Source: Hydrocarboniphaga sp.
Lineage (GTDB): Bacteria; Pseudomonadota; Gammaproteobacteria; Nevskiales; Nevskiaceae
Reading direction: 5' to 3'
DNA: 64,000 nucleotides
Assembly (NCBI RefSeq): GCF_028291725.1
Contig: NZ_JAQGNT010000010.1
Coordinates: 53,807-117,806 of the forward strand
Positions 1 to 64,000 of this stretch are shown here, piece by piece (within the stretch, counting starts at the first letter, position 1; each line of letters starts with the position of its first letter). The position numbers and the translations under genes were made by a program. Under the pieces are notes generated by a model. The model worked only from the letters and a program-made list of their open reading frames with translations. It had not been told where the DNA came from and ran no database searches.

Positions 1-462
1 GTGTAGATGGCGCTCGTCGGCGGCGTGATCCTCGCGCTGGGTCTGGATGAACTGGCCGGCATCGTAATCGGGAAAGCGGGTATCGCCGTCGATTTGCGCG
101 TGCACCCGGGTCAGATACAGCGTATCCGCGAGCGGCAGCGCCTGCGCGTAAATCTGAGCACCGCCGATCACCATCAGTTCCGCTATTTTTTCGCGCTCGG
201 CCGCGGTGCAGGCATGATCCAGGCTCTGGAATACCCGGGCGCCCGGCACATCCAATAGCGGATCGCGGCTGATCACCCAGTTGTCGCGCTGCGGCAGCGG
301 CCGGCCCAGCGACTGCCAGGTCTTGCGGCCCATCAGGATCGTCTTGCCGAGGGTCAGCCGCTTGAAGTGCTGCAAATCCGCCGGCAATTTCCACGGCAGG
401 CCGCCTTCACGGCCGATCACGCCGTTCTCGGACGCCGCGACCACCAGCGACAGGTGGATCAT
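1..462 (-). CDS. folA: dihydrofolate reductase, 3' end cut by window
   Basis: Reduces dihydrofolate to tetrahydrofolate with NADPH, restoring the folate that thymidylate synthase oxidises. Reading the minus strand from the ATG at 462 gives 154 residues beginning MIHLSLVVAASENGVIG, followed by WKLPADLQHFKRLT, the MGRKTWQS nucleotide-binding stretch and VIGGAQIYAQAL, all typical of DHFR. The frame is still open at base 1 (...DHAADERHLH), so perhaps 10-15 C-terminal residues lie outside. The start is 3 nt past the thyA stop, so the two genes form one operon, as in many bacteria. No internal damage is seen. Confidence 0.95.
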   Translation of the reverse strand, partial: MIHLSLVVAASENGVIGREGGLPWKLPADLQHFKRLTLGKTILMGRKTWQSLGRPLPQRDNWVISRDPLLDVPGARVFQSLDHACTAAEREKIAELMVIGGAQIYAQALPLADTLYLTRVHAQIDGDTRFPDYDAGQFIQTQREDHAADERHLH

Positions 463-464
463 GG

Positions 465-1259
465 CTAGACCGCGACCGGCGCCTTGATGTGCGGATGCGG
501 CTCGTAGCCGCTGAGCACGAAATCCTCGAAGCGGAACGAGAACAAGTCGGTCACTTCCGGATTCAAGGTCATCGTCGGCAAGGGCTTCAGGTCGCGCGAA
601 AGCTGCAGCCGCGCCTGCTCGAGATGGTTGCTGTACAGATGACAGTCGCCGCCAGTCCACACGAACTCGCCGGGCGCAAGGCCGCAGACCTGCGCGATCA
701 TCAGCGTCAGCAGCGCATAGCTGGCGATATTGAACGGCACGCCCAGGAAGATATCCGCGCTGCGCTGGTACAGCTGGCACGACAGCTTGCCGTCGGCGAC
801 ATAGAACTGGAACAGCGCGTGGCAGGGCATCAGCGCCATCTGGTCAAGTTCGCCGACGTTCCAGGCACTGACGATCAGGCGCCGCGAATCCGGGTTGCCG
901 CGGATCTGGTCCAGCAGCAGCTGGATCTGGTCGATATGGCGGCCGTCGGCAGTCGGCCAGCTGCGCCACTGCTTGCCGTAGACCGGGCCGAGCTCGCCGG
1001 TCTCGTCCGCCCACTCGTCCCAGATCGACACCTGATTTTCGCGCAGCCAGGCGACATTGGTCTCGCCGCGCAGGAACCACAGCAACTCGATGATGATCGA
1101 GCGCAGATGCAGTTTCTTGGTGCTCAGAACCGGGAAGCCCGCGGCCAGATCAAAGCGCATCTGATGGCCGAAAACCGACAGCGTGCCGGTGCCGGTACGG
1201 TCGGATTTGGAGGCGCCCTTATCGAGCACGTGCTGCATCAGATGGAGGTATTGGCGCAT
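465..1259 (-). CDS. thyA: thymidylate synthase
   Basis: Converts dUMP and methylene-tetrahydrofolate to dTMP and dihydrofolate in the cytoplasm. The product is 264 residues, the same length as the E. coli enzyme. It starts [15 protein letters not shown]. The nucleophile is Cys146 in [11 protein letters not shown], followed by the [17 protein letters not shown] substrate-binding segment and a C-terminus ending [10 protein letters not shown]. It is upstream of and nearly adjoining folA, which recycles its by-product. All key residues are present. Confidence 0.97.
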
Positions 1260-1565
1260 CGCGCCATGTTATCCCAGACCTCGGGGGCCGGCATTCAAAC
1301 CCGCCGACCGCGCCGTGCGTTCAAGCTGTACGTACACCAGAGCGCGAAGATCGGCGCCGTCCGCGGATGCAGCGCCCGCCGCTACTCCGGCGACAAGCCC
1401 GAATTGCCGGACTGACAGCTGCGGCCCCAGTCACAAGGCGATTCCCATACAGCAACATCAGCTGGATTTCCTACCAGCTTTGACCTAGTCCAGCCAGGCC
1501 CGATCACCGCATACTTGCGCCAGGGGATGGTAAAGAAAAGTAAAAACTAGGAATCGGGGAGTCTC
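1260..1565. other. intergenic region between divergent thyA and SDR gene
   Basis: About 306 bases between two divergent starts, so it should hold both promoters. An AG-rich stretch at about 1531-1550 precedes a GGGGAG Shine-Dalgarno (1556-1561) placed 4 nt before the ATG at 1566. No convincing sigma-70 pair, RNA gene or repeat is seen. Confidence 0.4.
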
Positions 1566-2315
1566 ATGGCAGAACAGAAAACGGTTCTGGTTACCGGTGG
1601 CGGGGGCGACATCGGTCGAGTTACAGCAGGAATGTTTGCAGCGGCGGGCTATCGGGTCGCGGTCAGCGACGTTCGCGAAGCGGCGGCCGCCGATACCGTC
1701 GAGGCGATCCGCCGCGACGGCGGCAGGGCCGATGTGTACGAGGCCAACATCGCCGATCCCGAGGGCGTCAAAAGCCTGTTCGAGAGGATCGAGACCGACT
1801 ACGGCTACCTGGACGCCGCGTTCAACAATGCCGGCCGCGGCGGCGGCGGTGTGCCGCTACTCGAGGCCGACGACGATATCTGGCACGACTGCCTGCTGAT
1901 CAATCTGACCGGCACGTACTACTGCATGAAGCACGAGCTGCGAATGATGCTCAAGCGTGGCGGTGGCGCGATCGTCAACAACTCCTCGCTGTGGGGCCTG
2001 CATGGCGGCCCGACCGCGGCCTACACCGCGAGCAAGCATGGCGTCATCGGCCTGACCAAGCATGCGGCGGTCACCTACGCCTGCCAGGGCATGCGTATCA
2101 ATGCGATCTGCCCGGGCATCATCACCGCCGGCCTGGGCTTGAAAGTACTGTGCCGGCCGGCCGACGTGGTCGAAACCATGCTGGCCAAGGTACCGGCGAA
2201 GCGCGCCGGCACGGCCGACGAAGTCGCCGCCGCCGCGGTCTGGCTATGCTCGGACGCAGCGTCCTACATGAACGGCCACATGATGGCGATCGACGGCGGC
2301 TGCGGCAGCGTCTGA
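1566..2315 (+). CDS. short-chain dehydrogenase/reductase (SDR), classical type
   Basis: A 249-residue NAD(P)-dependent oxidoreductase with the classical SDR layout: glycine-rich cofactor loop TGGGGDIG (residues 10-17), NNAG (87-90), and a catalytic Ser (about 140), Tyr153 and Lys157 in YTASK. Asp35 at the end of strand beta-2 suggests a preference for NAD(H) (inference). The C-terminus MAIDGGCGSV is normal for the family. The substrate cannot be deduced. It stands alone, convergent with iscA, with a palindromic repeat pair between the two 3' ends. Confidence 0.88.
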   Translation: MAEQKTVLVTGGGGDIGRVTAGMFAAAGYRVAVSDVREAAAADTVEAIRRDGGRADVYEANIADPEGVKSLFERIETDYGYLDAAFNNAGRGGGGVPLLEADDDIWHDCLLINLTGTYYCMKHELRMMLKRGGGAIVNNSSLWGLHGGPTAAYTASKHGVIGLTKHAAVTYACQGMRINAICPGIITAGLGLKVLCRPADVVETMLAKVPAKRAGTADEVAAAAVWLCSDAASYMNGHMMAIDGGCGSV

Positions 2316-2327
2316 GGGTTGCGAAAC

Positions 2328-2388
2328 CGGCGGGTCGCGACCCGCCCTACGTGCGCGTCCCTCGTAGGGCGGGTCGTGACCCGCCGGC
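2328..2388. repeat. REP/BIME-like inverted pair, family A (GTAGGGCGGGTC...)
   Basis: Two facing copies of a hairpin-forming unit. The right copy reads GTAGGGCGGGTCGTGACCCG, and the left is its reverse complement ending CCCGCCCTAC. A short spacer separates them. It sits between convergent gene ends, so it may also help stop transcription. Other copies are at 27644-27714 and 48743-48808. Confidence 0.85.
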
Positions 2389-2410
2389 ATTTCGACCGGC
2401 TCTACGCGGC

Positions 2411-2746
2411 CTAGACCTCGCGGCTGACCGAGAAGCTCTCGCCGCAGCCGCATTCGCCGGTCACGTTCGGGTTGATGAACTTGAAGGACTCGTTCAGGCC
2501 CTGTTTCTGCCAATCCAGCGTCAGGCCTTCGAGCATCGGCAAATGGTCGGTCTTGATGACGAGCTTTGCGCCATGCGCTTCGAACACCTGGTCGTCAGTG
2601 GCGACGTCGTCGGCATAGTCCATCGTGTAGGCATAGCCGGAACAGCCGGACTTCTTGACGCCGACGCGCAGGCCCAGTCCCTTGCCGCGGCGGGACAGCT
2701 GGCTGTCGATGCGGCGGGCGGCGGATTCGGTCAGCTGGATACTCAT
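2411..2746 (-). CDS. iscA: A-type iron-sulfur carrier/assembly protein (IscA family)
   Basis: A 111-residue A-type Fe-S carrier. It holds or passes [4Fe-4S] clusters to apo-enzymes, or donates iron. The three conserved cysteines are present: Cys35 in SGCSGYAY, and Cys99 and Cys101 in ECGCGESF. The sequence (RGKGLGLRVGV..., GLNESFKFINPNV) is closer to IscA than to ErpA or SufA. It is the last gene of the minus-strand sulfur/Fe-S block, 13 nt after the IscU-like gene. Confidence 0.92.
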   Translation of the reverse strand: MSIQLTESAARRIDSQLSRRGKGLGLRVGVKKSGCSGYAYTMDYADDVATDDQVFEAHGAKLVIKTDHLPMLEGLTLDWQKQGLNESFKFINPNVTGECGCGESFSVSREV

Positions 2747-2759
2747 TTCGTTTCTCGGA

Positions 2760-3167
2760 TCATGTCTTGATGTTGGCCAGCAGATCGCGCAAAGCGTCTT
2801 CGCCCATCAGGGCACAATGGGCCCGGTCTTCGGGTATTTCAAGCTCGGCGCGCAGGTGCGCGGCGCTCAGCGCGGCCAGTTCGGCCGGCTCGCGGCCCTG
2901 GCTCCACTGTGCGATCCAGGCGCCGACCGCGATGCTGCTCGGGCAACCATAGGCGCGGAAGCGCGCATCGATCACGCGGCCCTGTTCGAAGCGCATTTCC
3001 AGGCTCAGCACCGAGCGCGCGGCCGGCGTGCCGGCCTTGCCGGCGACCACGCCCGGCGTGCCCGGCTCGAAGCGGCCGGCGCGCGGCGCCTGCTGAAACA
3101 GCTGCCAGATGCGTGGCGGGTAGCCGTAGGCATTGGCGTCGTTGCTGCTGGTGCTCTGCATGTCCAT
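2760..3167 (-). CDS. divergent IscU/NifU-type Fe-S scaffold-like protein
   Basis: A 135-residue member of the IscU/NifU-N fold. It keeps two of the three cluster cysteines: Cys75 in FRAYGCPSSIA and Cys118 in HCALMGEDAL. The first one, expected in a GAPACGD-like motif, reads GTPAARS here, so Cys becomes Ala50 and the assisting Asp becomes Ser52. The N-terminus is Ser/Asn-rich. The start is the ATG at 3167, 4 nt after the upstream desulfurase stop; longer readings run into that gene. It is co-transcribed with iscS and iscA. It may be a specialised or weakened scaffold, or a sulfur acceptor (inference). Confidence 0.85.
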   Translation of the reverse strand: MDMQSTSSNDANAYGYPPRIWQLFQQAPRAGRFEPGTPGVVAGKAGTPAARSVLSLEMRFEQGRVIDARFRAYGCPSSIAVGAWIAQWSQGREPAELAALSAAHLRAELEIPEDRAHCALMGEDALRDLLANIKT

Positions 3168-3171
3168 GCCT

Positions 3172-4362
3172 TTAGTCCCAGAGTGCCGAAATTTCGCGCA
3201 GACGCGCGACCTGCCTGCAGACGCGCTCGGCGGCGGTGTCGATCTCGACCTCGGTACTGCGGCGGCCGACCGAGAATCGCAGCGAGGCATTGGCCAGTTC
3301 GTCGTCGCGGCCCAGCGCGCGCAGCACGTACGAGGGCTCCTGGGTCGCCGAGGAACAGGCCGACCCGCTGGACACCGCCAGATCCGGCAGGCTGGCCCGC
3401 AGGGACTCGCCCTCGACGCCTTCAAAACTGACGTTCAGCACATGCGGCGCGGCGTGATCCGGGTCGCCATTGCGATGCAGGTTCGGCAGGCTTTGCAGCC
3501 GGCTCCACAGGCGCTCGCGCAGGGCACTCAGGCGAACGGCCTCAGTCGGGCCTTCACGCGCCAGGATCTCGAAAGCCGCGCCCATGCCGACGATCTGGTG
3601 CGGCGCCAGCGTGCCCGAGCGCATGCCCTGCTCGTGGCCGCCGCCGTGCATCTGCGGCGCCAGCCGCGCACGCGGACGGCGCCGCACGAACAGCGCGCCG
3701 ATGCCTTTGGGCCCATAGGCCTTGTGCGCGGACAGGCTCAGCAGATCGACCGGCACCTGCGACAGATCGATGTTGACCCGGCCGGCTGCCTGGGCCGCAT
3801 CGACATGCAGCAGCACGCCGCGCTCGCGCAGCAGCGGCGCCAGGCGCTCGATCTCGTGAACCGTGCCGATCTCGTTGTTGACCCACATCAGCGAGACCAG
3901 CGCGGTATCCGGCGTCAGCGCCTCCATCACCTGCTCGGGCGCGACCAGGCCCTGGGCGCCGGGCTTGAGGTAGGTGACGCGCACGCCGCGCGTTTCCAGA
4001 TAGCGGCAGGTATCGAGCACGCATTTGTGCTCGATGCGCGAGGTGATCACATGCGCCTGCACCGCGCCGCGAAACTCCAGCGCGCCCTTGATCGCGAGAT
4101 TGTTGGACTCGGTCGCGCCCGAGGTCCAGATGATTTCGGTGGGCTCGGCGCGGATCAGCGCGGCGACCTGCGCCCGCGCTTTTTCCACCGCCGCGCGCGC
4201 GCGGAAACCGGGCCCGTGACTGGACGCCGGATTGGCATGCAGGCCATCTTCGATCAGCAGTGGCAGCATCGCCTCGAGCACGCGCGGGTCCAGCGGCGTG
4301 GTCGCCGCGTAATCGAGATAGATCGGCGTGTGGTAGACGGGTGTGTTCGAAAGCTTATTCAT
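3172..4362 (-). CDS. iscS: cysteine desulfurase, IscS-like
   Basis: A PLP enzyme taking sulfur from cysteine as an enzyme-bound persulfide for Fe-S clusters and tRNA thiolation. It has 396 residues. The PLP lysine is Lys214 in [10 protein letters not shown], and the persulfide Cys336 lies in [10 protein letters not shown], followed by [10 protein letters not shown] as in IscS. It stops at [10 protein letters not shown], so it lacks the roughly 17-residue tail (ending in EWAHH) of E. coli IscS, which is known to help dock IscU. A second desulfurase lies 34 nt upstream and the IscU-like gene 4 nt downstream. Confidence 0.94.
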
Positions 4363-4396
4363 TGATTCCAGTCAGCATCATCCGGGCCGCAGGCCA

Positions 4397-5530
4397 TCAA
4401 GCGGCAATCAGCGTGCGCGCGATCTCGGCCAGCACTGCGAGCAGGCGATCGACATCGTCGGCCGTATTGTCCTTGCCCAGGCTGACGCGAATCGCACCCT
4501 TGGCGGTGACCGCGTCATAGCCCATCGCGATCAGCACATGGCTGGGCTCGCCGGAGCCGGAGGCGCAGGCCGAGCCCGACGATACCGCGATGCCGCGACG
4601 ATCCAGCTGCATCAGCAGCGCTTCGCCGTCATAGCCGGCCAGCGCGAACTGACAGGTGTTCGGCAGACGCTCGGCACCAGCGCCGAAAATCAGCAGGCCG
4701 GGAATCGAGCTCAGGCCGGCTTCCAGGCGCTCGCGCAGCGGCAGCAGATGCGCGCTGCGCTGCTCGAGCTCCTGCATCACCAGTTCGGCCGCGCGGCCAA
4801 AGCCGGCGATCGCGGCGACGTTCTCGGTACCGCCGCGCAGGCCGCGCTCCTGCGCGCCGCCATGCAGCAGCGGCCGCAGTTCGACATCGGCGCGCACGAG
4901 CAGGGCGCCGATGCCTTTCGGCCCGTAAATCTTGTGGCTAGACAGGCTCATCAGATCGGCGCCGAGTTCGGCCATATCGACCGGCAATTTGCCGGCGGCC
5001 TGCACCGCGTCGACATGCAGCCAGGCGCCGGCCGCATGAATCGCCGGCGCAAAGCGCGCGACGTCCTGGATCACGCCGGTTTCGTTGTTGGCGCGCATCA
5101 GCGAAACCAGCTTGAGCTTGCCGCGCGCGAGCTGTGCCTGCAGCGCGGATTCGACGACATGGCCGAGCTTGTCGACCGCGATCGCCTGCACGGTCCAGCC
5201 GCGCGACACCAGCGATTCCGCCGCCTCCATCACCGCCGGATGTTCGCTTGCGCCGTACAACAGCCGTGCGGGCGCGAGATTGCCGGCGACGCCCTTGATC
5301 GCGAGATTGTTGGACTCGGTACCGCCGGAGGTCCAGATCACTTCACCCGGCTGGGCGCCGACCAGCTGCGCGATCTGCGCGCGCGCCGCTTCGACCGCGT
5401 CGCGCGCGAGCCGGCCGTAGCGATGCAGGCTCGACGCGTTCGCGGCCGGCCCGGACAGGTAAGGCAGCATCGCCTCGAGCACGCGCGGATCGAGATGCGT
5501 GCTGGCGTTGTTGTCGAGGTAGATCGGCAT
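4397..5530 (-). CDS. second cysteine desulfurase (NifS/IscS family)
   Basis: A 377-residue PLP-dependent cysteine desulfurase. PLP lysine is Lys200 in SSHKIYGPKG; the catalytic loop is SSGSACASGSGEPSHVL with Cys322. The start is set at MPIYLDNNAST (5530). The frame stays open upstream to 5671, but that extension only translates the palindromic repeat at 5577-5655. It is next to iscS in the same operon but clearly diverged from it, so this is an old paralogue rather than a fresh duplicate. The division of labour between the two cannot be read from sequence. Confidence 0.92.
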   Translation of the reverse strand: MPIYLDNNASTHLDPRVLEAMLPYLSGPAANASSLHRYGRLARDAVEAARAQIAQLVGAQPGEVIWTSGGTESNNLAIKGVAGNLAPARLLYGASEHPAVMEAAESLVSRGWTVQAIAVDKLGHVVESALQAQLARGKLKLVSLMRANNETGVIQDVARFAPAIHAAGAWLHVDAVQAAGKLPVDMAELGADLMSLSSHKIYGPKGIGALLVRADVELRPLLHGGAQERGLRGGTENVAAIAGFGRAAELVMQELEQRSAHLLPLRERLEAGLSSIPGLLIFGAGAERLPNTCQFALAGYDGEALLMQLDRRGIAVSSGSACASGSGEPSHVLIAMGYDAVTAKGAIRVSLGKDNTADDVDRLLAVLAEIARTLIAA

Positions 5531-5576
5531 CAGTGGCAGGCCCAACGCCGGTCGATTCGCATTGGGCGCGCATTTC

Positions 5577-5655
5577 GTAGGTCGGCAATCCCTTGCCGAC
5601 GTGAGGCAGTGACTACGCATTGGGCGCACACGTCGGCAAGGGATTGCCGACCTAC
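5577..5655. repeat. REP/BIME-like inverted pair, family B (GTAGGTCGGCAATCC...)
   Basis: GTAGGTCGGCAATCCCTTGC starts at 5577, and its facing copy ends ATTGCCGACCTAC at 5655. Each arm is itself a hairpin (GGCAATCCCTTGCC). It sits between cysE and the second desulfurase within the operon. Copies at 30637-30715 and 61669-61741. Confidence 0.88.
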
Positions 5656-5672
5656 GAGGCAGAGCGTGCATA

Positions 5673-6470
5673 TCACGCTGCGTCGGCCTTCTTCGGTTCC
5701 GGCATCACCGTGCCTTCGGCACAGAAATCCGGCAGCTCGAGTTTGGCCATCTGCAGCTCCGGCATCCGCGAATCCACCTGGTGCAGAAACCGGCAGACCT
5801 CCAGCAAGCGCTCGTCGAGCTGCTGGATATGGTCGAGCATCGCGCTGATGGCGTTGGCGACCGGGTCGGGCATGTCGCGGGTGATGCCGTAGGCGTCGAA
5901 ACCGAGCTTGCTGGCGATGTTCTGGGCGCTCGGCGACAACGGCGGCGGCTCCCGAACCTGTTCCTGAATGATGCGCGCCGGGATGCCGATCGCTGTGGCA
6001 CCCGCCGGCACTTCACGCACGACCACCGCATTGGAGCCGATGCGCGCGCCGTCGCCGACTTTGAAACTGCCCAGCACTTTGGCACCCGAGCCGACGACGA
6101 CGTTGTTGCCGAGCGTCGGGTGACGCTTGCCTTCGTTCAGGCTCACGCCGCCGAGGGTAACGCCCTGGTACAGCGTGCAGTCGTCGCCGATCTCCGCGGT
6201 TTCGCCGATCACCACGCCCATGCCGTGATCGATGAACAGGCGCCGGCCGAGCCTGGCGCCGGGATGGATCTCGATCCCGGTCAGCCAGCGCGCCAGGTGC
6301 GAGTTGAACCGCCCCAGCCAGTACCAGCCATGAGCCCAGAAGAAATGCGAAACACGATGTCCCCAGACCGCCTGCAGACCCGGATAGCAGGTCAGCACTT
6401 CCCAGACCGAACGGGCGGCGGGATCGCGTTCGAAAACGCTGCGGATGTCTTCGCGGATACGGGTCAACAT
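5673..6470 (-). CDS. cysE: serine O-acetyltransferase
   Basis: Acetylates serine with acetyl-CoA, the first committed step to cysteine. The 265-residue product has an N-terminal helical domain ([20 protein letters not shown]) and a left-handed beta-helix of hexapeptide repeats ([28 protein letters not shown]). The catalytic residues are the Asp/His of IDHG and the later GKRHPTLG. It has a long C-terminal tail (about residues 190-265) absent from short CysE forms. In-frame ATGs at 6506 and 6494 give a slightly longer form; MLTRIRED fits the family. It supplies cysteine to the two desulfurases downstream. Confidence 0.94.
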
Positions 6471-6512
6471 AAGACCGCCATTGTAAACCCGCATTAAGCC
6501 ACTCACCCCAAC

Positions 6513-7313
6513 CTACTCTTCGGCTTTTGGAGGCGTCCGGTCGGGCCCGCGTCCGCGCCGGGTGCGCCGCTTGGGTTTCTCCACCGACGTCAGAATCCCG
6601 CGCAGGATATTGAGTTCGTTCAGATCCGGCCGCGCGCGGTTGAACAGCGTGCGCAGCCGCCGCGTCACCAGGCGCGGGTTGCTCGGGTCGATAAAGCCGG
6701 TACCGAGCAGCACCCGCTCCAGGTGCTCGAAGAACTGCTCCATGTGCTCCATGGTCGGCGCGCGGAAGCGGCCTTTCATGAACTCCTGGTCGGCCTTCGC
6801 CGCCACCGGCCGCGGCGCGATCGCCGCCTTGCGCAGCTCCCAACCGTAAATCTGCACGGCAGCGGCCAGGTTGAGTGAGGAATATTCCGGATTGGCCGGC
6901 ACCATCGTCAGCCGGTGACAGCGATCCAGCTGCTCGTTGGTCAGGCCGGTGCGCTCGCAACCGAACACCAGCGCGACGGTGCCGGCCGCCGCGGCCTGCA
7001 GCAGCGCCGGCGCGGCGGCGTCGGGCAACATCGGCTCGTCGCCCAGATACCGCGGACGCGCCGAAGTGCCGACCACCCAGGCGCAGTCCTCGACCGCCGC
7101 CTCGAGGCTGTCGTAGACCTTGGCCGTGCGCAGAATCGACACCGCGCCGCTGGCCATCGCGTCGGCCTGCTCGTCGGGGAAATGATGCGGCCTCACCAGC
7201 CGCAGATGCGTCAAACCCATGACCAGCATGGCGCGCGCGGCCGAGCCGATGTTGCCGGGATGCTGGGTACCGACCAGCACGATGACGATGTTTTCCAAGG
7301 GAGGGGCGGACAT
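6513..7313 (-). CDS. trmJ: tRNA (cytidine/uridine-32-2'-O)-methyltransferase
   Basis: A SPOUT-class (SpoU) enzyme that 2'-O-methylates position 32 of some tRNAs using SAM. The 266 residues show the SPOUT signatures LVGTQHPGNIGSAARAM near the N-terminus, VFGCERTGL and NPEYSSLNLAAAVQI in the knot. A basic C-terminal tail (PKRRTRRGRGPDRTPP) follows. Start MSAPPLENIV at 7313; an upstream ATG at 7367 would overlap suhB on the other strand. trmJ heading a sulfur/Fe-S block recalls trmJ-iscRSUA in E. coli, but no iscR is present here. Confidence 0.93.
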   Translation of the reverse strand: MSAPPLENIVIVLVGTQHPGNIGSAARAMLVMGLTHLRLVRPHHFPDEQADAMASGAVSILRTAKVYDSLEAAVEDCAWVVGTSARPRYLGDEPMLPDAAAPALLQAAAAGTVALVFGCERTGLTNEQLDRCHRLTMVPANPEYSSLNLAAAVQIYGWELRKAAIAPRPVAAKADQEFMKGRFRAPTMEHMEQFFEHLERVLLGTGFIDPSNPRLVTRRLRTLFNRARPDLNELNILRGILTSVEKPKRRTRRGRGPDRTPPKAEE

Positions 7314-7357
7314 GTTTGGTATTCTAATGCCCGTCCCCGCTACCCCTGGCCAGATCA
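7314..7357. promoter_or_regulatory. divergent trmJ/suhB start region
   Basis: Only 44 nt separate the trmJ ATG and the suhB GTG. On the minus strand, TAGAAT (complement of 7321-7326) resembles a -10 box and would put transcription start almost on the trmJ ATG (leaderless or near-leaderless). No matching plus-strand box is clear. Tentative. Confidence 0.25.
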
Positions 7358-8161
7358 GTGCATCCACTGGTAAACATCGCCGTTTCCGCGGCCCGCAGCG
7401 CCGGAAACTTCATCATGCGCAATCTCGAGCGTGCCGACACGCTGCAGATCGAGCACAAAGGCCGCAACGATTTCGTCACCAATGTCGACCGCGGCGCGGA
7501 AGCCGAGATCATCAAGCTGGTGCATAAAGCCTATCCAATGCATGCCATCCTGGGTGAAGAGGGCGGCAAGATTGGCGAGAATGAAGTGGTCTGGATCATC
7601 GACCCGCTCGACGGCACCACCAACTTCCTGCACCGGCTGCCGCATTTCGCGGTGTCGATCGGCATCCAGATCAAGGGCGTGCTGACGCATGGCGTGATCT
7701 ACGCGCCGTGCACGCAGGACCTGTACGTGGCCAGCCGTGGTGCCGGCGCGACGCTCAACAATCGCCGCATCCGCGTCAGCAACTGCCGTGACATCGACCA
7801 GAGCCTGGTCGGCACCGGCGTGCCGATCAAGCCCGACAAGCTGCCGGCCTACCTGCCCACGCTGCAGGCGGTGGCCGAGAACACCGCCGGCATCCGCCGC
7901 GCCGGCGCGGCGTCGCTGGACCGGGCCTATGTCGCGGCCGGCCGGCTCGACGCGTACTGGGAAATGGGCCTGAAACCCTGGGACATGGCCGCCGGCCTGG
8001 TGCTGGTGCAGGAAGCGGGCGGCATCGTCAGCGAGCTGTATGGCGAAGGCGACCCGCTCAACAGCGGCAACGTGCTGGTGGCCACGCCCAAGCTGCATGG
8101 CCAGTTCGCCGACCTGCTGAAGTCGGTACGTCCTGCCTTCGACGCCGCCCAGGCCTCGTAA
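7358..8161 (+). CDS. suhB: inositol-1-monophosphatase / SuhB family
   Basis: A 267-residue Mg-dependent phosphatase of the IMPase superfamily; SuhB also takes part in rRNA antitermination in enterobacteria. Metal-binding motifs are visible: Glu67 in ILGEEGG, Asp82 and Asp85 in IDPLDGTTNF, and the distal WEMGLKPWDMAAG. The start codon is GTG, chosen because MHPLVNIAVSAARSAG matches the family N-terminus. Divergent from trmJ. Confidence 0.95.
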   Translation: MHPLVNIAVSAARSAGNFIMRNLERADTLQIEHKGRNDFVTNVDRGAEAEIIKLVHKAYPMHAILGEEGGKIGENEVVWIIDPLDGTTNFLHRLPHFAVSIGIQIKGVLTHGVIYAPCTQDLYVASRGAGATLNNRRIRVSNCRDIDQSLVGTGVPIKPDKLPAYLPTLQAVAENTAGIRRAGAASLDRAYVAAGRLDAYWEMGLKPWDMAAGLVLVQEAGGIVSELYGEGDPLNSGNVLVATPKLHGQFADLLKSVRPAFDAAQAS

Positions 8162-8182
8162 CGCGAACCGGTCTGCAGCCGG

Positions 8183-8259
8183 GTAGGTTGGGGTGAGCGC
8201 AGCGAACCCCAACATTGCGGCGGTGATCGTTGGGGTTCGCTGCGCTCACCCCAACCTAC
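8183..8259. repeat. REP/BIME-like inverted pair, family C (GTAGGTTGGGGTGAGCG...)
   Basis: GTAGGTTGGGGTGAGCGCAG starts at 8183; its facing copy ends CCCCAACCTAC at 8259, with a short spacer. A further CCCCAACCTAC follows directly. The second copy of the family is at 34542-34620. Confidence 0.87.
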
Positions 8260-8346
8260 CCCCAACCTACACGCTGCGGAACGATAGCTGCATAGAAGCT
8301 TAGAGCAACCAGTACCCTTTGAACTGACAGCGCTGCGTCCGCCGAC

Positions 8347-10068
8347 ATGGAAATCGCGAATCATCTGATCCTCGTCGGCGGCCTGCTTTTCATCGTCAGC
8401 ATTCTCGCGTCGGTCCTGTCACCGCGCCTCGGTGTGCCGCTGCTGCTGGTGTTCCTGATCGTCGGCATGCTGGCCGGCGAAGACGGCCCCGGCGGCATCC
8501 AGTTCCACGACTACGGCCTGGCCAACCTCGCCGGCACCACCGCGCTGGCCGTGGTGCTGTTCGACGGCGGCATGCGCACGCGCATGGCCACGTTCCGCGT
8601 CGGCCTGCGGCCCGCGGTGTCGCTGGCCTCGGTCGGGGTTCTCGTCACCACCGGCGTGGTCGGCACGTTCGCCGCCTGGGTCCTGCACCTGCCGCTGATC
8701 GAGGGCATGCTGATCGGCGCGATCGTCGGCTCCACCGACGCCGCCGCGGTGTTCTCGCTGCTGCACAGCAATGCGGTGCACCTGAACGAACGCATCACCT
8801 CGGCGCTGGAAATCGAATCCGGCACCAACGATCCGATGGCGGTGTTCCTGACCCTGGGCCTGCTGCAGTACCTGCAGGCACCGCAGGCCTACCACTGGTA
8901 CGAGGCGCTGATCTTCCTGGTCCAGCAGATGGGCCTGGGCGTGCTGATCGGCGTCTACGGCGGCCGCGCGCTGGCATGGGCGCTGAACCGGCTGAACCTG
9001 TCCGATTCGCTGTATCCGCTGATGGCCCTGTTCAGCGGCCTGTTCATTTTCGGCGTCACCTCAAGCCTGCACGGCAGCGGCTTTCTCGCCGCGTATCTGG
9101 CCGGCGTGGTACTCGGCAATCGCAAAGTGCGCGCTTTCGGTGGCATCCGCCGCTTTCACGACGGCGTCGCCTGGGCCTCGCAGATCGGCATGTTCGTGAT
9201 CCTCGGCCTGCTGGTGACGCCGAGCAAGCTGCTGCCGGTCGCGATCCCGGCGCTGCTGATCAGCCTGGTGCTGATCCTGGTCGCGCGCCCGCTGGCGGTG
9301 GCGCTGGCGCTGAGCCCGTTCCGCTTTCCGCTGCGCGAGCAGACCTATATCGCCTGGGTCGGCCTGCGCGGCTCGGTACCAATCGTGCTGGCCACCTTCC
9401 CCTACCTGGCCGGCATCGACAACGCCGCACTGCTGTTCAACGTCGCGTTCTTCATCGTGCTGGTGTCGCTGGTCGTGCAGGGCTGGAGCGTCGGCCCGAT
9501 GGCCAGGCTGCTGGGCCTGCAGATGCCGGCGACCACCGCGCTGGTGCATCGCAGCGACTTCGATCTGCCCGGCACCCGCGGCTACGAGATCGTCAGCTAT
9601 CTGATCGGCGAAAACAGCCCGCTGATCGGCCTCAAATCGAAGAACCTGCCGGTCGAGGACACCTCGCGCATCGTCTGTATTTCGCGGCGCGGCAAGGTCA
9701 TCAGCTATCGCGAATGGGGCACCTTGCGCGCCGGCGACTACATTGCGCTGCTGGCGTCGCAGGACGAGCTGCCAAAGCTCGACGAGACCTTCCGCGCCGA
9801 TGGCGTCGCGCCCAAACGTGAGGCGGCGGAGGCGCGGTTCTTCGGCGAATTCCAGATCGATCTGCGCGCGCCGGCGATGGCGCTGGCGGATGCCTATGGG
9901 CTGGATCTGCCGGAGTCGGCGAAGACTCGGAATGTGGCCGAGTTCTTCAAGAGTGTGATTCCGAAGCCGGTCGTCGGTGACCGGTTGCGGCTCGGCGAGA
10001 TGGAGTTGGTGGTGAAGAAGATGAATGGCGAGAAGATCACCGAGATCGGCTTGCGGTTGCCGCACTGA
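8347..10068 (+). CDS. potassium/proton antiporter, NhaP2/CvrA type (CPA1)
   Basis: A 573-residue inner-membrane cation/proton antiporter. About residues 5-395 hold a dozen hydrophobic helices of the Na/H-exchanger fold, with VVLFDGG, GAIVGSTDAAAVFSLL and the EIESGTNDPMA ion-binding motif. The soluble C-terminus contains a TrkA-C-like (RCK) regulatory domain (GENSPLIGLKSKNLPVEDTS) and a further CorC/HlyC-like segment, as in E. coli NhaP2 (578 residues). Start MEIANHLILVGG. Probably maintains K+ or pH balance. Unlinked to its neighbours. Confidence 0.9.
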   Translation: MEIANHLILVGGLLFIVSILASVLSPRLGVPLLLVFLIVGMLAGEDGPGGIQFHDYGLANLAGTTALAVVLFDGGMRTRMATFRVGLRPAVSLASVGVLVTTGVVGTFAAWVLHLPLIEGMLIGAIVGSTDAAAVFSLLHSNAVHLNERITSALEIESGTNDPMAVFLTLGLLQYLQAPQAYHWYEALIFLVQQMGLGVLIGVYGGRALAWALNRLNLSDSLYPLMALFSGLFIFGVTSSLHGSGFLAAYLAGVVLGNRKVRAFGGIRRFHDGVAWASQIGMFVILGLLVTPSKLLPVAIPALLISLVLILVARPLAVALALSPFRFPLREQTYIAWVGLRGSVPIVLATFPYLAGIDNAALLFNVAFFIVLVSLVVQGWSVGPMARLLGLQMPATTALVHRSDFDLPGTRGYEIVSYLIGENSPLIGLKSKNLPVEDTSRIVCISRRGKVISYREWGTLRAGDYIALLASQDELPKLDETFRADGVAPKREAAEARFFGEFQIDLRAPAMALADAYGLDLPESAKTRNVAEFFKSVIPKPVVGDRLRLGEMELVVKKMNGEKITEIGLRLPH

Positions 10069-10117
10069 TTGGCCTTTTACGATTTTGCCGCCTCTCCGGC
10101 AAAGCGAAGTAACCGCC

Positions 10118-10189
10118 CCTGTAGGAGCGGGTCATACCCGCGACTGTGCCGGTGGGGTTCCAGTCGCGGGTACGACCCGCTCCTACAGG
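10118..10189. repeat. REP/BIME-like inverted pair, family D (CTGTAGGAGCGGGTC...)
   Basis: CCTGTAGGAGCGGGTCATAC starts at 10118; its facing copy ends CCGCTCCTACAGG at 10189. Flanking bases are also conserved with the copy at 44403-44473 (GGCAAAGCGAAGTA before; GCCGGG-Y-TCCCT after), so the mobile unit may be longer than the two hairpins. Confidence 0.87.
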
Positions 10190-10217
10190 CTTTTGAATTG
10201 CCGGGCTCCCTGACCCG

Positions 10218-11144
10218 CTATGGCAACTCGTCGATTGCCTCATCCTTCGGCGGCAGCAAATCCTCGCGCGAAATGCCCAGCAGAATCGCCAGGCCCGTCG
10301 AGATATAAATCGACGAATACGTCGCAACCACCACACCGACCATCAAGGCGATAGCAAAGCTATGCACGCTCTTGCCGCCCATAAAAAACAGCGCGCTCAG
10401 CACCAGCAGCGTCGTCAAATGGGTAATGACCGAGCGCAGCAGCGTCTGGTTGATCGACAGATTGACGACCTCGAAAATATTCGCGCGGCGCTGCGCCAGC
10501 AGGTTCTCACGAACCCGGTCGTAGATCACCACCGTCTCGTTGTTCGAGTAACCAATCAGCGCCAGGATCGCCGCCAGCGTCGTCAGATCGAACTCGACCC
10601 AGCCGATCGACAGGAAGCCCAGGGTCATCAGCGCGTCATGCACCAGCGCGGCAACCGCGCCGACCGAGAACTTCCACTCGAAGCGGAACATGATGTACAG
10701 CGCGATGCCGATGAACGCGAAGATCAGCGCCATCGCGCCTTTCTCGGTCAGCTCGTCGCCAACCTGCGCGCCGACGAAGTCGATCTTGCGCAGCTGGATG
10801 TTCTCCTGCGAGGCATTCAGCGCTTCCAGGATCTTGGTGCTGACCTGGGCGGTGCTGTCCTTCGACGGCGGCAGGCGGATCAGCACGTCCTGGCTGGTGC
10901 CGAAATACTGCACGGTCTCGCGGTCGTAGCCGGCGGCCTTGAGGTGCTCGCGCACCTCGTCGAGCTGCACGGTCTGCGGGTAGGTCACCTCCACCAGCAC
11001 GCCGCCGGTGAAATCGATGCCGAAGTTGAGGCCGCGGAAAGCGAGCAGCAGCAGCACCGCGATGGTCAGCGCGGATGACACCCACAGGCCCGTCTTGCGC
11101 TGGGCCATGAAGTCGATCTTGGGGACGTGGTCGAAAAATTTCAT
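10218..11144 (-). CDS. secF: protein translocase subunit SecF
   Basis: Inner-membrane partner of SecD that uses the proton gradient to finish protein translocation. It has 308 residues: TM1 (residues about 17-37), a periplasmic domain with the conserved GLNFGIDFTGG, then five more helices bearing IGYSNNETVVIYDRVREN. It directly follows secD, 20 nt apart. Intact and of normal length. Confidence 0.96.
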   Translation of the reverse strand: MKFFDHVPKIDFMAQRKTGLWVSSALTIAVLLLLAFRGLNFGIDFTGGVLVEVTYPQTVQLDEVREHLKAAGYDRETVQYFGTSQDVLIRLPPSKDSTAQVSTKILEALNASQENIQLRKIDFVGAQVGDELTEKGAMALIFAFIGIALYIMFRFEWKFSVGAVAALVHDALMTLGFLSIGWVEFDLTTLAAILALIGYSNNETVVIYDRVRENLLAQRRANIFEVVNLSINQTLLRSVITHLTTLLVLSALFFMGGKSVHSFAIALMVGVVVATYSSIYISTGLAILLGISREDLLPPKDEAIDELP

Positions 11145-11164
11145 AGTGGTTCTCCCTTAGCTCA

Positions 11165-13027
11165 CTACCAGATCGGCAGGTCGGTCATTCGGGCTTTGCG
11201 TCCGAACACCAGATGCGCCAGAGCGCGTGAACCGACGATCGCGGTGAACTGCGAGGCGACGATGCCGATTGCCAGCACGATCGCGAAGCCGCGCACCGGG
11301 CCGGCGCCGACCGCGATCAGCACGATCGCGGCGATCAGCGTGGTCACGTTGGCGTCGGCGATGGTCAGGAAGGCGCGCTCGTAACCGGCCTCGATCGCCT
11401 TCGCCGGGCTCATGCCGCCGCGCAGTTCTTCACGGATGCGCTCGTAGATCAGCACGTTGGCATCGACCGCGATGCCCATCGTCAGCACCAGGCCGGCGAT
11501 GCCGGGCATCGACAGCGTGAACTGCAGCAGCGACATGCCGGTGACCAGCAGCAGCAGGTTCAAGGCCAGCGCGACGATCGCGAACATGCCGAACACGCGG
11601 TAGTAGACGATCATGAACACCGCGACCAGACTCAGGCCCAGCGCCGCGGCCTGGAAGCCCTGGCGGATGTTGTCGGCACCGAGGCTGGGGCCGACGGTGC
11701 GTTCTTCGACGATGTCGACCGGCGCGGCCAGCGCGCCGGCCTTGAGCTGCAGCGCCAGATCCTGCGATTCCTTGCTGCCGAGCCCGGTGGTCTGGAAGTT
11801 CTTGCCGAACACACCACGGATGCTGGCGACCGAGATGATCTGGTCGACGTCGCGATGCTCGCGCATCGGCTCGCCCTTGGCGTTGTAGGTGGTGACGACC
11901 TGGCGTTCGCGGAACAGCACCGCCATCGGCTTGCCGACGTTCTTCGATGTGAAATCGAACATGCGCTTGGCGCCCTGCCCGTCCAGCGTCACGCTGACCT
12001 CGGGCGTGCCGCTCTGCGAATCGATGCCGGGCTGCGCATTCACCAGCTGCGCGCCGCTGGCGATGATCTCTTTCTTCAGCAGATACGGACGATGGCCGTC
12101 GCGGTGATAAAACAGCTCGGTGCCGGGCGGAATGATGCCGGTGGCGGCCGCGCCGGCGGCATCGCCGTCTTCAACAACCGCGCGATATTCCAGCGTCGCG
12201 GTCGCGCCCAGAAGCTCCTTGACGCGCGTCGGGTCCTGCACGCCCGGCAGCTGCACCAGGATGCGATTGGCACCCTGCTTCTGCACGATCGGTTCAGCAA
12301 CACCAAGTTGATTGACGCGATTGCGCAAGGTGATCAGGTTCTGCTGAACCGCAAAATCCTGGATGCGCTTGGCCTCGGCATCGGTGATGCGCGCCTCCAG
12401 CGTCAGCGGCTGGCCGACCGGCGACGACAGCGCCAGTTCGCGGTAATTGCTGGCGATGTACTTTTTCGCAGCGTCCAATTTGGCCTGATCAGCAAAATCC
12501 AGCGCCACCGCGTCGCCATTCTGGCGGCGGCCGGTGTAGCGGATATCTTCCTTGCGCAGCGTTGCCGGCAACTCGGTGACGTAATTCTCGATGGCTTTCT
12601 TGCGTACCGTATCGACGTCGACTTCCAGCAAAAAGTGCACGCCGCCGCGCAGATCCAGGCCCAGCGCCATCGGCTTGGCGCCGATCGCGGCCAGCCAGGC
12701 CGGCGTGTTCGAGGCCGCGCTCAGCGCGACCACGTAGTCGTTGCCGAGCGCCTTCTTGATCTCGTCGCTGGCGTGCAGCTGGATGTCGCCGTTGTCGAAG
12801 CGCACCGTCCAGTTGGCACCCTCGGCCCTGCTCGACACGGCGGTGAGCTGAGCCTGCTTCAGCGCCTCGGCGATGCGCGTACCGACTGCGGCGGGAACCG
12901 CGTCGCCGGACTCCTGCGAGATCTGCACGGACGGGCTCTGGCCAAAGATGTTCGGCAGCGCGTACAGCGTGCTGAAAACCGTGATGACCAGCAGGGCGAT
13001 GTATTTCCACGTTGCGTAAGGACGCAT
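11165..13027 (-). CDS. secD: protein translocase subunit SecD
   Basis: A 620-residue membrane protein that pulls exported proteins into the periplasm together with SecF. It has N-terminal TM (YIALLVITVFSTLYALPNIF), LGLDLRGGVHFLLEVD, the P1 head region, VQLPGVQDPTRVKELLG, and a C-terminal helix bundle with MGIAVDANVLIYERIREEL. Length matches the family. It lies between yajC and secF as in most proteobacteria. Confidence 0.97.
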   Translation of the reverse strand: MRPYATWKYIALLVITVFSTLYALPNIFGQSPSVQISQESGDAVPAAVGTRIAEALKQAQLTAVSSRAEGANWTVRFDNGDIQLHASDEIKKALGNDYVVALSAASNTPAWLAAIGAKPMALGLDLRGGVHFLLEVDVDTVRKKAIENYVTELPATLRKEDIRYTGRRQNGDAVALDFADQAKLDAAKKYIASNYRELALSSPVGQPLTLEARITDAEAKRIQDFAVQQNLITLRNRVNQLGVAEPIVQKQGANRILVQLPGVQDPTRVKELLGATATLEYRAVVEDGDAAGAAATGIIPPGTELFYHRDGHRPYLLKKEIIASGAQLVNAQPGIDSQSGTPEVSVTLDGQGAKRMFDFTSKNVGKPMAVLFRERQVVTTYNAKGEPMREHRDVDQIISVASIRGVFGKNFQTTGLGSKESQDLALQLKAGALAAPVDIVEERTVGPSLGADNIRQGFQAAALGLSLVAVFMIVYYRVFGMFAIVALALNLLLLVTGMSLLQFTLSMPGIAGLVLTMGIAVDANVLIYERIREELRGGMSPAKAIEAGYERAFLTIADANVTTLIAAIVLIAVGAGPVRGFAIVLAIGIVASQFTAIVGSRALAHLVFGRKARMTDLPIW

Positions 13028-13096
13028 GCGCTACTCCGGATAGCCGAGCGCCGGCGCGGGCTGCACAGGCCGCGCCGGCGTGGTGCTGCGAACCTA

Positions 13097-13429
13097 CTAA
13101 AGGGTTTTGAGAGTGCCCTTGGGCAGCACGCTGCCGACGGCGGACTTCTGCACCTTGACGTTGACGCCCTCGGCGACTTCGACGGTCAGGAAGGATTCGC
13201 CGATGTTGACCACCTTGCCGGCGAGACCGCCGGCGAGCACCAGCTCGTCGCCCTTGGCAATCTTGTCGATCATCTGCCGGGTCTCCTTGCTGCGCTTCAT
13301 CTGCGGACGGATCAGCAGGAAGTAGAACAGCACGAACAGCACGACGAGCGGGGCGAACTGGATCAGCGCATTGGGCTGGGACGGGGCGGCTGCCTGCGCG
13401 TAGGCAGGGCTAAAGAAGAAATCGAGCAT
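13097..13429 (-). CDS. yajC: preprotein translocase subunit YajC
   Basis: A small (110 residues from this start) Sec-accessory protein, one TM with a cytoplasmic tail. Sequence: MLDFFFSPAYAQ, TM (about residues 26-44, LVVLFVLFYFLLIRP), then SKETRQMIDKIAKGDELVLAGGL and VLPKGTLKTL. The ATG at 13429 aligns with family N-termini; a TTG at 13447 gives six more residues. Neither has a clear Shine-Dalgarno. First gene of yajC-secD-secF; the usual upstream tgt/queA are not here. A CATAAT-like -10 lies on the minus strand at 13486-13491. Confidence 0.93.
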   Translation of the reverse strand: MLDFFFSPAYAQAAAPSQPNALIQFAPLVVLFVLFYFLLIRPQMKRSKETRQMIDKIAKGDELVLAGGLAGKVVNIGESFLTVEVAEGVNVKVQKSAVGSVLPKGTLKTL

Positions 13430-13750
13430 GAGGGGAAGATGATCCAAGGATGGATGGCCGAAAGGGGGCCAAAAACGAGCGGCGGATTATGCCACTCCTC
13501 CCGGCGGACGGTATGGCGGAAGCCGTCCGGGGAGCCGCGGTCCAATTCCCCGCCACCCTCCCCTAACCTGCTCTATGGGGCCGCGGCAGGCGGGTGCAAG
13601 CCTCGAAGGGGCGGTGAGGCCCACTCGTAGGCTGGGTTGCAGCGGAGCGGAAACCCAGCCGTGACTACACCGGACGAGTCTAAAGCCGGGTTTCCGCTCC
13701 GCTGCAACCCAGCCTACACCGCTGCTTCCCAATAGCAGGGCTGGATCTAT
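13430..13750. other. intergenic region upstream of yajC
   Basis: About 320 bases. It contains a CGGACGG...CCGTCCG stem near 13505-13536, the family E repeat pair at 13627-13717, and otherwise no coding potential I could support. Confidence 0.4.
13627..13717. repeat. REP/BIME-like inverted pair, family E (GTAGGCTGGGTTGCAGC...)
   Basis: GTAGGCTGGGTTGCAGCGGA begins at 13627 and its facing copy ends CAACCCAGCCTAC at 13717, with a 25-30 nt spacer. Only copy of this family in the window, but the same GTAGG...CCTAC design. Confidence 0.85.
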
Positions 13751-13858
13751 TCATGACTGCTTTCCCGGCGCTTCCTGCGCTTTGAGAACAGCGCCGAATG
13801 TCTGCAGAATGCCGTCCAGATCATGCAGGAACCGGCGGCGGAATAGCGCCTGCTTCAC
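13751..13858 (-). CDS. possible 35-residue ORF coupled to the gene before it
   Basis: A GTG start overlaps the TGA of the 81-residue gene (GTGA) and the frame runs 35 codons: MKQALFRRRFLHDLDG, then ILQTFGAVLKAQEAPGKQS. The 4-nt overlap is the arrangement used by coupled gene pairs, but 35 codons may be chance and I recognise no family. It could be the remains of a longer partner, such as a toxin. Confidence 0.25.
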   Translation of the reverse strand: MKQALFRRRFLHDLDGILQTFGAVLKAQEAPGKQS

Positions 13859-14100
13859 GCCTGCTTGAATCTCGCTCGCAAGTAGGCGATGGCTTGGTCG
13901 GCCGTCGGAAACTCCTTGTCCCCCCGCATGGCCCGATCAGGCCGGCGCAGTTCCCTTGCGGTGGCATGGCGTGGCTCCACATCTTCGCTTGCGAGCGCGC
14001 GGTGGATCGCCACAGCGGCGGCCTTTTCGGTTGTGGGCTGGCCAGTGGCAGAGCGCAAGGCACGCGCCTCGGCGTCAGACAGTGTCAATGTGATCTGCAT
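13855..14100 (-). CDS. small unknown protein, antitoxin-like N-terminus
   Basis: An 81-residue product. MQITLTLSDAEARALRSATG followed by a helix resembles the strand-helix-helix start of ribbon-helix-helix antitoxins (VapB/CopG type). The C-terminal half (EFPTADQAIAYLRARFKQA) is not recognised. No toxin-sized gene follows, only the 35-codon ORF overlapping its stop. An orphan or decayed antitoxin is possible; function unknown. Confidence 0.5.
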   Translation of the reverse strand: MQITLTLSDAEARALRSATGQPTTEKAAAVAIHRALASEDVEPRHATARELRRPDRAMRGDKEFPTADQAIAYLRARFKQA

Positions 14101-14193
14101 GGATGCGGCGCTCCGCTGGGTCTGCGCTGAATTCTAACCTCCAACGCTGCTATCGCGGGGGACAGCTCAGATATCGCACTGCGCAACACGAAA

Positions 14194-15801
14194 CTACACC
14201 GGCAGCAGTGTCGACTTTTGCAACCAGTCTTTCGCGGGATTCGCAGCCTCTGCCGCCAGACGCTCGGCCATTTCGGCAGCGGGCACCTCTCCAAGCTCGC
14301 GGAGCATTGCGGCAGAGGCCAGCCATTTTTCCCTGGCTCCGACGATATCGCCACGGCTGAGCCGAATCTGCGCCTGCCGGTACAGCAACTCGGCGCGAGT
14401 GACGTGCAGTGCCGGCAGGCGCGCATCGACATGTTCGAGCGCGAGGGCTAACTGTTCAGACGCAGTATCCACCTGCCCGCGCAACAGCAGATGCTGCACC
14501 CGCGTGGATGCCAGCCGTATCGAATAAGGGTGATCCAGCCCGACATTGCGCACCGCGGACTCATAGGCCGGGTCCAGCACATGGCCGACGCGCTCGACCT
14601 GCCCCAGCTTGCTCAGCGCCTGCGCAAGGCGGTTCGCTGCCAGCCAGGTCGAGTGGGAGCCCTCACCCTGATACTGCTTGCGCAGGCGATAGCTCTCTTC
14701 CAGGAAAGGCAGCGCCTCGGCCACGCGCCCCTGGCGCAGGCGCAGAACACCGCGAAAGTAAGTCGCAAACAGCCCGATGTTGTGGCTGTCTCCCAAGGAC
14801 GAGCGGATGCGCTGTTCCACGTCCAGGAGCACCGCCTCCGCCTCCTCGAAGCGGCGCTGCGAAATCCGCAGGTTGCCCAGGCTGGTCCGCGCCCATAGAT
14901 AGCGGGCGTTGTTCGCGTCATAGATGCCGACGTAGTCGGCCAGAACCTCGCCAAGACGGGCATCGGCTTCTTCCAAACGGCCCAGTTCCCTCAGCGGATC
15001 GACCATCCACCACTGCGCGGTCATGCGGGTTTCGCGGTCGTCGGGGCGCCAGCGCGCGAGGTCTTCGAGAATCGCCATGAAGCCGACCCGCGACTGCTCG
15101 TAGTAGCCGAGTTCAAAATCCAGCCAGGCGCGGCTCAAGCGCACGTCGAAGGCGAGACTGCCTTGCTCCTCGTGGCTGGCGCGCAGGTCGGCCAGAAGCC
15201 CGTCGAGCAAGGACGCGGACTCCGCGTAACGGTCGTACTCGGTATCGATATCGGCGAGCAGAAAGCGCAGCCGCCGAAGCTGGGGCGAGTCGGCCGCCTT
15301 GTGCGCTTCGAGTTCAGCGAGCAACAGCTGCCGGCCCTGCTCACCCAGGCCCAGGCTCTGGTAGGCGCGGGCGATGGTGTAAGCCAGCCGCTGCGAAACC
15401 TCGGGTTGATCCGCGAACCGCGCCCTCAGGCTTCTGCTGGCCTTGTCGAGCACGTTGGCCACGGTGACATTGCGATTGCCGCCGGCTTCCAGCGGATCGG
15501 CGGCTCTGAGCAGATCGCGATCCAGAAATTCGACCACGGCCTCGGACATCGCCAGCGCGCGCTGCGCCGCGCGCCGCTGCTGCGTTGCCTCCCAGAACAG
15601 CAGCAGGCTGACGATCAATCCAAGCCCGAGCGACGCGGCAATACCGTAGGCCCAGTGCCGCCGCAGCCGGCTGCGCTCCAGCGCGGCCTCCGCCGCCGCC
15701 AAACGCGCCGCCGTGTCGCGCTCGGCCCGCCGCTGTTCGCGGCGCTCCGGCAGGGTACGCAGCCGATTCGCCAATTCGGCGGCGCTGCCCAGACGATGCA
15801 C
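14194..15801 (-). CDS. surviving C-terminal frame of the broken kinase: TM plus TPR repeats
   Basis: A 535-codon open frame from a GTG at 15801, possibly still translatable. After LGSAAELANRLRTLPERREQ come a charged coiled-coil stretch, one TM (residues about 50-70, YGIAASLGLGLIVSLLLFW) and an extracytoplasmic TPR-like domain of repeated helix pairs (ARAYQSLGLGEQGRQLL, LGNLRISQRRFEEAEAVLL, LRQGRVAEALPFLEESYRLR). In intact relatives this follows a cytoplasmic kinase. Here it lacks any catalytic part, so it is best read as part of the pseudogene at 14194-16262. Confidence 0.6.
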   Translation of the reverse strand: MHRLGSAAELANRLRTLPERREQRRAERDTAARLAAAEAALERSRLRRHWAYGIAASLGLGLIVSLLLFWEATQQRRAAQRALAMSEAVVEFLDRDLLRAADPLEAGGNRNVTVANVLDKASRSLRARFADQPEVSQRLAYTIARAYQSLGLGEQGRQLLLAELEAHKAADSPQLRRLRFLLADIDTEYDRYAESASLLDGLLADLRASHEEQGSLAFDVRLSRAWLDFELGYYEQSRVGFMAILEDLARWRPDDRETRMTAQWWMVDPLRELGRLEEADARLGEVLADYVGIYDANNARYLWARTSLGNLRISQRRFEEAEAVLLDVEQRIRSSLGDSHNIGLFATYFRGVLRLRQGRVAEALPFLEESYRLRKQYQGEGSHSTWLAANRLAQALSKLGQVERVGHVLDPAYESAVRNVGLDHPYSIRLASTRVQHLLLRGQVDTASEQLALALEHVDARLPALHVTRAELLYRQAQIRLSRGDIVGAREKWLASAAMLRELGEVPAAEMAERLAAEAANPAKDWLQKSTLLPV

Positions 15802-16262
15802 CGGAGCGCGTCCGCTGCCTGGACCAGCAGTTCCAGCCGGTCCGCGAGCGCGACGCTCCGCGCGCCGCCTTGCGCCTCCAACCAGACCGCCAGATTGCCG
15901 CCCGCGATATGCGGCATCTCCAGATAGGCCGGCTTGGCCTCGAAGTTCCAGTCAGCAATGAACACGAACTCCGGCCGGCCCGGATAGGTTTCCCGCAGCA
16001 GCCGGTTGATCGTGACCTCGCGCCGCAGCGCCTCCAGTGCCGCGTCGTCCATCGCGAACTTGAATACCCGCAGTTCGCCGGTCTTGTCGTGGCGGGCGAA
16101 CCAGACTTCGCTGGTTTCGGCCAGTACCTGCTTCAAACGCCAGAAGCCACGGCCGGGAACACCGTCGCCGATCAGAAGTGTGGTAGCCGCCGCCACCGCT
16201 GGCCCCGTTGAAACCCGCCGGCTTTCAACGAGGGCATCAAGCCGGTAGCCGACGCCATGCAC
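14194..16262 (-). pseudogene. broken winged-helix / Ser-Thr kinase / TPR gene
   Basis: Minus-strand remains of one long regulator. From 16262 down, one frame reads the wing of a transcriptional-regulator winged helix (EVHGVGYRLDAL), then a kinase N-lobe with VWFARHDKTGELRVFKFAM (candidate VAIK-type lysine), REVTINRLLRET and LELLVQAADAL. At about 15805 homology jumps and changes frame to HRLGSAAELANRLRTLPERR, the stretch that normally follows the kinase C-lobe. The catalytic loop (HRD), DFG and APE segments, some 130-160 residues, are absent. The 5' end is also lost, ending at about 16262 where a Calx-beta gene begins on the other strand. It cannot make an active kinase. Confidence 0.75.
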
Positions 16263-16263
16263 T

Positions 16264-18504
16264 TCCGGCAAGATCAGCTTCTCCGCCGCAACGTATTCGG
16301 CAACCGAGTCATCGACCAGCGTGGCGGTAAAAGTGAAGCGCAGCGGGGCGACCGCCTGCACCGCTTCGGCGCAGTACACGACGAATAACGGTACTGCCAT
16401 CGCCGGATCGGATTACACCAGTACCTCGGGTGGCCTGACATGGGCATCGGGCGAGAACGGCACCAAGACCTTCAATGTCCCGATCCTTCAGGACACGGTT
16501 TACGAAAGCACTGAAAGCTTCCGCGTTGATCTGAGCAATATCAACGGATCGGATGGCGGGAGCTATACCAGTGCGCAGGTCAATATCAGCGACGACGATC
16601 CCGCCGACACAACGCCTAACGCCTTCAGCTTCACAGCGGTGACCAACGCCGCTCCGAGTACGGTCTACGCTTCCAACGCCATCATCGTCAGCGGCCTTGA
16701 GTCCGGCTACAACGACACCGCCATATCGGTTTCAAGCGGCACGTATAGCTTGAATGGCGCGGCCTATATCGGTGCCGCTGGCACCGTAAAGAACGGTGAC
16801 ACGGTGACCGTGCAGACCACGTCTTCGGCTAGCTATGAAACTACAGTCAAGGCCAAGCTCACGATCGGCACCGCCACCGGAACATTCGCTGTCACCACGC
16901 GAACTGCCGACACTACGCCGGATACCTTCAGCTTCACAGCAGTGACCGGCGCCGCGCCGAGCACGGTCTATACCTCCAACAGCATCTCCGTCAGTGGTCT
17001 TGAGTCCGGCTATACCGGCACGGCGATGTCGGTTTCAGGCGGCATGTACAGCTTGAATGGCGCAGCCTTCACTGCCGCAGCTGGCACGGTGAAAAACGGT
17101 GACGCGGTGAGGGTGCAGGGCACGTCTTCAGCGAGCTACGACACCAAGATCACAGCCAAGCTCAAAATCGGCACGGCCAGCGGAACCTTTGCCGTTACCA
17201 CGTCAGCCGCCGACACCACCCCGAATGCCTACAGCTTCGCGGCGGTGACCGGTGCCACTCCGAGCACGGTTTATACCTCCAACAGCATCACCGTCGGCGG
17301 ACTGTCGCCGGGCTACACCGCAACCAAGCTTTCGATTTCCGGCGGAAAATACAGTCTGAATGGCGCCGCTTATACCAACGCCGCCGGCACCGTAAAAAAC
17401 GGCGACACGGTGACGGTGCAGGCCACGTCATCGGCCAGTTACAGCACCAAAGTGACGGCCAAGCTCAAGATCGGTACGGCCAGCGGTACTTTCGCTATCA
17501 CCACGCGGGCTGCCGATACCACGCCGGATGCTTTCAGCTTTGCGCCGGTGACCGGTGCGACTCCCAGCACGGTCTATACCTCGAACACCGTCACCATCGG
17601 CGGACTCGAGCCCGGCTATGCCGGGACGGCGATTTCTGTTTCTTCCGGGCAATACAGTCTCAACGGAGCGGCTTACACCAGCGTTGCCGGCACCGTAAAG
17701 AACGGTGACACCGTGAAGCTGCAGACCACGTCTTCGGCGAGCTACAACACCAAGGTGACGGCCACGCTCGTCGTTGGCACTTCGTCCGCGTTATTCGACG
17801 TGACGACCGCGCAGGCACCCGGAACTCCGTTGGGTAGTGCTTTTCTTGTCAATACCTACATGTCGGTCACAGAAGCCTCTGCCGTAGCCAGCGACTCGGC
17901 AGGCAATTTCGTGGTGACCTGGATGTCCAAAGGCCAGGACAGTTCCGGTTGGGGAATCTACGCCCAGCGCTACGACGCTGACGGCAGCCCGCAGGGCAGC
18001 GAATTCCGCGTCAGCGAATTCCGCGGCAAGCCCTTCACGTCGATTGACCAATACTCCTCCCCCGCCATAGCCGGCGACGCTGCAGGCCATTTAGTGGTCA
18101 CCTGGACGTCCTATGACCAGGATGAGGATGGTTCCGGATGGGGAATCTACGCTCAGCGCTACGCCGCCGACGGCAGCCCGCAGGGCAGCGAGTTCCGCGT
18201 CAGTACCTACACGTCGGGTGACCAATATGCTCCGGCCGTAGCCAGCGACTCGGCAGGCCATTTCGTGGTCGCCTGGATGTCCAACGGCCAGGATAATTCC
18301 GGCTGGGGAATCTACGCCCAGCGCTACACCGCTGACGGCAGCCCTTCGGGTAGCGAGTTTCGCGTCAATACCTACACGTCGGGTGGCCAATATGCTCCGG
18401 CCGTAGCCGGCGATTCGGCAGGCCATTTCGTGGTGACCTGGGTGTCCAGTGAACAGGGCGATTCCGGACAGGGAATCTGCGCCCAGCGCTACGCCGGACC
18501 ATGA
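16264..18504 (+). CDS. 5'-truncated Calx-beta/repeat surface-type protein
   Basis: Calx-beta homology starts at once (SGKISFSAATYS at about 16264), but no start codon exists before GTG 16321, an in-frame stop lies at 16246, and there is no signal peptide. The promoter and 5' end are therefore lost, probably at the head-to-head breakpoint with the broken kinase. From 16321 there are 727 codons: rest of the Calx-beta domain (to about residue 94, ending NISDDDP), four near-identical 101-residue repeats, then four repeats of about 60 residues of the type ASDSAGHFVVAWMSNGQD...WGIYAQRY. It ends at QRYAGP. The intact protein was probably secreted. Expression is doubtful. Confidence 0.65.
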   Translation, partial: SGKISFSAATYSATESSTSVAVKVKRSGATACTASAQYTTNNGTAIAGSDYTSTSGGLTWASGENGTKTFNVPILQDTVYESTESFRVDLSNINGSDGGSYTSAQVNISDDDPADTTPNAFSFTAVTNAAPSTVYASNAIIVSGLESGYNDTAISVSSGTYSLNGAAYIGAAGTVKNGDTVTVQTTSSASYETTVKAKLTIGTATGTFAVTTRTADTTPDTFSFTAVTGAAPSTVYTSNSISVSGLESGYTGTAMSVSGGMYSLNGAAFTAAAGTVKNGDAVRVQGTSSASYDTKITAKLKIGTASGTFAVTTSAADTTPNAYSFAAVTGATPSTVYTSNSITVGGLSPGYTATKLSISGGKYSLNGAAYTNAAGTVKNGDTVTVQATSSASYSTKVTAKLKIGTASGTFAITTRAADTTPDAFSFAPVTGATPSTVYTSNTVTIGGLEPGYAGTAISVSSGQYSLNGAAYTSVAGTVKNGDTVKLQTTSSASYNTKVTATLVVGTSSALFDVTTAQAPGTPLGSAFLVNTYMSVTEASAVASDSAGNFVVTWMSKGQDSSGWGIYAQRYDADGSPQGSEFRVSEFRGKPFTSIDQYSSPAIAGDAAGHLVVTWTSYDQDEDGSGWGIYAQRYAADGSPQGSEFRVSTYTSGDQYAPAVASDSAGHFVVAWMSNGQDNSGWGIYAQRYTADGSPSGSEFRVNTYTSGGQYAPAVAGDSAGHFVVTWVSSEQGDSGQGICAQRYAGP
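16603..17814 (+). repeat. four tandem 303-bp coding repeats
   Basis: Units start at 16603, 16906, 17209 and 17512, each opening with codons for ADTTP and containing VYTSN, SGLESGY, YSLNGAA and AGTVKNGD. The copies are alike in both protein and DNA, so they could recombine and vary in number. Confidence 0.85.
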
Positions 18505-18629
18505 ATACCGATAGCAATGACAACAGACACGGCAGCCTCGGTTCCAGGGGCCGCAGGTTCACGCAGTTCCGCTTGTCTCAACCCAGCCATCCCTTCCTTC
18601 GCAGACTGCTCTACCTCCCGGAGTTCACC

Positions 18630-19478
18630 ATGCGCATCCGCTATCTGACTTTCGTCGCCACGCTGGCCGTCTGCACGACCACCTCCGCCGTTCCGCCGGT
18701 TGAAAGCTTCCAGCTGTTCACCGGCTTCCCCGGCGATGCAAAAGGACAATGGGCCGTCGATGTCGATACCAGCCGTCCGGGCATCGAAACGCTGGCCATT
18801 TCGCTCGCCTGCTCGGCTTCATCCACGGATGCCAACGGTTATTTCAAGGTGAGCACGACACTGAAATTCAAACTGTTTTCCGCCGACGGAACAAGCACAG
18901 TGCTGAGCCCCGCCAACCTCAAGGCGACGACCGGCAAAGTGCCGGATTTCCGGCTCTCTCAGTTCCAGTGCGGAGGTACTTCGGCCACGTCATACGGCAG
19001 CATCTCCGCCCACACCAACCCCGACATGCCGCGCGGCGTGCCGGCGACCGTCTCAAACTACGGCGCTTGCGCCCCGGCTCAGACCTTCGAAGCGGAAAAC
19101 GTGCTCTGCGATGAATTCCCCAATTGGGGATTCGGGATGGGCATCGCAAAAGCAGGCGGCACTCAGGTTCTCGTCGCCGGCACCATGGCAGATGTGTCCT
19201 ACAAGATCAGTGGGCACGGCGACGTCGATGCGTCCGGCTTCGTGATCACCGCCTACTCACTGACCGACAGCAGCAGGATCTGGAACAAGACATACCCCGG
19301 AACCGACGCCGACGGTTTTTGGCTCTATCCCGAGTTCTCGCTGGTCGGCGACTTTCTCAACAGCGATGGCAATGACGAGATCAGGCTCGCCTACCAAAGC
19401 GATGACCACTGGAAATATGGTTACCTGAACCCAGTGGACGGCAAGACACTGGCAACAGCGGTTATCGCATCGCCTTGA
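18630..19478 (+). CDS. secreted protein of unknown function
   Basis: A 282-residue product with a clear Sec signal peptide (MRIRYLTFVATLAVCTTTSA, likely cut before VPPVESF). The mature part has no recognised domain. It holds several cysteines (SLACSAS, SQFQCGG, YGACAPAQ, ENVLCDEF) that may form disulfides, and an acidic C-terminal half (SGHGDVDASGF, PGTDADGFW, NSDGNDEI). A GGAG sits 6 nt before the ATG at 18630. An in-frame ATG at 18501 would remove the signal peptide from the N-terminus, so it is rejected. It lies just downstream of the truncated repeat gene. Confidence 0.7.
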   Translation: MRIRYLTFVATLAVCTTTSAVPPVESFQLFTGFPGDAKGQWAVDVDTSRPGIETLAISLACSASSTDANGYFKVSTTLKFKLFSADGTSTVLSPANLKATTGKVPDFRLSQFQCGGTSATSYGSISAHTNPDMPRGVPATVSNYGACAPAQTFEAENVLCDEFPNWGFGMGIAKAGGTQVLVAGTMADVSYKISGHGDVDASGFVITAYSLTDSSRIWNKTYPGTDADGFWLYPEFSLVGDFLNSDGNDEIRLAYQSDDHWKYGYLNPVDGKTLATAVIASP

Positions 19479-19676
19479 CTTCGAGACCGGCAATCCAACG
19501 AGAGCACGAAGCGCTTAGTGCCTCGGTTGCCAAGTATGGTCACGAAGGCGCCCGCGGAGTTTTGCGACTGGCAAGGCGCGACGACGAGGCATAGCCCCGC
19601 TATGGCGAGGAGACGCAACGCCGCCAGGCGCGGAAATCCGCCGCGGATTCGTGATCGTACTTGGGAAGCGAGGCAC

Positions 19677-19967
19677 TTAGTTCGTCGGCTGGTTTTTCCA
19701 GTCTTGTCGCCCATGCCAGACGCGCAGAATTTCGAGAACCTGTCCCTTGATTCGATACACGATCAGGTAAGGAGTGCTGGTAACCACCCATTCGCGCGTT
19801 CCGGGGGCTTCGCCGGGACGGCCCATCTGTGGATTCTCTGTGAGCGTCTGAGCCGCGTCACTGATGCGCTGGGGCACCGTCTGGGCGATGGGGACGTTGT
19901 CTTGAGCGATGTAGTGCTGCGCTTCTTGGAAATCCCGGAGTGCCCGGCGGGTCCATTTGAGCCTCAA
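19677..19967 (-). CDS. ParE/RelE-superfamily toxin
   Basis: A 96-residue toxin-like protein: KWTRRALRDFQEAQHYIAQD, a central helix, the conserved GRPGEAPGTREWVV turn, YLIVYRIKGQVLEILRVWHGRQDW. This is the ParE/RelE fold with Arg/Tyr-rich strands and the final WHGRQ motif. ParE members poison gyrase, RelE members cut mRNA; the sequence looks ParE-like. The start is taken as the TTG at 19967, which overlaps the antitoxin stop by 4 nt; longer readings just run through the antitoxin gene. Confidence 0.88.
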   Translation of the reverse strand: MRLKWTRRALRDFQEAQHYIAQDNVPIAQTVPQRISDAAQTLTENPQMGRPGEAPGTREWVVTSTPYLIVYRIKGQVLEILRVWHGRQDWKNQPTN

Positions 19968-20167
19968 GCCTTGACGCCCCACTGGGCAAAGGCGGCGCGA
20001 ACTTCCTCGTCCGAAGCAAAGTCGCCCCGATCGGCTTCGGCGATGCCCTCCTCTACCGCCTTGCGGAAGCGCGCCTTCTCGATCACGTCTTCCCAACTCG
20101 CATTGTCGGGTAGCTGGTCGATCAGTGCGTGGGCTTCCTGCTTGAGCGTTGATGCAGTGTTGGTCAT
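19964..20167 (-). CDS. antitoxin of the ParE-like pair
   Basis: A 67-residue acidic protein (MTNTASTLKQEAHALIDQLP, DNASWEDVIEKARFRKAVEEG, DFASDEEVRAAFAQWGVKA). It resembles the short addiction-module antitoxins encoded just before RelE/ParE toxins. A strong GGAGGAA precedes the ATG at 20167. It should neutralise the downstream toxin and repress the pair's promoter. Family assignment is by general resemblance and gene position. Confidence 0.8.
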   Translation of the reverse strand: MTNTASTLKQEAHALIDQLPDNASWEDVIEKARFRKAVEEGIAEADRGDFASDEEVRAAFAQWGVKA

Positions 20168-20386
20168 GTCGGGGTTCCTCCAAAAGCGGCTTTCAGTTTA
20201 GCCGCTCACGGCCCGGAAAGCGCCGATCCCGCGCGGCAAAATGTCCCCGCCGTCAATGAGAGCTGCCGGAACGGGGGAAGACGTGTCAGCTACATTCAGC
20301 ACTTTTAGCCGGGAAATAAGGCGGGCTACGTTCGCTTTTCCTTTTCGCGGCCTCATCGGATGGACCGGCCAATGTCCGAGGCAGCA

Positions 20387-20746
20387 TCACGCTGCGCCCG
20401 CCAGCAGACTTTCATAAGGGATGCGCAAGCCGTCATGGAGCTGCTTGATCATCCGCAGGCTCAGGGGACGCTTGCGGTTGAGCACTTCAGAGACTCTGCC
20501 GCTGGGGCCGATGTAAGGCTCCAGGTCGCGCGGGGTGAGCCCCTGTTGCTCCATCCTGAATTTGATGGCGTCAATCGGGTCTGGTGGATCGATGGCGTAG
20601 TGCTTGTTCTCATACGCTTCGATCAAGGTCACCAGCACGTCCCTATCGTCGGCTTGGCGAGTACCTTCAGCGGCTTGATAGATACCTTCAAGACGGCGAA
20701 AAGCCGTACGCAGGTCTGTGTCGGTGCGGATGGGCTTAATAGTCAT
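20387..20746 (-). CDS. higA: HigA-type antitoxin (XRE helix-turn-helix)
   Basis: A 119-residue antitoxin: MTIKPIRTDTDLRTAFRRLE N-terminal region binding the toxin, then a Cro/C1 helix-turn-helix (IKFRMEQQGLTPRDLEPYIG, SGRVSEVLNRKRPLSLRMIK). This is the order seen in HigA partners of HigB toxins. The toxin gene is upstream and overlaps by 11 nt, the reversed toxin-first order typical of higBA. It likely binds the operator before higB. Confidence 0.9.
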   Translation of the reverse strand: MTIKPIRTDTDLRTAFRRLEGIYQAAEGTRQADDRDVLVTLIEAYENKHYAIDPPDPIDAIKFRMEQQGLTPRDLEPYIGPSGRVSEVLNRKRPLSLRMIKQLHDGLRIPYESLLAGAA

Positions 20747-21044
20747 TGACGGTCTCCACGTTGATCTTGTCGTACTGCGCATGAGTCCCGATGAACTTCA
20801 CCCAGGCAATACCGGCTTGATATTGCATTTCTACAACCAGACGGTACTTGTTGCCGCCGATGTTGAAAACTACGCGGTTACGGCCGCAGATGCTCGCGTT
20901 GGCGTACTGATCCTTGACGGCCTGGGGTGACGCCCAGATAGCCTTGATGGCCTCCTCATGCCAACTTTCGAGTGGTCCGCGCGCATCGCGATAGGTGGGG
21001 CGTTCCCGAAATCTCTTCAGCGTGCTTTTCGCGATGACTCGCAC
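20736..21044 (-). CDS. higB: HigB-type mRNA interferase toxin
   Basis: A 102-residue RelE-superfamily toxin of the HigB branch: MRVIAKSTLKRFRERPTYRD, a WHEEAIKAIWASPQAVKDQY helix, VVFNIGGNKYRLVVEMQYQ, and a final WVKFIGTHAQYDKINVETV that matches the family end. HigB toxins cleave mRNA on ribosomes. The start is GTG (21044) with GGGAGG about 11 nt upstream. It is first in the higBA operon. Confidence 0.92.
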   Translation of the reverse strand: MRVIAKSTLKRFRERPTYRDARGPLESWHEEAIKAIWASPQAVKDQYANASICGRNRVVFNIGGNKYRLVVEMQYQAGIAWVKFIGTHAQYDKINVETVNDY

Positions 21045-21056
21045 GAAACGAATTGC

Positions 21057-21071
21057 CTCCCAATTTGGGAG
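21057..21071. promoter_or_regulatory. palindrome before higB, candidate HigA operator
   Basis: CTCCCAATTTGGGAG is a perfect 7-bp inverted repeat around one base. It overlaps the higB Shine-Dalgarno and lies 13 nt before the start. HigA-like antitoxins bind such palindromes to repress their own operon; that role here is inferred from position. Confidence 0.45.
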
Positions 21072-21340
21072 AATTGTAGCCGCTTGAGGCCCGATCGATC
21101 AACCAGCGCCGTTACCGATGCCGACTCAGCCAATTAAAGGAGCCGCACCGCGACGCCGTCGAAGAAACTCTTCACCTCATACGCTTCGATCAAGGTCAAC
21201 GCACCGAGGTTTCCAGGGCGCAGATCGAATCCAATGCGGCCCCTGGATGCGATGAAGCTGCATCGAGTCTGCCTGCAGGTTGGACATCGTTCCGCGGATC
21301 GTATTACGATTCTTTTATCGATCACCTGATGCTGCCTGCC
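21072..21340. other. short region between higBA and vapBC
   Basis: About 270 bases between divergent toxin-antitoxin operons. At 21178-21199 it repeats 22 nt of higA exactly (20610-20631, coding VTLIEAYE on the minus strand), a possible scrap of a second antitoxin gene. Nothing else supportable. Confidence 0.4.
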
Positions 21341-21547
21341 ATGGACGCCGTGACCATTTCTCCCAAGTTCCAGGTCGTGATTCCGCTGGCCGTGCGGCAG
21401 GCCTTGGGACTAAAGCCGGGCGTGAAGATGCAGGTGGTGCATTACCAGGATCGCGTGGAGTTCATTCCAGTTCGGCCAGCCAAGACGCTGCGCGGTTCGC
21501 TGCGCGGCATCAGCACCGACGTTGCGCGAGATAGCGATCGCATATGA
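21341..21547 (+). CDS. vapB: VapB-type antitoxin (SpoVT-AbrB/MazE fold)
   Basis: A 68-residue antitoxin: VTISPKFQVVIPLAVRQALG followed by KPGVKMQVVHYQDRVEFIPV is the swapped-hairpin AbrB/MazE DNA-binding fold. The C-terminal tail (residues about 48-68) should bind the toxin. ATG 21341 is preferred to ATG 21329 because MDAVTISPKFQ matches family starts. The stop overlaps the toxin ATG by 4 nt (ATGA). Confidence 0.9.
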   Translation: MDAVTISPKFQVVIPLAVRQALGLKPGVKMQVVHYQDRVEFIPVRPAKTLRGSLRGISTDVARDSDRI

Positions 21548-21921
21548 ATGTGGTGGACTCGTCCGCCTGGCTGGAATATTTCGCCGACGCGCCGAACGCC
21601 AAGCACTTTGCGGCCGTCATCGAGAAACCCGCGGCACTGCTGGTGCCCTCGATCACGCTGCTGGAAGTGTTCAAGCGTGTCGTGCAGCAGCGCGACGAGA
21701 GCGCGGCACTGCAGTGCGTAGCGGTGATGCAGCAATCAGAGGTGGTGGACCTCGACGCCGCGCTGTCCTTGAATGCGGCCGCTCTTGGTCTGCGCCACAA
21801 GCTGCCGCTGGCGGACAGCATCGTTTACGCGACCGCGCGAAGCCACAACGCCATCGTGTGGACGCAGGACGCCGACTTTGATGGCCTGGCCGGTGTGCAG
21901 TACTTCGCCAAGAAAGCGTGA
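21544..21921 (+). CDS. vapC: VapC-type PIN-domain toxin
   Basis: A 125-residue PIN ribonuclease. Acidic metal-binding residues are in place: Asp5 (NVVDSSAWLEYF), Glu41 (ITLLEVFK), Asp91 (LPLADSIVYATAR) and Asp109/Asp111 (WTQDADFDGL). VapC toxins cut tRNA or rRNA. It is translationally coupled to vapB by a 4-nt overlap. Intact. Confidence 0.93.
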   Translation: MNVVDSSAWLEYFADAPNAKHFAAVIEKPAALLVPSITLLEVFKRVVQQRDESAALQCVAVMQQSEVVDLDAALSLNAAALGLRHKLPLADSIVYATARSHNAIVWTQDADFDGLAGVQYFAKKA

Positions 21922-21988
21922 GCGGAGACACTCGGCGTCGAGCCGCATGGGGTGTTGATAAGCGCGGAGTCGCTCTTGCACCTCCGCA

Positions 21989-22075
21989 TCAAGTTGCCTC
22001 GCGGCAACACGCTTGCATGGCTTCGGCAAGCTTGTCGAGCCGGTCCCTGGTTTCGTCTTCGAGGCGGATCGTCAT
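21989..22075 (-). pseudogene. truncated ribbon-helix-helix antitoxin stub
   Basis: Reads MTIRLEDETRDRLDKLAEAM, then breaks off after 28 codons in unrelated sequence. The 20-residue start is the standard beginning of RHH antitoxins that pair with ParE toxins, which usually run to about 80 residues. Upstream bases at 22076-22122 contain an inverted stretch (GGGCGACTC...GAGTCGCCC) that could be its operator or the M4 peptidase terminator. Confidence 0.5.
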
Positions 22076-22083
22076 CGTGATGA

Positions 22084-22111
22084 ACAGCGGGCGACTCACT
22101 CCGAGTCGCCC
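22084..22111. terminator. hairpin after the M4 peptidase gene
   Basis: AGCGGGCGACTC and GAGTCGCCCGCT form a 12-bp perfect stem around a 4-nt loop, just downstream of the peptidase stop at 22123 on the minus strand. There is no clear T run, so it may be a weak terminator or an mRNA-stabilising end. Confidence 0.45.
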
Positions 22112-22122
22112 GCTGCCCACAA

Positions 22123-24396
22123 CTATGGATAAGAGCCCTTCAGGCTCACGCCCGAATACGCGGCATATCCGCGCAGCATGACGTAGTAGTACCCCGCCTG
22201 CGTGGACGCCACCGTGCAGGTTTCCGCATTGCCGCTGGTATACGGCCGGCAATCGTAGGTGCTGCTCGTCGGCTTGGAGCCGAAACGGGTGTACAGGTCG
22301 GCGTCACCGGTGCCGCCGCTGGTCGCGATCGTCAGCTTCTTGCCGGCCGGTGTCTGGATCTTCCAGTACTGGGCGCTGCCCGAGGCTCCCGACGCCGTTA
22401 CCGCGACGCCGTTCACCAGCACCGTCACGCCGTCGGTGGCGGGGCCGGTAGAAGTGCCGGTGAGCGTCACGCCGCTGTAAGCCGTATAGGCGCGGACCAT
22501 CACGTAGTAGGTACCCGCGGCCGGCGAGGTGAAGGTGCAGGTCTCGGTATTGCCGGTCACATACGGCCGGCAGTTATAGCTGCTCAGCGTCGGCTGCGAA
22601 CCGAGGTTGGTATACAGGTCGGCATCGCCGGTACCGCCGGCGATCTTGATCGTCAACGAGGACTGGCCAGCCGGAACCACGAGGCTGAAATACTTCTGGC
22701 CGCCGATGACATCGCTGAGTCCGGTGACGGGCACGCCGTTGCTCAGCACCACGTCCCCAGTGCCGCCACCGCCACCGCCGCTGCCGGGGGTCGCGACCGC
22801 AACGCCGACCGCCTGCCAGGCATTGGCCACCGAGGTCTGGTCCGCGAGCGAATAGCCGAGATCCTGCGCTGCCTGCACGGTGGCATTGGCCGCACCCAGG
22901 AAGTTGGAGTTCGAAGTCAGGTTATTGATCTGTGCCTGGTAGAAGATGCGGATCGCTTTTTCCATGCCGACGCCGGTTACCTGGACGCTCGACTTACCCC
23001 GCGGATGCGTGCCGCCCTGCGACAGCAGGTAGAACGCGAGGTTGGCGATGCCGGAGCTGTAATGCACGTCGACATTGCCGACGCTGCTGGTCCAGTAGTC
23101 CTTGGACACGCCGTCCGCAGCCGGATCGTTCATGTAGCGCAGCGCCGGCGGCAGCACGTCTTCGCCCACCTCCCAGGTCTCGGCTGACACTGCGAGCGTG
23201 CCGGTCTTGCCGCCGTCGACCCAGGCCTCGGTGAACGCGCCGAAGATGTCGGAAATCGCTTCGTTCAGGCCGCCGGACTCGCCACTGTAGACCAGCGCCG
23301 ATTCGTTCTCGGTGACGCCATGCGTGAGCTCATGCGCAGTGACGTCGACGGCGCGGTCCAGCGGATAGCAGCCCTGGCTGGCATTGCCATCTCCGTAGAC
23401 CATCTGCGTGGAGTTCCAGAACGCGTTGCAGTAGTTGCTGCTGTAGTGGACGCTGCTGATCAGCGTCGCGCCGGCGTTGTTGTAGGAATCGCGGCTCCAG
23501 AACGCCTGGTAGGCTTCGTAGGTATCACCGGTGTAGTCGTAGGCATCGTTGACGTCTACGTCGCTGGTTGCCGCCTGGCCTTCGGAGCGCTTCAGCGTGC
23601 CGGGGAGCGTGGTGACGTTGTTCGCGCTGTAGGCCTTGCGGCTCTCGGCGAAAAAGATCTGCGGATGCACGCCGACGATCCTGCCGGTGTCGGCGTCCAC
23701 GTAAACCTTGTCACGCACCGGGTCAGTTCCGCGCTCGCCGCTGACGATGATCTCGTAGGCCTTGAACGCCTCCGCTTCCGGCGAGATGAAATAAACCAGA
23801 CGGCTGGGCGCGGCCTGCATGCCCAGGTAGCGCGGATCGGCGTCGACCACCGCCAGAGCGGCGCTCTCGCCGATGTCCCTCGAGCCGAGGCTGCTCGACA
23901 GCCCGCCCCTGGCAGTGCCATTGAGCGCGTAGATGCTGCCCTTGCGGTCGACGTGGACGACAAGTTCGCCGCCGACAACGGCCAGGCCGTTGAAGCTCTG
24001 GTCGTAACGCAGATGCTGGTTGCCTGCATCGTCGGTGTTGGACTTGCGCAGCCGCAAGTCGGCCGTCTTCAGGCGGAACGCGGCGAGCGCCGGGCCCATC
24101 TCCGAGCGCGGAACGCGCTCGGCCAAAAGGCCGGAAACGCGGCCAAGATCACCGCGCACGAATACCGGAAGACCGTCACGTCCGGTCTGCACGATCTCGG
24201 CCCCGGGCAGAGCGGCAAGGGCGCGCACGACGTCCGCCGGAACCTCTTTTTGCAAGGCCGCCGATGCGGCGAAGCCGGCCTCCGCCGAAGGCCCCGATGC
24301 CGGCGGACGCGCAGCGGATGCGGGTCCGGCCATGGTCATTGCCGCCACGCCGGCGGCCAGCGTGCAATGCACGAACTTTGCGATCAATTGTTTCAC
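22123..24396 (-). CDS. secreted M4-family metalloprotease with two PPC domains
   Basis: A 757-residue thermolysin/vibriolysin-type zinc protease precursor. It has a signal peptide (MKQLIAKFVHCTLAAGVAAM...ASA), an FTP/PepSY propeptide (residues about 60-250), a catalytic domain with HELTH (about 355-359), the zinc ligand Glu in GGLNEAISD and the late catalytic His in NVDVHYSSGIANLAFY. A GGGGGG-rich linker is followed by two C-terminal PPC domains (GTGDADLYTNLGSQP and GTGDADLYTRFGSKP) that are normally trimmed. The GTG at 24396 is chosen because GAGG lies 8 nt before it; a TTG at 24402 is too close. Probably type II secreted. Confidence 0.95.
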   Translation of the reverse strand: MKQLIAKFVHCTLAAGVAAMTMAGPASAARPPASGPSAEAGFAASAALQKEVPADVVRALAALPGAEIVQTGRDGLPVFVRGDLGRVSGLLAERVPRSEMGPALAAFRLKTADLRLRKSNTDDAGNQHLRYDQSFNGLAVVGGELVVHVDRKGSIYALNGTARGGLSSSLGSRDIGESAALAVVDADPRYLGMQAAPSRLVYFISPEAEAFKAYEIIVSGERGTDPVRDKVYVDADTGRIVGVHPQIFFAESRKAYSANNVTTLPGTLKRSEGQAATSDVDVNDAYDYTGDTYEAYQAFWSRDSYNNAGATLISSVHYSSNYCNAFWNSTQMVYGDGNASQGCYPLDRAVDVTAHELTHGVTENESALVYSGESGGLNEAISDIFGAFTEAWVDGGKTGTLAVSAETWEVGEDVLPPALRYMNDPAADGVSKDYWTSSVGNVDVHYSSGIANLAFYLLSQGGTHPRGKSSVQVTGVGMEKAIRIFYQAQINNLTSNSNFLGAANATVQAAQDLGYSLADQTSVANAWQAVGVAVATPGSGGGGGGTGDVVLSNGVPVTGLSDVIGGQKYFSLVVPAGQSSLTIKIAGGTGDADLYTNLGSQPTLSSYNCRPYVTGNTETCTFTSPAAGTYYVMVRAYTAYSGVTLTGTSTGPATDGVTVLVNGVAVTASGASGSAQYWKIQTPAGKKLTIATSGGTGDADLYTRFGSKPTSSTYDCRPYTSGNAETCTVASTQAGYYYVMLRGYAAYSGVSLKGSYP

Positions 24397-25431
24397 GAGC
24401 AATACCTCAGGCAGATGTCCGCGAGCACGGACTACCCTGCTAAAGACGCGAAACGGCGTCGAAGGCGCTCATGAATCGGGGGAGGAACTGTGAACCGGCG
24501 CACAGCAGGGATGTGTCGGCGGGCTATCCGCTTCAGCAGACGAGCCGCGATCAATGCAGTGCTTGTTGCTGAGATCATCCCAAACGCGGAAACGCCAAGT
24601 GCGAGGCTGCTCTTGCCACCGCATGGAGTCAGCCTGCGGCAGCACGCTGAAAATGAGCTTCTATGGCGGCGGAGTTGAGCCCTAGCGGCGCCGCCCGGCC
24701 GGGATGCAAGGTTTCCATTTGCAGATGGATCATGTCCGCAACCACCGTTCGGTCATCGATGGGGATGGAGTCCGGCAAGGACGCATTCCGATCTGCGTGG
24801 CCGAGGATGATGTCTTTCAGCCGCTCGCGCACGAAGCCCTGGTAGCGGATTTCCACCGCCATCTGCTCGGGCGATTTCGGCCTGTATCCGGCGCTGGTTC
24901 CGGCGCTGGTCCTGTAGACGTCGGCGCTGGCCGGATAAGCATCAGGGTCTGACGCGGAATCTTCCGCCCGTCCCGGGGCGGGATATCGCCAGCGCCCTTG
25001 TTCGGGCTTCTGGCGAAGTAGTTCAGTATGTGCTGATCAAGGCCTTGCATGAGTCATAGTCTAATTAGTTTATCCGTTGTTAAACAATGAGATAATTGTC
25101 TATCACTGAGGCATTACCCCTAGGAATGAGGCAAGCCGTGGGGCATGTGCATCGTCGCCACACTGCCTTGGGCGCAATCGGCTATCGCCTCAGCTCGACG
25201 CGCCGATGGCCAGACCCATAGTGAGCGCCAAGTGTCGGCGTACCCGATCCATCACGGCAGCGTCGACCTTGCCGCGCGGCCAGAGGGTTGGAGTCCTTTG
25301 CGTCCGATCCGGAATCAGGAAGCGTCTGATCCGGATTGCAGGGGCGTCCATTTCGGAATCGGCCGTAGCGGCGCCGGCAAGAAACGCCAGCCGATGGAGC
25401 CCCAGCGTAGCGGCATGCGATCATGGGCCGC
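24397..25431. other. gene-poor region upstream of the M4 peptidase and rlmL
   Basis: About 1 kb with low coding signal except 24629-24862. A second minus frame from ATG 25050 (MQGLDQHILNYFARSPNKGA) runs to 24817 and partly overlaps it. The 24862 frame itself stays open upstream, without a start codon, to a TGA near 25034. One older gene with a frameshift near 24960-25030 would explain both. At 25052-25110 an AT-rich block (TTTATCC, TTAAACAATGAGATAATTG) stands out from the GC-rich surroundings and may hold a minus-strand promoter. Confidence 0.4.
24629..24862 (-). CDS. hypothetical protein, perhaps 3' part of a frameshifted gene
   Basis: 77 codons from ATG 24862: MAVEIRYQGFVRERLKDIIL...DDRTVVADMIHLQMETLHPG. 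Amino-acid composition and the open frame upstream (GYRPKSPEQMAVEIRY) look protein-like, but there is no start codon before this ATG. No family recognised. Confidence 0.35.
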   Translation of the reverse strand: MAVEIRYQGFVRERLKDIILGHADRNASLPDSIPIDDRTVVADMIHLQMETLHPGRAAPLGLNSAAIEAHFQRAAAG

Positions 25432-27606
25432 ATGAGTCTTCTTCCCCTGTTTGCCACCTGCCCGCGTGGCGTCGAGCCGCTGCTCGCCACCGAACTCACC
25501 GCGCTGGGCGCCAGCGACTGCCGCGAGCGCAAGGGCGGCATCGCCTTCAGCGGCGATCTGAACGCGGCCTATCGCGCCTGCCTGTGGTCGCGGCTGGCCA
25601 ATCGCATCCTGATGCCGCTGAACAGCTTTCCGCTTGCCGATTCCGACGCTTTGTATGAGGGCGCCAAGGCGATCGACTGGCCCGGTCTGTTCGCGTTGGA
25701 GCGCACCTTCGCGATCGAGGTCGCCGGCCATTCACCAGCCGTCACCCACACCCATTACGCCGGCCTGAAGGTCAAGGACGCGATCGCCGACCGTTTCCGC
25801 GAACGCCATGGCGAGCGCCCGAACGTGGATACCGACGCGCCCGACATCCGCATTCACGTGCATCTGGAGCGCTCCCAGGCGACCTTGAGCCTGGACCTGT
25901 CCGGCGAGAGCCTGCACAAGCGCGGCTACCGCGTCGCCGGTGGCGAGGCGCCGCTGAAAGAGAACCTGGCGGCCGCGATCCTGATCCGCTCGGGCTGGGC
26001 CGAGATTGCCGCGGCCGGCGGCGCACTGCTCGACCCGATGTGCGGCTCCGGCACCTTGCTGATCGAGGGCGCGATGATCGCGGCCGACATCGCGCCGGGC
26101 CTGAAGCGCGCGAAATACGGCTTCGAGGCCTGGAGCGGCCATGACGCGGCGCTGTGGCAGACGATCCGCGCCGAGGCCTCGGGCCGCAAGTCCGCCGGCC
26201 TGGCCCGGCTGCCGGCGATCGTCGGCAGCGACATCGACGACAACGCGCTGCGTTCGGCGCATCTGAACGCCGATCGCGCCGGTCTGCTCGGCCCGATCCG
26301 CTTCGAGCAGCGCGACGCACTGGAAGCGCGGCCGATCGCCGCCACCGGCCTGGTCGCGACCAACCCGCCGTATGGCGAACGCCTGGGCAGCGAGAGTGAA
26401 ATCATCAAGCTGTATTCGCTGTTCGGCGCGACGCTGAAGCATTATTTCGCCGGCTGGCGCGCGACCGTGTTCACCAGCCGCCCCGACCTGAGCCCGCGCC
26501 TGGGCCTGCGTGCCTCGCAGATGCACACGCTGTTCAACGGCGCGATCGAGTGCAAGCTGCTGCAGTTCGAGATGGCCACGCGCGTCGTGCCAACCGGCAT
26601 GGACGCCCAGCCGCCGACGATCACCGGCGGCGAAGATTTCGCGAACCGCCTGCGCAAGAGCCTCAAGCACCTGGGCAAGTGGGCCAAGCGCGGCGGCATC
26701 CACAACTACCGCGTCTACGACGCCGACCTGCCCGACTACGCGCTGGCGATCGATCTCTATGAAGTTGGAAATGGGACGCCCGATCTGCACGTGCACGTGC
26801 AGGAATACGCGGCGCCCGACACGATCGACCCGATCAAGGCCGAGCGCCGTCTGCGCGAGGCGCTGGCACAGCTGCAGGCGATCCTTGCGGTGCCGGCCTC
26901 GCGCATCCATTACAAGCTGCGCAAGAGTCAGAAAGGCAGCGCGCAGTATCAGAAGCAGGACGAGAGCCGCGAGTTCATGAGCGTGGTCGAGCACGGCTGC
27001 AAGCTGTGGGTGAACTTCGAGGACTATCTCGATACCGGTCTATTTCTCGACCATCGGCCGATGCGGCTGCGGATTCAGAAAGAATGCGAAGACAAGCGTT
27101 TCCTCAACCTGTTCTGCTACACCGGCAGCGCCACCGTGCACGCGGCCAAGGGCGGCGCCTCGCATACGACTTCGGTCGATCTGTCGAAAACCTACCTGGA
27201 CTGGGCCGACCGCAATCTGCTGCTCAACGGCTTCGACACGCGCGGCCCCTGGAACACCCACCAGCTGATCCGCGCAGATGCGATGGCCTGGCTCGCTGAA
27301 CAAGCAGGTGATCCGCGCGCGCCGCGCTACGACCTGATCTTCTGCGATCCGCCGACGTTCTCGAACTCCAAGAGCATGGAAGGCGTGCTCGACACCCAGG
27401 CCGATCACGCCGGCATGATCCGCAACGCGGTCGCGCTGCTGGCGCCGGCCGGCAAGCTGTACTTCTCGACCAACCGCCGCCGCTTCAAGCTGGACGAAGC
27501 CTTGAGCACCGAGTTCAAGGTCAACGAAATCACCGCGCAGACCCTGGACGAGGACTTCAAGCGCCCGCCGCCCTCGCACCGCAGCTGGAGCATCGAGCGG
27601 AGCTAG
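25432..27606 (+). CDS. rlmL: bifunctional 23S rRNA methyltransferase RlmKL
   Basis: Methylates G2445 (N2) and G2069 (N7) of 23S rRNA. The roughly 724-residue fusion shows an N-terminal ferredoxin-like/THUMP domain (residues about 1-160), a first SAM methyltransferase with LLDPMCGSGTLLIEGA and TNPPYGERLG, and a second one with FLNLFCYTGSATVHAAKGGA and DLIFCDPPTFSNS. The length equals that of the gammaproteobacterial fusion. MSLLPLFATCPRG at 25432 matches the family; an ATG at 25423 adds three residues. Confidence 0.95.
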   Translation: MSLLPLFATCPRGVEPLLATELTALGASDCRERKGGIAFSGDLNAAYRACLWSRLANRILMPLNSFPLADSDALYEGAKAIDWPGLFALERTFAIEVAGHSPAVTHTHYAGLKVKDAIADRFRERHGERPNVDTDAPDIRIHVHLERSQATLSLDLSGESLHKRGYRVAGGEAPLKENLAAAILIRSGWAEIAAAGGALLDPMCGSGTLLIEGAMIAADIAPGLKRAKYGFEAWSGHDAALWQTIRAEASGRKSAGLARLPAIVGSDIDDNALRSAHLNADRAGLLGPIRFEQRDALEARPIAATGLVATNPPYGERLGSESEIIKLYSLFGATLKHYFAGWRATVFTSRPDLSPRLGLRASQMHTLFNGAIECKLLQFEMATRVVPTGMDAQPPTITGGEDFANRLRKSLKHLGKWAKRGGIHNYRVYDADLPDYALAIDLYEVGNGTPDLHVHVQEYAAPDTIDPIKAERRLREALAQLQAILAVPASRIHYKLRKSQKGSAQYQKQDESREFMSVVEHGCKLWVNFEDYLDTGLFLDHRPMRLRIQKECEDKRFLNLFCYTGSATVHAAKGGASHTTSVDLSKTYLDWADRNLLLNGFDTRGPWNTHQLIRADAMAWLAEQAGDPRAPRYDLIFCDPPTFSNSKSMEGVLDTQADHAGMIRNAVALLAPAGKLYFSTNRRRFKLDEALSTEFKVNEITAQTLDEDFKRPPPSHRSWSIERS

Positions 27607-27643
27607 GGCGGCGAAACTAGATGCAGATGAGTCAAGTTTCCTC

Positions 27644-27714
27644 GTAGGGCGGGTCTTGACCCGCCGCTTGTCGTGACCCGCCGCTTTCAAACGGCGGGTC
27701 GCGACCCGCCCTAC
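27644..27714. repeat. family A palindromic repeat cluster (three arms)
   Basis: GTAGGGCGGGTCTTGACCCG at 27644, a shorter internal arm, and a facing copy ending CCCGCCCTAC at 27714. It has an extra arm compared with the copies at 2328 and 48743. The terminal CTAC overlaps the stop codon of the next gene. Confidence 0.85.
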
Positions 27715-28133
27715 GCCGGCTTCTTCTTCGGAACCTTGTTCAGCTGTTCGATCGACTCGATCGGGCAGGTGGTGGGCGGCGGCGCGCCGCCGGGCGCTTT
27801 CAGCTTCACGGAATCGTGACGGGTGAGCCGGCTGACCGTCGTCGTGAAGCCGATGTCCTCGGCAGTGGATAAATCCCAGCAGTCGGTCATCAACGACAGC
27901 AGGTAATACCGCGACGCGCCGGCGCTCAGGATCAGATGCCGCCGGTCGACCGAATTCCAGCCATCGATCCGGTAGTCGGGTATCGAGTCCACCGCCGTGC
28001 CGCGCTGGTAGCCCCGCTCGAGGAGCCTGGCGTCCAGCGCCGCCTTGTCGGCGGGCGGCATCTGCGCGGCAATCGCAGCTCCCGTCATCGCCGACAGCAC
28101 GGCAGCGGCGGCCCACAGCTTTCTGGTCTTCAT
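27711..28133 (-). CDS. small secreted protein, DUF6491-like
   Basis: 140 residues with a Sec signal peptide (MKTRKLWAAAAVLSAMTGAA, cut near AIAA-Q). The mature part has IDGWNSVDRRHLILSAGASR, LLSLMTDCWDLSTAEDIGFT and a C-terminal TCPIESIEQL, resembling DUF6491 periplasmic proteins with their paired cysteines. Function unknown. The longer frame to 28301 lacks a signal peptide at its start and is rejected. The TAG stop is part of the GTAG head of the adjoining repeat, so the repeat apparently defines the gene's end (tail KVPKKKPA). Confidence 0.75.
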   Translation of the reverse strand: MKTRKLWAAAAVLSAMTGAAIAAQMPPADKAALDARLLERGYQRGTAVDSIPDYRIDGWNSVDRRHLILSAGASRYYLLSLMTDCWDLSTAEDIGFTTTVSRLTRHDSVKLKAPGGAPPPTTCPIESIEQLNKVPKKKPA

Positions 28134-28546
28134 CGCAGGACTCCGGAACAGGCGGCGGCGCCGCTCTGGCCGGTTGGCAGTCGGCAACGGCACAAGTTCC
28201 CGATGCTGCCCGATTTTGTATCGCATGAGCTGTTTTTCTCCCGAAGGCCAGCCAATGTCCGGTTCGGCGGCACGCCGGCGCGCACGCAGGATTACCGTCA
28301 TCCAGTGTGAGCCGGCTCACAAAAGACTCCCTGTTGCGTGAGCCCCTTTCTCCCCGGTTCACGTCCTCCACAGCACTACGGACGATTCCGCAAGCGATCA
28401 GGGCGCCCGATGTCCGGTTCCGGATCGCAATCTCGTTCTTGACCATAAGCAGCCAGGCAGGCAGCGGGTGAGAAGCGGAGACGTCGTGGCTGGGGTGCGA
28501 GCCGATCGTCGATCGGCCGGCACTACGACGCCGGACGGCATCAGGG
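28134..28546. other. intergenic region between divergent DUF6491-like gene and hybrid kinase
   Basis: About 410 bases. It holds the 16-bp perfect palindrome at 28306-28321 and no other ORF I can support. Promoters for both divergent genes should be here, but none is convincing. Confidence 0.4.
28306..28321. promoter_or_regulatory. 16-bp perfect palindrome, candidate operator
   Basis: TGTGAGCCGGCTCACA is a perfect dyad in the region between two divergent genes. Such sites often bind dimeric regulators (TGTGA...TCACA also resembles half-sites of CRP-family proteins, though with a 6-bp core as here). No spacing to a promoter can be shown. Confidence 0.35.
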
Positions 28547-30640
28547 ATGAAGCGGGGAACATGGATGAAAACCAGCACACAGCAGTCGTGGTCTACGACA
28601 CGCCGAGCGAACAGCACGTCGATCACTGGATCGATCACTGGATCGTATAGCCGGACGGCCACGCTACAACCGGGCCCTGGCATCACCGCCGGCGGCAAAC
28701 CGGTCCGCAACACCTGGAGTCCGCAAGCCTCGACGGCTTCGCAGTATCTGCCGCCGCGCGCGCGCGGCTCTGCAGGCAAGCCCGAGCGCACCGCGCAATC
28801 TCGGCTGCGGCTACACCCGCTCTCGCTGCCGCGTGAAGTGCTGCTGGCGCCGGTGCCCGCGCTGCTCGCTGCGGCCGCGCTGAGCCTGTGGATCAGCCTG
28901 CACGCAGCCGATCCGATCGGCGAAACCTCGCAAAAGGCCCGTCTGCTGGCCGCGCAGGCGGCACCGCTGGTGGCCGAGTCGCTGGCCGGGCACGACCTTG
29001 CCGCGGTCGCCAAGATCATCCGCTCGCTGAATCGCGAGCCGGAATCGGTGCAACTGCGCGTGACCCAGGCCGATGGCCGCATCGCAGCCGAGGACGGGCA
29101 GCTGATACGGCATGGCCAGCCGATCGACGAGGCGCATCGCGTCGGTGTCGACAAGCCGATCTTCGACGAGCGCCAGCCGAAGCGCGCGATCGGCAACGTG
29201 CAGGTCGACATGGCCTTGCCGGCCGAGACCGCGCAGGCGCGACGCATGCCGCTGATGCTGGCGGCCGTCACCGGTCTGCTGGTCGGCCTGTCGCTGCTGG
29301 CCGGCGCCTGGCTGGCGCGGCGGCGCAGTGCGCCGGTGCGGGTGCTCGCCAGCGCCATGCAGCGGCTCAGCGAGGGCCAGCTCGACGTCGACATCGCCGT
29401 CACCGAGGAGGGAGAGCTCGGCCGGCTGCAGCGCGGCCTCAATGCCACCGCGCTCACGCTGCGCGGCGGCCTCGGCCAGCTCGACCAGCAGATCCGCCGC
29501 GCGACCACGCTGCTGGCGCGCAAGAATGCCGAACTGGAAGCCGCCAACGTCGCCAAGACCCGTTTCCTGGCGGCTGCCAGCCACGATCTGCGGCAGCCGC
29601 TGCATGCGCTGAACCTGTTTACGGCGAACCTGCGCGAAGGCGAACACGATGCCGCGCGCCTGCAACGCATCGGCCACGTCCAGGAATGCGTCGAGTCGCT
29701 GGACCGCCTGTTCACCGGCCTGCTCGACGTGTCGCGCCTCGACGCCGGCGCCGAGCGCCCGGTCGAGACCTGCTTTGCGCTGGACGCGCTGTTCGTCGAA
29801 GTCAGCCAGAACTTCCGCTCGCTTGCCGAGGAGCGCGGCCTGCGGCTGATCGTGCGCCAGACGCCGCTGTGGATACGCGCCGACCGCGGCATGCTCGCGC
29901 GCGTGCTGAACAACCTGGTCTGCAACGCGATCCGCTACACGCCCAGCGGCGGCGTGCTGCTGGGCGCACGCCTGCGCGGCCAGCAGGTGCGCATCGACGT
30001 CTGGGACACCGGCGTCGGCATCGCTACTGAGCATCAGATGCAGATCTTCGACGAGTTCGTGCGCTTTGCCGACTGCAGCGGCGACCGTGGCCTCGGCCTC
30101 GGCCTGGCGACGGTCAAACGACTATGCAGTCTGATGAAGGCGCCGCTGGATTTCCGCTCGATCCCAGGTTCGGGCACCGCATTCAATCTGCTATTGCCGC
30201 GCGCCGACATCGGCCGCGCGGCATCACGCAGCCTGACGCTCCCCGGCGAGATTCACGGACTGCGCGTGCTGGTGATCGACGACGAAACCACGATACTCGA
30301 AGGCACTCAGGCGCTGCTGCAAAGCTGGGGCTGCGACACGCTCGTCGCCGAATCGCTGGAAGATGCGCAGCGGCGCATCGCCGACAGCGGCTTCGTGCCG
30401 GACCTGGTGATATCCGATCTGCGCCTGCGCAAGAACCAGAACGGCATCGATGCGATCCACGCGATTCGCGCCAACTCCATCGGCCGTGAGCCGGCCGCGC
30501 TGCTGATCACCGGAGAAACCTGCCCGATCCGGGCCAAGGAAGCCGCGCAGCTGAAACTGCCGCTGCTGTGCAAGCCGGTCGCACCGGCGGCGCTGAAGAA
30601 AGCGATCGCCGCGACGATGCTTCAGCACGCCAACCCGTAG
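28547..30640 (+). CDS. hybrid sensor histidine kinase/response regulator
   Basis: Two-component kinase of up to 697 residues. After a low-complexity N-terminus come TM1 (about 98-118), a periplasmic sensor loop (120-233), TM2 (about 234-256), HAMP (255-310), a HisKA dimerisation helix with His346 (ASHDLRQPLHAL), a HATPase with NLVCNAIRYTPSGG and WDTGVGI...GLGLGLATV, and a C-terminal receiver (from about 570) with Asp624 in DLVISDLRL. The SHDLRQP box places it with NahK/ErcS'-like hybrid kinases. The first 97 residues look unnatural (tandem ATCACTGGATCG near 28620), so the GTG at 28838 is a plausible true start. The TAG stop lies in a repeat's GTAG. Partner unknown. Confidence 0.88.
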   Translation: MKRGTWMKTSTQQSWSTTRRANSTSITGSITGSYSRTATLQPGPGITAGGKPVRNTWSPQASTASQYLPPRARGSAGKPERTAQSRLRLHPLSLPREVLLAPVPALLAAAALSLWISLHAADPIGETSQKARLLAAQAAPLVAESLAGHDLAAVAKIIRSLNREPESVQLRVTQADGRIAAEDGQLIRHGQPIDEAHRVGVDKPIFDERQPKRAIGNVQVDMALPAETAQARRMPLMLAAVTGLLVGLSLLAGAWLARRRSAPVRVLASAMQRLSEGQLDVDIAVTEEGELGRLQRGLNATALTLRGGLGQLDQQIRRATTLLARKNAELEAANVAKTRFLAAASHDLRQPLHALNLFTANLREGEHDAARLQRIGHVQECVESLDRLFTGLLDVSRLDAGAERPVETCFALDALFVEVSQNFRSLAEERGLRLIVRQTPLWIRADRGMLARVLNNLVCNAIRYTPSGGVLLGARLRGQQVRIDVWDTGVGIATEHQMQIFDEFVRFADCSGDRGLGLGLATVKRLCSLMKAPLDFRSIPGSGTAFNLLLPRADIGRAASRSLTLPGEIHGLRVLVIDDETTILEGTQALLQSWGCDTLVAESLEDAQRRIADSGFVPDLVISDLRLRKNQNGIDAIHAIRANSIGREPAALLITGETCPIRAKEAAQLKLPLLCKPVAPAALKKAIAATMLQHANP

Positions 30641-30715
30641 GTCGGCAATCCCTTGCCGACGTGTACGCTCGATGCGCAAACAAGGCCTCACGTCGGCAAA
30701 GGATTGCCGACCTAC
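30637..30715. repeat. family B REP/BIME-like inverted pair
   Basis: GTAGGTCGGCAATCCCTTGC from 30637; facing copy ends GCCGACCTAC at 30715. It overlaps the hybrid kinase stop codon and separates it from the convergent tssE. Confidence 0.88.
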
Positions 30716-30738
30716 GCCGATATCGCCGGTACGCGGGC

Positions 30739-31173
30739 TTACTTGACCTGATACGCCTGCGTGGTCAGCTGCAAGGTCGCGTCGAACTGCACTTTCTCGC
30801 GATCCGGCCCCAGATTCAGCAGCGCTTCGACCTTGAAGCGCAGCGCCTTGTCGTTGGGCTGCGGCGGGTCGAGCGACACGCGCACGCGCGTCAAACGGCC
30901 CTCGTGCAGCGCAACCGTCTGCTCGATCGAGCGGCGGATGCGGTCACGGTCGCTGGGGCTCAGCAGGCTATACGAAGAGAAATCCGGAATGCCGAAAGTC
31001 AGCGAGGATTTTCGGCATTCCGGGAAGCTTTCCGGGATCATTCTCGATCCCTCGGAGCGGGTGTTGAGCAGCGCCTCGAGATCGCGCGACACCGAATCGC
31101 GGAACTCATGCACCGAGGGATTGCGCCGCAACTCGGCGTCACCCCCTGCCAGACGGTCAATCAGACTGAACAT
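30739..31173 (-). CDS. tssE: type VI secretion baseplate subunit TssE (gp25-like)
   Basis: A 144-residue homologue of phage T4 gp25, which joins baseplate wedge and sheath. Sequence has SVSRDLEALLNTRSEG near the N-terminus, YSLLSPSDRDRIRRSIEQTV in the middle and RFKVEALLNLGP later, all in family order. It is the last gene of the minus-strand T6SS operon, 59 nt after the papain-like gene, and convergent with the hybrid kinase. Confidence 0.9.
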   Translation of the reverse strand: MFSLIDRLAGGDAELRRNPSVHEFRDSVSRDLEALLNTRSEGSRMIPESFPECRKSSLTFGIPDFSSYSLLSPSDRDRIRRSIEQTVALHEGRLTRVRVSLDPPQPNDKALRFKVEALLNLGPDREKVQFDATLQLTTQAYQVK

Positions 31174-31232
31174 GTTCTATCGCGTGTATCCCGGGCCTGT
31201 ATCCCGCCGACCGCCCCATTCAGAACCATCCA

Positions 31233-31748
31233 TCAGAACCAGCCATAACTGAAGGATGTCCTGCACGAGCCGGGAGTGGCCGCGGCAGGCAGCAGCGCGG
31301 AAGCCGTGATGGAGATGTCCTTGCTGCCCCAGGGATTGTTCACCCAGATACAGCCCCCGCCGATGCTGTCGTCGGCGCCTTCGATCACCACCGCGTGCCC
31401 GCCGGACGTGCCTGGCGAATTCGTCCAGGGCAGTCCGTTGGTGACGGTGTGGAAATAGATCAGCGGACCATATTGATCGAGCAGGGTGAGGATGTTGCCT
31501 AGCGTCACCGGTTGATCGCTGTCCACCGGATAGAAGCTGTAAGCCTGCATCGGCCCCTGCACAGCGCCGGGCACCGGATTGGCGATGCTCGAATTGGAGG
31601 GATCGAAGCCGCCGGTGTACTTGCCGATACCCACCGATGAGCCGGTCAAAAAGGATTCGACCATCGCCATCGACGCAACCCAGCAGATCGGGTTGGCCGA
31701 TAGAGCCGATGATTGGGCCACCAATGGAACGTCGTAGTAAATTTGCAT
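31233..31748 (-). CDS. papain-like cysteine peptidase, candidate T6SS effector
   Basis: A 171-residue single-domain protein with a papain-type triad: Cys22 in NPICWVASMAMV, His118 in TSGGHAVVIEGAD, and Asn138 in WVNNPWGS. The layout is that of the C39/C70-type papain-like peptidases used as toxins or maturation proteases. No signal peptide. It lies within the T6SS operon, 28 nt after hcp and 59 nt before tssE, so it is probably made with the apparatus and may travel as Hcp-bound cargo (inference). No separate immunity gene fits in the flanking gaps. Could instead be a processing enzyme of the machine. Confidence 0.8.
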   Translation of the reverse strand: MQIYYDVPLVAQSSALSANPICWVASMAMVESFLTGSSVGIGKYTGGFDPSNSSIANPVPGAVQGPMQAYSFYPVDSDQPVTLGNILTLLDQYGPLIYFHTVTNGLPWTNSPGTSGGHAVVIEGADDSIGGGCIWVNNPWGSKDISITASALLPAAATPGSCRTSFSYGWF

Positions 31749-31776
31749 GGGCCATGTCTCCGTGTCGAATGGCTCG

Positions 31777-32274
31777 TCAAACCTTCTTGTTGGCTTTCAG
31801 ATCCCATCCGGCGGACGCATTGCCGGCAGCCTTTCCGTCGATGCCGATCTTGGTATAGGTCAGCTCCACCTTGCCGAAAGCCAGCGACACCGATTCGAGC
31901 GGAACGTCGTGCGCCTCGCTGCTGCTGTCGCCGCCTTTGCCGACGTTGGTGATGATCACGTCGGTGAGCTTGTATTCCATGTACTTGGCCTTGTCGCCAC
32001 CGGCCCGATTCAAGGTGATCACCGCGGTCTTGACGGTCTGCCCCGTGCAGCAGTACTCGAACAGCTTGGGGCTGGAGATATCGAGATGGTGCATGAATGA
32101 GAAGTTCTGGATGTTGACTCGGGCCGAGCCCAGATTGCCGGCAGAAGATGCCGTGCTGGACTGCGGCTGCTGCGCGCCGAAGCCGAAGCTCAGGATCTCG
32201 ATCCAGTCCTTGTGCTTGTCGTCAGTGCTCTCGCCCTTGATACCGTCGAGCTGGATGAATGCGTCGAATGACAT
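31777..32274 (-). CDS. hcp: type VI secretion tube protein Hcp (TssD)
   Basis: A 165-residue Hcp that stacks as hexameric rings to make the inner tube. Starts MSFDAFIQLDGIKGESTDDK, contains WIEILSFGFGAQQP, FSFMHHLDISSPKLFEYCCTGQ and KYMEYKLTDVIITNV, the conserved Hcp beta-barrel series. A strong AGGAG precedes the ATG. Located between tssC and the papain-like gene. Confidence 0.95.
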   Translation of the reverse strand: MSFDAFIQLDGIKGESTDDKHKDWIEILSFGFGAQQPQSSTASSAGNLGSARVNIQNFSFMHHLDISSPKLFEYCCTGQTVKTAVITLNRAGGDKAKYMEYKLTDVIITNVGKGGDSSSEAHDVPLESVSLAFGKVELTYTKIGIDGKAAGNASAGWDLKANKKV

Positions 32275-32346
32275 GGTTCAACTCCTGTGTCGTTGTGTTG
32301 GTTGACTACGTGTTTCAGTTCTGGAAGTGCTTTCAGAAAACCGCTA

Positions 32347-33834
32347 TCAGCGCGCCGACTTCGGCAGCTCCGCCACCAGGCGCAGCGACACGCTGAGTTC
32401 GTCGAGCTGGTAATGCGGCCGCAAAAACGCAACCGACTTGTAGGAGCCCGGCTTGCCGGGGATCTCGGCAACCTCAATGCGCGCCTCGCGCAGCGGGAAC
32501 TGCGCCTTGCGCTCCTGCGAGGCGTTGTCGTCGAGCAGCACGTACTGGGCGATCCAGTTGTTCAAAAAGTTCTCGACGCTGCTCTTGGAAGCGAAGCTGC
32601 CGACCTTGTCGCGCATCATCGATTTCAGGTAATGCGCGATGCGCGACACCGAGAAGATGTACTGCAGCTGCGAAGACAGGCGCGCATTGGCGTTGGCGGC
32701 GTCGGTGTTGTACTCCTTGGCCTTCTGCGCCGACTGCGTCGAGAAGAACGCGGCGTAATCGGTGCCCTTGCAGTGCACCAGCGGGATGAAGCCCAGATCC
32801 GCCAGCTCCTTCTCGCGGCGGTCGGTGATCGCCAGTTCGGTCGGGCATTTCAGCGCGACTTCACCGTCGTCAGTGGCAAAGGTATGCGTCGGCAGGCCTT
32901 CGACCAGACCGCCGCCTTCGACGCCGCGGATCGCCGCGCACCAGCCGAACTTGGCGAAAGCGTCGGTGACGCGCGCCGCCAGCGTGTAGGCCGCGTTCAT
33001 CCACAGATACTTGTCGTGTTCCTTGCCGGACACGTCCTCTCGGAAGTTGAAGGCTTCCACCGGCGCGGTATCCGGGCCGTAAGGCAGGCGGCCGAGCACA
33101 TGCGGCAGCGCCAGGCCGACGTAGCGCGAATCTTCCGATGCGCGGAACGACTTCCACTTGGCGTATTCCACCGTGTCGAAAATCTTGGCCAGGTCGCGCG
33201 GGCCGGACAGATCGGTGAAGGAATCGAAGCCCATCAGCTCCGGTGAAGCCGCGGACAGGAACGGCGCATGCGCGGCTGCGGCTACGTGCGAGATTTCCTC
33301 GACCAGGTACAGATCTTCCGGATGACGGCCGAACTCGAAGTCGCCGATCATCGTCGCGAACGGCGCGCCGCCGAAGGTGCCGTACTCTTCCTCGTAGATC
33401 TTCTTGAACAGCGCCGACTGGTCGAAATCAGACGCGCTCTTGAAGTCGCGGATCAGTTCCTTCTTGGTGCAGTTGTAGACCTTGATCTTCAAGGTCGTGC
33501 TGGTCTCGGAACTGTCGACCAGATATTTCAAGCCGCGCCAGGAGCCTTCCAGCTGCTGGAACGAGGCATCGTGCAGGATCGCCGACACCTGATCCGACAG
33601 CAGCCGATCGAGTTCGGCGATGCGCGCGTCCAAGGTCGCGATCGCGTCCTTGGCCAAGGTCACGGTGCCGTCGGTGACCTGGTTGACCAGCTCGGCGATC
33701 AGATCCTTGGCTCGCGCCTTTTCACTATCGGACTTGGCGATGCGGCTCTGGCCGAGAATCTCGTCGAGCAGACTGCCCGGCTCGGCCTCGGTGGCAGCGG
33801 CTGCGGCGCCGGCCTGTGACTGCGTATCCGACAT
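32347..33834 (-). CDS. tssC: type VI secretion contractile sheath large subunit TssC
   Basis: The 495-residue VipB-type sheath protein. Family motifs in order: LEGSWRGLKYLVDSSETSTT, FGGAPFATMIGDFEFGRHPED, LMGFDSFTDLSGPRDLAKIF, FNFREDVSGKEHDKYLWMNA, and the C-terminal hybrid-domain strand PGSYKSVAFLRPHYQLDELS. Encoded after tssB; the two form the contractile sheath around Hcp. Intact. Confidence 0.97.
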   Translation of the reverse strand: MSDTQSQAGAAAAATEAEPGSLLDEILGQSRIAKSDSEKARAKDLIAELVNQVTDGTVTLAKDAIATLDARIAELDRLLSDQVSAILHDASFQQLEGSWRGLKYLVDSSETSTTLKIKVYNCTKKELIRDFKSASDFDQSALFKKIYEEEYGTFGGAPFATMIGDFEFGRHPEDLYLVEEISHVAAAAHAPFLSAASPELMGFDSFTDLSGPRDLAKIFDTVEYAKWKSFRASEDSRYVGLALPHVLGRLPYGPDTAPVEAFNFREDVSGKEHDKYLWMNAAYTLAARVTDAFAKFGWCAAIRGVEGGGLVEGLPTHTFATDDGEVALKCPTELAITDRREKELADLGFIPLVHCKGTDYAAFFSTQSAQKAKEYNTDAANANARLSSQLQYIFSVSRIAHYLKSMMRDKVGSFASKSSVENFLNNWIAQYVLLDDNASQERKAQFPLREARIEVAEIPGKPGSYKSVAFLRPHYQLDELSVSLRLVAELPKSAR

Positions 33835-33900
33835 GAGTCTCTCCTGGTGTGCGTTCTGGCGTTACGAGAATGGGTGCGAGGCAACGAGGGCAAGACTTAC

Positions 33901-34413
33901 TTACTGCGGCGTCTTGTTGCTGCCGACTTCGCGCGACAGCTGAGCGAGCTTGTCGGTGCTCTGCAGAACCTCGTTCAGCAGATCCTCGAACTTGTTGTTG
34001 CCGGCGGCCTTGTTGCGCAGGTCGGCGAGCTTCTGGCGCGCCTCCATCAGCTTACGCAGCGGCTCCACCTGCTCAACGACCGCTTCGGGAGTGAAGTCGT
34101 CCATGTGCTTGAATTTCAGCTCGACCGCGATCTTGCTGCCGTCGTTCTGCAGCGTGTTGTTGACCTGCATCTGCAGCCGCGGCTTCATGCCCTTCATCAC
34201 ATCGTTGAAGTTGTCCTTGTCGATGTTGACGAACTTGCGATCCTTCAGCTTTGCCGGCGGATCGATCGGATTGCCGGTGAAATCGCCGAGCACGCCGGCA
34301 ACGAAAGGCAGCTCCTTCTTCTCGATCGCATCGCCGACTTCGACGTCGTAGGTCAGCTGCACGCGCGGTGCGCGGACACGATCGAGTTTGTGCTGGGTGC
34401 TTTCTTTGGCCAT
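33901..34413 (-). CDS. tssB: type VI secretion contractile sheath small subunit TssB
   Basis: A 170-residue VipA-type subunit. MAKESTQHKLDRVRAPRVQL, then VTYDVEVGD-like opening, LPFVAGVLGDFTGNP, RKFVNIDKDNFNDVMKGMKP and LKFKHMDDFTPEAVVEQVEP match the family. AAGGAG lies before the ATG. It partners TssC, 66 nt downstream. Confidence 0.97.
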   Translation of the reverse strand: MAKESTQHKLDRVRAPRVQLTYDVEVGDAIEKKELPFVAGVLGDFTGNPIDPPAKLKDRKFVNIDKDNFNDVMKGMKPRLQMQVNNTLQNDGSKIAVELKFKHMDDFTPEAVVEQVEPLRKLMEARQKLADLRNKAAGNNKFEDLLNEVLQSTDKLAQLSREVGSNKTPQ

Positions 34414-34541
34414 GAGCTTGCTCCTTAAGCGTTGCGGAATGGGAAAAGTCTAGGCAGCAAGAGCTGCCGTAAAAATCAGCCGGACGGCCAGAGTTGGATA
34501 TAGGCCGTTCGCGTTAGCGGCGCGGATGGCGCGTAGCTGGC

Positions 34542-34620
34542 GTAGGTTGGGGTGAGCGCAGCGAACCCCAACATGGGGTCCGCGACGATGTTGGGGTTCG
34601 CTGCGCTCACCCCAACCTAC
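34542..34620. repeat. family C REP/BIME-like inverted pair inside the T6SS operon
   Basis: GTAGGTTGGGGTGAGCGCAG from 34542; facing copy ends CCCCAACCTAC at 34620, 5 nt from the tssA stop. It splits the operon into tssKLMA and tssBC-hcp-peptidase-tssE, and could lower read-through or stabilise the upstream mRNA. Confidence 0.87.
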
Positions 34621-34624
34621 GTTT

Positions 34625-35692
34625 TTACGTTGCGATGCCGGTGCGGTCGCGGATTCGCGACAGCACGCCGTCGTCGGACACCACCTGCGCCAGCCATTGG
34701 TCCAGCGGCGTGTCGGCCCAGGCCACCGCGCGCTCGACCAGGAACGACACCGGGCTGTGCGGCTCGGTCTTGCGGAAGAACGCCGCGATTTCGCTCAGCG
34801 CTTTCAAGGCCGTCTGGCGACCCGAAGCGCTGGCACCGAACTGCAGGCTGAAGCCGCCGCCCGCTGACGGCGCAGCAGTCGATGTGCTCGCAGCGTCGCT
34901 ATCGCTCGGTTCTTCAGCCGCAGCGTCGGAAACCAGGCCCTTGGCTTTCGCCGCCTTGGTCACGATCTGCAGCGCGCGCTTCAGCGCGTCCTCGATGTCA
35001 GCCAAACTCGGCGACGTGCGGCCGAACTTCGCATCGACCCGCGTCTTCATCTGCGCGAACGCCGCCTGCCCGGCTTCGATCTTTGCCAGCAGATCGCGGA
35101 TCAATTCCGCCGGGCTGTCGACCAGGGCCTTGTCGAAGACATCGCCGCCGGGCTTGCCTTCGTCCAGCGCGGCGCGATGCGCCTCGGCGTTCTGCCGCGC
35201 CAGGTTGTCGACCTCGCGCGAAGTCGCCCACAGGTTCAGCGTCATCGCCGGCTTGGTATCGGTCAGCGGCGCGCTGCGCAGCGCGCGGCCGGCATAGGTG
35301 TTGAACCAGGCGAGCTTCGATGCGCGCTCTTCAGCGTCGTCGCCTTCCAGCCGCGGATACAGGCCGTCCCAGAATTTCTCGACCAGGCCCGACAGCAATG
35401 CGAACGCATCCGCCGCACCACCAAAGCCGTCACGCCCGATTGCGGCCTCGCCGACCCAGACCGCGGCCTGCAGATCCTTGCTCTGCGTGCTCAGCACTTT
35501 CTCGCCGAGTTGCAGCACCAGCCGCCAGTCGGCAACTTTCGGCGTGGTCTGCCAGTCGCCCTGCGGCAGGCCAGGATCGTCGGCGCGGCGCGCTTCGCGC
35601 ATCTGGTCGAGCACGTCGGCAAAGCTGACGTCCTCGCCGCAGGGATCGCCGCCGCTGATCGGTTCCAGCAGTTCGCTGATGTCGATGGCCAT
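34625..35692 (-). CDS. tssA: type VI secretion protein TssA (ImpA N-terminal family)
   Basis: A 355-residue cap/baseplate-docking protein. The ImpA-N domain is clear: ISELLEPISGGDPCGEDVSF, then DWRLVLQLGEKVLSTQSKDLQ and GLVEKFWDGLYPRLEGDDAE. The C-terminal part ends with FFRKTEPHSPVSFLVERAV, a VasL/TssA C-terminal motif. AAAGGAA precedes the ATG. It sits 13 nt after tssM. Confidence 0.93.
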   Translation of the reverse strand: MAIDISELLEPISGGDPCGEDVSFADVLDQMREARRADDPGLPQGDWQTTPKVADWRLVLQLGEKVLSTQSKDLQAAVWVGEAAIGRDGFGGAADAFALLSGLVEKFWDGLYPRLEGDDAEERASKLAWFNTYAGRALRSAPLTDTKPAMTLNLWATSREVDNLARQNAEAHRAALDEGKPGGDVFDKALVDSPAELIRDLLAKIEAGQAAFAQMKTRVDAKFGRTSPSLADIEDALKRALQIVTKAAKAKGLVSDAAAEEPSDSDAASTSTAAPSAGGGFSLQFGASASGRQTALKALSEIAAFFRKTEPHSPVSFLVERAVAWADTPLDQWLAQVVSDDGVLSRIRDRTGIAT

Positions 35693-35705
35693 GGTGTTTC
35701 CTTTG

Positions 35706-38700
35706 CTAGTTGAGAATGCTGGCCGGCAGACCGGTCGGTGCGCTGCGTGAAGCCAGATACCGGTTCATGTCGTCCGAGGGATGCACCTCGAGGTACACCT
35801 GCACCTCCGATGTGCCGAGTGCGCGCAGACGCGGCTGCAGTTCGTTCCATTGCGCTGGCGTGTACGCGGTCTGGAATTCGCTGAACTTGAAACGCTTCTG
35901 TCCTTCTGCGAAATCCGCCATCAGCGCGAGCAGGCCCTCGGCGCCGCTGTAGACCTTGATCAGCTTCGCCGGCGCGTTGGCCGACGGTGCCGGCGGCGGC
36001 GCCGCGAGCGAATCGAAGTGCGTGGCCAGGTCGGTTTCCACGGTCGCGGGGTCCGGCAGCGCGATGCGCAGCCGCGTCTCCAGGCAGGTATCCGGCGACC
36101 ACATCACCGCGACGCGCGCCTCCGCCAGCGACTCGGAGTGGGTGCTGGCGCTGAACGTGCGGTCCTGGCACTCGACTTCCAGCGTGGTGCCGAGCGCGCC
36201 TTCGCTGTATGCGCCGAAGCGGCTCGCGTCGGTGAACTGGAACGAGCCGGCCGCAAAAGCCTTGCCGCCACCAGGCCCGGACAGGCTGCTGCGCTGCTGC
36301 GACAGCAGCGCGGCGAAGCCCGGCGACAGCGGCATGCCGACACCGGCGACTTTGACCGCGGTGTTGTCGCGCTCGCTGACGAAGGGTTTCAGCCAGTCGT
36401 TGACGAAAGCGCCGAGCTTGCCGTGCTCGCCGTAGAGCAGGCCGGCGAGATCCTGCGGCGCGGCGCCTTTCAGCGGCGCCACCACGCTCTGCTGCCATTG
36501 GGCCTGCACGAACTGGCCAGCGCGGTACACCGTCAGAAACAGCAGCAGGCGCGGCGGGCCCTGCACGATCGCCCAGGCCGACAGATCCTCGGCGCGAAAA
36601 CCCTGTGAATAGCGCTCGTCGGGTTTGTCGACAGCCCGCAGCAGTGTCGTGTACTCGGCCGCCGGCGGCTGCGTGCTCGCGCCCTGGGACTTATAGATTT
36701 CGGCCGCGATCTGGTAGACGTCCTGGCCGCCGCCATCGGACTGCAGGCGCAGATAGCCGTGCGCCAGTGTCGGCGCCTGCGGCTGCAGCGCGCGCACCTC
36801 GGTATCTTTCATCGCCAGCAGCCAGGCCGGCGGATCGATCGCCGCCGGGCCGCCATTGCGCACCGCGTCGTCGACGAAATGCCACAGCGGCTTAAACGCG
36901 CCCAGCCAATGGGTCTTGACCTGCGCCCAGGCGACCGACCAGCGCAGCCTCAAAGGCAGATCCAGCGGCAGCCCGAACAGATTCCGCTGCGCGCTGACAA
37001 AAAAAAACAGGTACGGGTTCTGGTGCGTCGCCGCGCGCGCGGCGAGCGCGTCGTACTGGCCCTGCCACAATTTCAAGCCATCGCCGAAGCGCGACTGGAA
37101 CACCGCCCAGGCGCGGAAATACGCGGCGAAGTAGCTGCGGCGCAGGTCGTCAAGCGCAGTTTTTTTTTCCGGCAGCGCCGCGGCGACGGTCTTGATCATC
37201 GGCCGCAGCACGCCTTCCCAGGTGTCGAGCGTGTAGGCGCCGGAGACCGACGGCAGCGCGGCCGCATCGACCCCGACGACGCGATCGTCGGGCAGCCAGA
37301 ACTGGGTCAGCCGCAGGCCATCGCTGCGCGCCGCAGCCCAGCGCTCGACGTCGTCGGGACGCGGCGTGTAGGCGGTCATGATCCGCGCCAGCAGCGCCTT
37401 CAGGCGCTTGTCCTCGGCGTTGAGCACCTCGCGTTTCTGCCAGCGCAGGTAGCCGAGATAAGTCGATAGCAGTGCGATCGAATCTTCGCGATCCGCGCGC
37501 ACGTTGTCGTCGCTGGATGCAAACGGCGCGAACAGCCGCGAGGCCGGATCGAAGGCGACATTGTGCGGCAGCTCGCGCTGCAGGCATTCGTCGGTGCGAC
37601 GGCGGCAGTCGCTCAACATGCGCAGCCGCTGCGACACCGCGAGCACATGCTCGAAGCCGACGCGGCCCTGCGCCAGATCGGCTTCCAGTGCCTGGTCGTA
37701 GGGCGCCAGCACCTGGTTCGAAAAGCCGTCGACGACGGCCTGCTTCAGCGCCGCGAGATCGCTGTCGGAACGGCGGATGCCGAAGCCCAGCAGCGCGCCA
37801 TCGGCGGCCACCTGCAGCTGCTGGATGCTGCGCCCGCAACTCGCCAGCGCCTTGATCCGCCCGGCCCGCGCCTCGCCCTGCAGATCGCTGCAGGCCGCGC
37901 GCAGCTGCAGCTGCAGGCGGGCGTCGTCGCGATGCGCCGCCGAGAAGCCGAGCGCGATCGACGCCGACAGGCCGAGCATCGCGACCACGCCCAGCGCGGC
38001 CACCGACATGCGCGCACTGTTGCCGCGCAGGCTGGGTACCGCCAGCGACTGATCGCTGGGCAGGAAGCGCGTGAACAGATCCGCGACAAACGCACCGCCC
38101 GCCTCGGCAGCGCTGCCGGCACCCGTAAAGTACAGCCCGCGCCAGCGCGGCGTGCGCTGGAACGGGTTGTCCTCGAGCAACAGCTTGATCAGGCTGCCCA
38201 GGCCGTACTGCATGCGGCGCAGGCTCTCGACGAACTCGAACACGTCGCGCCGCGTCTCCGGCGTGGCCTGAGCGCGCATCGCCGACAGCCGCAGCGCGTG
38301 CAGGCGCTCGAAGATAGGCTGCAGGATATCTTCGGTGTGCGCGCTGGTCGCGGCGCTGATGACATCGCTCTCCGGCAGGCGATGGCCGAGCGCCTGGTCG
38401 AAAGCCTCTTTTGGCAGCGCGGCGCGGAATGCCGCGTAGCCCTGCAGCTTTTCCAGCCCGGTGACCACGCAATACACCGGCATGTTCGCCTGCAGATGCT
38501 CCATCGCCTCGTCGACCAGGCGGCGCAAGCGCAGGCCGACGACTTTTGTTTCTTCGACACCCGACAGCAGGGTTTTCGCGCTGATGCACAGCACGATGCC
38601 GTTCAGCGGCAGACGTTCGCGGCGTGACGCGAGCTGCATCAACGCCTGGTACCAGAGCCCGCGATCGAGCCGCGCCGCCGCGTCGCAGACCACGCGCGGA

Positions 38701-39257
38701 TTCATCTCGATCGCGATCAGCGATTTGAAGAACCACCAGCGCCAGACCTGCTTGGGATCGTGGGCCGGTTGCGTCGGCGGCGGGAACGGCGACACCGCGT
38801 TCGCGGCCTGCAGCAAGCCGCCGGCATCGGCCACGCCGTCGCCGACGAACATCAGCCAGGGCACGCGATAGATCGGGTCCTTGCCGCGATCGATCTGCGG
38901 CGAACGCAGGATCGTATTGCGCGCCTCGTTGAGTGCCTGCGCCATCCGTTCCAGCGGTTCGCGCTCGTCCTCGGGATTGCCCGGCCCGAGATCGCCGATG
39001 CGCTTCTTGCTGCGCCCGGCCAGCGAGTAGCGCTTGGCGCCGAGCGTGAACCACCAGATCACGCCGAGCGCGACCAGGCAGATGCCGAGCAGCTGCCAGA
39101 AGCGCGCCGGCAGCAGCGGCAGCACCGTGGTCAGCAGCCACACGAGCAGCGCGATCAGCAGCAGGCCGATGAAGAACGCAGCAATACGCCGCGGCCAGAG
39201 TTTGGCCAGGCCCGGAATGCGGACGAAGAGATTGGCCCAGCGGTCGTAGAGATTCAT
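35706..39257 (-). CDS. tssM: type VI secretion membrane subunit TssM (IcmF family)
   Basis: A 1183-residue IcmF-like protein of the membrane complex. Two TM helices (about 24-46 and 53-70) enclose a cytoplasmic domain up to a third TM near residue 410 (LGVVAMLGLSASIALGF); a long periplasmic part follows, ending in the conserved PWALFRLLD-like region (ADFAEGQKRFKFSEFQTAYT). The expected Walker A (GxxGxGKT) reads FVGDGVADAGGLLQAAN, so it probably does not bind ATP, as in other TssMs. It lies between tssL and tssA. Confidence 0.93.
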   Translation of the reverse strand: MNLYDRWANLFVRIPGLAKLWPRRIAAFFIGLLLIALLVWLLTTVLPLLPARFWQLLGICLVALGVIWWFTLGAKRYSLAGRSKKRIGDLGPGNPEDEREPLERMAQALNEARNTILRSPQIDRGKDPIYRVPWLMFVGDGVADAGGLLQAANAVSPFPPPTQPAHDPKQVWRWWFFKSLIAIEMNPRVVCDAAARLDRGLWYQALMQLASRRERLPLNGIVLCISAKTLLSGVEETKVVGLRLRRLVDEAMEHLQANMPVYCVVTGLEKLQGYAAFRAALPKEAFDQALGHRLPESDVISAATSAHTEDILQPIFERLHALRLSAMRAQATPETRRDVFEFVESLRRMQYGLGSLIKLLLEDNPFQRTPRWRGLYFTGAGSAAEAGGAFVADLFTRFLPSDQSLAVPSLRGNSARMSVAALGVVAMLGLSASIALGFSAAHRDDARLQLQLRAACSDLQGEARAGRIKALASCGRSIQQLQVAADGALLGFGIRRSDSDLAALKQAVVDGFSNQVLAPYDQALEADLAQGRVGFEHVLAVSQRLRMLSDCRRRTDECLQRELPHNVAFDPASRLFAPFASSDDNVRADREDSIALLSTYLGYLRWQKREVLNAEDKRLKALLARIMTAYTPRPDDVERWAAARSDGLRLTQFWLPDDRVVGVDAAALPSVSGAYTLDTWEGVLRPMIKTVAAALPEKKTALDDLRRSYFAAYFRAWAVFQSRFGDGLKLWQGQYDALAARAATHQNPYLFFFVSAQRNLFGLPLDLPLRLRWSVAWAQVKTHWLGAFKPLWHFVDDAVRNGGPAAIDPPAWLLAMKDTEVRALQPQAPTLAHGYLRLQSDGGGQDVYQIAAEIYKSQGASTQPPAAEYTTLLRAVDKPDERYSQGFRAEDLSAWAIVQGPPRLLLFLTVYRAGQFVQAQWQQSVVAPLKGAAPQDLAGLLYGEHGKLGAFVNDWLKPFVSERDNTAVKVAGVGMPLSPGFAALLSQQRSSLSGPGGGKAFAAGSFQFTDASRFGAYSEGALGTTLEVECQDRTFSASTHSESLAEARVAVMWSPDTCLETRLRIALPDPATVETDLATHFDSLAAPPPAPSANAPAKLIKVYSGAEGLLALMADFAEGQKRFKFSEFQTAYTPAQWNELQPRLRALGTSEVQVYLEVHPSDDMNRYLASRSAPTGLPASILN

Positions 39258-39282
39258 GCGGGATCGCTCGGGAGCTTGCTTG

Positions 39283-39312
39283 TCTCCCTCCCCCGCGTGC
39301 GGGGGAGGGAGA
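39283..39312. repeat. perfect hairpin between tssL and tssM
   Basis: TCTCCCTCCCCCGC and GCGGGGGAGGGAGA form a 14-bp stem around a GT loop. No T run, so probably an mRNA-stability or repeat element rather than a terminator. Similar CCCCGCGTGCGGGG-type units occur near 61540. Confidence 0.7.
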
Positions 39313-39335
39313 ACGGCGCAGCACCGATAGCTCCC

Positions 39336-40670
39336 TCATTTCTTCGGCTCCGTCTGCATGAACAAAAAGTTCGCCGCCAGACGATCGGCACCCGGGTTGG
39401 CGTCGAGCAGCTCGCGCAGCCGCGGCACATACACCGAGGCCTGCTCGATTTCCGGCCGCTCGCTGGCATACAGCGGCACCGGTGAGGCGATCACCGTGAT
39501 CAGCTCCTGCCCGAACGGCGGGCCGATCAACCATGGCGCCTTCTCGCCGACGACGAACTGCTCGCCGCCGACGATCACGCGGCCGCTGTCGGGCTCGCGC
39601 TTGTTCGGGTACAGGTGCAGCACGCTGCCGTCGACGGTGTAGTAGTCGACGTACAGATAGCCGTCGTAGCTCGCCTGGCGCAACTGCACCTTGACGCGCT
39701 CGTCCTCGATGAAGCGATCCGAGTGGCCGGTGGTCGGCATCACCTCCAGGCCCTGGCGGCGTTCCTGATTGCGTTCGCGGAACGGCTTCAATATCTGCAC
39801 CACTTCGCAGTGCGGCCAGATCCGTACCGCGATGTCGAAGCTCGGCGTCTTCACGCCGCGAATCGCGCTGATGTCGGTCTTGACCTGCTCGATTTCCTCG
39901 GGCTTGGAGACGAAGCCGCGCACCTGGGTCGCACCATCGTCCGTAACCGTCGCACTCAGGTCCGAGCAGATGTAGCCCTGCAGACGCTGATCGATCTGCT
40001 GCGCCAGCGTCGGCCCGCTGTCCTGCGGCTGTGCCAGCAGCACATAGACCAGGTACAGCAGCGGAATCAGCAGCGCCAGCGCGATGCCGCCTTTCAGCAG
40101 CAGCTGGTCCCACTGCCGCGGATAGCGGTGCCCTGAAGGATCGCGGCTCAGATAAGGCTGCGGCGTAATGCGTTCTTCGCGCAGCGTGTGCGTCGGCGCC
40201 GGCGCCACCGGTAGCTGGCGCGCATGGATTTCCTTGATCTTGCCGAGTTCGCCGTTGTCGCCGGTTTCGAAATAGTACTGGCCGACGAAACCGCACAGCA
40301 GCGCGTGGTAATAGACCTCGCGCACCTCGTCGTCGCTGGCTTTCAGCGCGCCGAGCTGATTGAAGAATTCGTTGCCGGCGTTGTTGGTGTTGAACAGCGT
40401 CACCTGCAGCGGCGTGCCCGAGCCCCAGTACGCCGGGTTGCGCGCGATGATCTCGTCCAGCCAGGCAACGACCGCGAACACCGCCGCGTCGGTCTGCTCG
40501 GCGCGGCGGCCGGACGCGAGCGCTGCAGCCTTGGCGCGATCGATCGCCGCGCGCAGCCTGGCGTAGACATCGGTGATCGAGGACGGCGGCTTGCCGGCGG
40601 CGATCAGCGCGTCCAGCTCGAGGCCGAGCGAGAATGCCGGCGCAAAGCAGTCGAAGAGTCGGGTGGCCAC
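39336..40670 (-). CDS. tssL: type VI secretion protein TssL with C-terminal DUF4384-like extension
   Basis: A 444-residue membrane-complex protein. N-terminal DotU/TssL cytoplasmic hook (residues about 1-185; DAAVFAVVAWLDEIIARN, TLFNTNNAGNEFFNQL), one TM (about 192-213), then a periplasmic BON-like segment (about 225-295; RGFVSKPEEIEQVKTDISAI) and a DUF4384-like domain (about 325-435; SYDGYLYVDYYTVDGSVLHL, ending NFLFMQTEPKK). Classical extended TssLs carry an OmpA-type peptidoglycan-binding domain instead; its motif is not seen. 10 nt after tssK. Confidence 0.9.
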   Translation of the reverse strand: MATRLFDCFAPAFSLGLELDALIAAGKPPSSITDVYARLRAAIDRAKAAALASGRRAEQTDAAVFAVVAWLDEIIARNPAYWGSGTPLQVTLFNTNNAGNEFFNQLGALKASDDEVREVYYHALLCGFVGQYYFETGDNGELGKIKEIHARQLPVAPAPTHTLREERITPQPYLSRDPSGHRYPRQWDQLLLKGGIALALLIPLLYLVYVLLAQPQDSGPTLAQQIDQRLQGYICSDLSATVTDDGATQVRGFVSKPEEIEQVKTDISAIRGVKTPSFDIAVRIWPHCEVVQILKPFRERNQERRQGLEVMPTTGHSDRFIEDERVKVQLRQASYDGYLYVDYYTVDGSVLHLYPNKREPDSGRVIVGGEQFVVGEKAPWLIGPPFGQELITVIASPVPLYASERPEIEQASVYVPRLRELLDANPGADRLAANFLFMQTEPKK

Positions 40671-40680
40671 AGGTCGCCCC

Positions 40681-42093
40681 CTACTCTTCCGCGCCGACCG
40701 GATACAGCTTGATCACGGTGCTCTCGGACGGCAGATCGCAGGCCACTGCGATGTTGCGGCGCTGCTTGATCATGGTCCAGAACGCATGCGTGGTATCGAC
40801 CAGAAAGTACGTCGTATTCGGCGTCTTCTGCGGCAGCTCTTCCGGCGGCACCGGCAGCAGATCGATCTTCAGGCCGAACAGCGCGGCCTGCAGCAGCCGC
40901 GGCATTTCCTCGATCGTGCAGATCTTGCCGGTGCGCGACAGCCGCTGCGACAGATCCATGCCCTTGGTCTCGGACTCGATCGCCAGATAGAACCGCGTCT
41001 TGTCGTTCTCGAACAGCTTCGGCGGAATCTCCGCTTTGTAGTGGCGGCCATCGTAGGCGAGCGTGATGCCGACTTCGGCGCCCACCGTCAGCGCCTTGAT
41101 CAACTGCTCGGCGCGTGCGAACGCGACCTGGAAGCAGCCGCGCAGATCATCGTGATCGTAGGCAGGCAACTCGGTCTCGGGCTTGTCCAGCAGACCGCCG
41201 AAATACGAGATCTCCTCGGAGAACACCGAGAATTCCGCGACCAGTTCGCGCAGCCGCGCGTACAGCGAGTACGGCGACAGCTGCTGCAGCCGCACCGCTT
41301 CCTGCAGCGCCGGAATGTAGCGGCCGAAGGTCTGCATCATCACCACGCGCATCACTTCCTGGGCGCTGGTCGAGGCCGCGCGGATGCCGCGCTGGCGCTT
41401 GATCGTCGAGAAATCCTGGCCCTTGGAGACCAGCAGATCGCGGAAGCTGTGCGCCCAGCGCGACAGGTTGGCGGAAGCCGCCATCGTCACGCTCGGCGGC
41501 ACGTAGTCGATCGACAGCTTGTAGCGGCCCGGCCCGTTCGACAGCAGTTCGGCGAGCTTGTAGGCCTCGTTGCCCTGCAGCACCGCCTGCACGTTCTCGT
41601 CGAGCGAAGTCACCAGCGACAGCTGGTAGCGCAGCAGATCGACATCGACAGCCGGCGATTGCGGATCGTAGGGGTCGGCAACCGAGACTGTCTCCAGGTA
41701 GTGGCGCGTCGGCAGGCGCGCGGCGTCGCCGCGGCGCAGGCCGGCGACAGCGGCGTCCTGCGACAGCACCAGATAGATCGCGATCGGCGTGCCGCTGGTC
41801 GCGGTGATCGCCGACAGATTGCGTTCGCCGACGCGGGCATTGCCGTTGGCCGAGGAGCCGCCCTCGATGCGCAGCCCGCTGCGCGTCCACAGCACGAAGC
41901 GCGACAGATCGAAGACGCCGCTGGACAAGGCGTCGTCGCGGAAAGTCAGCGTCTCGAAACCCCAGGGATAAGGATGCGTCAGGCGCTGCAGGCGCTGGCC
42001 GCGATCGACGTGATGCGCGTCCTGGCGCTGCAGATGCTGCGGCGTCAGGAATGCGCCCTGGCCCCAGAAAACCTGATGGATCGCGTCGCTCAT
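40681..42093 (-). CDS. tssK: type VI secretion baseplate subunit TssK
   Basis: A 470-residue trimeric adaptor joining baseplate and membrane complex. MSDAIHQVFWGQGAFLTPQH (family: VxWxEGxFLxPQHFQ), then PWGFETLTFRDDALSSGVFD and YLVLSQDAAV follow the family pattern, with C-terminal IKLYPVGAEE. The ATG at 42093 is chosen; the frame is open to 42243 but that runs through repeat sequence. First T6SS gene of this block. Confidence 0.93.
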   Translation of the reverse strand: MSDAIHQVFWGQGAFLTPQHLQRQDAHHVDRGQRLQRLTHPYPWGFETLTFRDDALSSGVFDLSRFVLWTRSGLRIEGGSSANGNARVGERNLSAITATSGTPIAIYLVLSQDAAVAGLRRGDAARLPTRHYLETVSVADPYDPQSPAVDVDLLRYQLSLVTSLDENVQAVLQGNEAYKLAELLSNGPGRYKLSIDYVPPSVTMAASANLSRWAHSFRDLLVSKGQDFSTIKRQRGIRAASTSAQEVMRVVMMQTFGRYIPALQEAVRLQQLSPYSLYARLRELVAEFSVFSEEISYFGGLLDKPETELPAYDHDDLRGCFQVAFARAEQLIKALTVGAEVGITLAYDGRHYKAEIPPKLFENDKTRFYLAIESETKGMDLSQRLSRTGKICTIEEMPRLLQAALFGLKIDLLPVPPEELPQKTPNTTYFLVDTTHAFWTMIKQRRNIAVACDLPSESTVIKLYPVGAEE

Positions 42094-42290
42094 CGTCTGT
42101 CCTTCATCGAATTCTCTGCGAAACCCCGTTCCTCCCGAGTAGCCGGCCCGTTCGCCCCGAGTAGCGCCGCAGGCGCGTATCGAGGGGAGCGGCGTATCGA
42201 GAGACCTGAGCACGATGTGTCCCTCCCTCGATACGTCCCGCAACGCGGGACTACTCGGGACGATCGGAGAGCGATCGGTTTTGTTTTTTT
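42094..42290. repeat. family F palindromes and a T-rich hairpin upstream of tssK
   Basis: CCCGAGTAGCGCCGCAGGCG...ATCGAGGG (about 42157-42187) faces CCTCGATACGTCCCGCAACG...GACTACTCGGGA (about 42227-42260), another inverted pair with GTAG within. It ends in CGATCGGAGAGCGATCG plus a T-rich run (42261-42290), shaped like an intrinsic terminator read on the plus strand, though no plus gene ends here. Confidence 0.6.
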
Positions 42291-42292
42291 CA

Positions 42293-43246
42293 CTAGATCG
42301 GCTCCACGCTGAGCTGGTAGCCGCGCTGCACCAGTTCGGCGAGCAGGCCGGATTCGCCGGTCAGGTGCATCGCGCCGACCGCGACGAAACAGCTGCCCGA
42401 ACGCAACAGCGCATCGAGCCGGCCGATCCAGCGGCGGTTGCGCTCGGCCAGCAGGCAGTCCTTCGCGCGCGTCTCGATTGCCTTTGCGGCGGCGTCGAGG
42501 CCGGTCATCGCATCGATCTCGTCCAACCAGGCCGGCAGATCCCGGCTGCGGTAATAGCCGAGCACGCGCAGCGATTGTTCTTTCAGCACCCAGGGCGCCT
42601 CGATGCGGCGCGCCAGCACCTGCGCCTGTTCGCGCGCCGGCACGCAGTCGAGCGCGGCCATCTGCTCGTTCAGCGTTTCCAGGTGCACGCGGCGCAGGCC
42701 GGCCTCGTCCGCCCAGCGCGATATTCTCCCGTCGAGCTGCTTGTCTCGGTTGGCCGGCGAGGCAATCTCGCCGCGCGACTCCAGCACCGACAGCACCACC
42801 CAGGGCTTGAGCTTCTGCAGGCGCTCGGCCGGCACGTCCGGCATCAGCGGCAGCAGATTGTCGAAAGCCTTGGCGCCGATCAACTTCGGCAGCGAATCCG
42901 GCGGTGCCAGGAAGCGATGCCGATCGGTCTCCGCGTCGAAGCTTGCCGAAGCATCGGCCTCGTCGACCAGCGTCTGCGTACTCACGATCACATCGCGCAG
43001 CGCGTCGGCATCGAGCGCCAGCTCGTCGAGCGAGCCGTAGTGAATGCTGGCGAACACGAAGCTGCTGGCCGGCGCAGGTGCGTCAAGCTGCGCTGCTACA
43101 AGCGGCGGCGTCAGCCGGAACAGCACGCCATGCCAGCTGCGCCAGGCCGGCGCGATGCTGTCATCGTCCACGCTCGCGGCAACCGGATTGCAGGCGGTCA
43201 TCGCGGCGGCGTACAGCATCAGCAGCGGGCAGTATTTTTTCGGCAT
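42293..43246 (-). CDS. TraB/GumN family lipoprotein
   Basis: A 317-residue member of the TraB/GumN (Tiki-like) family, thought to be metal-dependent hydrolases or proteases. ATG 43246 gives a lipoprotein signal peptide (MPKKYCPLLMLYAAAMTAC) with lipobox Cys19. Conserved boxes are ASIHYGSLDE, the VDEADAS motif, CLLAERNRRWIGRLDALL and FVAVGAMHLTGESGLL. It lies upstream of tssK on the same strand but separated by repeats, so membership in the T6SS operon is uncertain. Confidence 0.88.
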   Translation of the reverse strand: MPKKYCPLLMLYAAAMTACNPVAASVDDDSIAPAWRSWHGVLFRLTPPLVAAQLDAPAPASSFVFASIHYGSLDELALDADALRDVIVSTQTLVDEADASASFDAETDRHRFLAPPDSLPKLIGAKAFDNLLPLMPDVPAERLQKLKPWVVLSVLESRGEIASPANRDKQLDGRISRWADEAGLRRVHLETLNEQMAALDCVPAREQAQVLARRIEAPWVLKEQSLRVLGYYRSRDLPAWLDEIDAMTGLDAAAKAIETRAKDCLLAERNRRWIGRLDALLRSGSCFVAVGAMHLTGESGLLAELVQRGYQLSVEPI

Positions 43247-43405
43247 GGTCGCGGTCTTGAACCGGCGCCATCTTCCGCAACAGCATGCCCGCGGACCATA
43301 GCTCATCGGGTCTATGACCTCGGGCTGGCCATACGGCTTAATTGATCTAGACCGGCCTAGCGGCTAAGGTCCGCGGACTCTTAAAACCATGCAGGGATCG
43401 TTCTC

Positions 43406-44089
43406 GTGCACGTACTGATCGCAGACGACCACCGCCTGGTCATCGAAGGCGTCAAGCTCAAGATGGCCGAGTTGGCGGACGCGGTGAGGTTCACCACCGC
43501 GATGACCGCGCAGGAGCTCGCCGAAGTGCTGGCGCGCGAGGATGCGAGCTTCGATCTGGCGCTGCTCGATCTGTCGATCCCCGGCGCGAACGGCTTCAGC
43601 CACATCGAGCAGGCACGCAGCGAACACCCGAGCCTGCCGATCGTGGTGCTGTCCGGCAACGAGGATGCGGAGCTGATGCGCCGGCTGCTGGATCTGGGCG
43701 TGCTCGGCTTCATTCCCAAGGCCTATTCGCCGGAGGTGATGCTGTCGGCGGTGCGCCTGGTGCTGGCCGGCGGCATCTACATTCCGCCGATGATGCTGAA
43801 CCAGATCAGCGGCTCGTCGATCCCCTACTCCAGCAATTATTCCAGCAACGGTGCGGCGACGCCGGTGGCCACGCCGGAGAACATCGACGCATTGCGCCGC
43901 ATCCTGACCGAACGCCAGGTGGATGTGCTGCGGCTGCTGTCGCAGGGCAAGCCGAACAAGCTGATCGCGCGCGATCTGGGCATCAGCGAGGGCACGGTGA
44001 AGATTCATCTGGCGGCGATTTATCGCGCGCTGAATGTGAGGAATCGGACGGAGGCGGTGGTGGCGTCGCGGAGGTTGGAGGGGTTGTAG
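43406..44089 (+). CDS. NarL/FixJ-type response regulator (LuxR-family)
   Basis: A 227-residue DNA-binding response regulator. Receiver with acidic pocket IADDH, phosphoacceptor Asp55 (LALLDLSIPG) and the conserved Lys in FIPKAYS; a Ser/Asn-rich linker (residues about 128-150); then a LuxR helix-turn-helix (LTERQVDVLRLLSQGKPNKL, GISEGTVKIHLAAIYRALNV). Start is GTG 43406 preceded by AGGGA; the ATG at 43389 is out of frame. It could be the output partner of the T6SS-side hybrid kinase, but no cognate kinase is adjacent. Confidence 0.93.
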   Translation: MHVLIADDHRLVIEGVKLKMAELADAVRFTTAMTAQELAEVLAREDASFDLALLDLSIPGANGFSHIEQARSEHPSLPIVVLSGNEDAELMRRLLDLGVLGFIPKAYSPEVMLSAVRLVLAGGIYIPPMMLNQISGSSIPYSSNYSSNGAATPVATPENIDALRRILTERQVDVLRLLSQGKPNKLIARDLGISEGTVKIHLAAIYRALNVRNRTEAVVASRRLEGL

Positions 44090-44175
44090 TTTTGCGCCTT
44101 GTTGGGGCTGCTCCGTGTTTCGGCTGCTCGCTCGGCGTCGATAGTCGCTGGAAGCTTGCAGCCTCGCCGGCGGGC

Positions 44176-44812
44176 CTTACTTTTCTTTGCTTGTGCAAAG
44201 AAAAGTAAGCAAAAGAAAGCACACCCTGGAGAGTCGCCGGCTGACGCCGGTCCCCGTGTAAAAAGACGTGCTCGGGGTCGGACGAATTCGGCATCCATGC
44301 CTCATTTCGTCCTCGTTTGGCCATCCATGGCCAAACGACCCGCTGCGCGCGACTTTTTACACGGCGACTCTCAAGGGAACCCGGCAAAGCGAAGTATCCG
44401 CCCCTGTAGGAGCGGGTCGTACCCGCGAGTGGAACCCCTCCGGAACAGTCGCGGGTACGACCCGCTCCTACAGTTTGAGAATCGGCCTTTGATTTTGATT
44501 TGCCGGGTTCCCTTGAAAGTCGCCGATTGTGGGGGCGCGCGCAGGGGGCAAGCGGCCATGGATGGCCGCTTGAGAGCGAAATGAGACAGGATGTCGAATT
44601 CGCTCGACCCCGAGCACGTCCCCACAATCGGGCACCGGCGTAAGCCGGCGACTTTCCAGGGTTTGGCGCCCCCACGGTGTCTGCGTTGTTTGCAGCGGGT
44701 GCGGGGGGCGCCAAACGGCGGCCACTCCCGCACCCCTTGCTGCGCAAACACCGTGTCGCGGCCGCCGCTTTCTTTTGGTAACTTTTCTTTGCACGAGCAA
44801 AGAAAAGTTACC
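44176..44812. repeat. 640-bp nested inverted-repeat element
   Basis: Each end is a long hairpin of nearly the same sequence: TTACTTTTCTTTGC/GCAAAGAAAAGTAA (44176-44207) and TAACTTTTCTTTGC/GCAAAGAAAAGTTA (44777-44812). Inward, about 65 bp at 44226-44292 (GTCGCCGGCTGACGCCGGT...GACGTGCTCGGGGTC) reappears inverted at 44585-44658. Next come GTTTGGCCATCCATGGCCAA (44316-44338) and GCGGCCATGGATGGCCGC. Then GGGAACCCGGCAAA faces TTTGCCGGGTTCCC. The family D pair (44403-44473) is in the middle. The right half has about 110 extra bases (44665-44770). No ORF inside. Confidence 0.8.
44403..44473. repeat. family D REP/BIME-like inverted pair
   Basis: CCTGTAGGAGCGGGTCGTAC from 44403; facing copy ends GACCCGCTCCTACAG at 44473. 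Core of the nested element, and matching 10118-10189 including flanks. Confidence 0.87.
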
Positions 44813-44993
44813 CCCGGCCGGGCAGGCCAAAACCACACAGTGACTATCGCTCCAGAGCGAGCAGCCATAAACAAGCCCCACCTCGTTATCTCCAACGGCC
44901 TAAGCGTTATGGCAAATGGGCGCGCGCTCATCGCGTGCCTAAGCTTCATCCGATCAGCCGCCTGCATCCGCGCGGCGTCCGCACGAAGCCGCC

Positions 44994-47090
44994 ATGACCT
45001 CCACACCGCTCCACCGTCGCCGCACGCGTCTGCCCGCATGGATCGCCGGCCTGCTGCTCTGCGCGGGCACCGCGCAGGCCGCCAACGACACCAGCTCGGT
45101 CACTGCCGCGCTTGATCGCCAGGCCGATGCCGACAGCCTGCAGGGCATTGCCGCCGAAGGCGCGCTGCTCTACGACGCGGAAGCCGTCAAGCAGGACGGC
45201 TATGCCTACTGCGGACAGTCCGTCGCCCTGTCCGAGCGCGGCGAGTTCCGGCTCAGCGTGCGCGCGGCCAGCAAAGCGCTGCATGTTGCGCTCGCGACCG
45301 GCAATGACGACCTGCAGGCACTGGCCAATCGCGATCTGGCGATCGCCTACAGCTACAGCGGCAATCTCGACCAGGCCGAGCGTTTCGCCACTGAAGCGCT
45401 GAAGCACAAGCCCAAGGATCCGCCGGTGGTGTTCGGCCCGGCGCACAAGATTCTCGGCGACGTCTATTCGCGCCGCGGCGACTACGCCAAGGCCGTCGCC
45501 AGCTACGAGGCCGCCGACAAGGCCAGCTCGGATCGCTTCCGCCCGCTGGTCAAGACTTCGCTTGCGAACACGCTGGTGGATTCCGGTGATCTGGCCCGCG
45601 CACGCAGCGTGTTTGCGGAAGTGCCGACGCAGCAGGACCCGACGCTGCGCAACCAGTTGCTGCGCACCAGCGCGCGGCTGCTGACCGCCGAGAAAAAACC
45701 CGAAGAAGCGATCGCGCTCTACGAAACCCTGGCCGCGACCCGCGATGGCGGTGATCCCGCTTATCTGCGGCTATGGGCGCAGGACGGCATCGCCCGCAAC
45801 CGGCTCGCACAGGGCGACAAGACCCGCGCCGCACGCGCCTGGGACGCGGCCACCGACGACGCCGACCAGGTGCGCGCCGAGTTCCGCAGCGAAGAAATCA
45901 AGATGGGCCTGTTCTCCGACGTGCAGGGCATGTTCGAGAACGCGATCGAGCTGTACATCGACATGGGCGATGCGCGCCGCGCCTTCGATCTCAGCGAACG
46001 CAGCCGCTCGCGTGCATTGCTCGACGCGGTGCGCGGCCGCGGGCCGGTGGATGCGGCCGCGACCATCGACAGCAAGACCCTGCAGGCGGCGTTGCGGCCC
46101 GACGAGCGCGTGCTGGAGTTCCATGCGCTGCGCGACGAGCTGATCGCCTGGATCATCGCGCCGAACGAGATCCGCGCAGTGCGCCTGCCGCTGCCGCGCA
46201 GCGATCTGATCGCGGTGGTCGAGGCGTTTCGCAATTCGATCATCGGCGGCAAGCGCTCGGCGGTATCCGGCGCCGAGCAGATCGGCGTGCTGCTGCTGAA
46301 ACCGCTGCAGCTCGAAGCCGGCACGCGGCTGATCATCGTGCCGCACGGCCCGCTGCACTACCTGCCGTTCCAGGCGCTGCGGCTGAACGATCATTATCTC
46401 ATTGAGGATCACCGCATCTCGATCGCGCCCTCGAGCACGATCGCGACGCAGCTCGCGCAGCGGCCGGTGCATGCCCGGCACAAGCTGGTCGCGTTCGGCA
46501 ATCCGCTGATCGAAGCCAAGTACGACCTGCCCGGCTCGGAGGGCGAAGTCAAAGCGGTGTCGGGCTACTTCGACGACAAGAGCGTGTATTTGCGCGCCGA
46601 CGCAACCAAGGCGCATTTCCGTGAGGCCAGCGCCGGCGCCGGCATCGTCCACGTCGCCGCGCACGCGATGGCCGATTTCGTCGACCCGCTGTATTCGCGC
46701 ATTCTGCTGGCCAACGAGAACGGCAAGCAGAGCTTTCTCGAAGCGCACGAAGTGCTGGCGATGAAACTCGAGGGCGTCGACGTGGTGACGCTGTCGGCCT
46801 GCGAATCGGGCCTGGGCAAGATCGCCAGCGGCGACGAAACCCTGGGCTTTACGCGCAGCTTTCTGTCGGCCGGCAGCTCCAGCCTGATCGCCTCGCTGTG
46901 GCCGGTGTCCGACGACGCCGCCGAACTGCTGATGACCACGCTGTACCGCGATCTCGCCGGCGGCGCGGATCTGCAGAGCGCGATGCAGGACGCGCAACTG
47001 GCGGTGCTGCGCAATCCCAAGATGGCCCATCCGTTCTTCTGGGCCCCGTTCAACCTGATCGGCAACTGGCGCCTGACGGTGAAGCAATGA
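44994..47090 (+). CDS. exported TPR-CHAT (caspase-fold) protein
   Basis: A 698-residue protein: signal peptide (LPAWIAGLLLCAGTAQA, cut near residue 29-30), a TPR array (about 70-340; ANRDLAIAYSYSGNLDQAER, LGDVYSRRGDYAKAVASYEA), and a C-terminal CHAT domain (about 360-690). The CHAT catalytic dyad is present: His557 in HVAAHAMADF and Cys603 in TLSACESGLGKI, followed by GFTRSFLSAGSSSLIASLWP and PFFWAPFNLIG. CHAT proteins are caspase/separase-like cysteine proteases. Being exported and coupled by ATGA to a TpsB gene, it may process or regulate the TpsA exoprotein. Activity and substrate unknown. Confidence 0.9.
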   Translation: MTSTPLHRRRTRLPAWIAGLLLCAGTAQAANDTSSVTAALDRQADADSLQGIAAEGALLYDAEAVKQDGYAYCGQSVALSERGEFRLSVRAASKALHVALATGNDDLQALANRDLAIAYSYSGNLDQAERFATEALKHKPKDPPVVFGPAHKILGDVYSRRGDYAKAVASYEAADKASSDRFRPLVKTSLANTLVDSGDLARARSVFAEVPTQQDPTLRNQLLRTSARLLTAEKKPEEAIALYETLAATRDGGDPAYLRLWAQDGIARNRLAQGDKTRAARAWDAATDDADQVRAEFRSEEIKMGLFSDVQGMFENAIELYIDMGDARRAFDLSERSRSRALLDAVRGRGPVDAAATIDSKTLQAALRPDERVLEFHALRDELIAWIIAPNEIRAVRLPLPRSDLIAVVEAFRNSIIGGKRSAVSGAEQIGVLLLKPLQLEAGTRLIIVPHGPLHYLPFQALRLNDHYLIEDHRISIAPSSTIATQLAQRPVHARHKLVAFGNPLIEAKYDLPGSEGEVKAVSGYFDDKSVYLRADATKAHFREASAGAGIVHVAAHAMADFVDPLYSRILLANENGKQSFLEAHEVLAMKLEGVDVVTLSACESGLGKIASGDETLGFTRSFLSAGSSSLIASLWPVSDDAAELLMTTLYRDLAGGADLQSAMQDAQLAVLRNPKMAHPFFWAPFNLIGNWRLTVKQ

Positions 47091-48685
47091 AGGTCTCGCG
47101 TACTCTGGTTCTCTTCGCGGCCGGGATCGGCGCTCTGGCGACGCTCGCGCCCGCTGCGCAGGCACAGGACGCCGCGCTAGCCGAGGCCGCCACTGCGCCG
47201 GTCAGCGTCACGCTGCGCGATGTGCGCTTCGTCGGTGTCACCGCGGTCGATACTCGCGCGCTGCGCTGGCTGGTGCACGAGCAGTTCGGCAAGACGCTCA
47301 CCTACGAGCAGCTGCAGGAACTCGCTGAGCGCGTCACCCGCTACTACCGCAAGCGCTCGTTCTTCCTGGCGCGGGCGACGCTGCCGGTGCAGGACGTCAG
47401 CAGCGGCGTCGTCGAAATCGACGTCAGCGAAGGCCGGCTCGGCCGCATGATCGTGCATGTCAGCGAAGACGCGCCGATCAGCGAGGCGCGGGTGCGCGCG
47501 ATTCTCGAGCCGCTGAATCAGGGCACGGCTTTCAACAACACAAGCTACGAGCGCGTGATGCTGCTGTTGTCCGACCTGCCCGGCGTCAAGGCGAGTTCGA
47601 GCCTGGAAGAAGGCACCGCCGTCGGCACCACCGATCTGCGCGTCGAGATCAGCGCCAAAAAGCGCTGGCAGCTGGCGGTCGACGCCGACAACGACGGCAC
47701 CGAGAGCACCGGCCGCGAGCGCGCCGGCCTGACCGCGCGCTGGCTGAGCCCGGCCGGCATCGGCGACAACCTCGATGCGCGCCTGCTGCTGTCGGACGAT
47801 GCCTCGCTGGCGTTTGGCCGGCTGTCCTACGAGGCACCGGTCGGCAGCGACGGCTGGCGCGCCGGCGTCGGCGCCGCGCATGTGCAATACGATCTCGGCG
47901 GCCAGTACTCGGCGCTGGACGCCAAGGGCACCGCGGAAGTCGCCAACCTGTTCGCCAACTACCCGATGGTGCGCTCGCGCAACGAGAACGCTTTTCTGAG
48001 GCTCAACGCCGAATACAAGTCGCTGGACGACAAGCTCGACGCAGTCGACCTGGAGAGCAAGAAGCATGTCGCCAGCGTGTCGGCGACCACCAGCTACGAG
48101 AGCCGCGACACCTGGATGGGCGGCGGCTACAGCAATCACTCGATGGGCGCGACGTTTGGCCACCTGACGATCGACGATGCGCTGTCGCGCAATCTCGACC
48201 AGAGCGTGTTCGGCCGCGACACCCAGGGGCATTTCTTCAAGGTCAGCTTCCAGCTGAGCCGGCTGCAGTACCTGTTCCCGCGCAATAACCTGTTCGTCGC
48301 GGTGGCCGGCCAGGCCGCCGAGAAGAATCTGGATGCTTCCGAGCAGCTCAACATCGGCGGCGCCGGCACCGTGCGCGCCTACGCCAACAGCGAGCTGCTC
48401 GCCGACAACGGCGTGATCGTCAATGTTGAATGGCGCATCGCGCTGAGCAGCGAAGTCACCTTGTTCCCGTACTACGACTACGGCCACGGCAGCGTCGTCA
48501 ACCGCGTCGCCACCGACGACGACGACGCGCGCACGATCAGCGGTCCCGGCATCGGCATCACCTGGGCGCGGATCGGCAATTTCTTCGTCACCACGTCGGT
48601 CGCCTGGCGCGGTGTCGGCGAGCCGCTCAGCGAGGGCAGCTCGCATGAGCCGCGCTGGCTGTGGCAGCTGCAGAAAAATTTTTGA
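47087..48685 (+). CDS. TpsB outer-membrane transporter (ShlB/FhaC/HecB family)
   Basis: A 532-residue two-partner secretion translocator of the Omp85 superfamily. Signal peptide MKVSRTLVLFAAGIGALATL...AQA, POTRA region (DVRFVGVTAVDTRALRWLVH...VTRYYRKRSFFLARATLPVQ, then VSEGRLGRMIVHVS) and a C-terminal 16-strand barrel with the conserved NLFVAVAGQAAEKNLDASEQ and GGAGTVRAY (VRGY-like motif). It ends in a C-terminal Phe (QLQKNF), typical of outer-membrane barrels. The ATG overlaps the CHAT gene stop by 4 nt. Its substrate is the TpsA gene downstream. Confidence 0.93.
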   Translation: MKVSRTLVLFAAGIGALATLAPAAQAQDAALAEAATAPVSVTLRDVRFVGVTAVDTRALRWLVHEQFGKTLTYEQLQELAERVTRYYRKRSFFLARATLPVQDVSSGVVEIDVSEGRLGRMIVHVSEDAPISEARVRAILEPLNQGTAFNNTSYERVMLLLSDLPGVKASSSLEEGTAVGTTDLRVEISAKKRWQLAVDADNDGTESTGRERAGLTARWLSPAGIGDNLDARLLLSDDASLAFGRLSYEAPVGSDGWRAGVGAAHVQYDLGGQYSALDAKGTAEVANLFANYPMVRSRNENAFLRLNAEYKSLDDKLDAVDLESKKHVASVSATTSYESRDTWMGGGYSNHSMGATFGHLTIDDALSRNLDQSVFGRDTQGHFFKVSFQLSRLQYLFPRNNLFVAVAGQAAEKNLDASEQLNIGGAGTVRAYANSELLADNGVIVNVEWRIALSSEVTLFPYYDYGHGSVVNRVATDDDDARTISGPGIGITWARIGNFFVTTSVAWRGVGEPLSEGSSHEPRWLWQLQKNF

Positions 48686-48742
48686 GGCGCGCGCGATGAA
48701 AGCACGCCCGTTGTTTTCCTTCCCATGAACCTAGCGCAGACC

Positions 48743-48808
48743 GTAGGGCGGGTCGTGACCCGCCGCTTTTGCTCGGGCTCGACGACGGCGGGTCACGACC
48801 CGCCCTAC
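48743..48808. repeat. family A REP/BIME-like inverted pair
   Basis: GTAGGGCGGGTCGTGACCCG from 48743; facing copy ends GACCCGCCCTAC at 48808. It lies between tpsB and tpsA within the operon. Confidence 0.87.
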
Positions 48809-48898
48809 ACCGGGTTCATGGTCCGTCGGCAGGTCCGCACGGAACACGGGGCTCTCCATGAACCGGTTCCGCTCCCATTTTCGCATCGAGGCTAACTC

Positions 48899-51800
48899 AT
48901 GAACCCGCTCTTCCATCCGCGCCGCACTGCGATCGCGACTGCAGTCGCGATGCTCGCCTCGCCCGGCCTGCAGGCCGGAACGCTGCCGACCGGCGGTGTC
49001 GTCGCCAGCGGCGGCGCGACCATCAGCCAGAATGCGGCCACCACCGCGATGACGGTCAACCAGAGCACGCAGAGCGCAATCATCAACTGGACCGGCTTCT
49101 CGATCGGCGCCGGCGACAGCGTGCAGTTCGTGCAGCCCAATACCACAGCGGTGGCGCTGAACCGCGTCACCGGCGGCCAGGCCTCGAACATCGCCGGCAA
49201 CCTGTCGGCGAACGGACGCGTGTTCCTGGTGAATCCCTCCGGCGTGGTTTTCGCCAGCGGCTCACAGGTCAATGTCGGCGGCCTGGTGGCGTCGACCCTG
49301 GGAATCAGCGACGCCGATTTCAACGCCGGCGTCGCCAGCGGCCAGTTCGTTTTCAGCGGCGCGGTCGACGTCAATGCCGCAGTCACCAGCAGCGGCACGA
49401 TCACCGCGGCCAACGGCGGCACCGTCGCGCTGCTCGGCAACGCGGCCAATACCGCGAGCGGCATCATCACCGCGGACGGCGGCAGCATCGCGATCGGCAA
49501 CGGGCCGAGCGTGACGCTGGATTTCCAGGGCGACGGCCTGACCCAGCTGACCGTCAGCGGCACACCGGCTTTCCAGCCAGCGGGCGTCGCCAATGCCGGG
49601 ACGCTGCAGGCCGACGGCGGCCGCGTGGTGATGCGCGGCGCCTCGCGGCTCGACGCCTCTGACCTGGTCGTGAACCAGAGCGGCACCATCCGCGCGCGTT
49701 CGCTGCAGAGCCGCGGCGGCCAGATCATTCTCAGCGGTGGCGACGAGGGCGCAGTCGATGTGTCGGGTGCGCTGGACGCGTCGTCGATCGCGGCGACCGC
49801 GGCCGGCGGCAGCATCGCCATCGACGGCCAGCGGGTTTCGATCCAGGACACGGCGACGCTGAACGCCAGCGGCAGCGGCGGTGCCGCCAGCGGCACGGTC
49901 GATATCGCCAGCGAGGCCAGTGTCGTCGTCGCCTACGCTCCCGACGCGCCCGAGGATTCCTACATCAGCGTAGCGGCCGTCAACAGCGCGCTTGACGGCG
50001 CGCAGAACACGCGCATCGCCAGCACCGCCGGCCAGATCAACATCGGCGACGACGTCGCGCTGGTCCGCAGTCTGGGCGATGAGCGCGCCAGCCTGACATT
50101 CGAGGCCGCGCGCGCGTTCTTCGGCGGCGTCGATCCCACCGGTGCGGCGGTGCCCTGGTCGGTGAACAGCACGGCCGGCGCGCTCGATCTCAACGTCAAC
50201 GCACAGTCCTCGGTGGTCATCAACGAGGCCAGCATCCAGACCAATGGCGGCGATGTCAGCCTGACCAGCGTCAACAGCAACACCGCCGCGCTCGACATCA
50301 CCGACACCATCATCGACACGCGCATCGCGCAGAACGCCGCCAATGCCAGCGGCAGCGTCGCGCTGAGCGGTACCGGCGCCGACGCCGGCGTGCGCATCGG
50401 CAACAGCCAGGTGTTGACCAGCAGCGGCGCGATTCTGATCGACGGCCGCACCAGCGCGGTGGCCAGCCCGTATGCCGCGCCCGGCGTGGTCATCGCCGCG
50501 GGCAATGCAGGCAGCCTGATCAGCAGCGGCAGCGGCGACATCACCATCACCGGCATCGGCCGAGACGGCGACAACGGCGTCACCGTGCTCGACAGCATCG
50601 TGAGCAGCCTCAGCGGCAGCGTCGACGTCGCCGGCCGCGGCGAAACCGCCGGCGTGCAGCTGCTGCAGAACACCGGTTTTGAAACCCGCATCGATGGTGG
50701 CAGCGGCGTGCTGCTGACCGGCACCGCGACCGGCGCAGGCCCGGGCATCGCGGTCGACAGCGCCGCCAGCGTCAACAGTGCCGCCGGCTCGGTCGCATTG
50801 CGCGCGGAAACCGCCGTCGCCGGCGGCGCGCCGGTCACGGTGGGCTTCAACGCGGCGGTCACGGCCGCATCGACGATCGATCTGCGGCCAGGCGGGCTGG
50901 CGGCCGACGGCACGCGCTTCGACAGCAGCGCCAGCAACATCATCCTTGGCAGCGGCAGCAGCGGCTTCGTGGTTGGCGATGCGCTGCTCGACACGCTCGA
51001 TGCACCCAACCTCGTCGTCGGCTCGGATACGCATTCCGGCAACATCCAGGTGCAGTCCGCGATCACACTAGCTCGCAACCTGACGCTGCAGAACAGCAGC
51101 GGCGGCATCACGCTGAACCAGTCGGTCGATGTCGGCACCAAGGTTCTGGCGCTGTCCAGCGCCGGCGACATCCGGCAGAACGGCGGTGGCATCACCGCAA
51201 GATCCTTGCTGGCGCAGTCCTCGGCGGGCTCAGTGATCCTGGACAGTACGGCCAACGCCGTCAGCACCAACACTCTCGCCGGCTCGGCCGCCGGCGACTT
51301 CAGCTACGTCAACGCGAATGCGATCGGTGTCGGCACCGTCAATGCGAACGGCTACGCCAGCGGCACCAATGCGCCGACTGCGCTGAGCGCGACCGGGATC
51401 GCCGCAGGCGGCGACGTGCTGGTGCAGACGCTGGCCGGCGACCTGATCCTGAACGCCGCCATCAGCGGTGCGAATGTCGATCTGGTGACCGCCGGTGTAT
51501 TCGACAACGCCGGCAGCGCACCGGTCACCGCCAGCGGCGCGGCGCACATCTACGCGCCGAACTTCAGCGGCGAGAATCGCGGCGGCCTGGCCGGCGGCAA
51601 TCGGTACAACTGCAGTTTCGGCGGCAGCTGCACCGCCGGTCTGCCGGCCAGCGGTGTGACCTATGTCTATACGTACCAGCCGACCCTGAACATCGACATC
51701 GCCGACGCGATCCGCGAATACGGGCTCGCCAATCCGGCGCTGCTGTTCGCGCTCACCGGCCTGGTCAACGGCGACACCCAGGCGACCGCGCTGTCCGGCG

Positions 51801-53170
51801 GCCCGACAACCGCGGCGACCACCGGCAGCAATGTTGGCAACTACGCAATCCTCGGCGGCTTCACCTCGCTGCAGGGCTATGCGCTGAACATCGCTCCGGG
51901 CGTACTGGCGATCACGCCGGCGCTGCTGAGCTATGTCGCCAGCACGTCCTCGCGCGAATACGGGCTGGCCAATCCGCTGTTCGGCGGCACCGTCACCGGC
52001 TTCCGCAATGGCGACACCATCGCCAGCGCCACTACCGGCACACTGGCCTTCACGTCGCCGGCGACAACGGGATCCAACGTCGGCAACTATGCGATCAACG
52101 GCAGCGGGCTCAGTGCCGGCAACTACAGGTTCGCGCAGGCCGCCGGCAACGCGACCGCGCTGCAGATCATCCAGGCGACGCTGAGCTACGTCGCCAACGG
52201 CATCAGCCGCGAGTATGGCCTGGCCAACCCGGCGCTTGGCGGCAGCGTCACCGGCTTCCGCAATGGCGACACCCTCGGCAGCGCGACCACCGGTACGCTG
52301 GCCTTCACCACCGCCGCGACCATCGGCTCCAACGTCGGCAGCTATGCAATCAACGGCAGCGGCCTTAGCGCCGGCAACTACCGCTTCGTGCAGGCAGCGG
52401 GCAATGCCGGCGCCTTGCAGATCATCCAGGCGACGCTGAGCTACGTCGCCAACGGCATCAGCCGCGAATACGGGCTGGACAATCCTGCCTTGACCGGCAC
52501 CGTCACGGGCTTCCGCAACAACGACACCATCGCCAGCGCGACCAGCGGCACCTTGGGCTTCACCACCCCGGCGAACATCGGCTCGAACGTCGGCGACTAC
52601 GCGATCACCGGCAGCGGCCTCAACGCCGGCAACTACCGTTTCGTGCAATCCGCCGGCAATGCAAGCGCCTTCCAGATCACGCGCGCGACGCTGCTGTATG
52701 TCGCCGACCCGGCGACGCGCGGGCTCGGCTCGCCGAATCCGGAACTCAGCGGCAGCGTGACCGGCCTGCGCAACGGCGACACGCTGGCGAGCGCCACGGA
52801 CGGCAGCGCGGTGTTCGCGACCAACGCCGACGCGAGTTCGCCGATCGGCAGCTACGCGATCACCGGCTCGGGACTGAGCGCGCAAAACTACGTGCTGGCG
52901 CAGGCACCGGGCAATGCGGCGAGCCTGTCGGTGGTGCCGGTGATCGCGCTGCCTGCAGTGGCCGAAGTGATCACGCTGCCGGAGACCGATGTCTACGGCA
53001 ACAACTTCGGCCCGATGGCGGCGATCTGCGCGACCTCGCTCAGCGATCCGGGCGCGGTCGGCGGCGGCAGCGATCCGCTGGCACACGACTGGTCGCTGCT
53101 GCGCAGCAAGCCCAACCTGACGTCCTGCGTCGACACGCAGAAGAAGAACAGCTGCTCGGCGGGATTCTGA
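48899..53170 (+). CDS. TpsA two-partner secretion exoprotein with MBG repeats
   Basis: A 1423-residue filamentous-haemagglutinin-like protein. Extended signal peptide (residues 1-26), TPS secretion domain (about 27-290) with the hallmarks IINWTGFSIGAGDSVQF, ALNRVTGGQASNIAGNL and NGRVFLVNPSGVVFASGSQV, a long Gly/Ser/Asn-rich beta-helix (about 290-930), and MBG-type domains (about 935-1350; REYGLANP...GTVTGFRNGDT...NYAINGSG). Near the C-terminus two cysteines (TSCVDTQKKNSCSAGF, 8 residues between) recall the disulfide-closed anchor of Haemophilus HMW1A. Probably stays on the surface as an adhesin or matrix protein. Exported by the TpsB upstream. Confidence 0.92.
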   Translation: MNPLFHPRRTAIATAVAMLASPGLQAGTLPTGGVVASGGATISQNAATTAMTVNQSTQSAIINWTGFSIGAGDSVQFVQPNTTAVALNRVTGGQASNIAGNLSANGRVFLVNPSGVVFASGSQVNVGGLVASTLGISDADFNAGVASGQFVFSGAVDVNAAVTSSGTITAANGGTVALLGNAANTASGIITADGGSIAIGNGPSVTLDFQGDGLTQLTVSGTPAFQPAGVANAGTLQADGGRVVMRGASRLDASDLVVNQSGTIRARSLQSRGGQIILSGGDEGAVDVSGALDASSIAATAAGGSIAIDGQRVSIQDTATLNASGSGGAASGTVDIASEASVVVAYAPDAPEDSYISVAAVNSALDGAQNTRIASTAGQINIGDDVALVRSLGDERASLTFEAARAFFGGVDPTGAAVPWSVNSTAGALDLNVNAQSSVVINEASIQTNGGDVSLTSVNSNTAALDITDTIIDTRIAQNAANASGSVALSGTGADAGVRIGNSQVLTSSGAILIDGRTSAVASPYAAPGVVIAAGNAGSLISSGSGDITITGIGRDGDNGVTVLDSIVSSLSGSVDVAGRGETAGVQLLQNTGFETRIDGGSGVLLTGTATGAGPGIAVDSAASVNSAAGSVALRAETAVAGGAPVTVGFNAAVTAASTIDLRPGGLAADGTRFDSSASNIILGSGSSGFVVGDALLDTLDAPNLVVGSDTHSGNIQVQSAITLARNLTLQNSSGGITLNQSVDVGTKVLALSSAGDIRQNGGGITARSLLAQSSAGSVILDSTANAVSTNTLAGSAAGDFSYVNANAIGVGTVNANGYASGTNAPTALSATGIAAGGDVLVQTLAGDLILNAAISGANVDLVTAGVFDNAGSAPVTASGAAHIYAPNFSGENRGGLAGGNRYNCSFGGSCTAGLPASGVTYVYTYQPTLNIDIADAIREYGLANPALLFALTGLVNGDTQATALSGGPTTAATTGSNVGNYAILGGFTSLQGYALNIAPGVLAITPALLSYVASTSSREYGLANPLFGGTVTGFRNGDTIASATTGTLAFTSPATTGSNVGNYAINGSGLSAGNYRFAQAAGNATALQIIQATLSYVANGISREYGLANPALGGSVTGFRNGDTLGSATTGTLAFTTAATIGSNVGSYAINGSGLSAGNYRFVQAAGNAGALQIIQATLSYVANGISREYGLDNPALTGTVTGFRNNDTIASATSGTLGFTTPANIGSNVGDYAITGSGLNAGNYRFVQSAGNASAFQITRATLLYVADPATRGLGSPNPELSGSVTGLRNGDTLASATDGSAVFATNADASSPIGSYAITGSGLSAQNYVLAQAPGNAASLSVVPVIALPAVAEVITLPETDVYGNNFGPMAAICATSLSDPGAVGGGSDPLAHDWSLLRSKPNLTSCVDTQKKNSCSAGF
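51926..52945 (+). repeat. four tandem 255-bp MBG-domain coding repeats
   Basis: Units begin at 51926, 52181, 52436 and 52691 with CTGAGCTA(T/C)GTCGCC (the last one CTGCTGTATGTCGCC). Units 2 and 3 are very alike in DNA, unit 4 diverged. A fifth, more divergent unit precedes at about 51690. Copy number could change by recombination. Confidence 0.85.
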
Positions 53171-53178
53171 GGCCTCAA

Positions 53179-53256
53179 TCGCGGTCAAGGACCGCTCCTA
53201 CAAGAATATTGCGCCGCGTTCGTTGCGCCTGCTGTAGCAGCGGACCTTGTCCGCGA
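53179..53256. repeat. diverged family D repeats in opposite arrangement
   Basis: GCGGTCAAGGACCGCTCCTACAAG-like left arm (reverse complement of a D unit) and CTGTAGCAGCGGACCTTGTC right arm, so the GTAG heads point to each other rather than outward. It separates tpsA from the convergent M50 gene. Confidence 0.6.
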
Positions 53257-53261
53257 ATCCC

Positions 53262-53987
53262 TCAACCCGCGCGCAGACTTTCCAGCTGTTCGTGCAGCGA
53301 ATAAGTCATCGCACCCAGATAGCCGACCAGCCCCAGATACGCCAGCCCGTAATTCACGCGGGTCTTCAGTGGCACGTCGTAATACACCGTGTCGGTCGCG
53401 CCACCACGCAGCGCTTTCCAGAAGCTCGGCCAGGCGATCAGCGCCACCAGCAGAAACATCGGGCTCGGATGCCAGATGAACAGACCGACCAGCAGCGGCG
53501 CGCCGACCAGCCAGATCTTCGGCGACACCACGGCCGTCACGCGGCCGCCATCCAGCGGCCCGAGCGGCAGCAGGTTGAACAGGTTGATCATGTAGCCGGC
53601 GTAGGCCAGCGCGATCAGCAGATTGCTGTCGTAGTAGCGGCCCGCCTCGAAACAGGCGAAAGCCGCCAGCGTGCCGGCGACCGGCCCGGCAATGCCGATG
53701 TAGGCGTCGGTTTCGGCATCGTGCGGCATATCCTTGAGCTGGATCCAGGCGCCGACGAAGGGAATGAAAGTCGGCGCGCCGACATTGAGCCCGCGCTGCC
53801 GCGCGGCGACGAAATGCCCCATCTCGTGCACCAGGATCAGCAGCACGAAACCCACCGCGTAAGGCCAGCCCCAGATCCAGGCATAGACCGCCATCGACAA
53901 CAGCATCGTGCCGGCTGTCAGCCCGATCTTGCTGAACTTCAGACCCGCTACCAGCAACAGCAGCGTTCGGGTTACGGCGTCTTTCAT
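53262..53987 (-). CDS. M50-family site-2-type intramembrane metalloprotease
   Basis: A 241-residue multi-pass membrane protease. Zinc motif HEMGH (His54, Glu55, His58) in the second to third hydrophobic helix, and the second metal motif NLLPLGPLDGGR with Asp146. Lacks the PDZ domain of RseP, so it belongs to the compact SpoIVFB/YwhC-like branch. May cut membrane-bound regulators; substrate unknown. It lies 13 nt after argG on the same strand but is functionally unrelated as far as can be told. Confidence 0.92.
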   Translation of the reverse strand: MKDAVTRTLLLLVAGLKFSKIGLTAGTMLLSMAVYAWIWGWPYAVGFVLLILVHEMGHFVAARQRGLNVGAPTFIPFVGAWIQLKDMPHDAETDAYIGIAGPVAGTLAAFACFEAGRYYDSNLLIALAYAGYMINLFNLLPLGPLDGGRVTAVVSPKIWLVGAPLLVGLFIWHPSPMFLLVALIAWPSFWKALRGGATDTVYYDVPLKTRVNYGLAYLGLVGYLGAMTYSLHEQLESLRAG

Positions 53988-54000
53988 CGGCGTACGCGAT

Positions 54001-55215
<1,215 letters not shown>

Positions 55216-55564
55216 GGCAACCGGGGCTTGGCACAGACGAAGGGGCACGAATTATATCCCGCCCTGCCGGGCCAACAGGGAATGCCTCCAGTCCGGAGCG
55301 GGCGGACACAATGCCGGTATTGTTGAGGCGGCCCGACGACTCCGGCCTCGCGGCCACAGCCCGTCCTGCTGTCGAATCGCCGCTCTCGGTGAAAACCGGA
55401 CGTGAGACCCCGAATCCCCTAATCAGGGCTCGCGGGGATTGCTCAAGTACAAAACGGCGGGCACCCGCGCGCCGCCGCCATCGAAGCTGCGCACTGGCAC
55501 CAAGTCGCTGCGCAGCGGTGCCATAAAGCTGCGCAGTGGCACCTGCGCCGGGCCTGCAGTTCGT
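55216..55564. other. intergenic region upstream of argG with a 21-bp triplicate
   Basis: About 350 bases. Three tandem 21-bp units beginning GCTGCGCA at 55486, 55507 and 55528 lie just past the LysR gene end. GAATTATATCCC near 55250 may be part of the argG promoter. No ORF supported. Confidence 0.45.
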
Positions 55565-56431
55565 TCAGCGTTCGAAACGCGCCAGTACGAACTCCACGAA
55601 TCGCTGTAGTTTCGCCGCCGGTTGCCGATCGTGCAGGTACACCAGATGCATCGCGCGTGGCGGCCGTTCGTACTCATGCAGCACACCCACGAGGCGGCCT
55701 GAGCGCAGATCGTCCTCCACCAGCGCTGTCCACATTTGCACAATGCCGCAGCCAGAAATTGCGGCCTGGCGCAGCGCCTCGGCGTTATTGATCTGTAGGC
55801 GGCTGCCGGCCTGCACGGTGTGGTCGCCGAAGCGCCAGCGCAGCGACGCATGCGAAAAGCCGATGCAGTCGTGCCGTTCCAGGTCCTGCGGCTGCCGTGG
55901 CGCACCGCGCTCCGCAAGGTACGCCGGTGCCGCGCAGACAACCACACAGTACGGCGCCAGTGGCCGCGCGACAAACCCGGAGTCGGGCAAATTGCCGATG
56001 CGGATCGCCACGTCGAAACCTTCGTCGACCAGATCGACGAGGCGGTCGCTGACCAGGAGTTCGACCTTGACTTCCGGATACAACCTCAGAAATTCACCGA
56101 GAGCCGGCGCCAGCCGATGCGTGCCGAACGCCACGGGCGCGGTGACGCGCAGCACGCCGCGCGGCGCCGCGCGCATGGCACCTGCCGAGTCCTCCGCGGC
56201 CTCGATTTCCGCGAGGAGTTGCTTGCAGCGTTCGAAGTAGATCGCGCCAACTTCGGTGAGGCGCTGCCGACGCGTAGTGCGATGAAGCAAGCGTGCGCCG
56301 ATGCGCTTTTCCAGACTCTGCAGATGCTTGCCGGCCATGGTCGCGGAGATGCGGAATTCTGCCGCCGCGGCGGCCAGACTGCCGCTTTCCACCACGCGCA
56401 CGAATACCGACATGCTGGTAAGCCGGTCCAT
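55565..56431 (-). CDS. LysR-family transcriptional regulator
   Basis: A 288-residue LTTR. N-terminal winged helix (MDRLTSMSVFVRVVESGSLA, HLQSLEKRIGARLLHRTTRR) and a substrate-binding domain (about 90-288; VLRVTAPVAFGTHRLAPALG, FDVAIRIGNLPDSG, GCGIVQMWTALVEDDL). It is of the CrgA/AaeR-like subgroup. Divergent from the YciI-like/metallo-beta-lactamase pair, 114 nt apart, which it probably controls. Confidence 0.93.
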   Translation of the reverse strand: MDRLTSMSVFVRVVESGSLAAAAAEFRISATMAGKHLQSLEKRIGARLLHRTTRRQRLTEVGAIYFERCKQLLAEIEAAEDSAGAMRAAPRGVLRVTAPVAFGTHRLAPALGEFLRLYPEVKVELLVSDRLVDLVDEGFDVAIRIGNLPDSGFVARPLAPYCVVVCAAPAYLAERGAPRQPQDLERHDCIGFSHASLRWRFGDHTVQAGSRLQINNAEALRQAAISGCGIVQMWTALVEDDLRSGRLVGVLHEYERPPRAMHLVYLHDRQPAAKLQRFVEFVLARFER

Positions 56432-56545
56432 AGATTCGAAACTCCAGGTTGGCAGTGCAGCAACTTTACCGCGGTTTATCCGCTGGTATTACGCGCTCAA
56501 AGTACAGCGAGTCGCGAATCCGCGAGAGCACCAAGGAGAAAAACC

Positions 56546-56836
56546 ATGTTTCTACTCAATGTCAGCTACACCCAGGCTCCGAACCAAGTCGAGCCGCATG
56601 TGAAAGCGCATGGCGAATGGGTCAGGCGCTATCTGGATGCGGGAATCTTTCTTTATGCCGGGCCCAAGAAGAGCGGGCTGGGCGGCCTGATCGCCGTAAG
56701 CAGCATCGCCAAGGATCGGCTCATGCAACTGCTTGCGGAGGATTCGTACGTGCAGGCCGACGTCGCCGAATATCAGGTGATCGACTTCGAGTGCAAGCTG
56801 GCGCAGCCGTCGTTGGAATCACTGAAGTCCGCATGA
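56546..56836 (+). CDS. YciI-family protein
   Basis: A 96-residue ferredoxin-like (YciI/muconolactone-isomerase-type) protein: MFLLNVSYTQAPNQVEPHVK with a conserved His (AHGEW), GIFLYAGPKKSGLGGLIAVS and LAEDSYVQADVAEYQVIDFE. Members act in small aromatic or dye-precursor chemistry, but this one's reaction is unknown. GGAG precedes the ATG. The stop overlaps the next gene by 4 nt, so they are coupled. Confidence 0.88.
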   Translation: MFLLNVSYTQAPNQVEPHVKAHGEWVRRYLDAGIFLYAGPKKSGLGGLIAVSSIAKDRLMQLLAEDSYVQADVAEYQVIDFECKLAQPSLESLKSA

Positions 56837-57564
56837 TGTCTCGGACCATGGCAATGACCAAATCGGGGCGATGGCAGGTGATGCTGTTCTGGGCCGCGGC
56901 CTCTTTGGCGACGTCGAGGGCGTACGCGGCCGATGGCGATAGGCTCTACACCCTGGACTGCGGGCATGCCGATTTCGACAACGGCGCGCCCTTGTCCGAT
57001 ACCGGCGAATACGAGGGCAAAGCGGTGTCTCTCGCCGATCCTTGTTTCCTGATCCGTCATCCCAAGGGCTGGCTACTGTGGGACGCGGGCCTTCCGTCGC
57101 AGACGCCGGCTAGCGCGGCGGAACTCGACAAACTCGGCGTTCGCATGAGCCCCGGACCACCGCTGGCTGGGCAACTGGCGCAGCTGGGGCTGCGGCCCGC
57201 ACAGGTCGACTACCTGAGTTTCTCGCACCTGCATTTCGACCATATGGGCAACGCCAACCTGTTCACGGCCTCGACCTGGATATTGAACCGCAACGAATTG
57301 GCCTGGGCCGAAGCCGAGCCCGCACACGTGAGCATGACACCGCAACTATTCTCGGGTTACAGGACGGCGAAAACCCGAATGATCGACGGCGACCTCGACG
57401 TATTCGGCGACGGCACCGTGCGGATTCTCAGGGCGCCCGGGCACACGCCCGGCAGTCAGGCGCTGCTCGTGAAGCTGGCGCGGTCGGGCCCGGTGCTGCT
57501 GCTGGGCGACCTTTACCTGTCCGCCGAAAACCGGCGTCTGGAACTGGTGCCCACCGCGGCATAG
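56833..57564 (+). CDS. metallo-beta-lactamase-fold hydrolase, probably 3'-truncated
   Basis: A 243-residue MBL-fold protein of the AHL-lactonase-like branch with N-terminal signal-like region (MLFWAAASLATSRAYA). Zinc motif SHLHFDHMGN, later APGHTPGSQALLV and LLGDLYLSAENRRL. Relatives continue for some 50 more residues including another zinc-binding His; here the frame stops after ELVPTAA. The bases after that belong to a different gene read the other way (57560-57611), so the end was probably replaced by recombination. Enzyme activity is doubtful. Coupled to the YciI-like gene. Confidence 0.8.
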   Translation: MMSRTMAMTKSGRWQVMLFWAAASLATSRAYAADGDRLYTLDCGHADFDNGAPLSDTGEYEGKAVSLADPCFLIRHPKGWLLWDAGLPSQTPASAAELDKLGVRMSPGPPLAGQLAQLGLRPAQVDYLSFSHLHFDHMGNANLFTASTWILNRNELAWAEAEPAHVSMTPQLFSGYRTAKTRMIDGDLDVFGDGTVRILRAPGHTPGSQALLVKLARSGPVLLLGDLYLSAENRRLELVPTAA

Positions 57565-57611
57565 TCGGCCGGCTGCATATTCAGTTGAATCAGGTTCTGT
57601 TGTGACGGCAT
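57560..57611 (-). pseudogene. 5' fragment of another gene at a recombination joint
   Basis: On the minus strand GAAGGAG precedes an ATG at 57611 that opens MPSQQNLIQLNMQPADYAAV before running into the metallo-beta-lactamase gene. It has a good ribosome site and the start of a small gammaproteobacterial protein I recall but cannot name. Only about 17-20 codons remain. Confidence 0.45.
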
Positions 57612-58280
57612 CCGAAACTCCTTCGATTAGCGGTAGAGGAAAGCGGGGCGTCCTTGCACAAGGGTTAACCGCGCGTTTCGATGTTGGCGAAGGGGGTTTG
57701 GGGTTACGGTGACGGAATGCTCATTTCGGCGTTTCGTATACCGGCGGGGCCATGCTCTTTGAAACTGGAGGCTTGCCGCTTACGCCGGATTGAACGGCGT
57801 GCTCACCGAAGACGGACCAACATTTTCGGAGGCCCAGGTGGCCAGCTGGATTTGCTCCGGCAAGGGGCCGGTATCAGCCCGTTGCGGGCAGTTGGGGCTT
57901 AAGTTCTCCCGCATCAAAGCGGTCGTCCAAAGGACGCATCCCTAGGCGAGATTTCGGTATGCGTCCGGCACTGGATCATGGACACGATGATTACGCGCAA
58001 AACGCGGACGCGTCGGAACCACACTCGTAATGGCCGCCTGCGACCTGCCAGGCGCGTCGGTGACCAAGGTTGCGATGGCCCATGGTATCAACGCCAATAT
58101 CGCGCACTCCTGGCGCAGGCTCGCGCGTGAAGGTGCGTTGCCCGTAACCCTGGTAAGCCACAGCTCATTCCAGTAGCCGTCGACGCTACGACTGCGCAAG
58201 GCGATGGCGAACTGCACGTCGAACGGCGACGCGGAGCTCTTTCGATGAAGTTCTCCTTGCCCCATGCTTGGAGGTTGGAG
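57612..58280. other. degraded region with transposon debris
   Basis: About 670 bases without an intact gene. It contains TTGCCGCTTAC near 57774-57784 (possible insertion-sequence end, reading GTAAGCGGCAA on the minus strand), and the transposase remnant at 57978-58176. The rest is not recognised. Confidence 0.45.
57978..58176 (+). mobile_element. frameshifted remnant of an IS66-type TnpA (OrfA)
   Basis: From ATG 57978 the frame reads MDTMITRKTRTRRN, then after one frameshift the next frame reads LVMAACDLPGASVTKVAMAH and GINANIAHSWRRLAREGALP, stopping at 58176. The GxSVxxVAxxHGINANxxxxW pattern is the helix-turn-helix of IS66/IS3-type OrfA proteins; GINAN favours IS66. No orfB or orfC nearby. 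Dead remnant. Confidence 0.6.
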
Positions 58281-59189
58281 TCACGACTTCGTACCGGCGA
58301 CAAGCGTCACCAGCGCCTCGCGAATCCAGCGCTGGCCGTTGTGGCCGTGGTTTCGTTCGTGCCACACAATGCTCACCTCAAATCCTTCCACCGGAAACGG
58401 GCATTCAACGATCTTCAACTGACTGCTGCGATCGCGCACCAGCCGCTGCGGTACCAGCGCCACGAAATCCGAGTGCGTCACCATCTCCAACAGGAGCAGA
58501 AACGACGAGGCCGATAGCACCACATTGCGTTTGTAGCCCAGCACCGCTAGCGCGTCGTCCACTGGCGTGCTGAATTCGCCGCCGCGCAGTGACACGATGA
58601 CGTGCTCCAGCCGCGCGAACTGCTCTACGGTTATGTTTCTGCGAAGCTTGGGATGACCTTGCCGGCCGATCAGCACATAGCGCTCGTCGAACAGATGACG
58701 CGTGCGCAGACTCGGCGCCGCAGCGCTCGGCGTCATAAGCGCCAAGTCCACCTCGCCGCGCGCCATCTGCATTTCTAAGTGCGGTATGTCCAGGGTGCGC
58801 AGCGCCACACGCACGCCGGGCGCCTGCCTGCGCAGGCTCAACACCAGCGGCTGTACAAGCGCGGCTTGAAGGTAGTCGGTGCAGGCGATGGCTACCGTCA
58901 GATGCGCCCGTTCGGGGTCGAAGTTGCTGTGCTGGACTACTGCGGCGCGCACTTGGTCGAGAGCATGGCGTAGCGGCTCTAGAAGTTCCAGCGCCTTGGC
59001 GGTGGGCGTCATGCCCCGCTGCGCGGGAATCAGCAGCGAGTCGTCGAACACGTCGCGCAGGCGGCTCAGTTGCGCGCTTACCGCCGGCTGGCTGAGGTGC
59101 AGGCGGTTTGCTGCCTTGGTCACGTTCTGCTCCACCAACAAAGCTTCCAGTGTGACAAGCAGATTGAGGTCGATTCGTTTGGTATCCAT
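58281..59189 (-). CDS. LysR-family regulator (NodD/NahR-like subgroup)
   Basis: A 302-residue LTTR: MDTKRIDLNLLVTLEALLVE, NVTKAANRLHLSQPAVSAQL helix-turn-helix, then a ligand domain (RAHLTVAIACTDYLQAALVQ, GEVDLALMTP, DFVALVPQRLVRD). The N-terminus DLNLL and LEALL place it in the NodD/NahR/LinR subgroup. ATG 59189 chosen over 59255. It is divergent from the NmrA-like gene, 108 nt away, which it likely regulates. Confidence 0.93.
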   Translation of the reverse strand: MDTKRIDLNLLVTLEALLVEQNVTKAANRLHLSQPAVSAQLSRLRDVFDDSLLIPAQRGMTPTAKALELLEPLRHALDQVRAAVVQHSNFDPERAHLTVAIACTDYLQAALVQPLVLSLRRQAPGVRVALRTLDIPHLEMQMARGEVDLALMTPSAAAPSLRTRHLFDERYVLIGRQGHPKLRRNITVEQFARLEHVIVSLRGGEFSTPVDDALAVLGYKRNVVLSASSFLLLLEMVTHSDFVALVPQRLVRDRSSQLKIVECPFPVEGFEVSIVWHERNHGHNGQRWIREALVTLVAGTKS

Positions 59190-59297
59190 AGCATGGATGG
59201 TAGACCAGCGAATTGGTAATTTCACATATGACTGCCGCCGGCCAAAGCTAGGCACTCATTCATTCACTCATTCGCTATGCATATCCGGAGAAATAGC

Positions 59298-60281
59298 ATG
59301 CCCAACTCATCACAAAAGCCCTTGATCACCGTGTCCGGCGCGTCCAGCAAACAGGGCCGCAGCGTGGCCAACGCCTTGCTGGCAAGCGGGCGCTACCGGG
59401 TGCGTGCGCTGACCCGCCGTGCGGACAGCGCGCCGATGCGTCGCTTGGCTGACAGCGGCGCCGAGATCGTCGTAGCGCCGCTGGAACTGGGCCACCAGAC
59501 TGAACTTATCGCCGCAATGCGCGGCTCACATGGCGCCTTTCTGATGACTCCGCCAACCACACCGGTGCCACCGCCTGGCCAGCCGGAGCTAGCGCTGGGT
59601 CGCGAGTTGGCCGATGCCGCGCGCGCCGCAGGAGTGCAGCACGTCGTGTGGAGCGGTCTGGAGAACGTCGACGCGCGCACTGGCGGTGCCAAATGGGCCC
59701 CGCACTTCACCGAGAAGGCGCTGGTAGAAGAGCACATCCGCACACTGCCGCTGCGCAGCTCGTTCATCTACTTGGCGTTCTTCTACAGCAACTTCCTGGA
59801 GTATTACGTACCCCAGCGTGGCGCCGACGGCAGCCTGAGCTTTGCCATCTACCTGCCACCGGACACCCCCATGCCATTCGTGGACCCGCTCACCGCGACT
59901 GGCCCGGCGGTGCTCGAAGTGTTCGACTATCCGGAGAAATACGCTGGCGAGACTCTGCCCGTGATCGGCGAGATCCTGACAGCTCGCCAGATGGTAGACA
60001 CATTCGTTCGCGTGTCGGGGAAGAATGCGCATTACGCATCGGCCTACACGCGCAAGGAACTGCTGCAACACTTCCCGGCATTCGGAGCTAGTGAATGTCT
60101 TGTGCGCGAAATGTTGGGCATGGTGGAGTACGCGGTCGAATATGGGTACTACGCGCCCGAACGCGATGTCGGATGGAGCCGAAAAATCGACCCCGACTCT
60201 TTGACCTGGGAGCAGTTTCTTCGCCGAAGCGAGTGGCAAGGCGAGCTGATGAGCTTTGGCGCTCCGCCCGCGAGCGCGTAG
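59298..60281 (+). CDS. NmrA/HSCARG-like NAD(P)-binding reductase
   Basis: A 327-residue atypical SDR. Rossmann loop ITVSGASSKQGRSVANALLA, then RALTRRADS (phosphate/redox-sensing loop) and HVVWSGLENVDARTGG. The classical YxxxK is absent, as usual for NmrA-like proteins, which sense NAD(P)H or reduce small substrates. ATG 59298 is preferred because GGAG lies 8 nt before it (an ATG at 59277 gives seven more residues). Probable target of the divergent LysR. Confidence 0.9.
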   Translation: MPNSSQKPLITVSGASSKQGRSVANALLASGRYRVRALTRRADSAPMRRLADSGAEIVVAPLELGHQTELIAAMRGSHGAFLMTPPTTPVPPPGQPELALGRELADAARAAGVQHVVWSGLENVDARTGGAKWAPHFTEKALVEEHIRTLPLRSSFIYLAFFYSNFLEYYVPQRGADGSLSFAIYLPPDTPMPFVDPLTATGPAVLEVFDYPEKYAGETLPVIGEILTARQMVDTFVRVSGKNAHYASAYTRKELLQHFPAFGASECLVREMLGMVEYAVEYGYYAPERDVGWSRKIDPDSLTWEQFLRRSEWQGELMSFGAPPASA

Positions 60282-60534
60282 TCGGAGTTCGACGTGGCGC
60301 AATCACCGGCGACCTCGTCTTGTGACTTGAACGCCTACCTTAGAGCGGCCACAGGCGAACGTCAGCGTCTGGCACCAAGCTGCCGACGGCGCATTTCAAT
60401 CCCGCCAAGGCTCGCGCGTTTTGCTGCCATCAAGGGCCAGGCCGTGCCGTTGATGAGGAGACGGTATATTTCGCAGTAATTGAAGACAGCAAGGGCTTTC
60501 CCCGAGCCCCTGAACTTAAAGGCGCAAGCGTTTC

Positions 60535-61398
60535 ATGCAACTGACCATCAAGCATTGCACGCGCTACCAGTACTCGCGGGCGATCATGCTGCAACCGCAC
60601 CGGCTCATCGTCACACCGCGCGACAGCGGCGAACTCTTGACGGTGCGGCGGTCCTTGGAATGTGTGCCGCCAGCCGATCTCACCTGGAGTGCGGACGTAT
60701 TCGGGAATCTGATCGCGACAGCGAGCTTTGCCGAGCCGACCAGCGAATTGACCATCATCAGCGAAGCGGTGGTTGAGCACACGGCTCCGGAATGGCCGAT
60801 CTTCGCGATATCGCCTGATGCTCACCGCTATCCGTTCGCCTACTCGCTCGACGATGTCGTCGATCTTGGCGCCCTTGCACAGCCGGACTGGCTGACTCCT
60901 GGTGGACAGCGGGTGGGCGCCTGGGCTCGTCGCTTTGTGTTGGCGCTACAGACCGACAGCCTGTCCTTGCTCAAGGACCTCAACTCCGGAGTGCTGAGGG
61001 ACGTTCGCTACCGTGTCCGCGATGAGGAGGGGACGCAGTCGCCTGCCAGCACGCTGGAACTGGGCAGTGGATCGTGCCGCGATATTGCGGCGCTTTTCAT
61101 CGAGGCGGCGCGCCACCTCGGCTTCGGCGCCCGGGCGGTGTCGGGCTATCTTTTCGATCCGGATCAGAAGGACGAGGACGCGGGCGCAACCCATGCCTGG
61201 GCGGAGGCGTATTTGCCCGGCGCCGGTTGGATCGCTTTCGATCCGTCGAATCAACGCGTCGGTGGCAGCCAGCTCGTTCCTGTCGCGTTTGCGCGCTTCA
61301 ACAGACAGATCATGCCGGTGACGGGCGGTTATATCGGCACGCCGGAAGATTTCGAGCAGATGGATGTCGCCGTCCGCGTGAGATCAAGCGCGCGATAG
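60535..61398 (+). CDS. transglutaminase-like cysteine peptidase-fold protein
   Basis: 287 residues. N-terminal beta region typical of bacterial transglutaminase-like proteins (MQLTIKHCTRYQYSRAIMLQ, HRLIVTP), then the catalytic core with Cys181 (GSGSCRDIAALFIEAARHLG), His220 (GATHAWAEAYLPGAGW) and Asp236 (IAFDPSNQ). May act as a protease or amide-forming enzyme; no signal peptide, substrate unknown. Stands alone. Confidence 0.93.
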   Translation: MQLTIKHCTRYQYSRAIMLQPHRLIVTPRDSGELLTVRRSLECVPPADLTWSADVFGNLIATASFAEPTSELTIISEAVVEHTAPEWPIFAISPDAHRYPFAYSLDDVVDLGALAQPDWLTPGGQRVGAWARRFVLALQTDSLSLLKDLNSGVLRDVRYRVRDEEGTQSPASTLELGSGSCRDIAALFIEAARHLGFGARAVSGYLFDPDQKDEDAGATHAWAEAYLPGAGWIAFDPSNQRVGGSQLVPVAFARFNRQIMPVTGGYIGTPEDFEQMDVAVRVRSSAR

Positions 61399-62011
61399 CC
61401 GCAGCGGCTGCATTCCACTTTCATTGCGGCGATCTAAGTCCGCCCCGTATACGACTCCCCGCCCCCGCTTGCGGGAGATACCGCCACAGGTTCATAGCAG
61501 CCGGCTTTATGCCCGGAACCGGCCAGCTCCTTCACCCGCGTGCGGGGGAAGGTTGGGTTGGGGGCGAGACGATAGCGCCGCGCCTTCCGCACCCACCCGC
61601 GTTTGGCTGGGTCTTGGGTAGCCCCGTGTTCCTTGCGGACCTGCTCACCGGCCATGAACCCGATGAAGGTAGGTCGGCAATCCTTTGCCGACGTGTGCGC
61701 TCTGATCGCTTGAGCACGTCGGCAAAGGATTGCCGACCTACGTCGCTTGCGGGGCAGAGCCGGGGCAGGGGCATGAGGGGCTTTTCCTGCGCTACTCGAA
61801 CGAAAGCCCCTCATCCGGCGCTTCGCGCCACCTTCTCCCGCAAGCGGGAGAAGGGATACACCGGCGCCAGAAACTGGCGGCTGCGTTCCCGAAAGCGGAT
61901 ATCCGCTATGTTCGCAAACGCACCGCGCTTTTCAGACCGGAAGTGCTGCAATCGTGTCGCTAAGCTTTGCTCCAGTATCTCTGAGAGCAAGCTCACACGA
62001 AGGAGATTCAC
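61399..62011. other. repeat-rich intergenic region
   Basis: About 610 bases: CCCCCGCTTGCGGGAG-like and CACCCGCGTGCGGGGGAAGG units near 61450-61560, the family B pair at 61669-61741, and CCGGCGCTTCGCGCCACC...TCTCCCGCAAGCGGGAGAAG at about 61816-61853. The last 90 bases lead into the small peptide gene. No protein-like ORF. Confidence 0.5.
61669..61741. repeat. family B REP/BIME-like inverted pair
   Basis: GTAGGTCGGCAATCCTTTGC from 61669; facing copy ends ATTGCCGACCTAC at 61741. Confidence 0.88.
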
Positions 62012-62086
62012 ATGTTATTCGGTGGCGGAATTCTCGGAACGATCTTATTCGTCTGTTTGATCATCTTTGTCGCGAAGCGCATGTAG
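62012..62086 (+). CDS. 24-residue single-helix membrane peptide
   Basis: A tiny ORF with a near-perfect ribosome site: AAGGAG 6 nt before ATG. Product MLFGGGILGTILFVCLIIFV then AKRM: a short Gly-rich start, one TM helix, and a positive end that should stay cytoplasmic. It resembles regulatory or assembly micropeptides of membrane complexes in size only; no family identified. It stands alone, 126 nt before the PhhB gene. Confidence 0.55.
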   Translation: MLFGGGILGTILFVCLIIFVAKRM

Positions 62087-62212
62087 GCTCCCTGGCGACT
62101 GAGGTGTCCGGCGCAATGGCGCCAAAGAAAGCGCAACTCGCCAACTCCAAGACTTCGCGCCCGTTACCGGTAAAACCAGTATCTTTCCACTGCGCGCCTA
62201 TCGGAGAACCCC

Positions 62213-62515
62213 ATGCCTGCAAAGCTGAGTAATGAACAGAGAGAGTCGTCGTTAGCCGAACTCAAACATTGGTCGTTAGACAATCGCCGCAATGCCATTG
62301 CACGAGAATTCAAGTTCGCTGATTTCTGTGATGCCTTCGCGTTCATGACGCGCGTCGCGCTCGTTGCGGAGAAACGCAACCATCACCCGGAATGGTCCAA
62401 CGTCTACAACAAGGTTTCGATCACGCTGACGACGCATGATGCTGGCGGTCTCTCGCTGCTCGATATAGAGCTTGCACGGGAGATTGACAGCATTTTCGCA
62501 CGCTGGTCGGCGTGA
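62213..62515 (+). CDS. 4a-hydroxytetrahydrobiopterin dehydratase (PCD/DCoH, PhhB type)
   Basis: A 100-residue pterin-4a-carbinolamine dehydratase. The signature [20 protein letters not shown] is complete with the paired active-site histidines, plus [18 protein letters not shown]. It recycles the pterin cofactor of phenylalanine hydroxylase or serves in molybdopterin/folate side paths. GGAG precedes the ATG at 62213. No phhA nearby. Confidence 0.93.
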
Positions 62516-62715
62516 CCTGACCGGACTGAAACCTGGGGGAGTCTGACTGGGAGCTGCGAGAGCCTGCCCAGCCATGGACTTCTCACCGGGCAGCGCAGGC
62601 CTGGCACTTGGGAGACTCGCGATGTCGTTGTGGGCTAACGCACCGACGTCTTGACTCACGGGGTCCACCTTGAATCGTTCGCCGGACTTCCCCGGCAACC
62701 AATCAAGGAACCATC

Positions 62716-63195
62716 ATGCTTAATAACGATGCTGTTAATGACGACACCGTGAAAGTACTCAACGGGCTCATTCAGACGTCCGAGGACGGGATGAAAGGAT
62801 TCGCCGAAGCCGCCGAGGACGCGACGACACCCGAGCTGAAAACCGTGTTCCATCAGCGCTCCCTGGATTGCGGAGCGGCCGTCACCGAATTGCAGGGACT
62901 GGTTATGACGCTCGGCGGCACGCCGAAAGACAGCGGCACGATCGCCGGCGCCGCCCGTCGGGGCTGGACCAAGGTGAAGGCCACCGTCGGCGACGCCAAC
63001 ATCAGCACGCTCGAAGAAGTGGAGAGCGCCGAAGACAAGGCCAAGGCGGTCTACACCAAGGCGCTGACTGCCACCCTGATGCCGCAGGTCCGCAGCGTGG
63101 TGCAGCGCCAGCACGACGGCGCCGTCCGCAACCACGACCTGATCCGCGATCTGCGCAACAGCTACAAGGCCAACAAAGCGGCCATCGCACACTGA
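62716..63195 (+). CDS. PA2169/DUF2383-type four-helix-bundle protein
   Basis: A 159-residue all-helical, ferritin-like protein: TVKVLNGLIQTSEDGMKGFA, AAVTELQGLVMTLGGTPKDS, GWTKVKATVGDANISTLEEV and QRQHDGAVRNHDLIRDLRNS. Matches the DUF2383/PA2169 family, often stress-linked; function not established. AAGGAA precedes the ATG. Followed by a strong GC hairpin. Confidence 0.88.
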   Translation: MLNNDAVNDDTVKVLNGLIQTSEDGMKGFAEAAEDATTPELKTVFHQRSLDCGAAVTELQGLVMTLGGTPKDSGTIAGAARRGWTKVKATVGDANISTLEEVESAEDKAKAVYTKALTATLMPQVRSVVQRQHDGAVRNHDLIRDLRNSYKANKAAIAH

Positions 63196-63215
63196 GGCAC
63201 GCTTCGACTCTGATC

Positions 63216-63247
63216 CCGGCCTGCCGCAAGGGTTTGCGGCAGGCCGG
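63216..63247. terminator. strong hairpin after the DUF2383 gene
   Basis: CCGGCCTGCCGCAA and TTGCGGCAGGCCGG pair perfectly (14 bp) around a 4-nt GGGT loop, 20 nt after the stop codon. No T run, so a GC-type terminator or repeat. Confidence 0.55.
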
Positions 63248-63347
63248 CAAGAGGCGCACAACTTCATGCGCACAGCTTTTCCCAATGAATGTAGGCGAAT
63301 GGGAAGCCAGGCACACTGCGGGTGCTGGCACATAACCAATAAAAGAT

Positions 63348-63881
63348 ATGTCGCTCTTCGTCATCAATCTGCTGATGACCCCGGCCCAGCCCGGCGCGAT
63401 CGGCAAGGTGCTGCAGTCGGTGGAGCGGCGCTACGAGCAGTATGTCAATACGCGCTACCGCCGCACCGGCACGCTCTGGGAGGGGCGACACAAGGCCAGC
63501 GTGATCGACTCGGAGCAGTATCTGCTGACCTGCTACCGCTACATCGAAATGAACCCGGTGCGCGCGGGGATGGTGAAACACCCTGGGGACTATGCTTGGT
63601 CGAGCTACGCGAGCCACGCGCAAGGTCAGGACGACGCACTCATCCGAGACCATGCCTGTTACCGGCAGTTGGCCCGCACCGACGAAGAGCGCCGGAGCGC
63701 ATACCGGCAGTTGTTCCGCGCGCAGTTGAGCCAGGCCGCGCTGACCGAGGTTCGTGACGCGCTCAATCAGTGCCGGGTTTACGGGAGCGAACGGTTCAAG
63801 GACGAGATCGAGGCGACGCTCGGGAGGCGAGTGCGGCCGGGGAAGGTGGGACGGCCCGGGAAAACGCCAGTCAGACCCTGA
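63348..63881 (+). pseudogene. N-terminally truncated REP-associated tyrosine transposase (RAYT)
   Basis: 177 codons of a Y1-transposase (IS200/IS605-like, RAYT group). From LLMTPAQPGAIGKVLQSVER the sequence is family-like: YVNTRYRRTGTLWEGRHKAS, LLTCYRYIEMNPVRAGMVKH with the candidate catalytic Tyr, and the RAYT-type WSSYASHAQG and C-terminal basic tail. Upstream the HUH motif (expected NHVHLL) is replaced by VINLL and the first 60-70 residues are absent. Without the HUH site it cannot cut DNA. It may be the relic of the enzyme that spread one of the palindrome families. Confidence 0.75.
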
Positions 63882-64000
63882 GGTTTCCCCTCATATTCGA
63901 GGTTTTCGAGGGCGTGATGCTGGGTGCTCTGGAAGCAGTGGCGGCGGAGCCTGGCAGGCGCGGATGAATCCATCGTAGGTGAATCGGATGGCCTGTTCAC

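What the first reader, a model, noticed from the sequence alone, without database searches (positions are those of the whole stretch)
44994..53170. CHAT protease coupled to a two-partner secretion system
Seen: an exported TPR-CHAT protein with intact His557/Cys603 overlaps a TpsB gene by 4 nt, and a TpsA exoprotein with MBG repeats follows. Known: CHAT is a caspase/separase-like protease fold; TpsB/TpsA are transporter and exoprotein. Inference: the CHAT protein works in the periplasm or envelope, cleaving, releasing or quality-controlling TpsA, or guarding the envelope. CHAT genes are known beside haemagglutinin genes in some bacteria, but I know of no described mechanism.
Basis: partly seen in the sequence, partly recalled or inferred. 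Interest (0 to 1): 0.72.

Follow-up and report, generated by a model that had tools for sequence, protein, structure and literature searches.

The report
Type VI-linked adhesin with release protease
Several groups of bacteria carry, usually near the genes of their type VI secretion harpoon, a fixed trio of genes for a predicted caspase-like protease, an outer-membrane exporter and a giant predicted surface protein with its own conserved tail, and the protease would likely cut that tail to let the surface protein go.

Summary
A TPR-CHAT protein (predicted exported, His557/Cys603 intact) overlaps a TpsB gene by 4 nt; a TpsA gene with five MBG repeats follows.

Three results go further. (1) The order CHAT-TpsB-TpsA is fixed: TpsB follows CHAT in 79 of 80 related loci and TpsA in 75 of 80; the misses run off their contigs. 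(2) CHAT-linked TpsAs end in a conserved 62-residue tail with three cysteines and an invariant Arg/Lys before a Cys-x8-Cys end. In 28 genomes it occurs once each, always beside the CHAT, and in none of 39 other TPS-domain matches. (3) The cassette is linked to type VI secretion (T6SS): 23 of 29 lie within 81 kb of tssC (about 1.3 expected; 0 of 39 other TPS loci), and in Caballeronia it sits between tssJ and tssA.

Best reading: a retain-and-release adhesin module of T6SS islands, whose separase-like protease would cut its own TpsA's hooked tail, as LapG cuts CdrA. Cassette, tail and linkage are shown by sequence; location, cleavage, release and T6SS role are inferred.

The parts
44994..47090 (+). 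TPR-CHAT protein, 698 aa
   Evidence: Pfam CHAT 3.4e-68 plus TPR families
44994..45080 (+). predicted Sec signal peptide (residues 1-29)
   Evidence: read from the sequence; hydrophobic N-terminal 10-mer in 77 of 85 subfamily members by a crude scan, the eight others with truncated or probably mis-set starts in part
46275..47066 (+). CHAT domain (residues 428-691)
   Evidence: model close to Csx29 and separase
46662..46664 (+). catalytic His557 codon
   Evidence: conserved 85 of 85
46800..46802 (+). catalytic Cys603 codon
   Evidence: conserved 85 of 85
45210..45212 (+). Cys73 codon, the only other conserved Cys of CHAT
   Evidence: 84 of 85, one gap; window CHAT has Cys at 23, 73 and 603 only
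47087..47090 (+). 4-nt overlap of CHAT stop and TpsB start
   Evidence: same position used in 43 of 80 pairs
47087..48685 (+). TpsB transporter (POTRA residues 42-116, ShlB barrel 180-491)
48743..48808 (.). perfect 23-nt inverted repeat between TpsB and TpsA
   Evidence: terminator-like scan no richer than shuffles
48899..53170 (+). TpsA exoprotein, 1423 aa; TPS domain residues 33-290, five MBG_2 repeats
52982..53167 (+). conserved 62-residue C-terminal tail with three Cys; Trp at 53090-53092, candidate P1 Arg at 53102-53104, final Cys-x8-Cys
40681..42243 (-). tssK of the neighbouring T6SS cluster
   Evidence: Pfam T6SS_VasE 1.1e-71
39336..40670 (-). tssL (DotU, with DUF4384)
35706..39257 (-). 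tssM (IcmF-related)
34625..35692 (-). tssA
33901..34413 (-). tssB
32347..33834 (-). tssC
31777..32274 (-). hcp
30739..31173 (-). tssE (gp25-like)
28547..30640 (+). hybrid histidine kinase
   Evidence: relatives in other islands
43406..44089 (+). LuxR-type response regulator
   Evidence: relatives in other islands, 54-79% identical, and one at 38%
42293..43306 (-). TraB/GumN-family protein
   Evidence: relatives in other islands, 39-69% identical

Best explanation
The window holds a conserved CHAT-TpsB-TpsA cassette beside a type VI secretion cluster, in which the predicted periplasmic separase-like CHAT protease would likely cut the conserved cysteine-hook tail of its own TpsA and so release this predicted surface adhesin from its exporter. 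Steps: (1) the three genes form one conserved unit, often with overlapping stop and start (shown by sequence). (2) TpsA is exported through Sec and TpsB and stays attached because its C-terminal Cys-x8-Cys loop lodges in or under TpsB, as reported for HMW1 (inferred). (3) The TPR part of CHAT docks on the tail and the His557/Cys603 dyad cuts near it; the invariant Arg/Lys between the tail's Trp and the hook is the candidate P1 residue (inferred; separase's preference for Arg is recalled). (4) The adhesin serves T6SS-dependent contact, holding a neighbour and then letting go, with the nearby hybrid kinase and response regulator as possible control (inferred from gene linkage only).
Against: No assay, no localisation, no complex prediction: CHAT has not been shown to touch the tail. 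The tail could be a plain anchor and CHAT could act elsewhere. The strict co-occurrence is also what common descent of one cassette would give. Genomes in the counts are related. G281 and G284 showed no T6SS gene in the stretches read, and in G285 tssC is 409 kb away. The distance to tssC is often 30-80 kb. Tail scans of the larger samples scored only part of the candidates. Model confidence is lower at residues 601-620.
Confidence: 0.42

Rival explanations
1. CHAT is a maturation or sorting protease: it trims or transfers the TpsA tail during export so that the adhesin becomes stably anchored, as the clan CD protease PorU does for type IX cargo (PorU recalled).
For: A C-terminal tail tied one-to-one to a clan CD-like protease is the pattern of sorting tags; gingipain-fold similarity.
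Against: The tail has no match to known tag families in Pfam, NCBIfam or PDB sequences, and its two-Cys end resembles an HMW1-type anchor more than a removable tag.
Confidence: 0.2
2. CHAT is a quality-control protease that clears stalled TpsA from the periplasm, as DegP does for other TpsAs.
For: Co-encoding with the exporter; DegP precedent in passages of PMC5422565.
Against: A general clearing enzyme needs no dedicated tail; the other TPS systems of the same genomes do without this CHAT.
Confidence: 0.13
3. CHAT is a signalling protease: contact sensed through TpsA activates it, and its target is another envelope protein, such as a nearby hybrid kinase, so as to switch on the T6SS; the tail is only an anchor.
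For: Hybrid kinase within 2.5 kb of the cassette in 28 of 59 loci; response regulator relatives in other islands; T6SS linkage; fold likeness to the transmembrane anti-sigma factor DdvA (PDB title only).
Against: The kinase is not at a fixed place, and 31 of 59 loci have none within 2.5 kb.
Confidence: 0.15
4. The T6SS linkage has no functional meaning: the cassette merely shares islands with T6SS genes.
For: Distance to tssC is often 30-80 kb; unlinked cases exist (G281, G284, G285).
Against: Linked to at least two T6SS kinds judged by TssC identity to the Caballeronia protein (54-57% against 75-79%), and wedged between tssJ and tssA in L098, L102 and L103; 0 of 39 other TPS loci are as close.
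Confidence: 0.3

Closest known systems
CdrA/CdrB with LapG (Pseudomonas aeruginosa)
   Same: TpsA adhesin whose periplasmic C-terminal tail is cut by a cysteine protease, releasing it (passages)
   Different: LapG is a transglutaminase-like protease (passage); here a CHAT protease, encoded in one unit with TpsB and TpsA, with a different tail
HMW1/HxuA two-partner systems (Haemophilus)
   Same: TpsA end with two cysteines that hold the protein at the surface by a disulfide loop (passages); a third partner gene in HMW systems
   Different: The HMW third partner is a cytoplasmic glycosyltransferase, not a protease; the tail here has a third Cys and a conserved Trp-Arg region
Csx29 (Craspase) and separase
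   Same: TPR or helical repeats plus a CHAT/separase-like catalytic domain, His-Cys pair
   Different: Those are cytoplasmic or nuclear (recalled); this one has a signal-like N-terminus, and the Csx29 model scores 50 bits against a cut-off of 300
Other CHAT-TpsB neighbours in Gammaproteobacteria (L083-L091)
   Same: CHAT next to TpsB in 9 fetched loci of 8 genomes
   Different: Varied order and orientation, different His motif, and TpsA ends unlike the tail where an end was seen

Membership tests
Two-partner secretion (type Vb) | TpsB with POTRA and ShlB barrel; TpsA with N-terminal TPS domain | tested here: met
CHAT proteases | CHAT domain with His and Cys of the catalytic pair | tested here: met
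CHAT proteases | proteolytic activity | not testable with these tools
   needs an assay
Type III-E CRISPR Csx29 | match over the curated Csx29 cut-off | tested here: not met
   50 bits against 300
HMW1-type anchored TpsA | two cysteines close to the C-terminus | tested here: met
   Cys-x8-Cys in 67 of 68 patterned tails, 9 in one, and 8 in the window and L002
HMW1-type anchored TpsA | disulfide that tethers the protein to TpsB | not testable with these tools
   needs an experiment
LapG/CdrA release systems | LapG-family protease encoded in the cassette | tested here: not met
   the cassette's protease is a CHAT protein; a LapG elsewhere in the genome was not searched for
T6SS accessory module | recurrent linkage to T6SS core genes above controls | tested here: met
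   23 of 29 against 0 of 39
T6SS accessory module | effect on T6SS function | not testable with these tools
   needs mutants
CDI (CdiA/CdiB) systems | variable toxic C-terminal domain in TpsA | tested here: not met
   TpsA ends in the conserved tail; Pfam finds only TPS and MBG_2 domains

The most novel reading that the evidence does not exclude
T6SS islands carry a built-in grip: a TpsA adhesin that clamps a neighbouring cell, fixed in its exporter by a three-cysteine tail, and let go by a dedicated separase-like periplasmic protease that docks on that tail (possibly through a mixed disulfide between the tail's odd Cys and CHAT's only other conserved Cys, Cys73), so that firing and release are coupled.
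Probability: 0.25. Interest if true: 0.92.

Novelty: new variant of a known kind. Interest (0 to 1): 0.8.

Why it matters
[quoted passage not shown] this would be a widespread exception, with a separase-like enzyme, a defined candidate substrate and a defined candidate site. It also offers a concrete answer to how cells armed with T6SS might hold and release their neighbours, testable in ordinary soil bacteria such as Variovorax. In the searches made here I saw no paper describing a CHAT-TPS system or a TPS cassette inside a T6SS cluster; subscription journals are mostly missing from that library.

Tried and rejected
CDI toxin reading: rejected, since TpsA ends in the conserved tail. Craspase or phage-defence reading: NCBIfam Csx29 50 bits against 300; PADLOC gave only BovA at E 0.0046, 14 bits. 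Tail as a known sorting signal: no Pfam, NCBIfam or PDB sequence match worth naming. The first CHAT model (27 sequences) was poor at the active site, so a deeper alignment was used. A first pattern for the tail was written wrongly and gave one chance match; the corrected one is. Four tail matches of 20.6-21.1 bits in G459, G516, G530 and G557 were judged chance: partial, in ORFs of 231-279 aa, and none of these genomes is among those with a CHAT match. Promoter and terminator scans gave nothing above shuffles. The tssL profile also caught OmpA-family neighbours, so tssL was left out of the counts; the 34 of 87 loci printed include them and are not used. The 30 of 88 loci are not used either, as they include kinase and phosphatase matches. 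The count of 41 overlaps included the window gene twice and took the first start codon seen; (43 of 80) replaces it. Separase's cut preference, PorU and the cell location of Csx29 and separase are recalled, not looked up. DdvA: the paper search found nothing on it; only PDB titles were seen. The tRNA-Leu call inside TpsA was not pursued.

Full report
WHAT IS THERE. The finding is accurate. CHAT (44994-47090), TpsB (47087-48685, 4-nt overlap) and TpsA (48899-53170) lie in this order on the + strand. CHAT has TPRs and a CHAT domain (3.4e-68); TpsB has a POTRA and a ShlB barrel; TpsA has a TPS domain and five MBG_2 repeats. The window's genome has one CHAT match in 6.47 Mb. The nearest named relative seen is Hydrocarboniphaga effusa, with CHAT 78% identical.

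THE CASSETTE IS CONSERVED. A scan of genome contigs with an alignment of 27 CHATs found 233 confirmed relatives; the best 80 were kept. They are mostly Variovorax and other Burkholderiales, plus Rhodanobacter, Dyella, Thermomonas, Lysobacter, Luteimonas, Azotobacter and others, at 53-78% identity. TpsB follows CHAT in 79 of 80 and TpsA follows in 75 of 80, all on one strand and in this order. The misses (L018, L034, L043, L060, L075) reach the contig end within 0-688 nt after the last gene. A start codon at the 4-nt overlap position is present in 43 of 80 CHAT-TpsB pairs, the window included. Neighbours outside the three genes were shared only by subsets of loci in a crude clustering. Three more distant loci on Caballeronia and Paraburkholderia replicons (about 47% identity) keep the order and the tail.

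A TAIL THAT GOES WITH CHAT. The CHAT-linked TpsAs end in a common 62-residue tail. [quoted passage not shown] Of the nine without it, eight reach a contig end before the end of TpsA, and one (L010) has a TpsA ORF that ends in another frame with no tail found. Adding tails from later loci gives 80, of which 70 are distinct. All 70 have three Cys in the last 70 residues. Sixty-eight fit W-x2-[VIL]-[RK]-x-[RQ]-[PL], with the last two Cys 8 apart in 67 and 9 apart in one, and a final Phe; the other two (window, L002) have the same Arg, Lys for the second basic residue, and one more residue before the final Phe.

CONTROL FOR THE TAIL. I searched the whole genomes behind 28 of the 80 loci. Each has exactly one tail match, at the CHAT-linked TpsA. 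The same genomes hold 67 TPS-domain matches: 28 are those TpsAs, 39 are others (some are fragments), none with a tail match. They hold 43 CHAT matches, 28 of them in the cassettes. In a sample of 150 genomes of the Variovorax family (centre G278), CHAT matches occur in 54 genomes and the tail in 5; all 5 have a CHAT 6.0-7.9 kb upstream on the same strand. Four of the five were fetched and are cassettes; the fifth, G278, is the genome of L008. In 149 genomes of the Thermomonas family (centre G295), CHAT occurs in 23 and the tail strongly in 4, all four in cassettes (G295 and G300 are the genomes of L066 and L079; G501 and G531 were fetched); four more weak matches were judged chance. In 274 genomes of the class, CHAT is in 40, ShlB in 121, and the tail only in the window's genome. 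These larger tail scans scored at most 23 or 42 candidates per genome, so absence is not proof.

OTHER CHAT-TPS PAIRS. From the class sample I fetched 15 CHAT loci: nine because a ShlB match lay near on the same contig, six others for comparison. The nine (in eight genomes) show CHAT beside TpsB in varied order and orientation, and the TpsA ends seen differ from the tail; the six showed no TpsB in the stretch fetched. So pairing of CHAT with TPS is broader than this cassette, while the tail is particular to it.

TYPE VI LINKAGE. In two Caballeronia records the annotated cassette lies between tssJ and tssA; for one the surrounding T6SS cluster was read in full. The same arrangement is in L098. 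In the window, tssK starts 2.75 kb from CHAT and is followed by tssL, tssM, tssA, tssB, tssC, hcp and tssE. TssC is present in 29 of 29 genomes tested (28 plus the window's). On the same contig and within 81 kb of the cassette it is found in 23 of 29; about 1.3 would be expected from genome sizes; of the 39 other TPS loci none is that close, the nearest at 94 kb, but only 11 of the 39 share a contig with a tssC at all. The limit of 81 kb was set after seeing the distances. Of the six remaining genomes, G278 and G288 have tssK and tssM about 14-15 kb beyond TpsA, G290 has vgrG about 6 kb upstream, G285 has vgrG 119 nt after TpsA but tssC 409 kb away, and G281 and G284 have no T6SS gene in the stretches read (20 kb each side; 12 and 20 kb for G284). 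Six stretches of 40-80 kb show the cassette flanking T6SS clusters of two kinds, told apart by TssC identity to the Caballeronia protein (54-57% or 76-77%). The genomes are related, so these counts overstate independence, but distances and arrangements differ between genera.

REGULATORS. A hybrid histidine kinase relative lies within 2.5 kb of the cassette in 28 of 59 loci with enough flank, and a T6SS gene other than tssL in 12 of 59. Relatives of the window's response regulator and TraB protein recur in other islands.

HOW IT LIKELY WORKS. LapG releases the TpsA adhesin CdrA by cutting its periplasmic tail, and HMW1 is held by a C-terminal disulfide loop (passages of PMC5422565, PMC3983070 and PMC4694147). 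The tail here has a similar two-Cys end, and its constant companion is a predicted protease. I therefore propose retain-and-release, with the invariant Arg/Lys before the hook as candidate cut site. The T6SS linkage suggests that the adhesin serves contact with neighbours. Location, cleavage, release and the T6SS role are inferred.

LITERATURE. Searches for CHAT domain with two-partner secretion and with hemagglutinin returned no paper; related sets listed none that described such a system by title or abstract. With type VI secretion five papers were listed; I saw passages of two: one notes CHAT-domain proteins in a variable region of a Bacteroides fragilis T6SS locus, guessed there to be immunity proteins (PMC11854122); the other lists a CHAT protein in a genomic island (PMC6722718). 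A term search in a T6SS survey found none of hemagglutinin, haemagglutinin, two-partner, TPR or caspase (PMC2660368).

Noticed in passing
L107 (G286:C26:24159-25070) and L119 (G284:C16:32462-33370): A second, distant CHAT (29-31% identity to the window's) lies inside T6SS clusters between hcp and pppA, 3-4 kb from tssC.
   Followed up: partly
L085, L086, L089, L092, L094: Other gammaproteobacterial CHAT loci sit beside genes that look like CHASE2-cyclase and DUF928 proteins (names recalled, not scanned), some with TpsB.
   Followed up: no
L066 19415-20341; L057 7386-8063; L139 5173-5832: OmpA-family genes lie close to the cassette in several lineages.
   Followed up: partly
window 52567-52656, - strand: ARAGORN calls a tRNA-Leu (gag) antisense inside the repeat part of TpsA; probably a false call.
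   Followed up: no
window 44120-44870 and 48743-48808: Long nested inverted repeats upstream of CHAT and a perfect 23-nt inverted repeat between TpsB and TpsA, like repeated intergenic elements.
   Followed up: no
window 39336-40670: TssL (DotU) carries a C-terminal DUF4384 domain.
   Followed up: no
Bacteroides fragilis (PMC11854122): CHAT-domain proteins are reported in a variable region of a T6SS locus (passages), so CHAT and T6SS may meet more widely.
   Followed up: no
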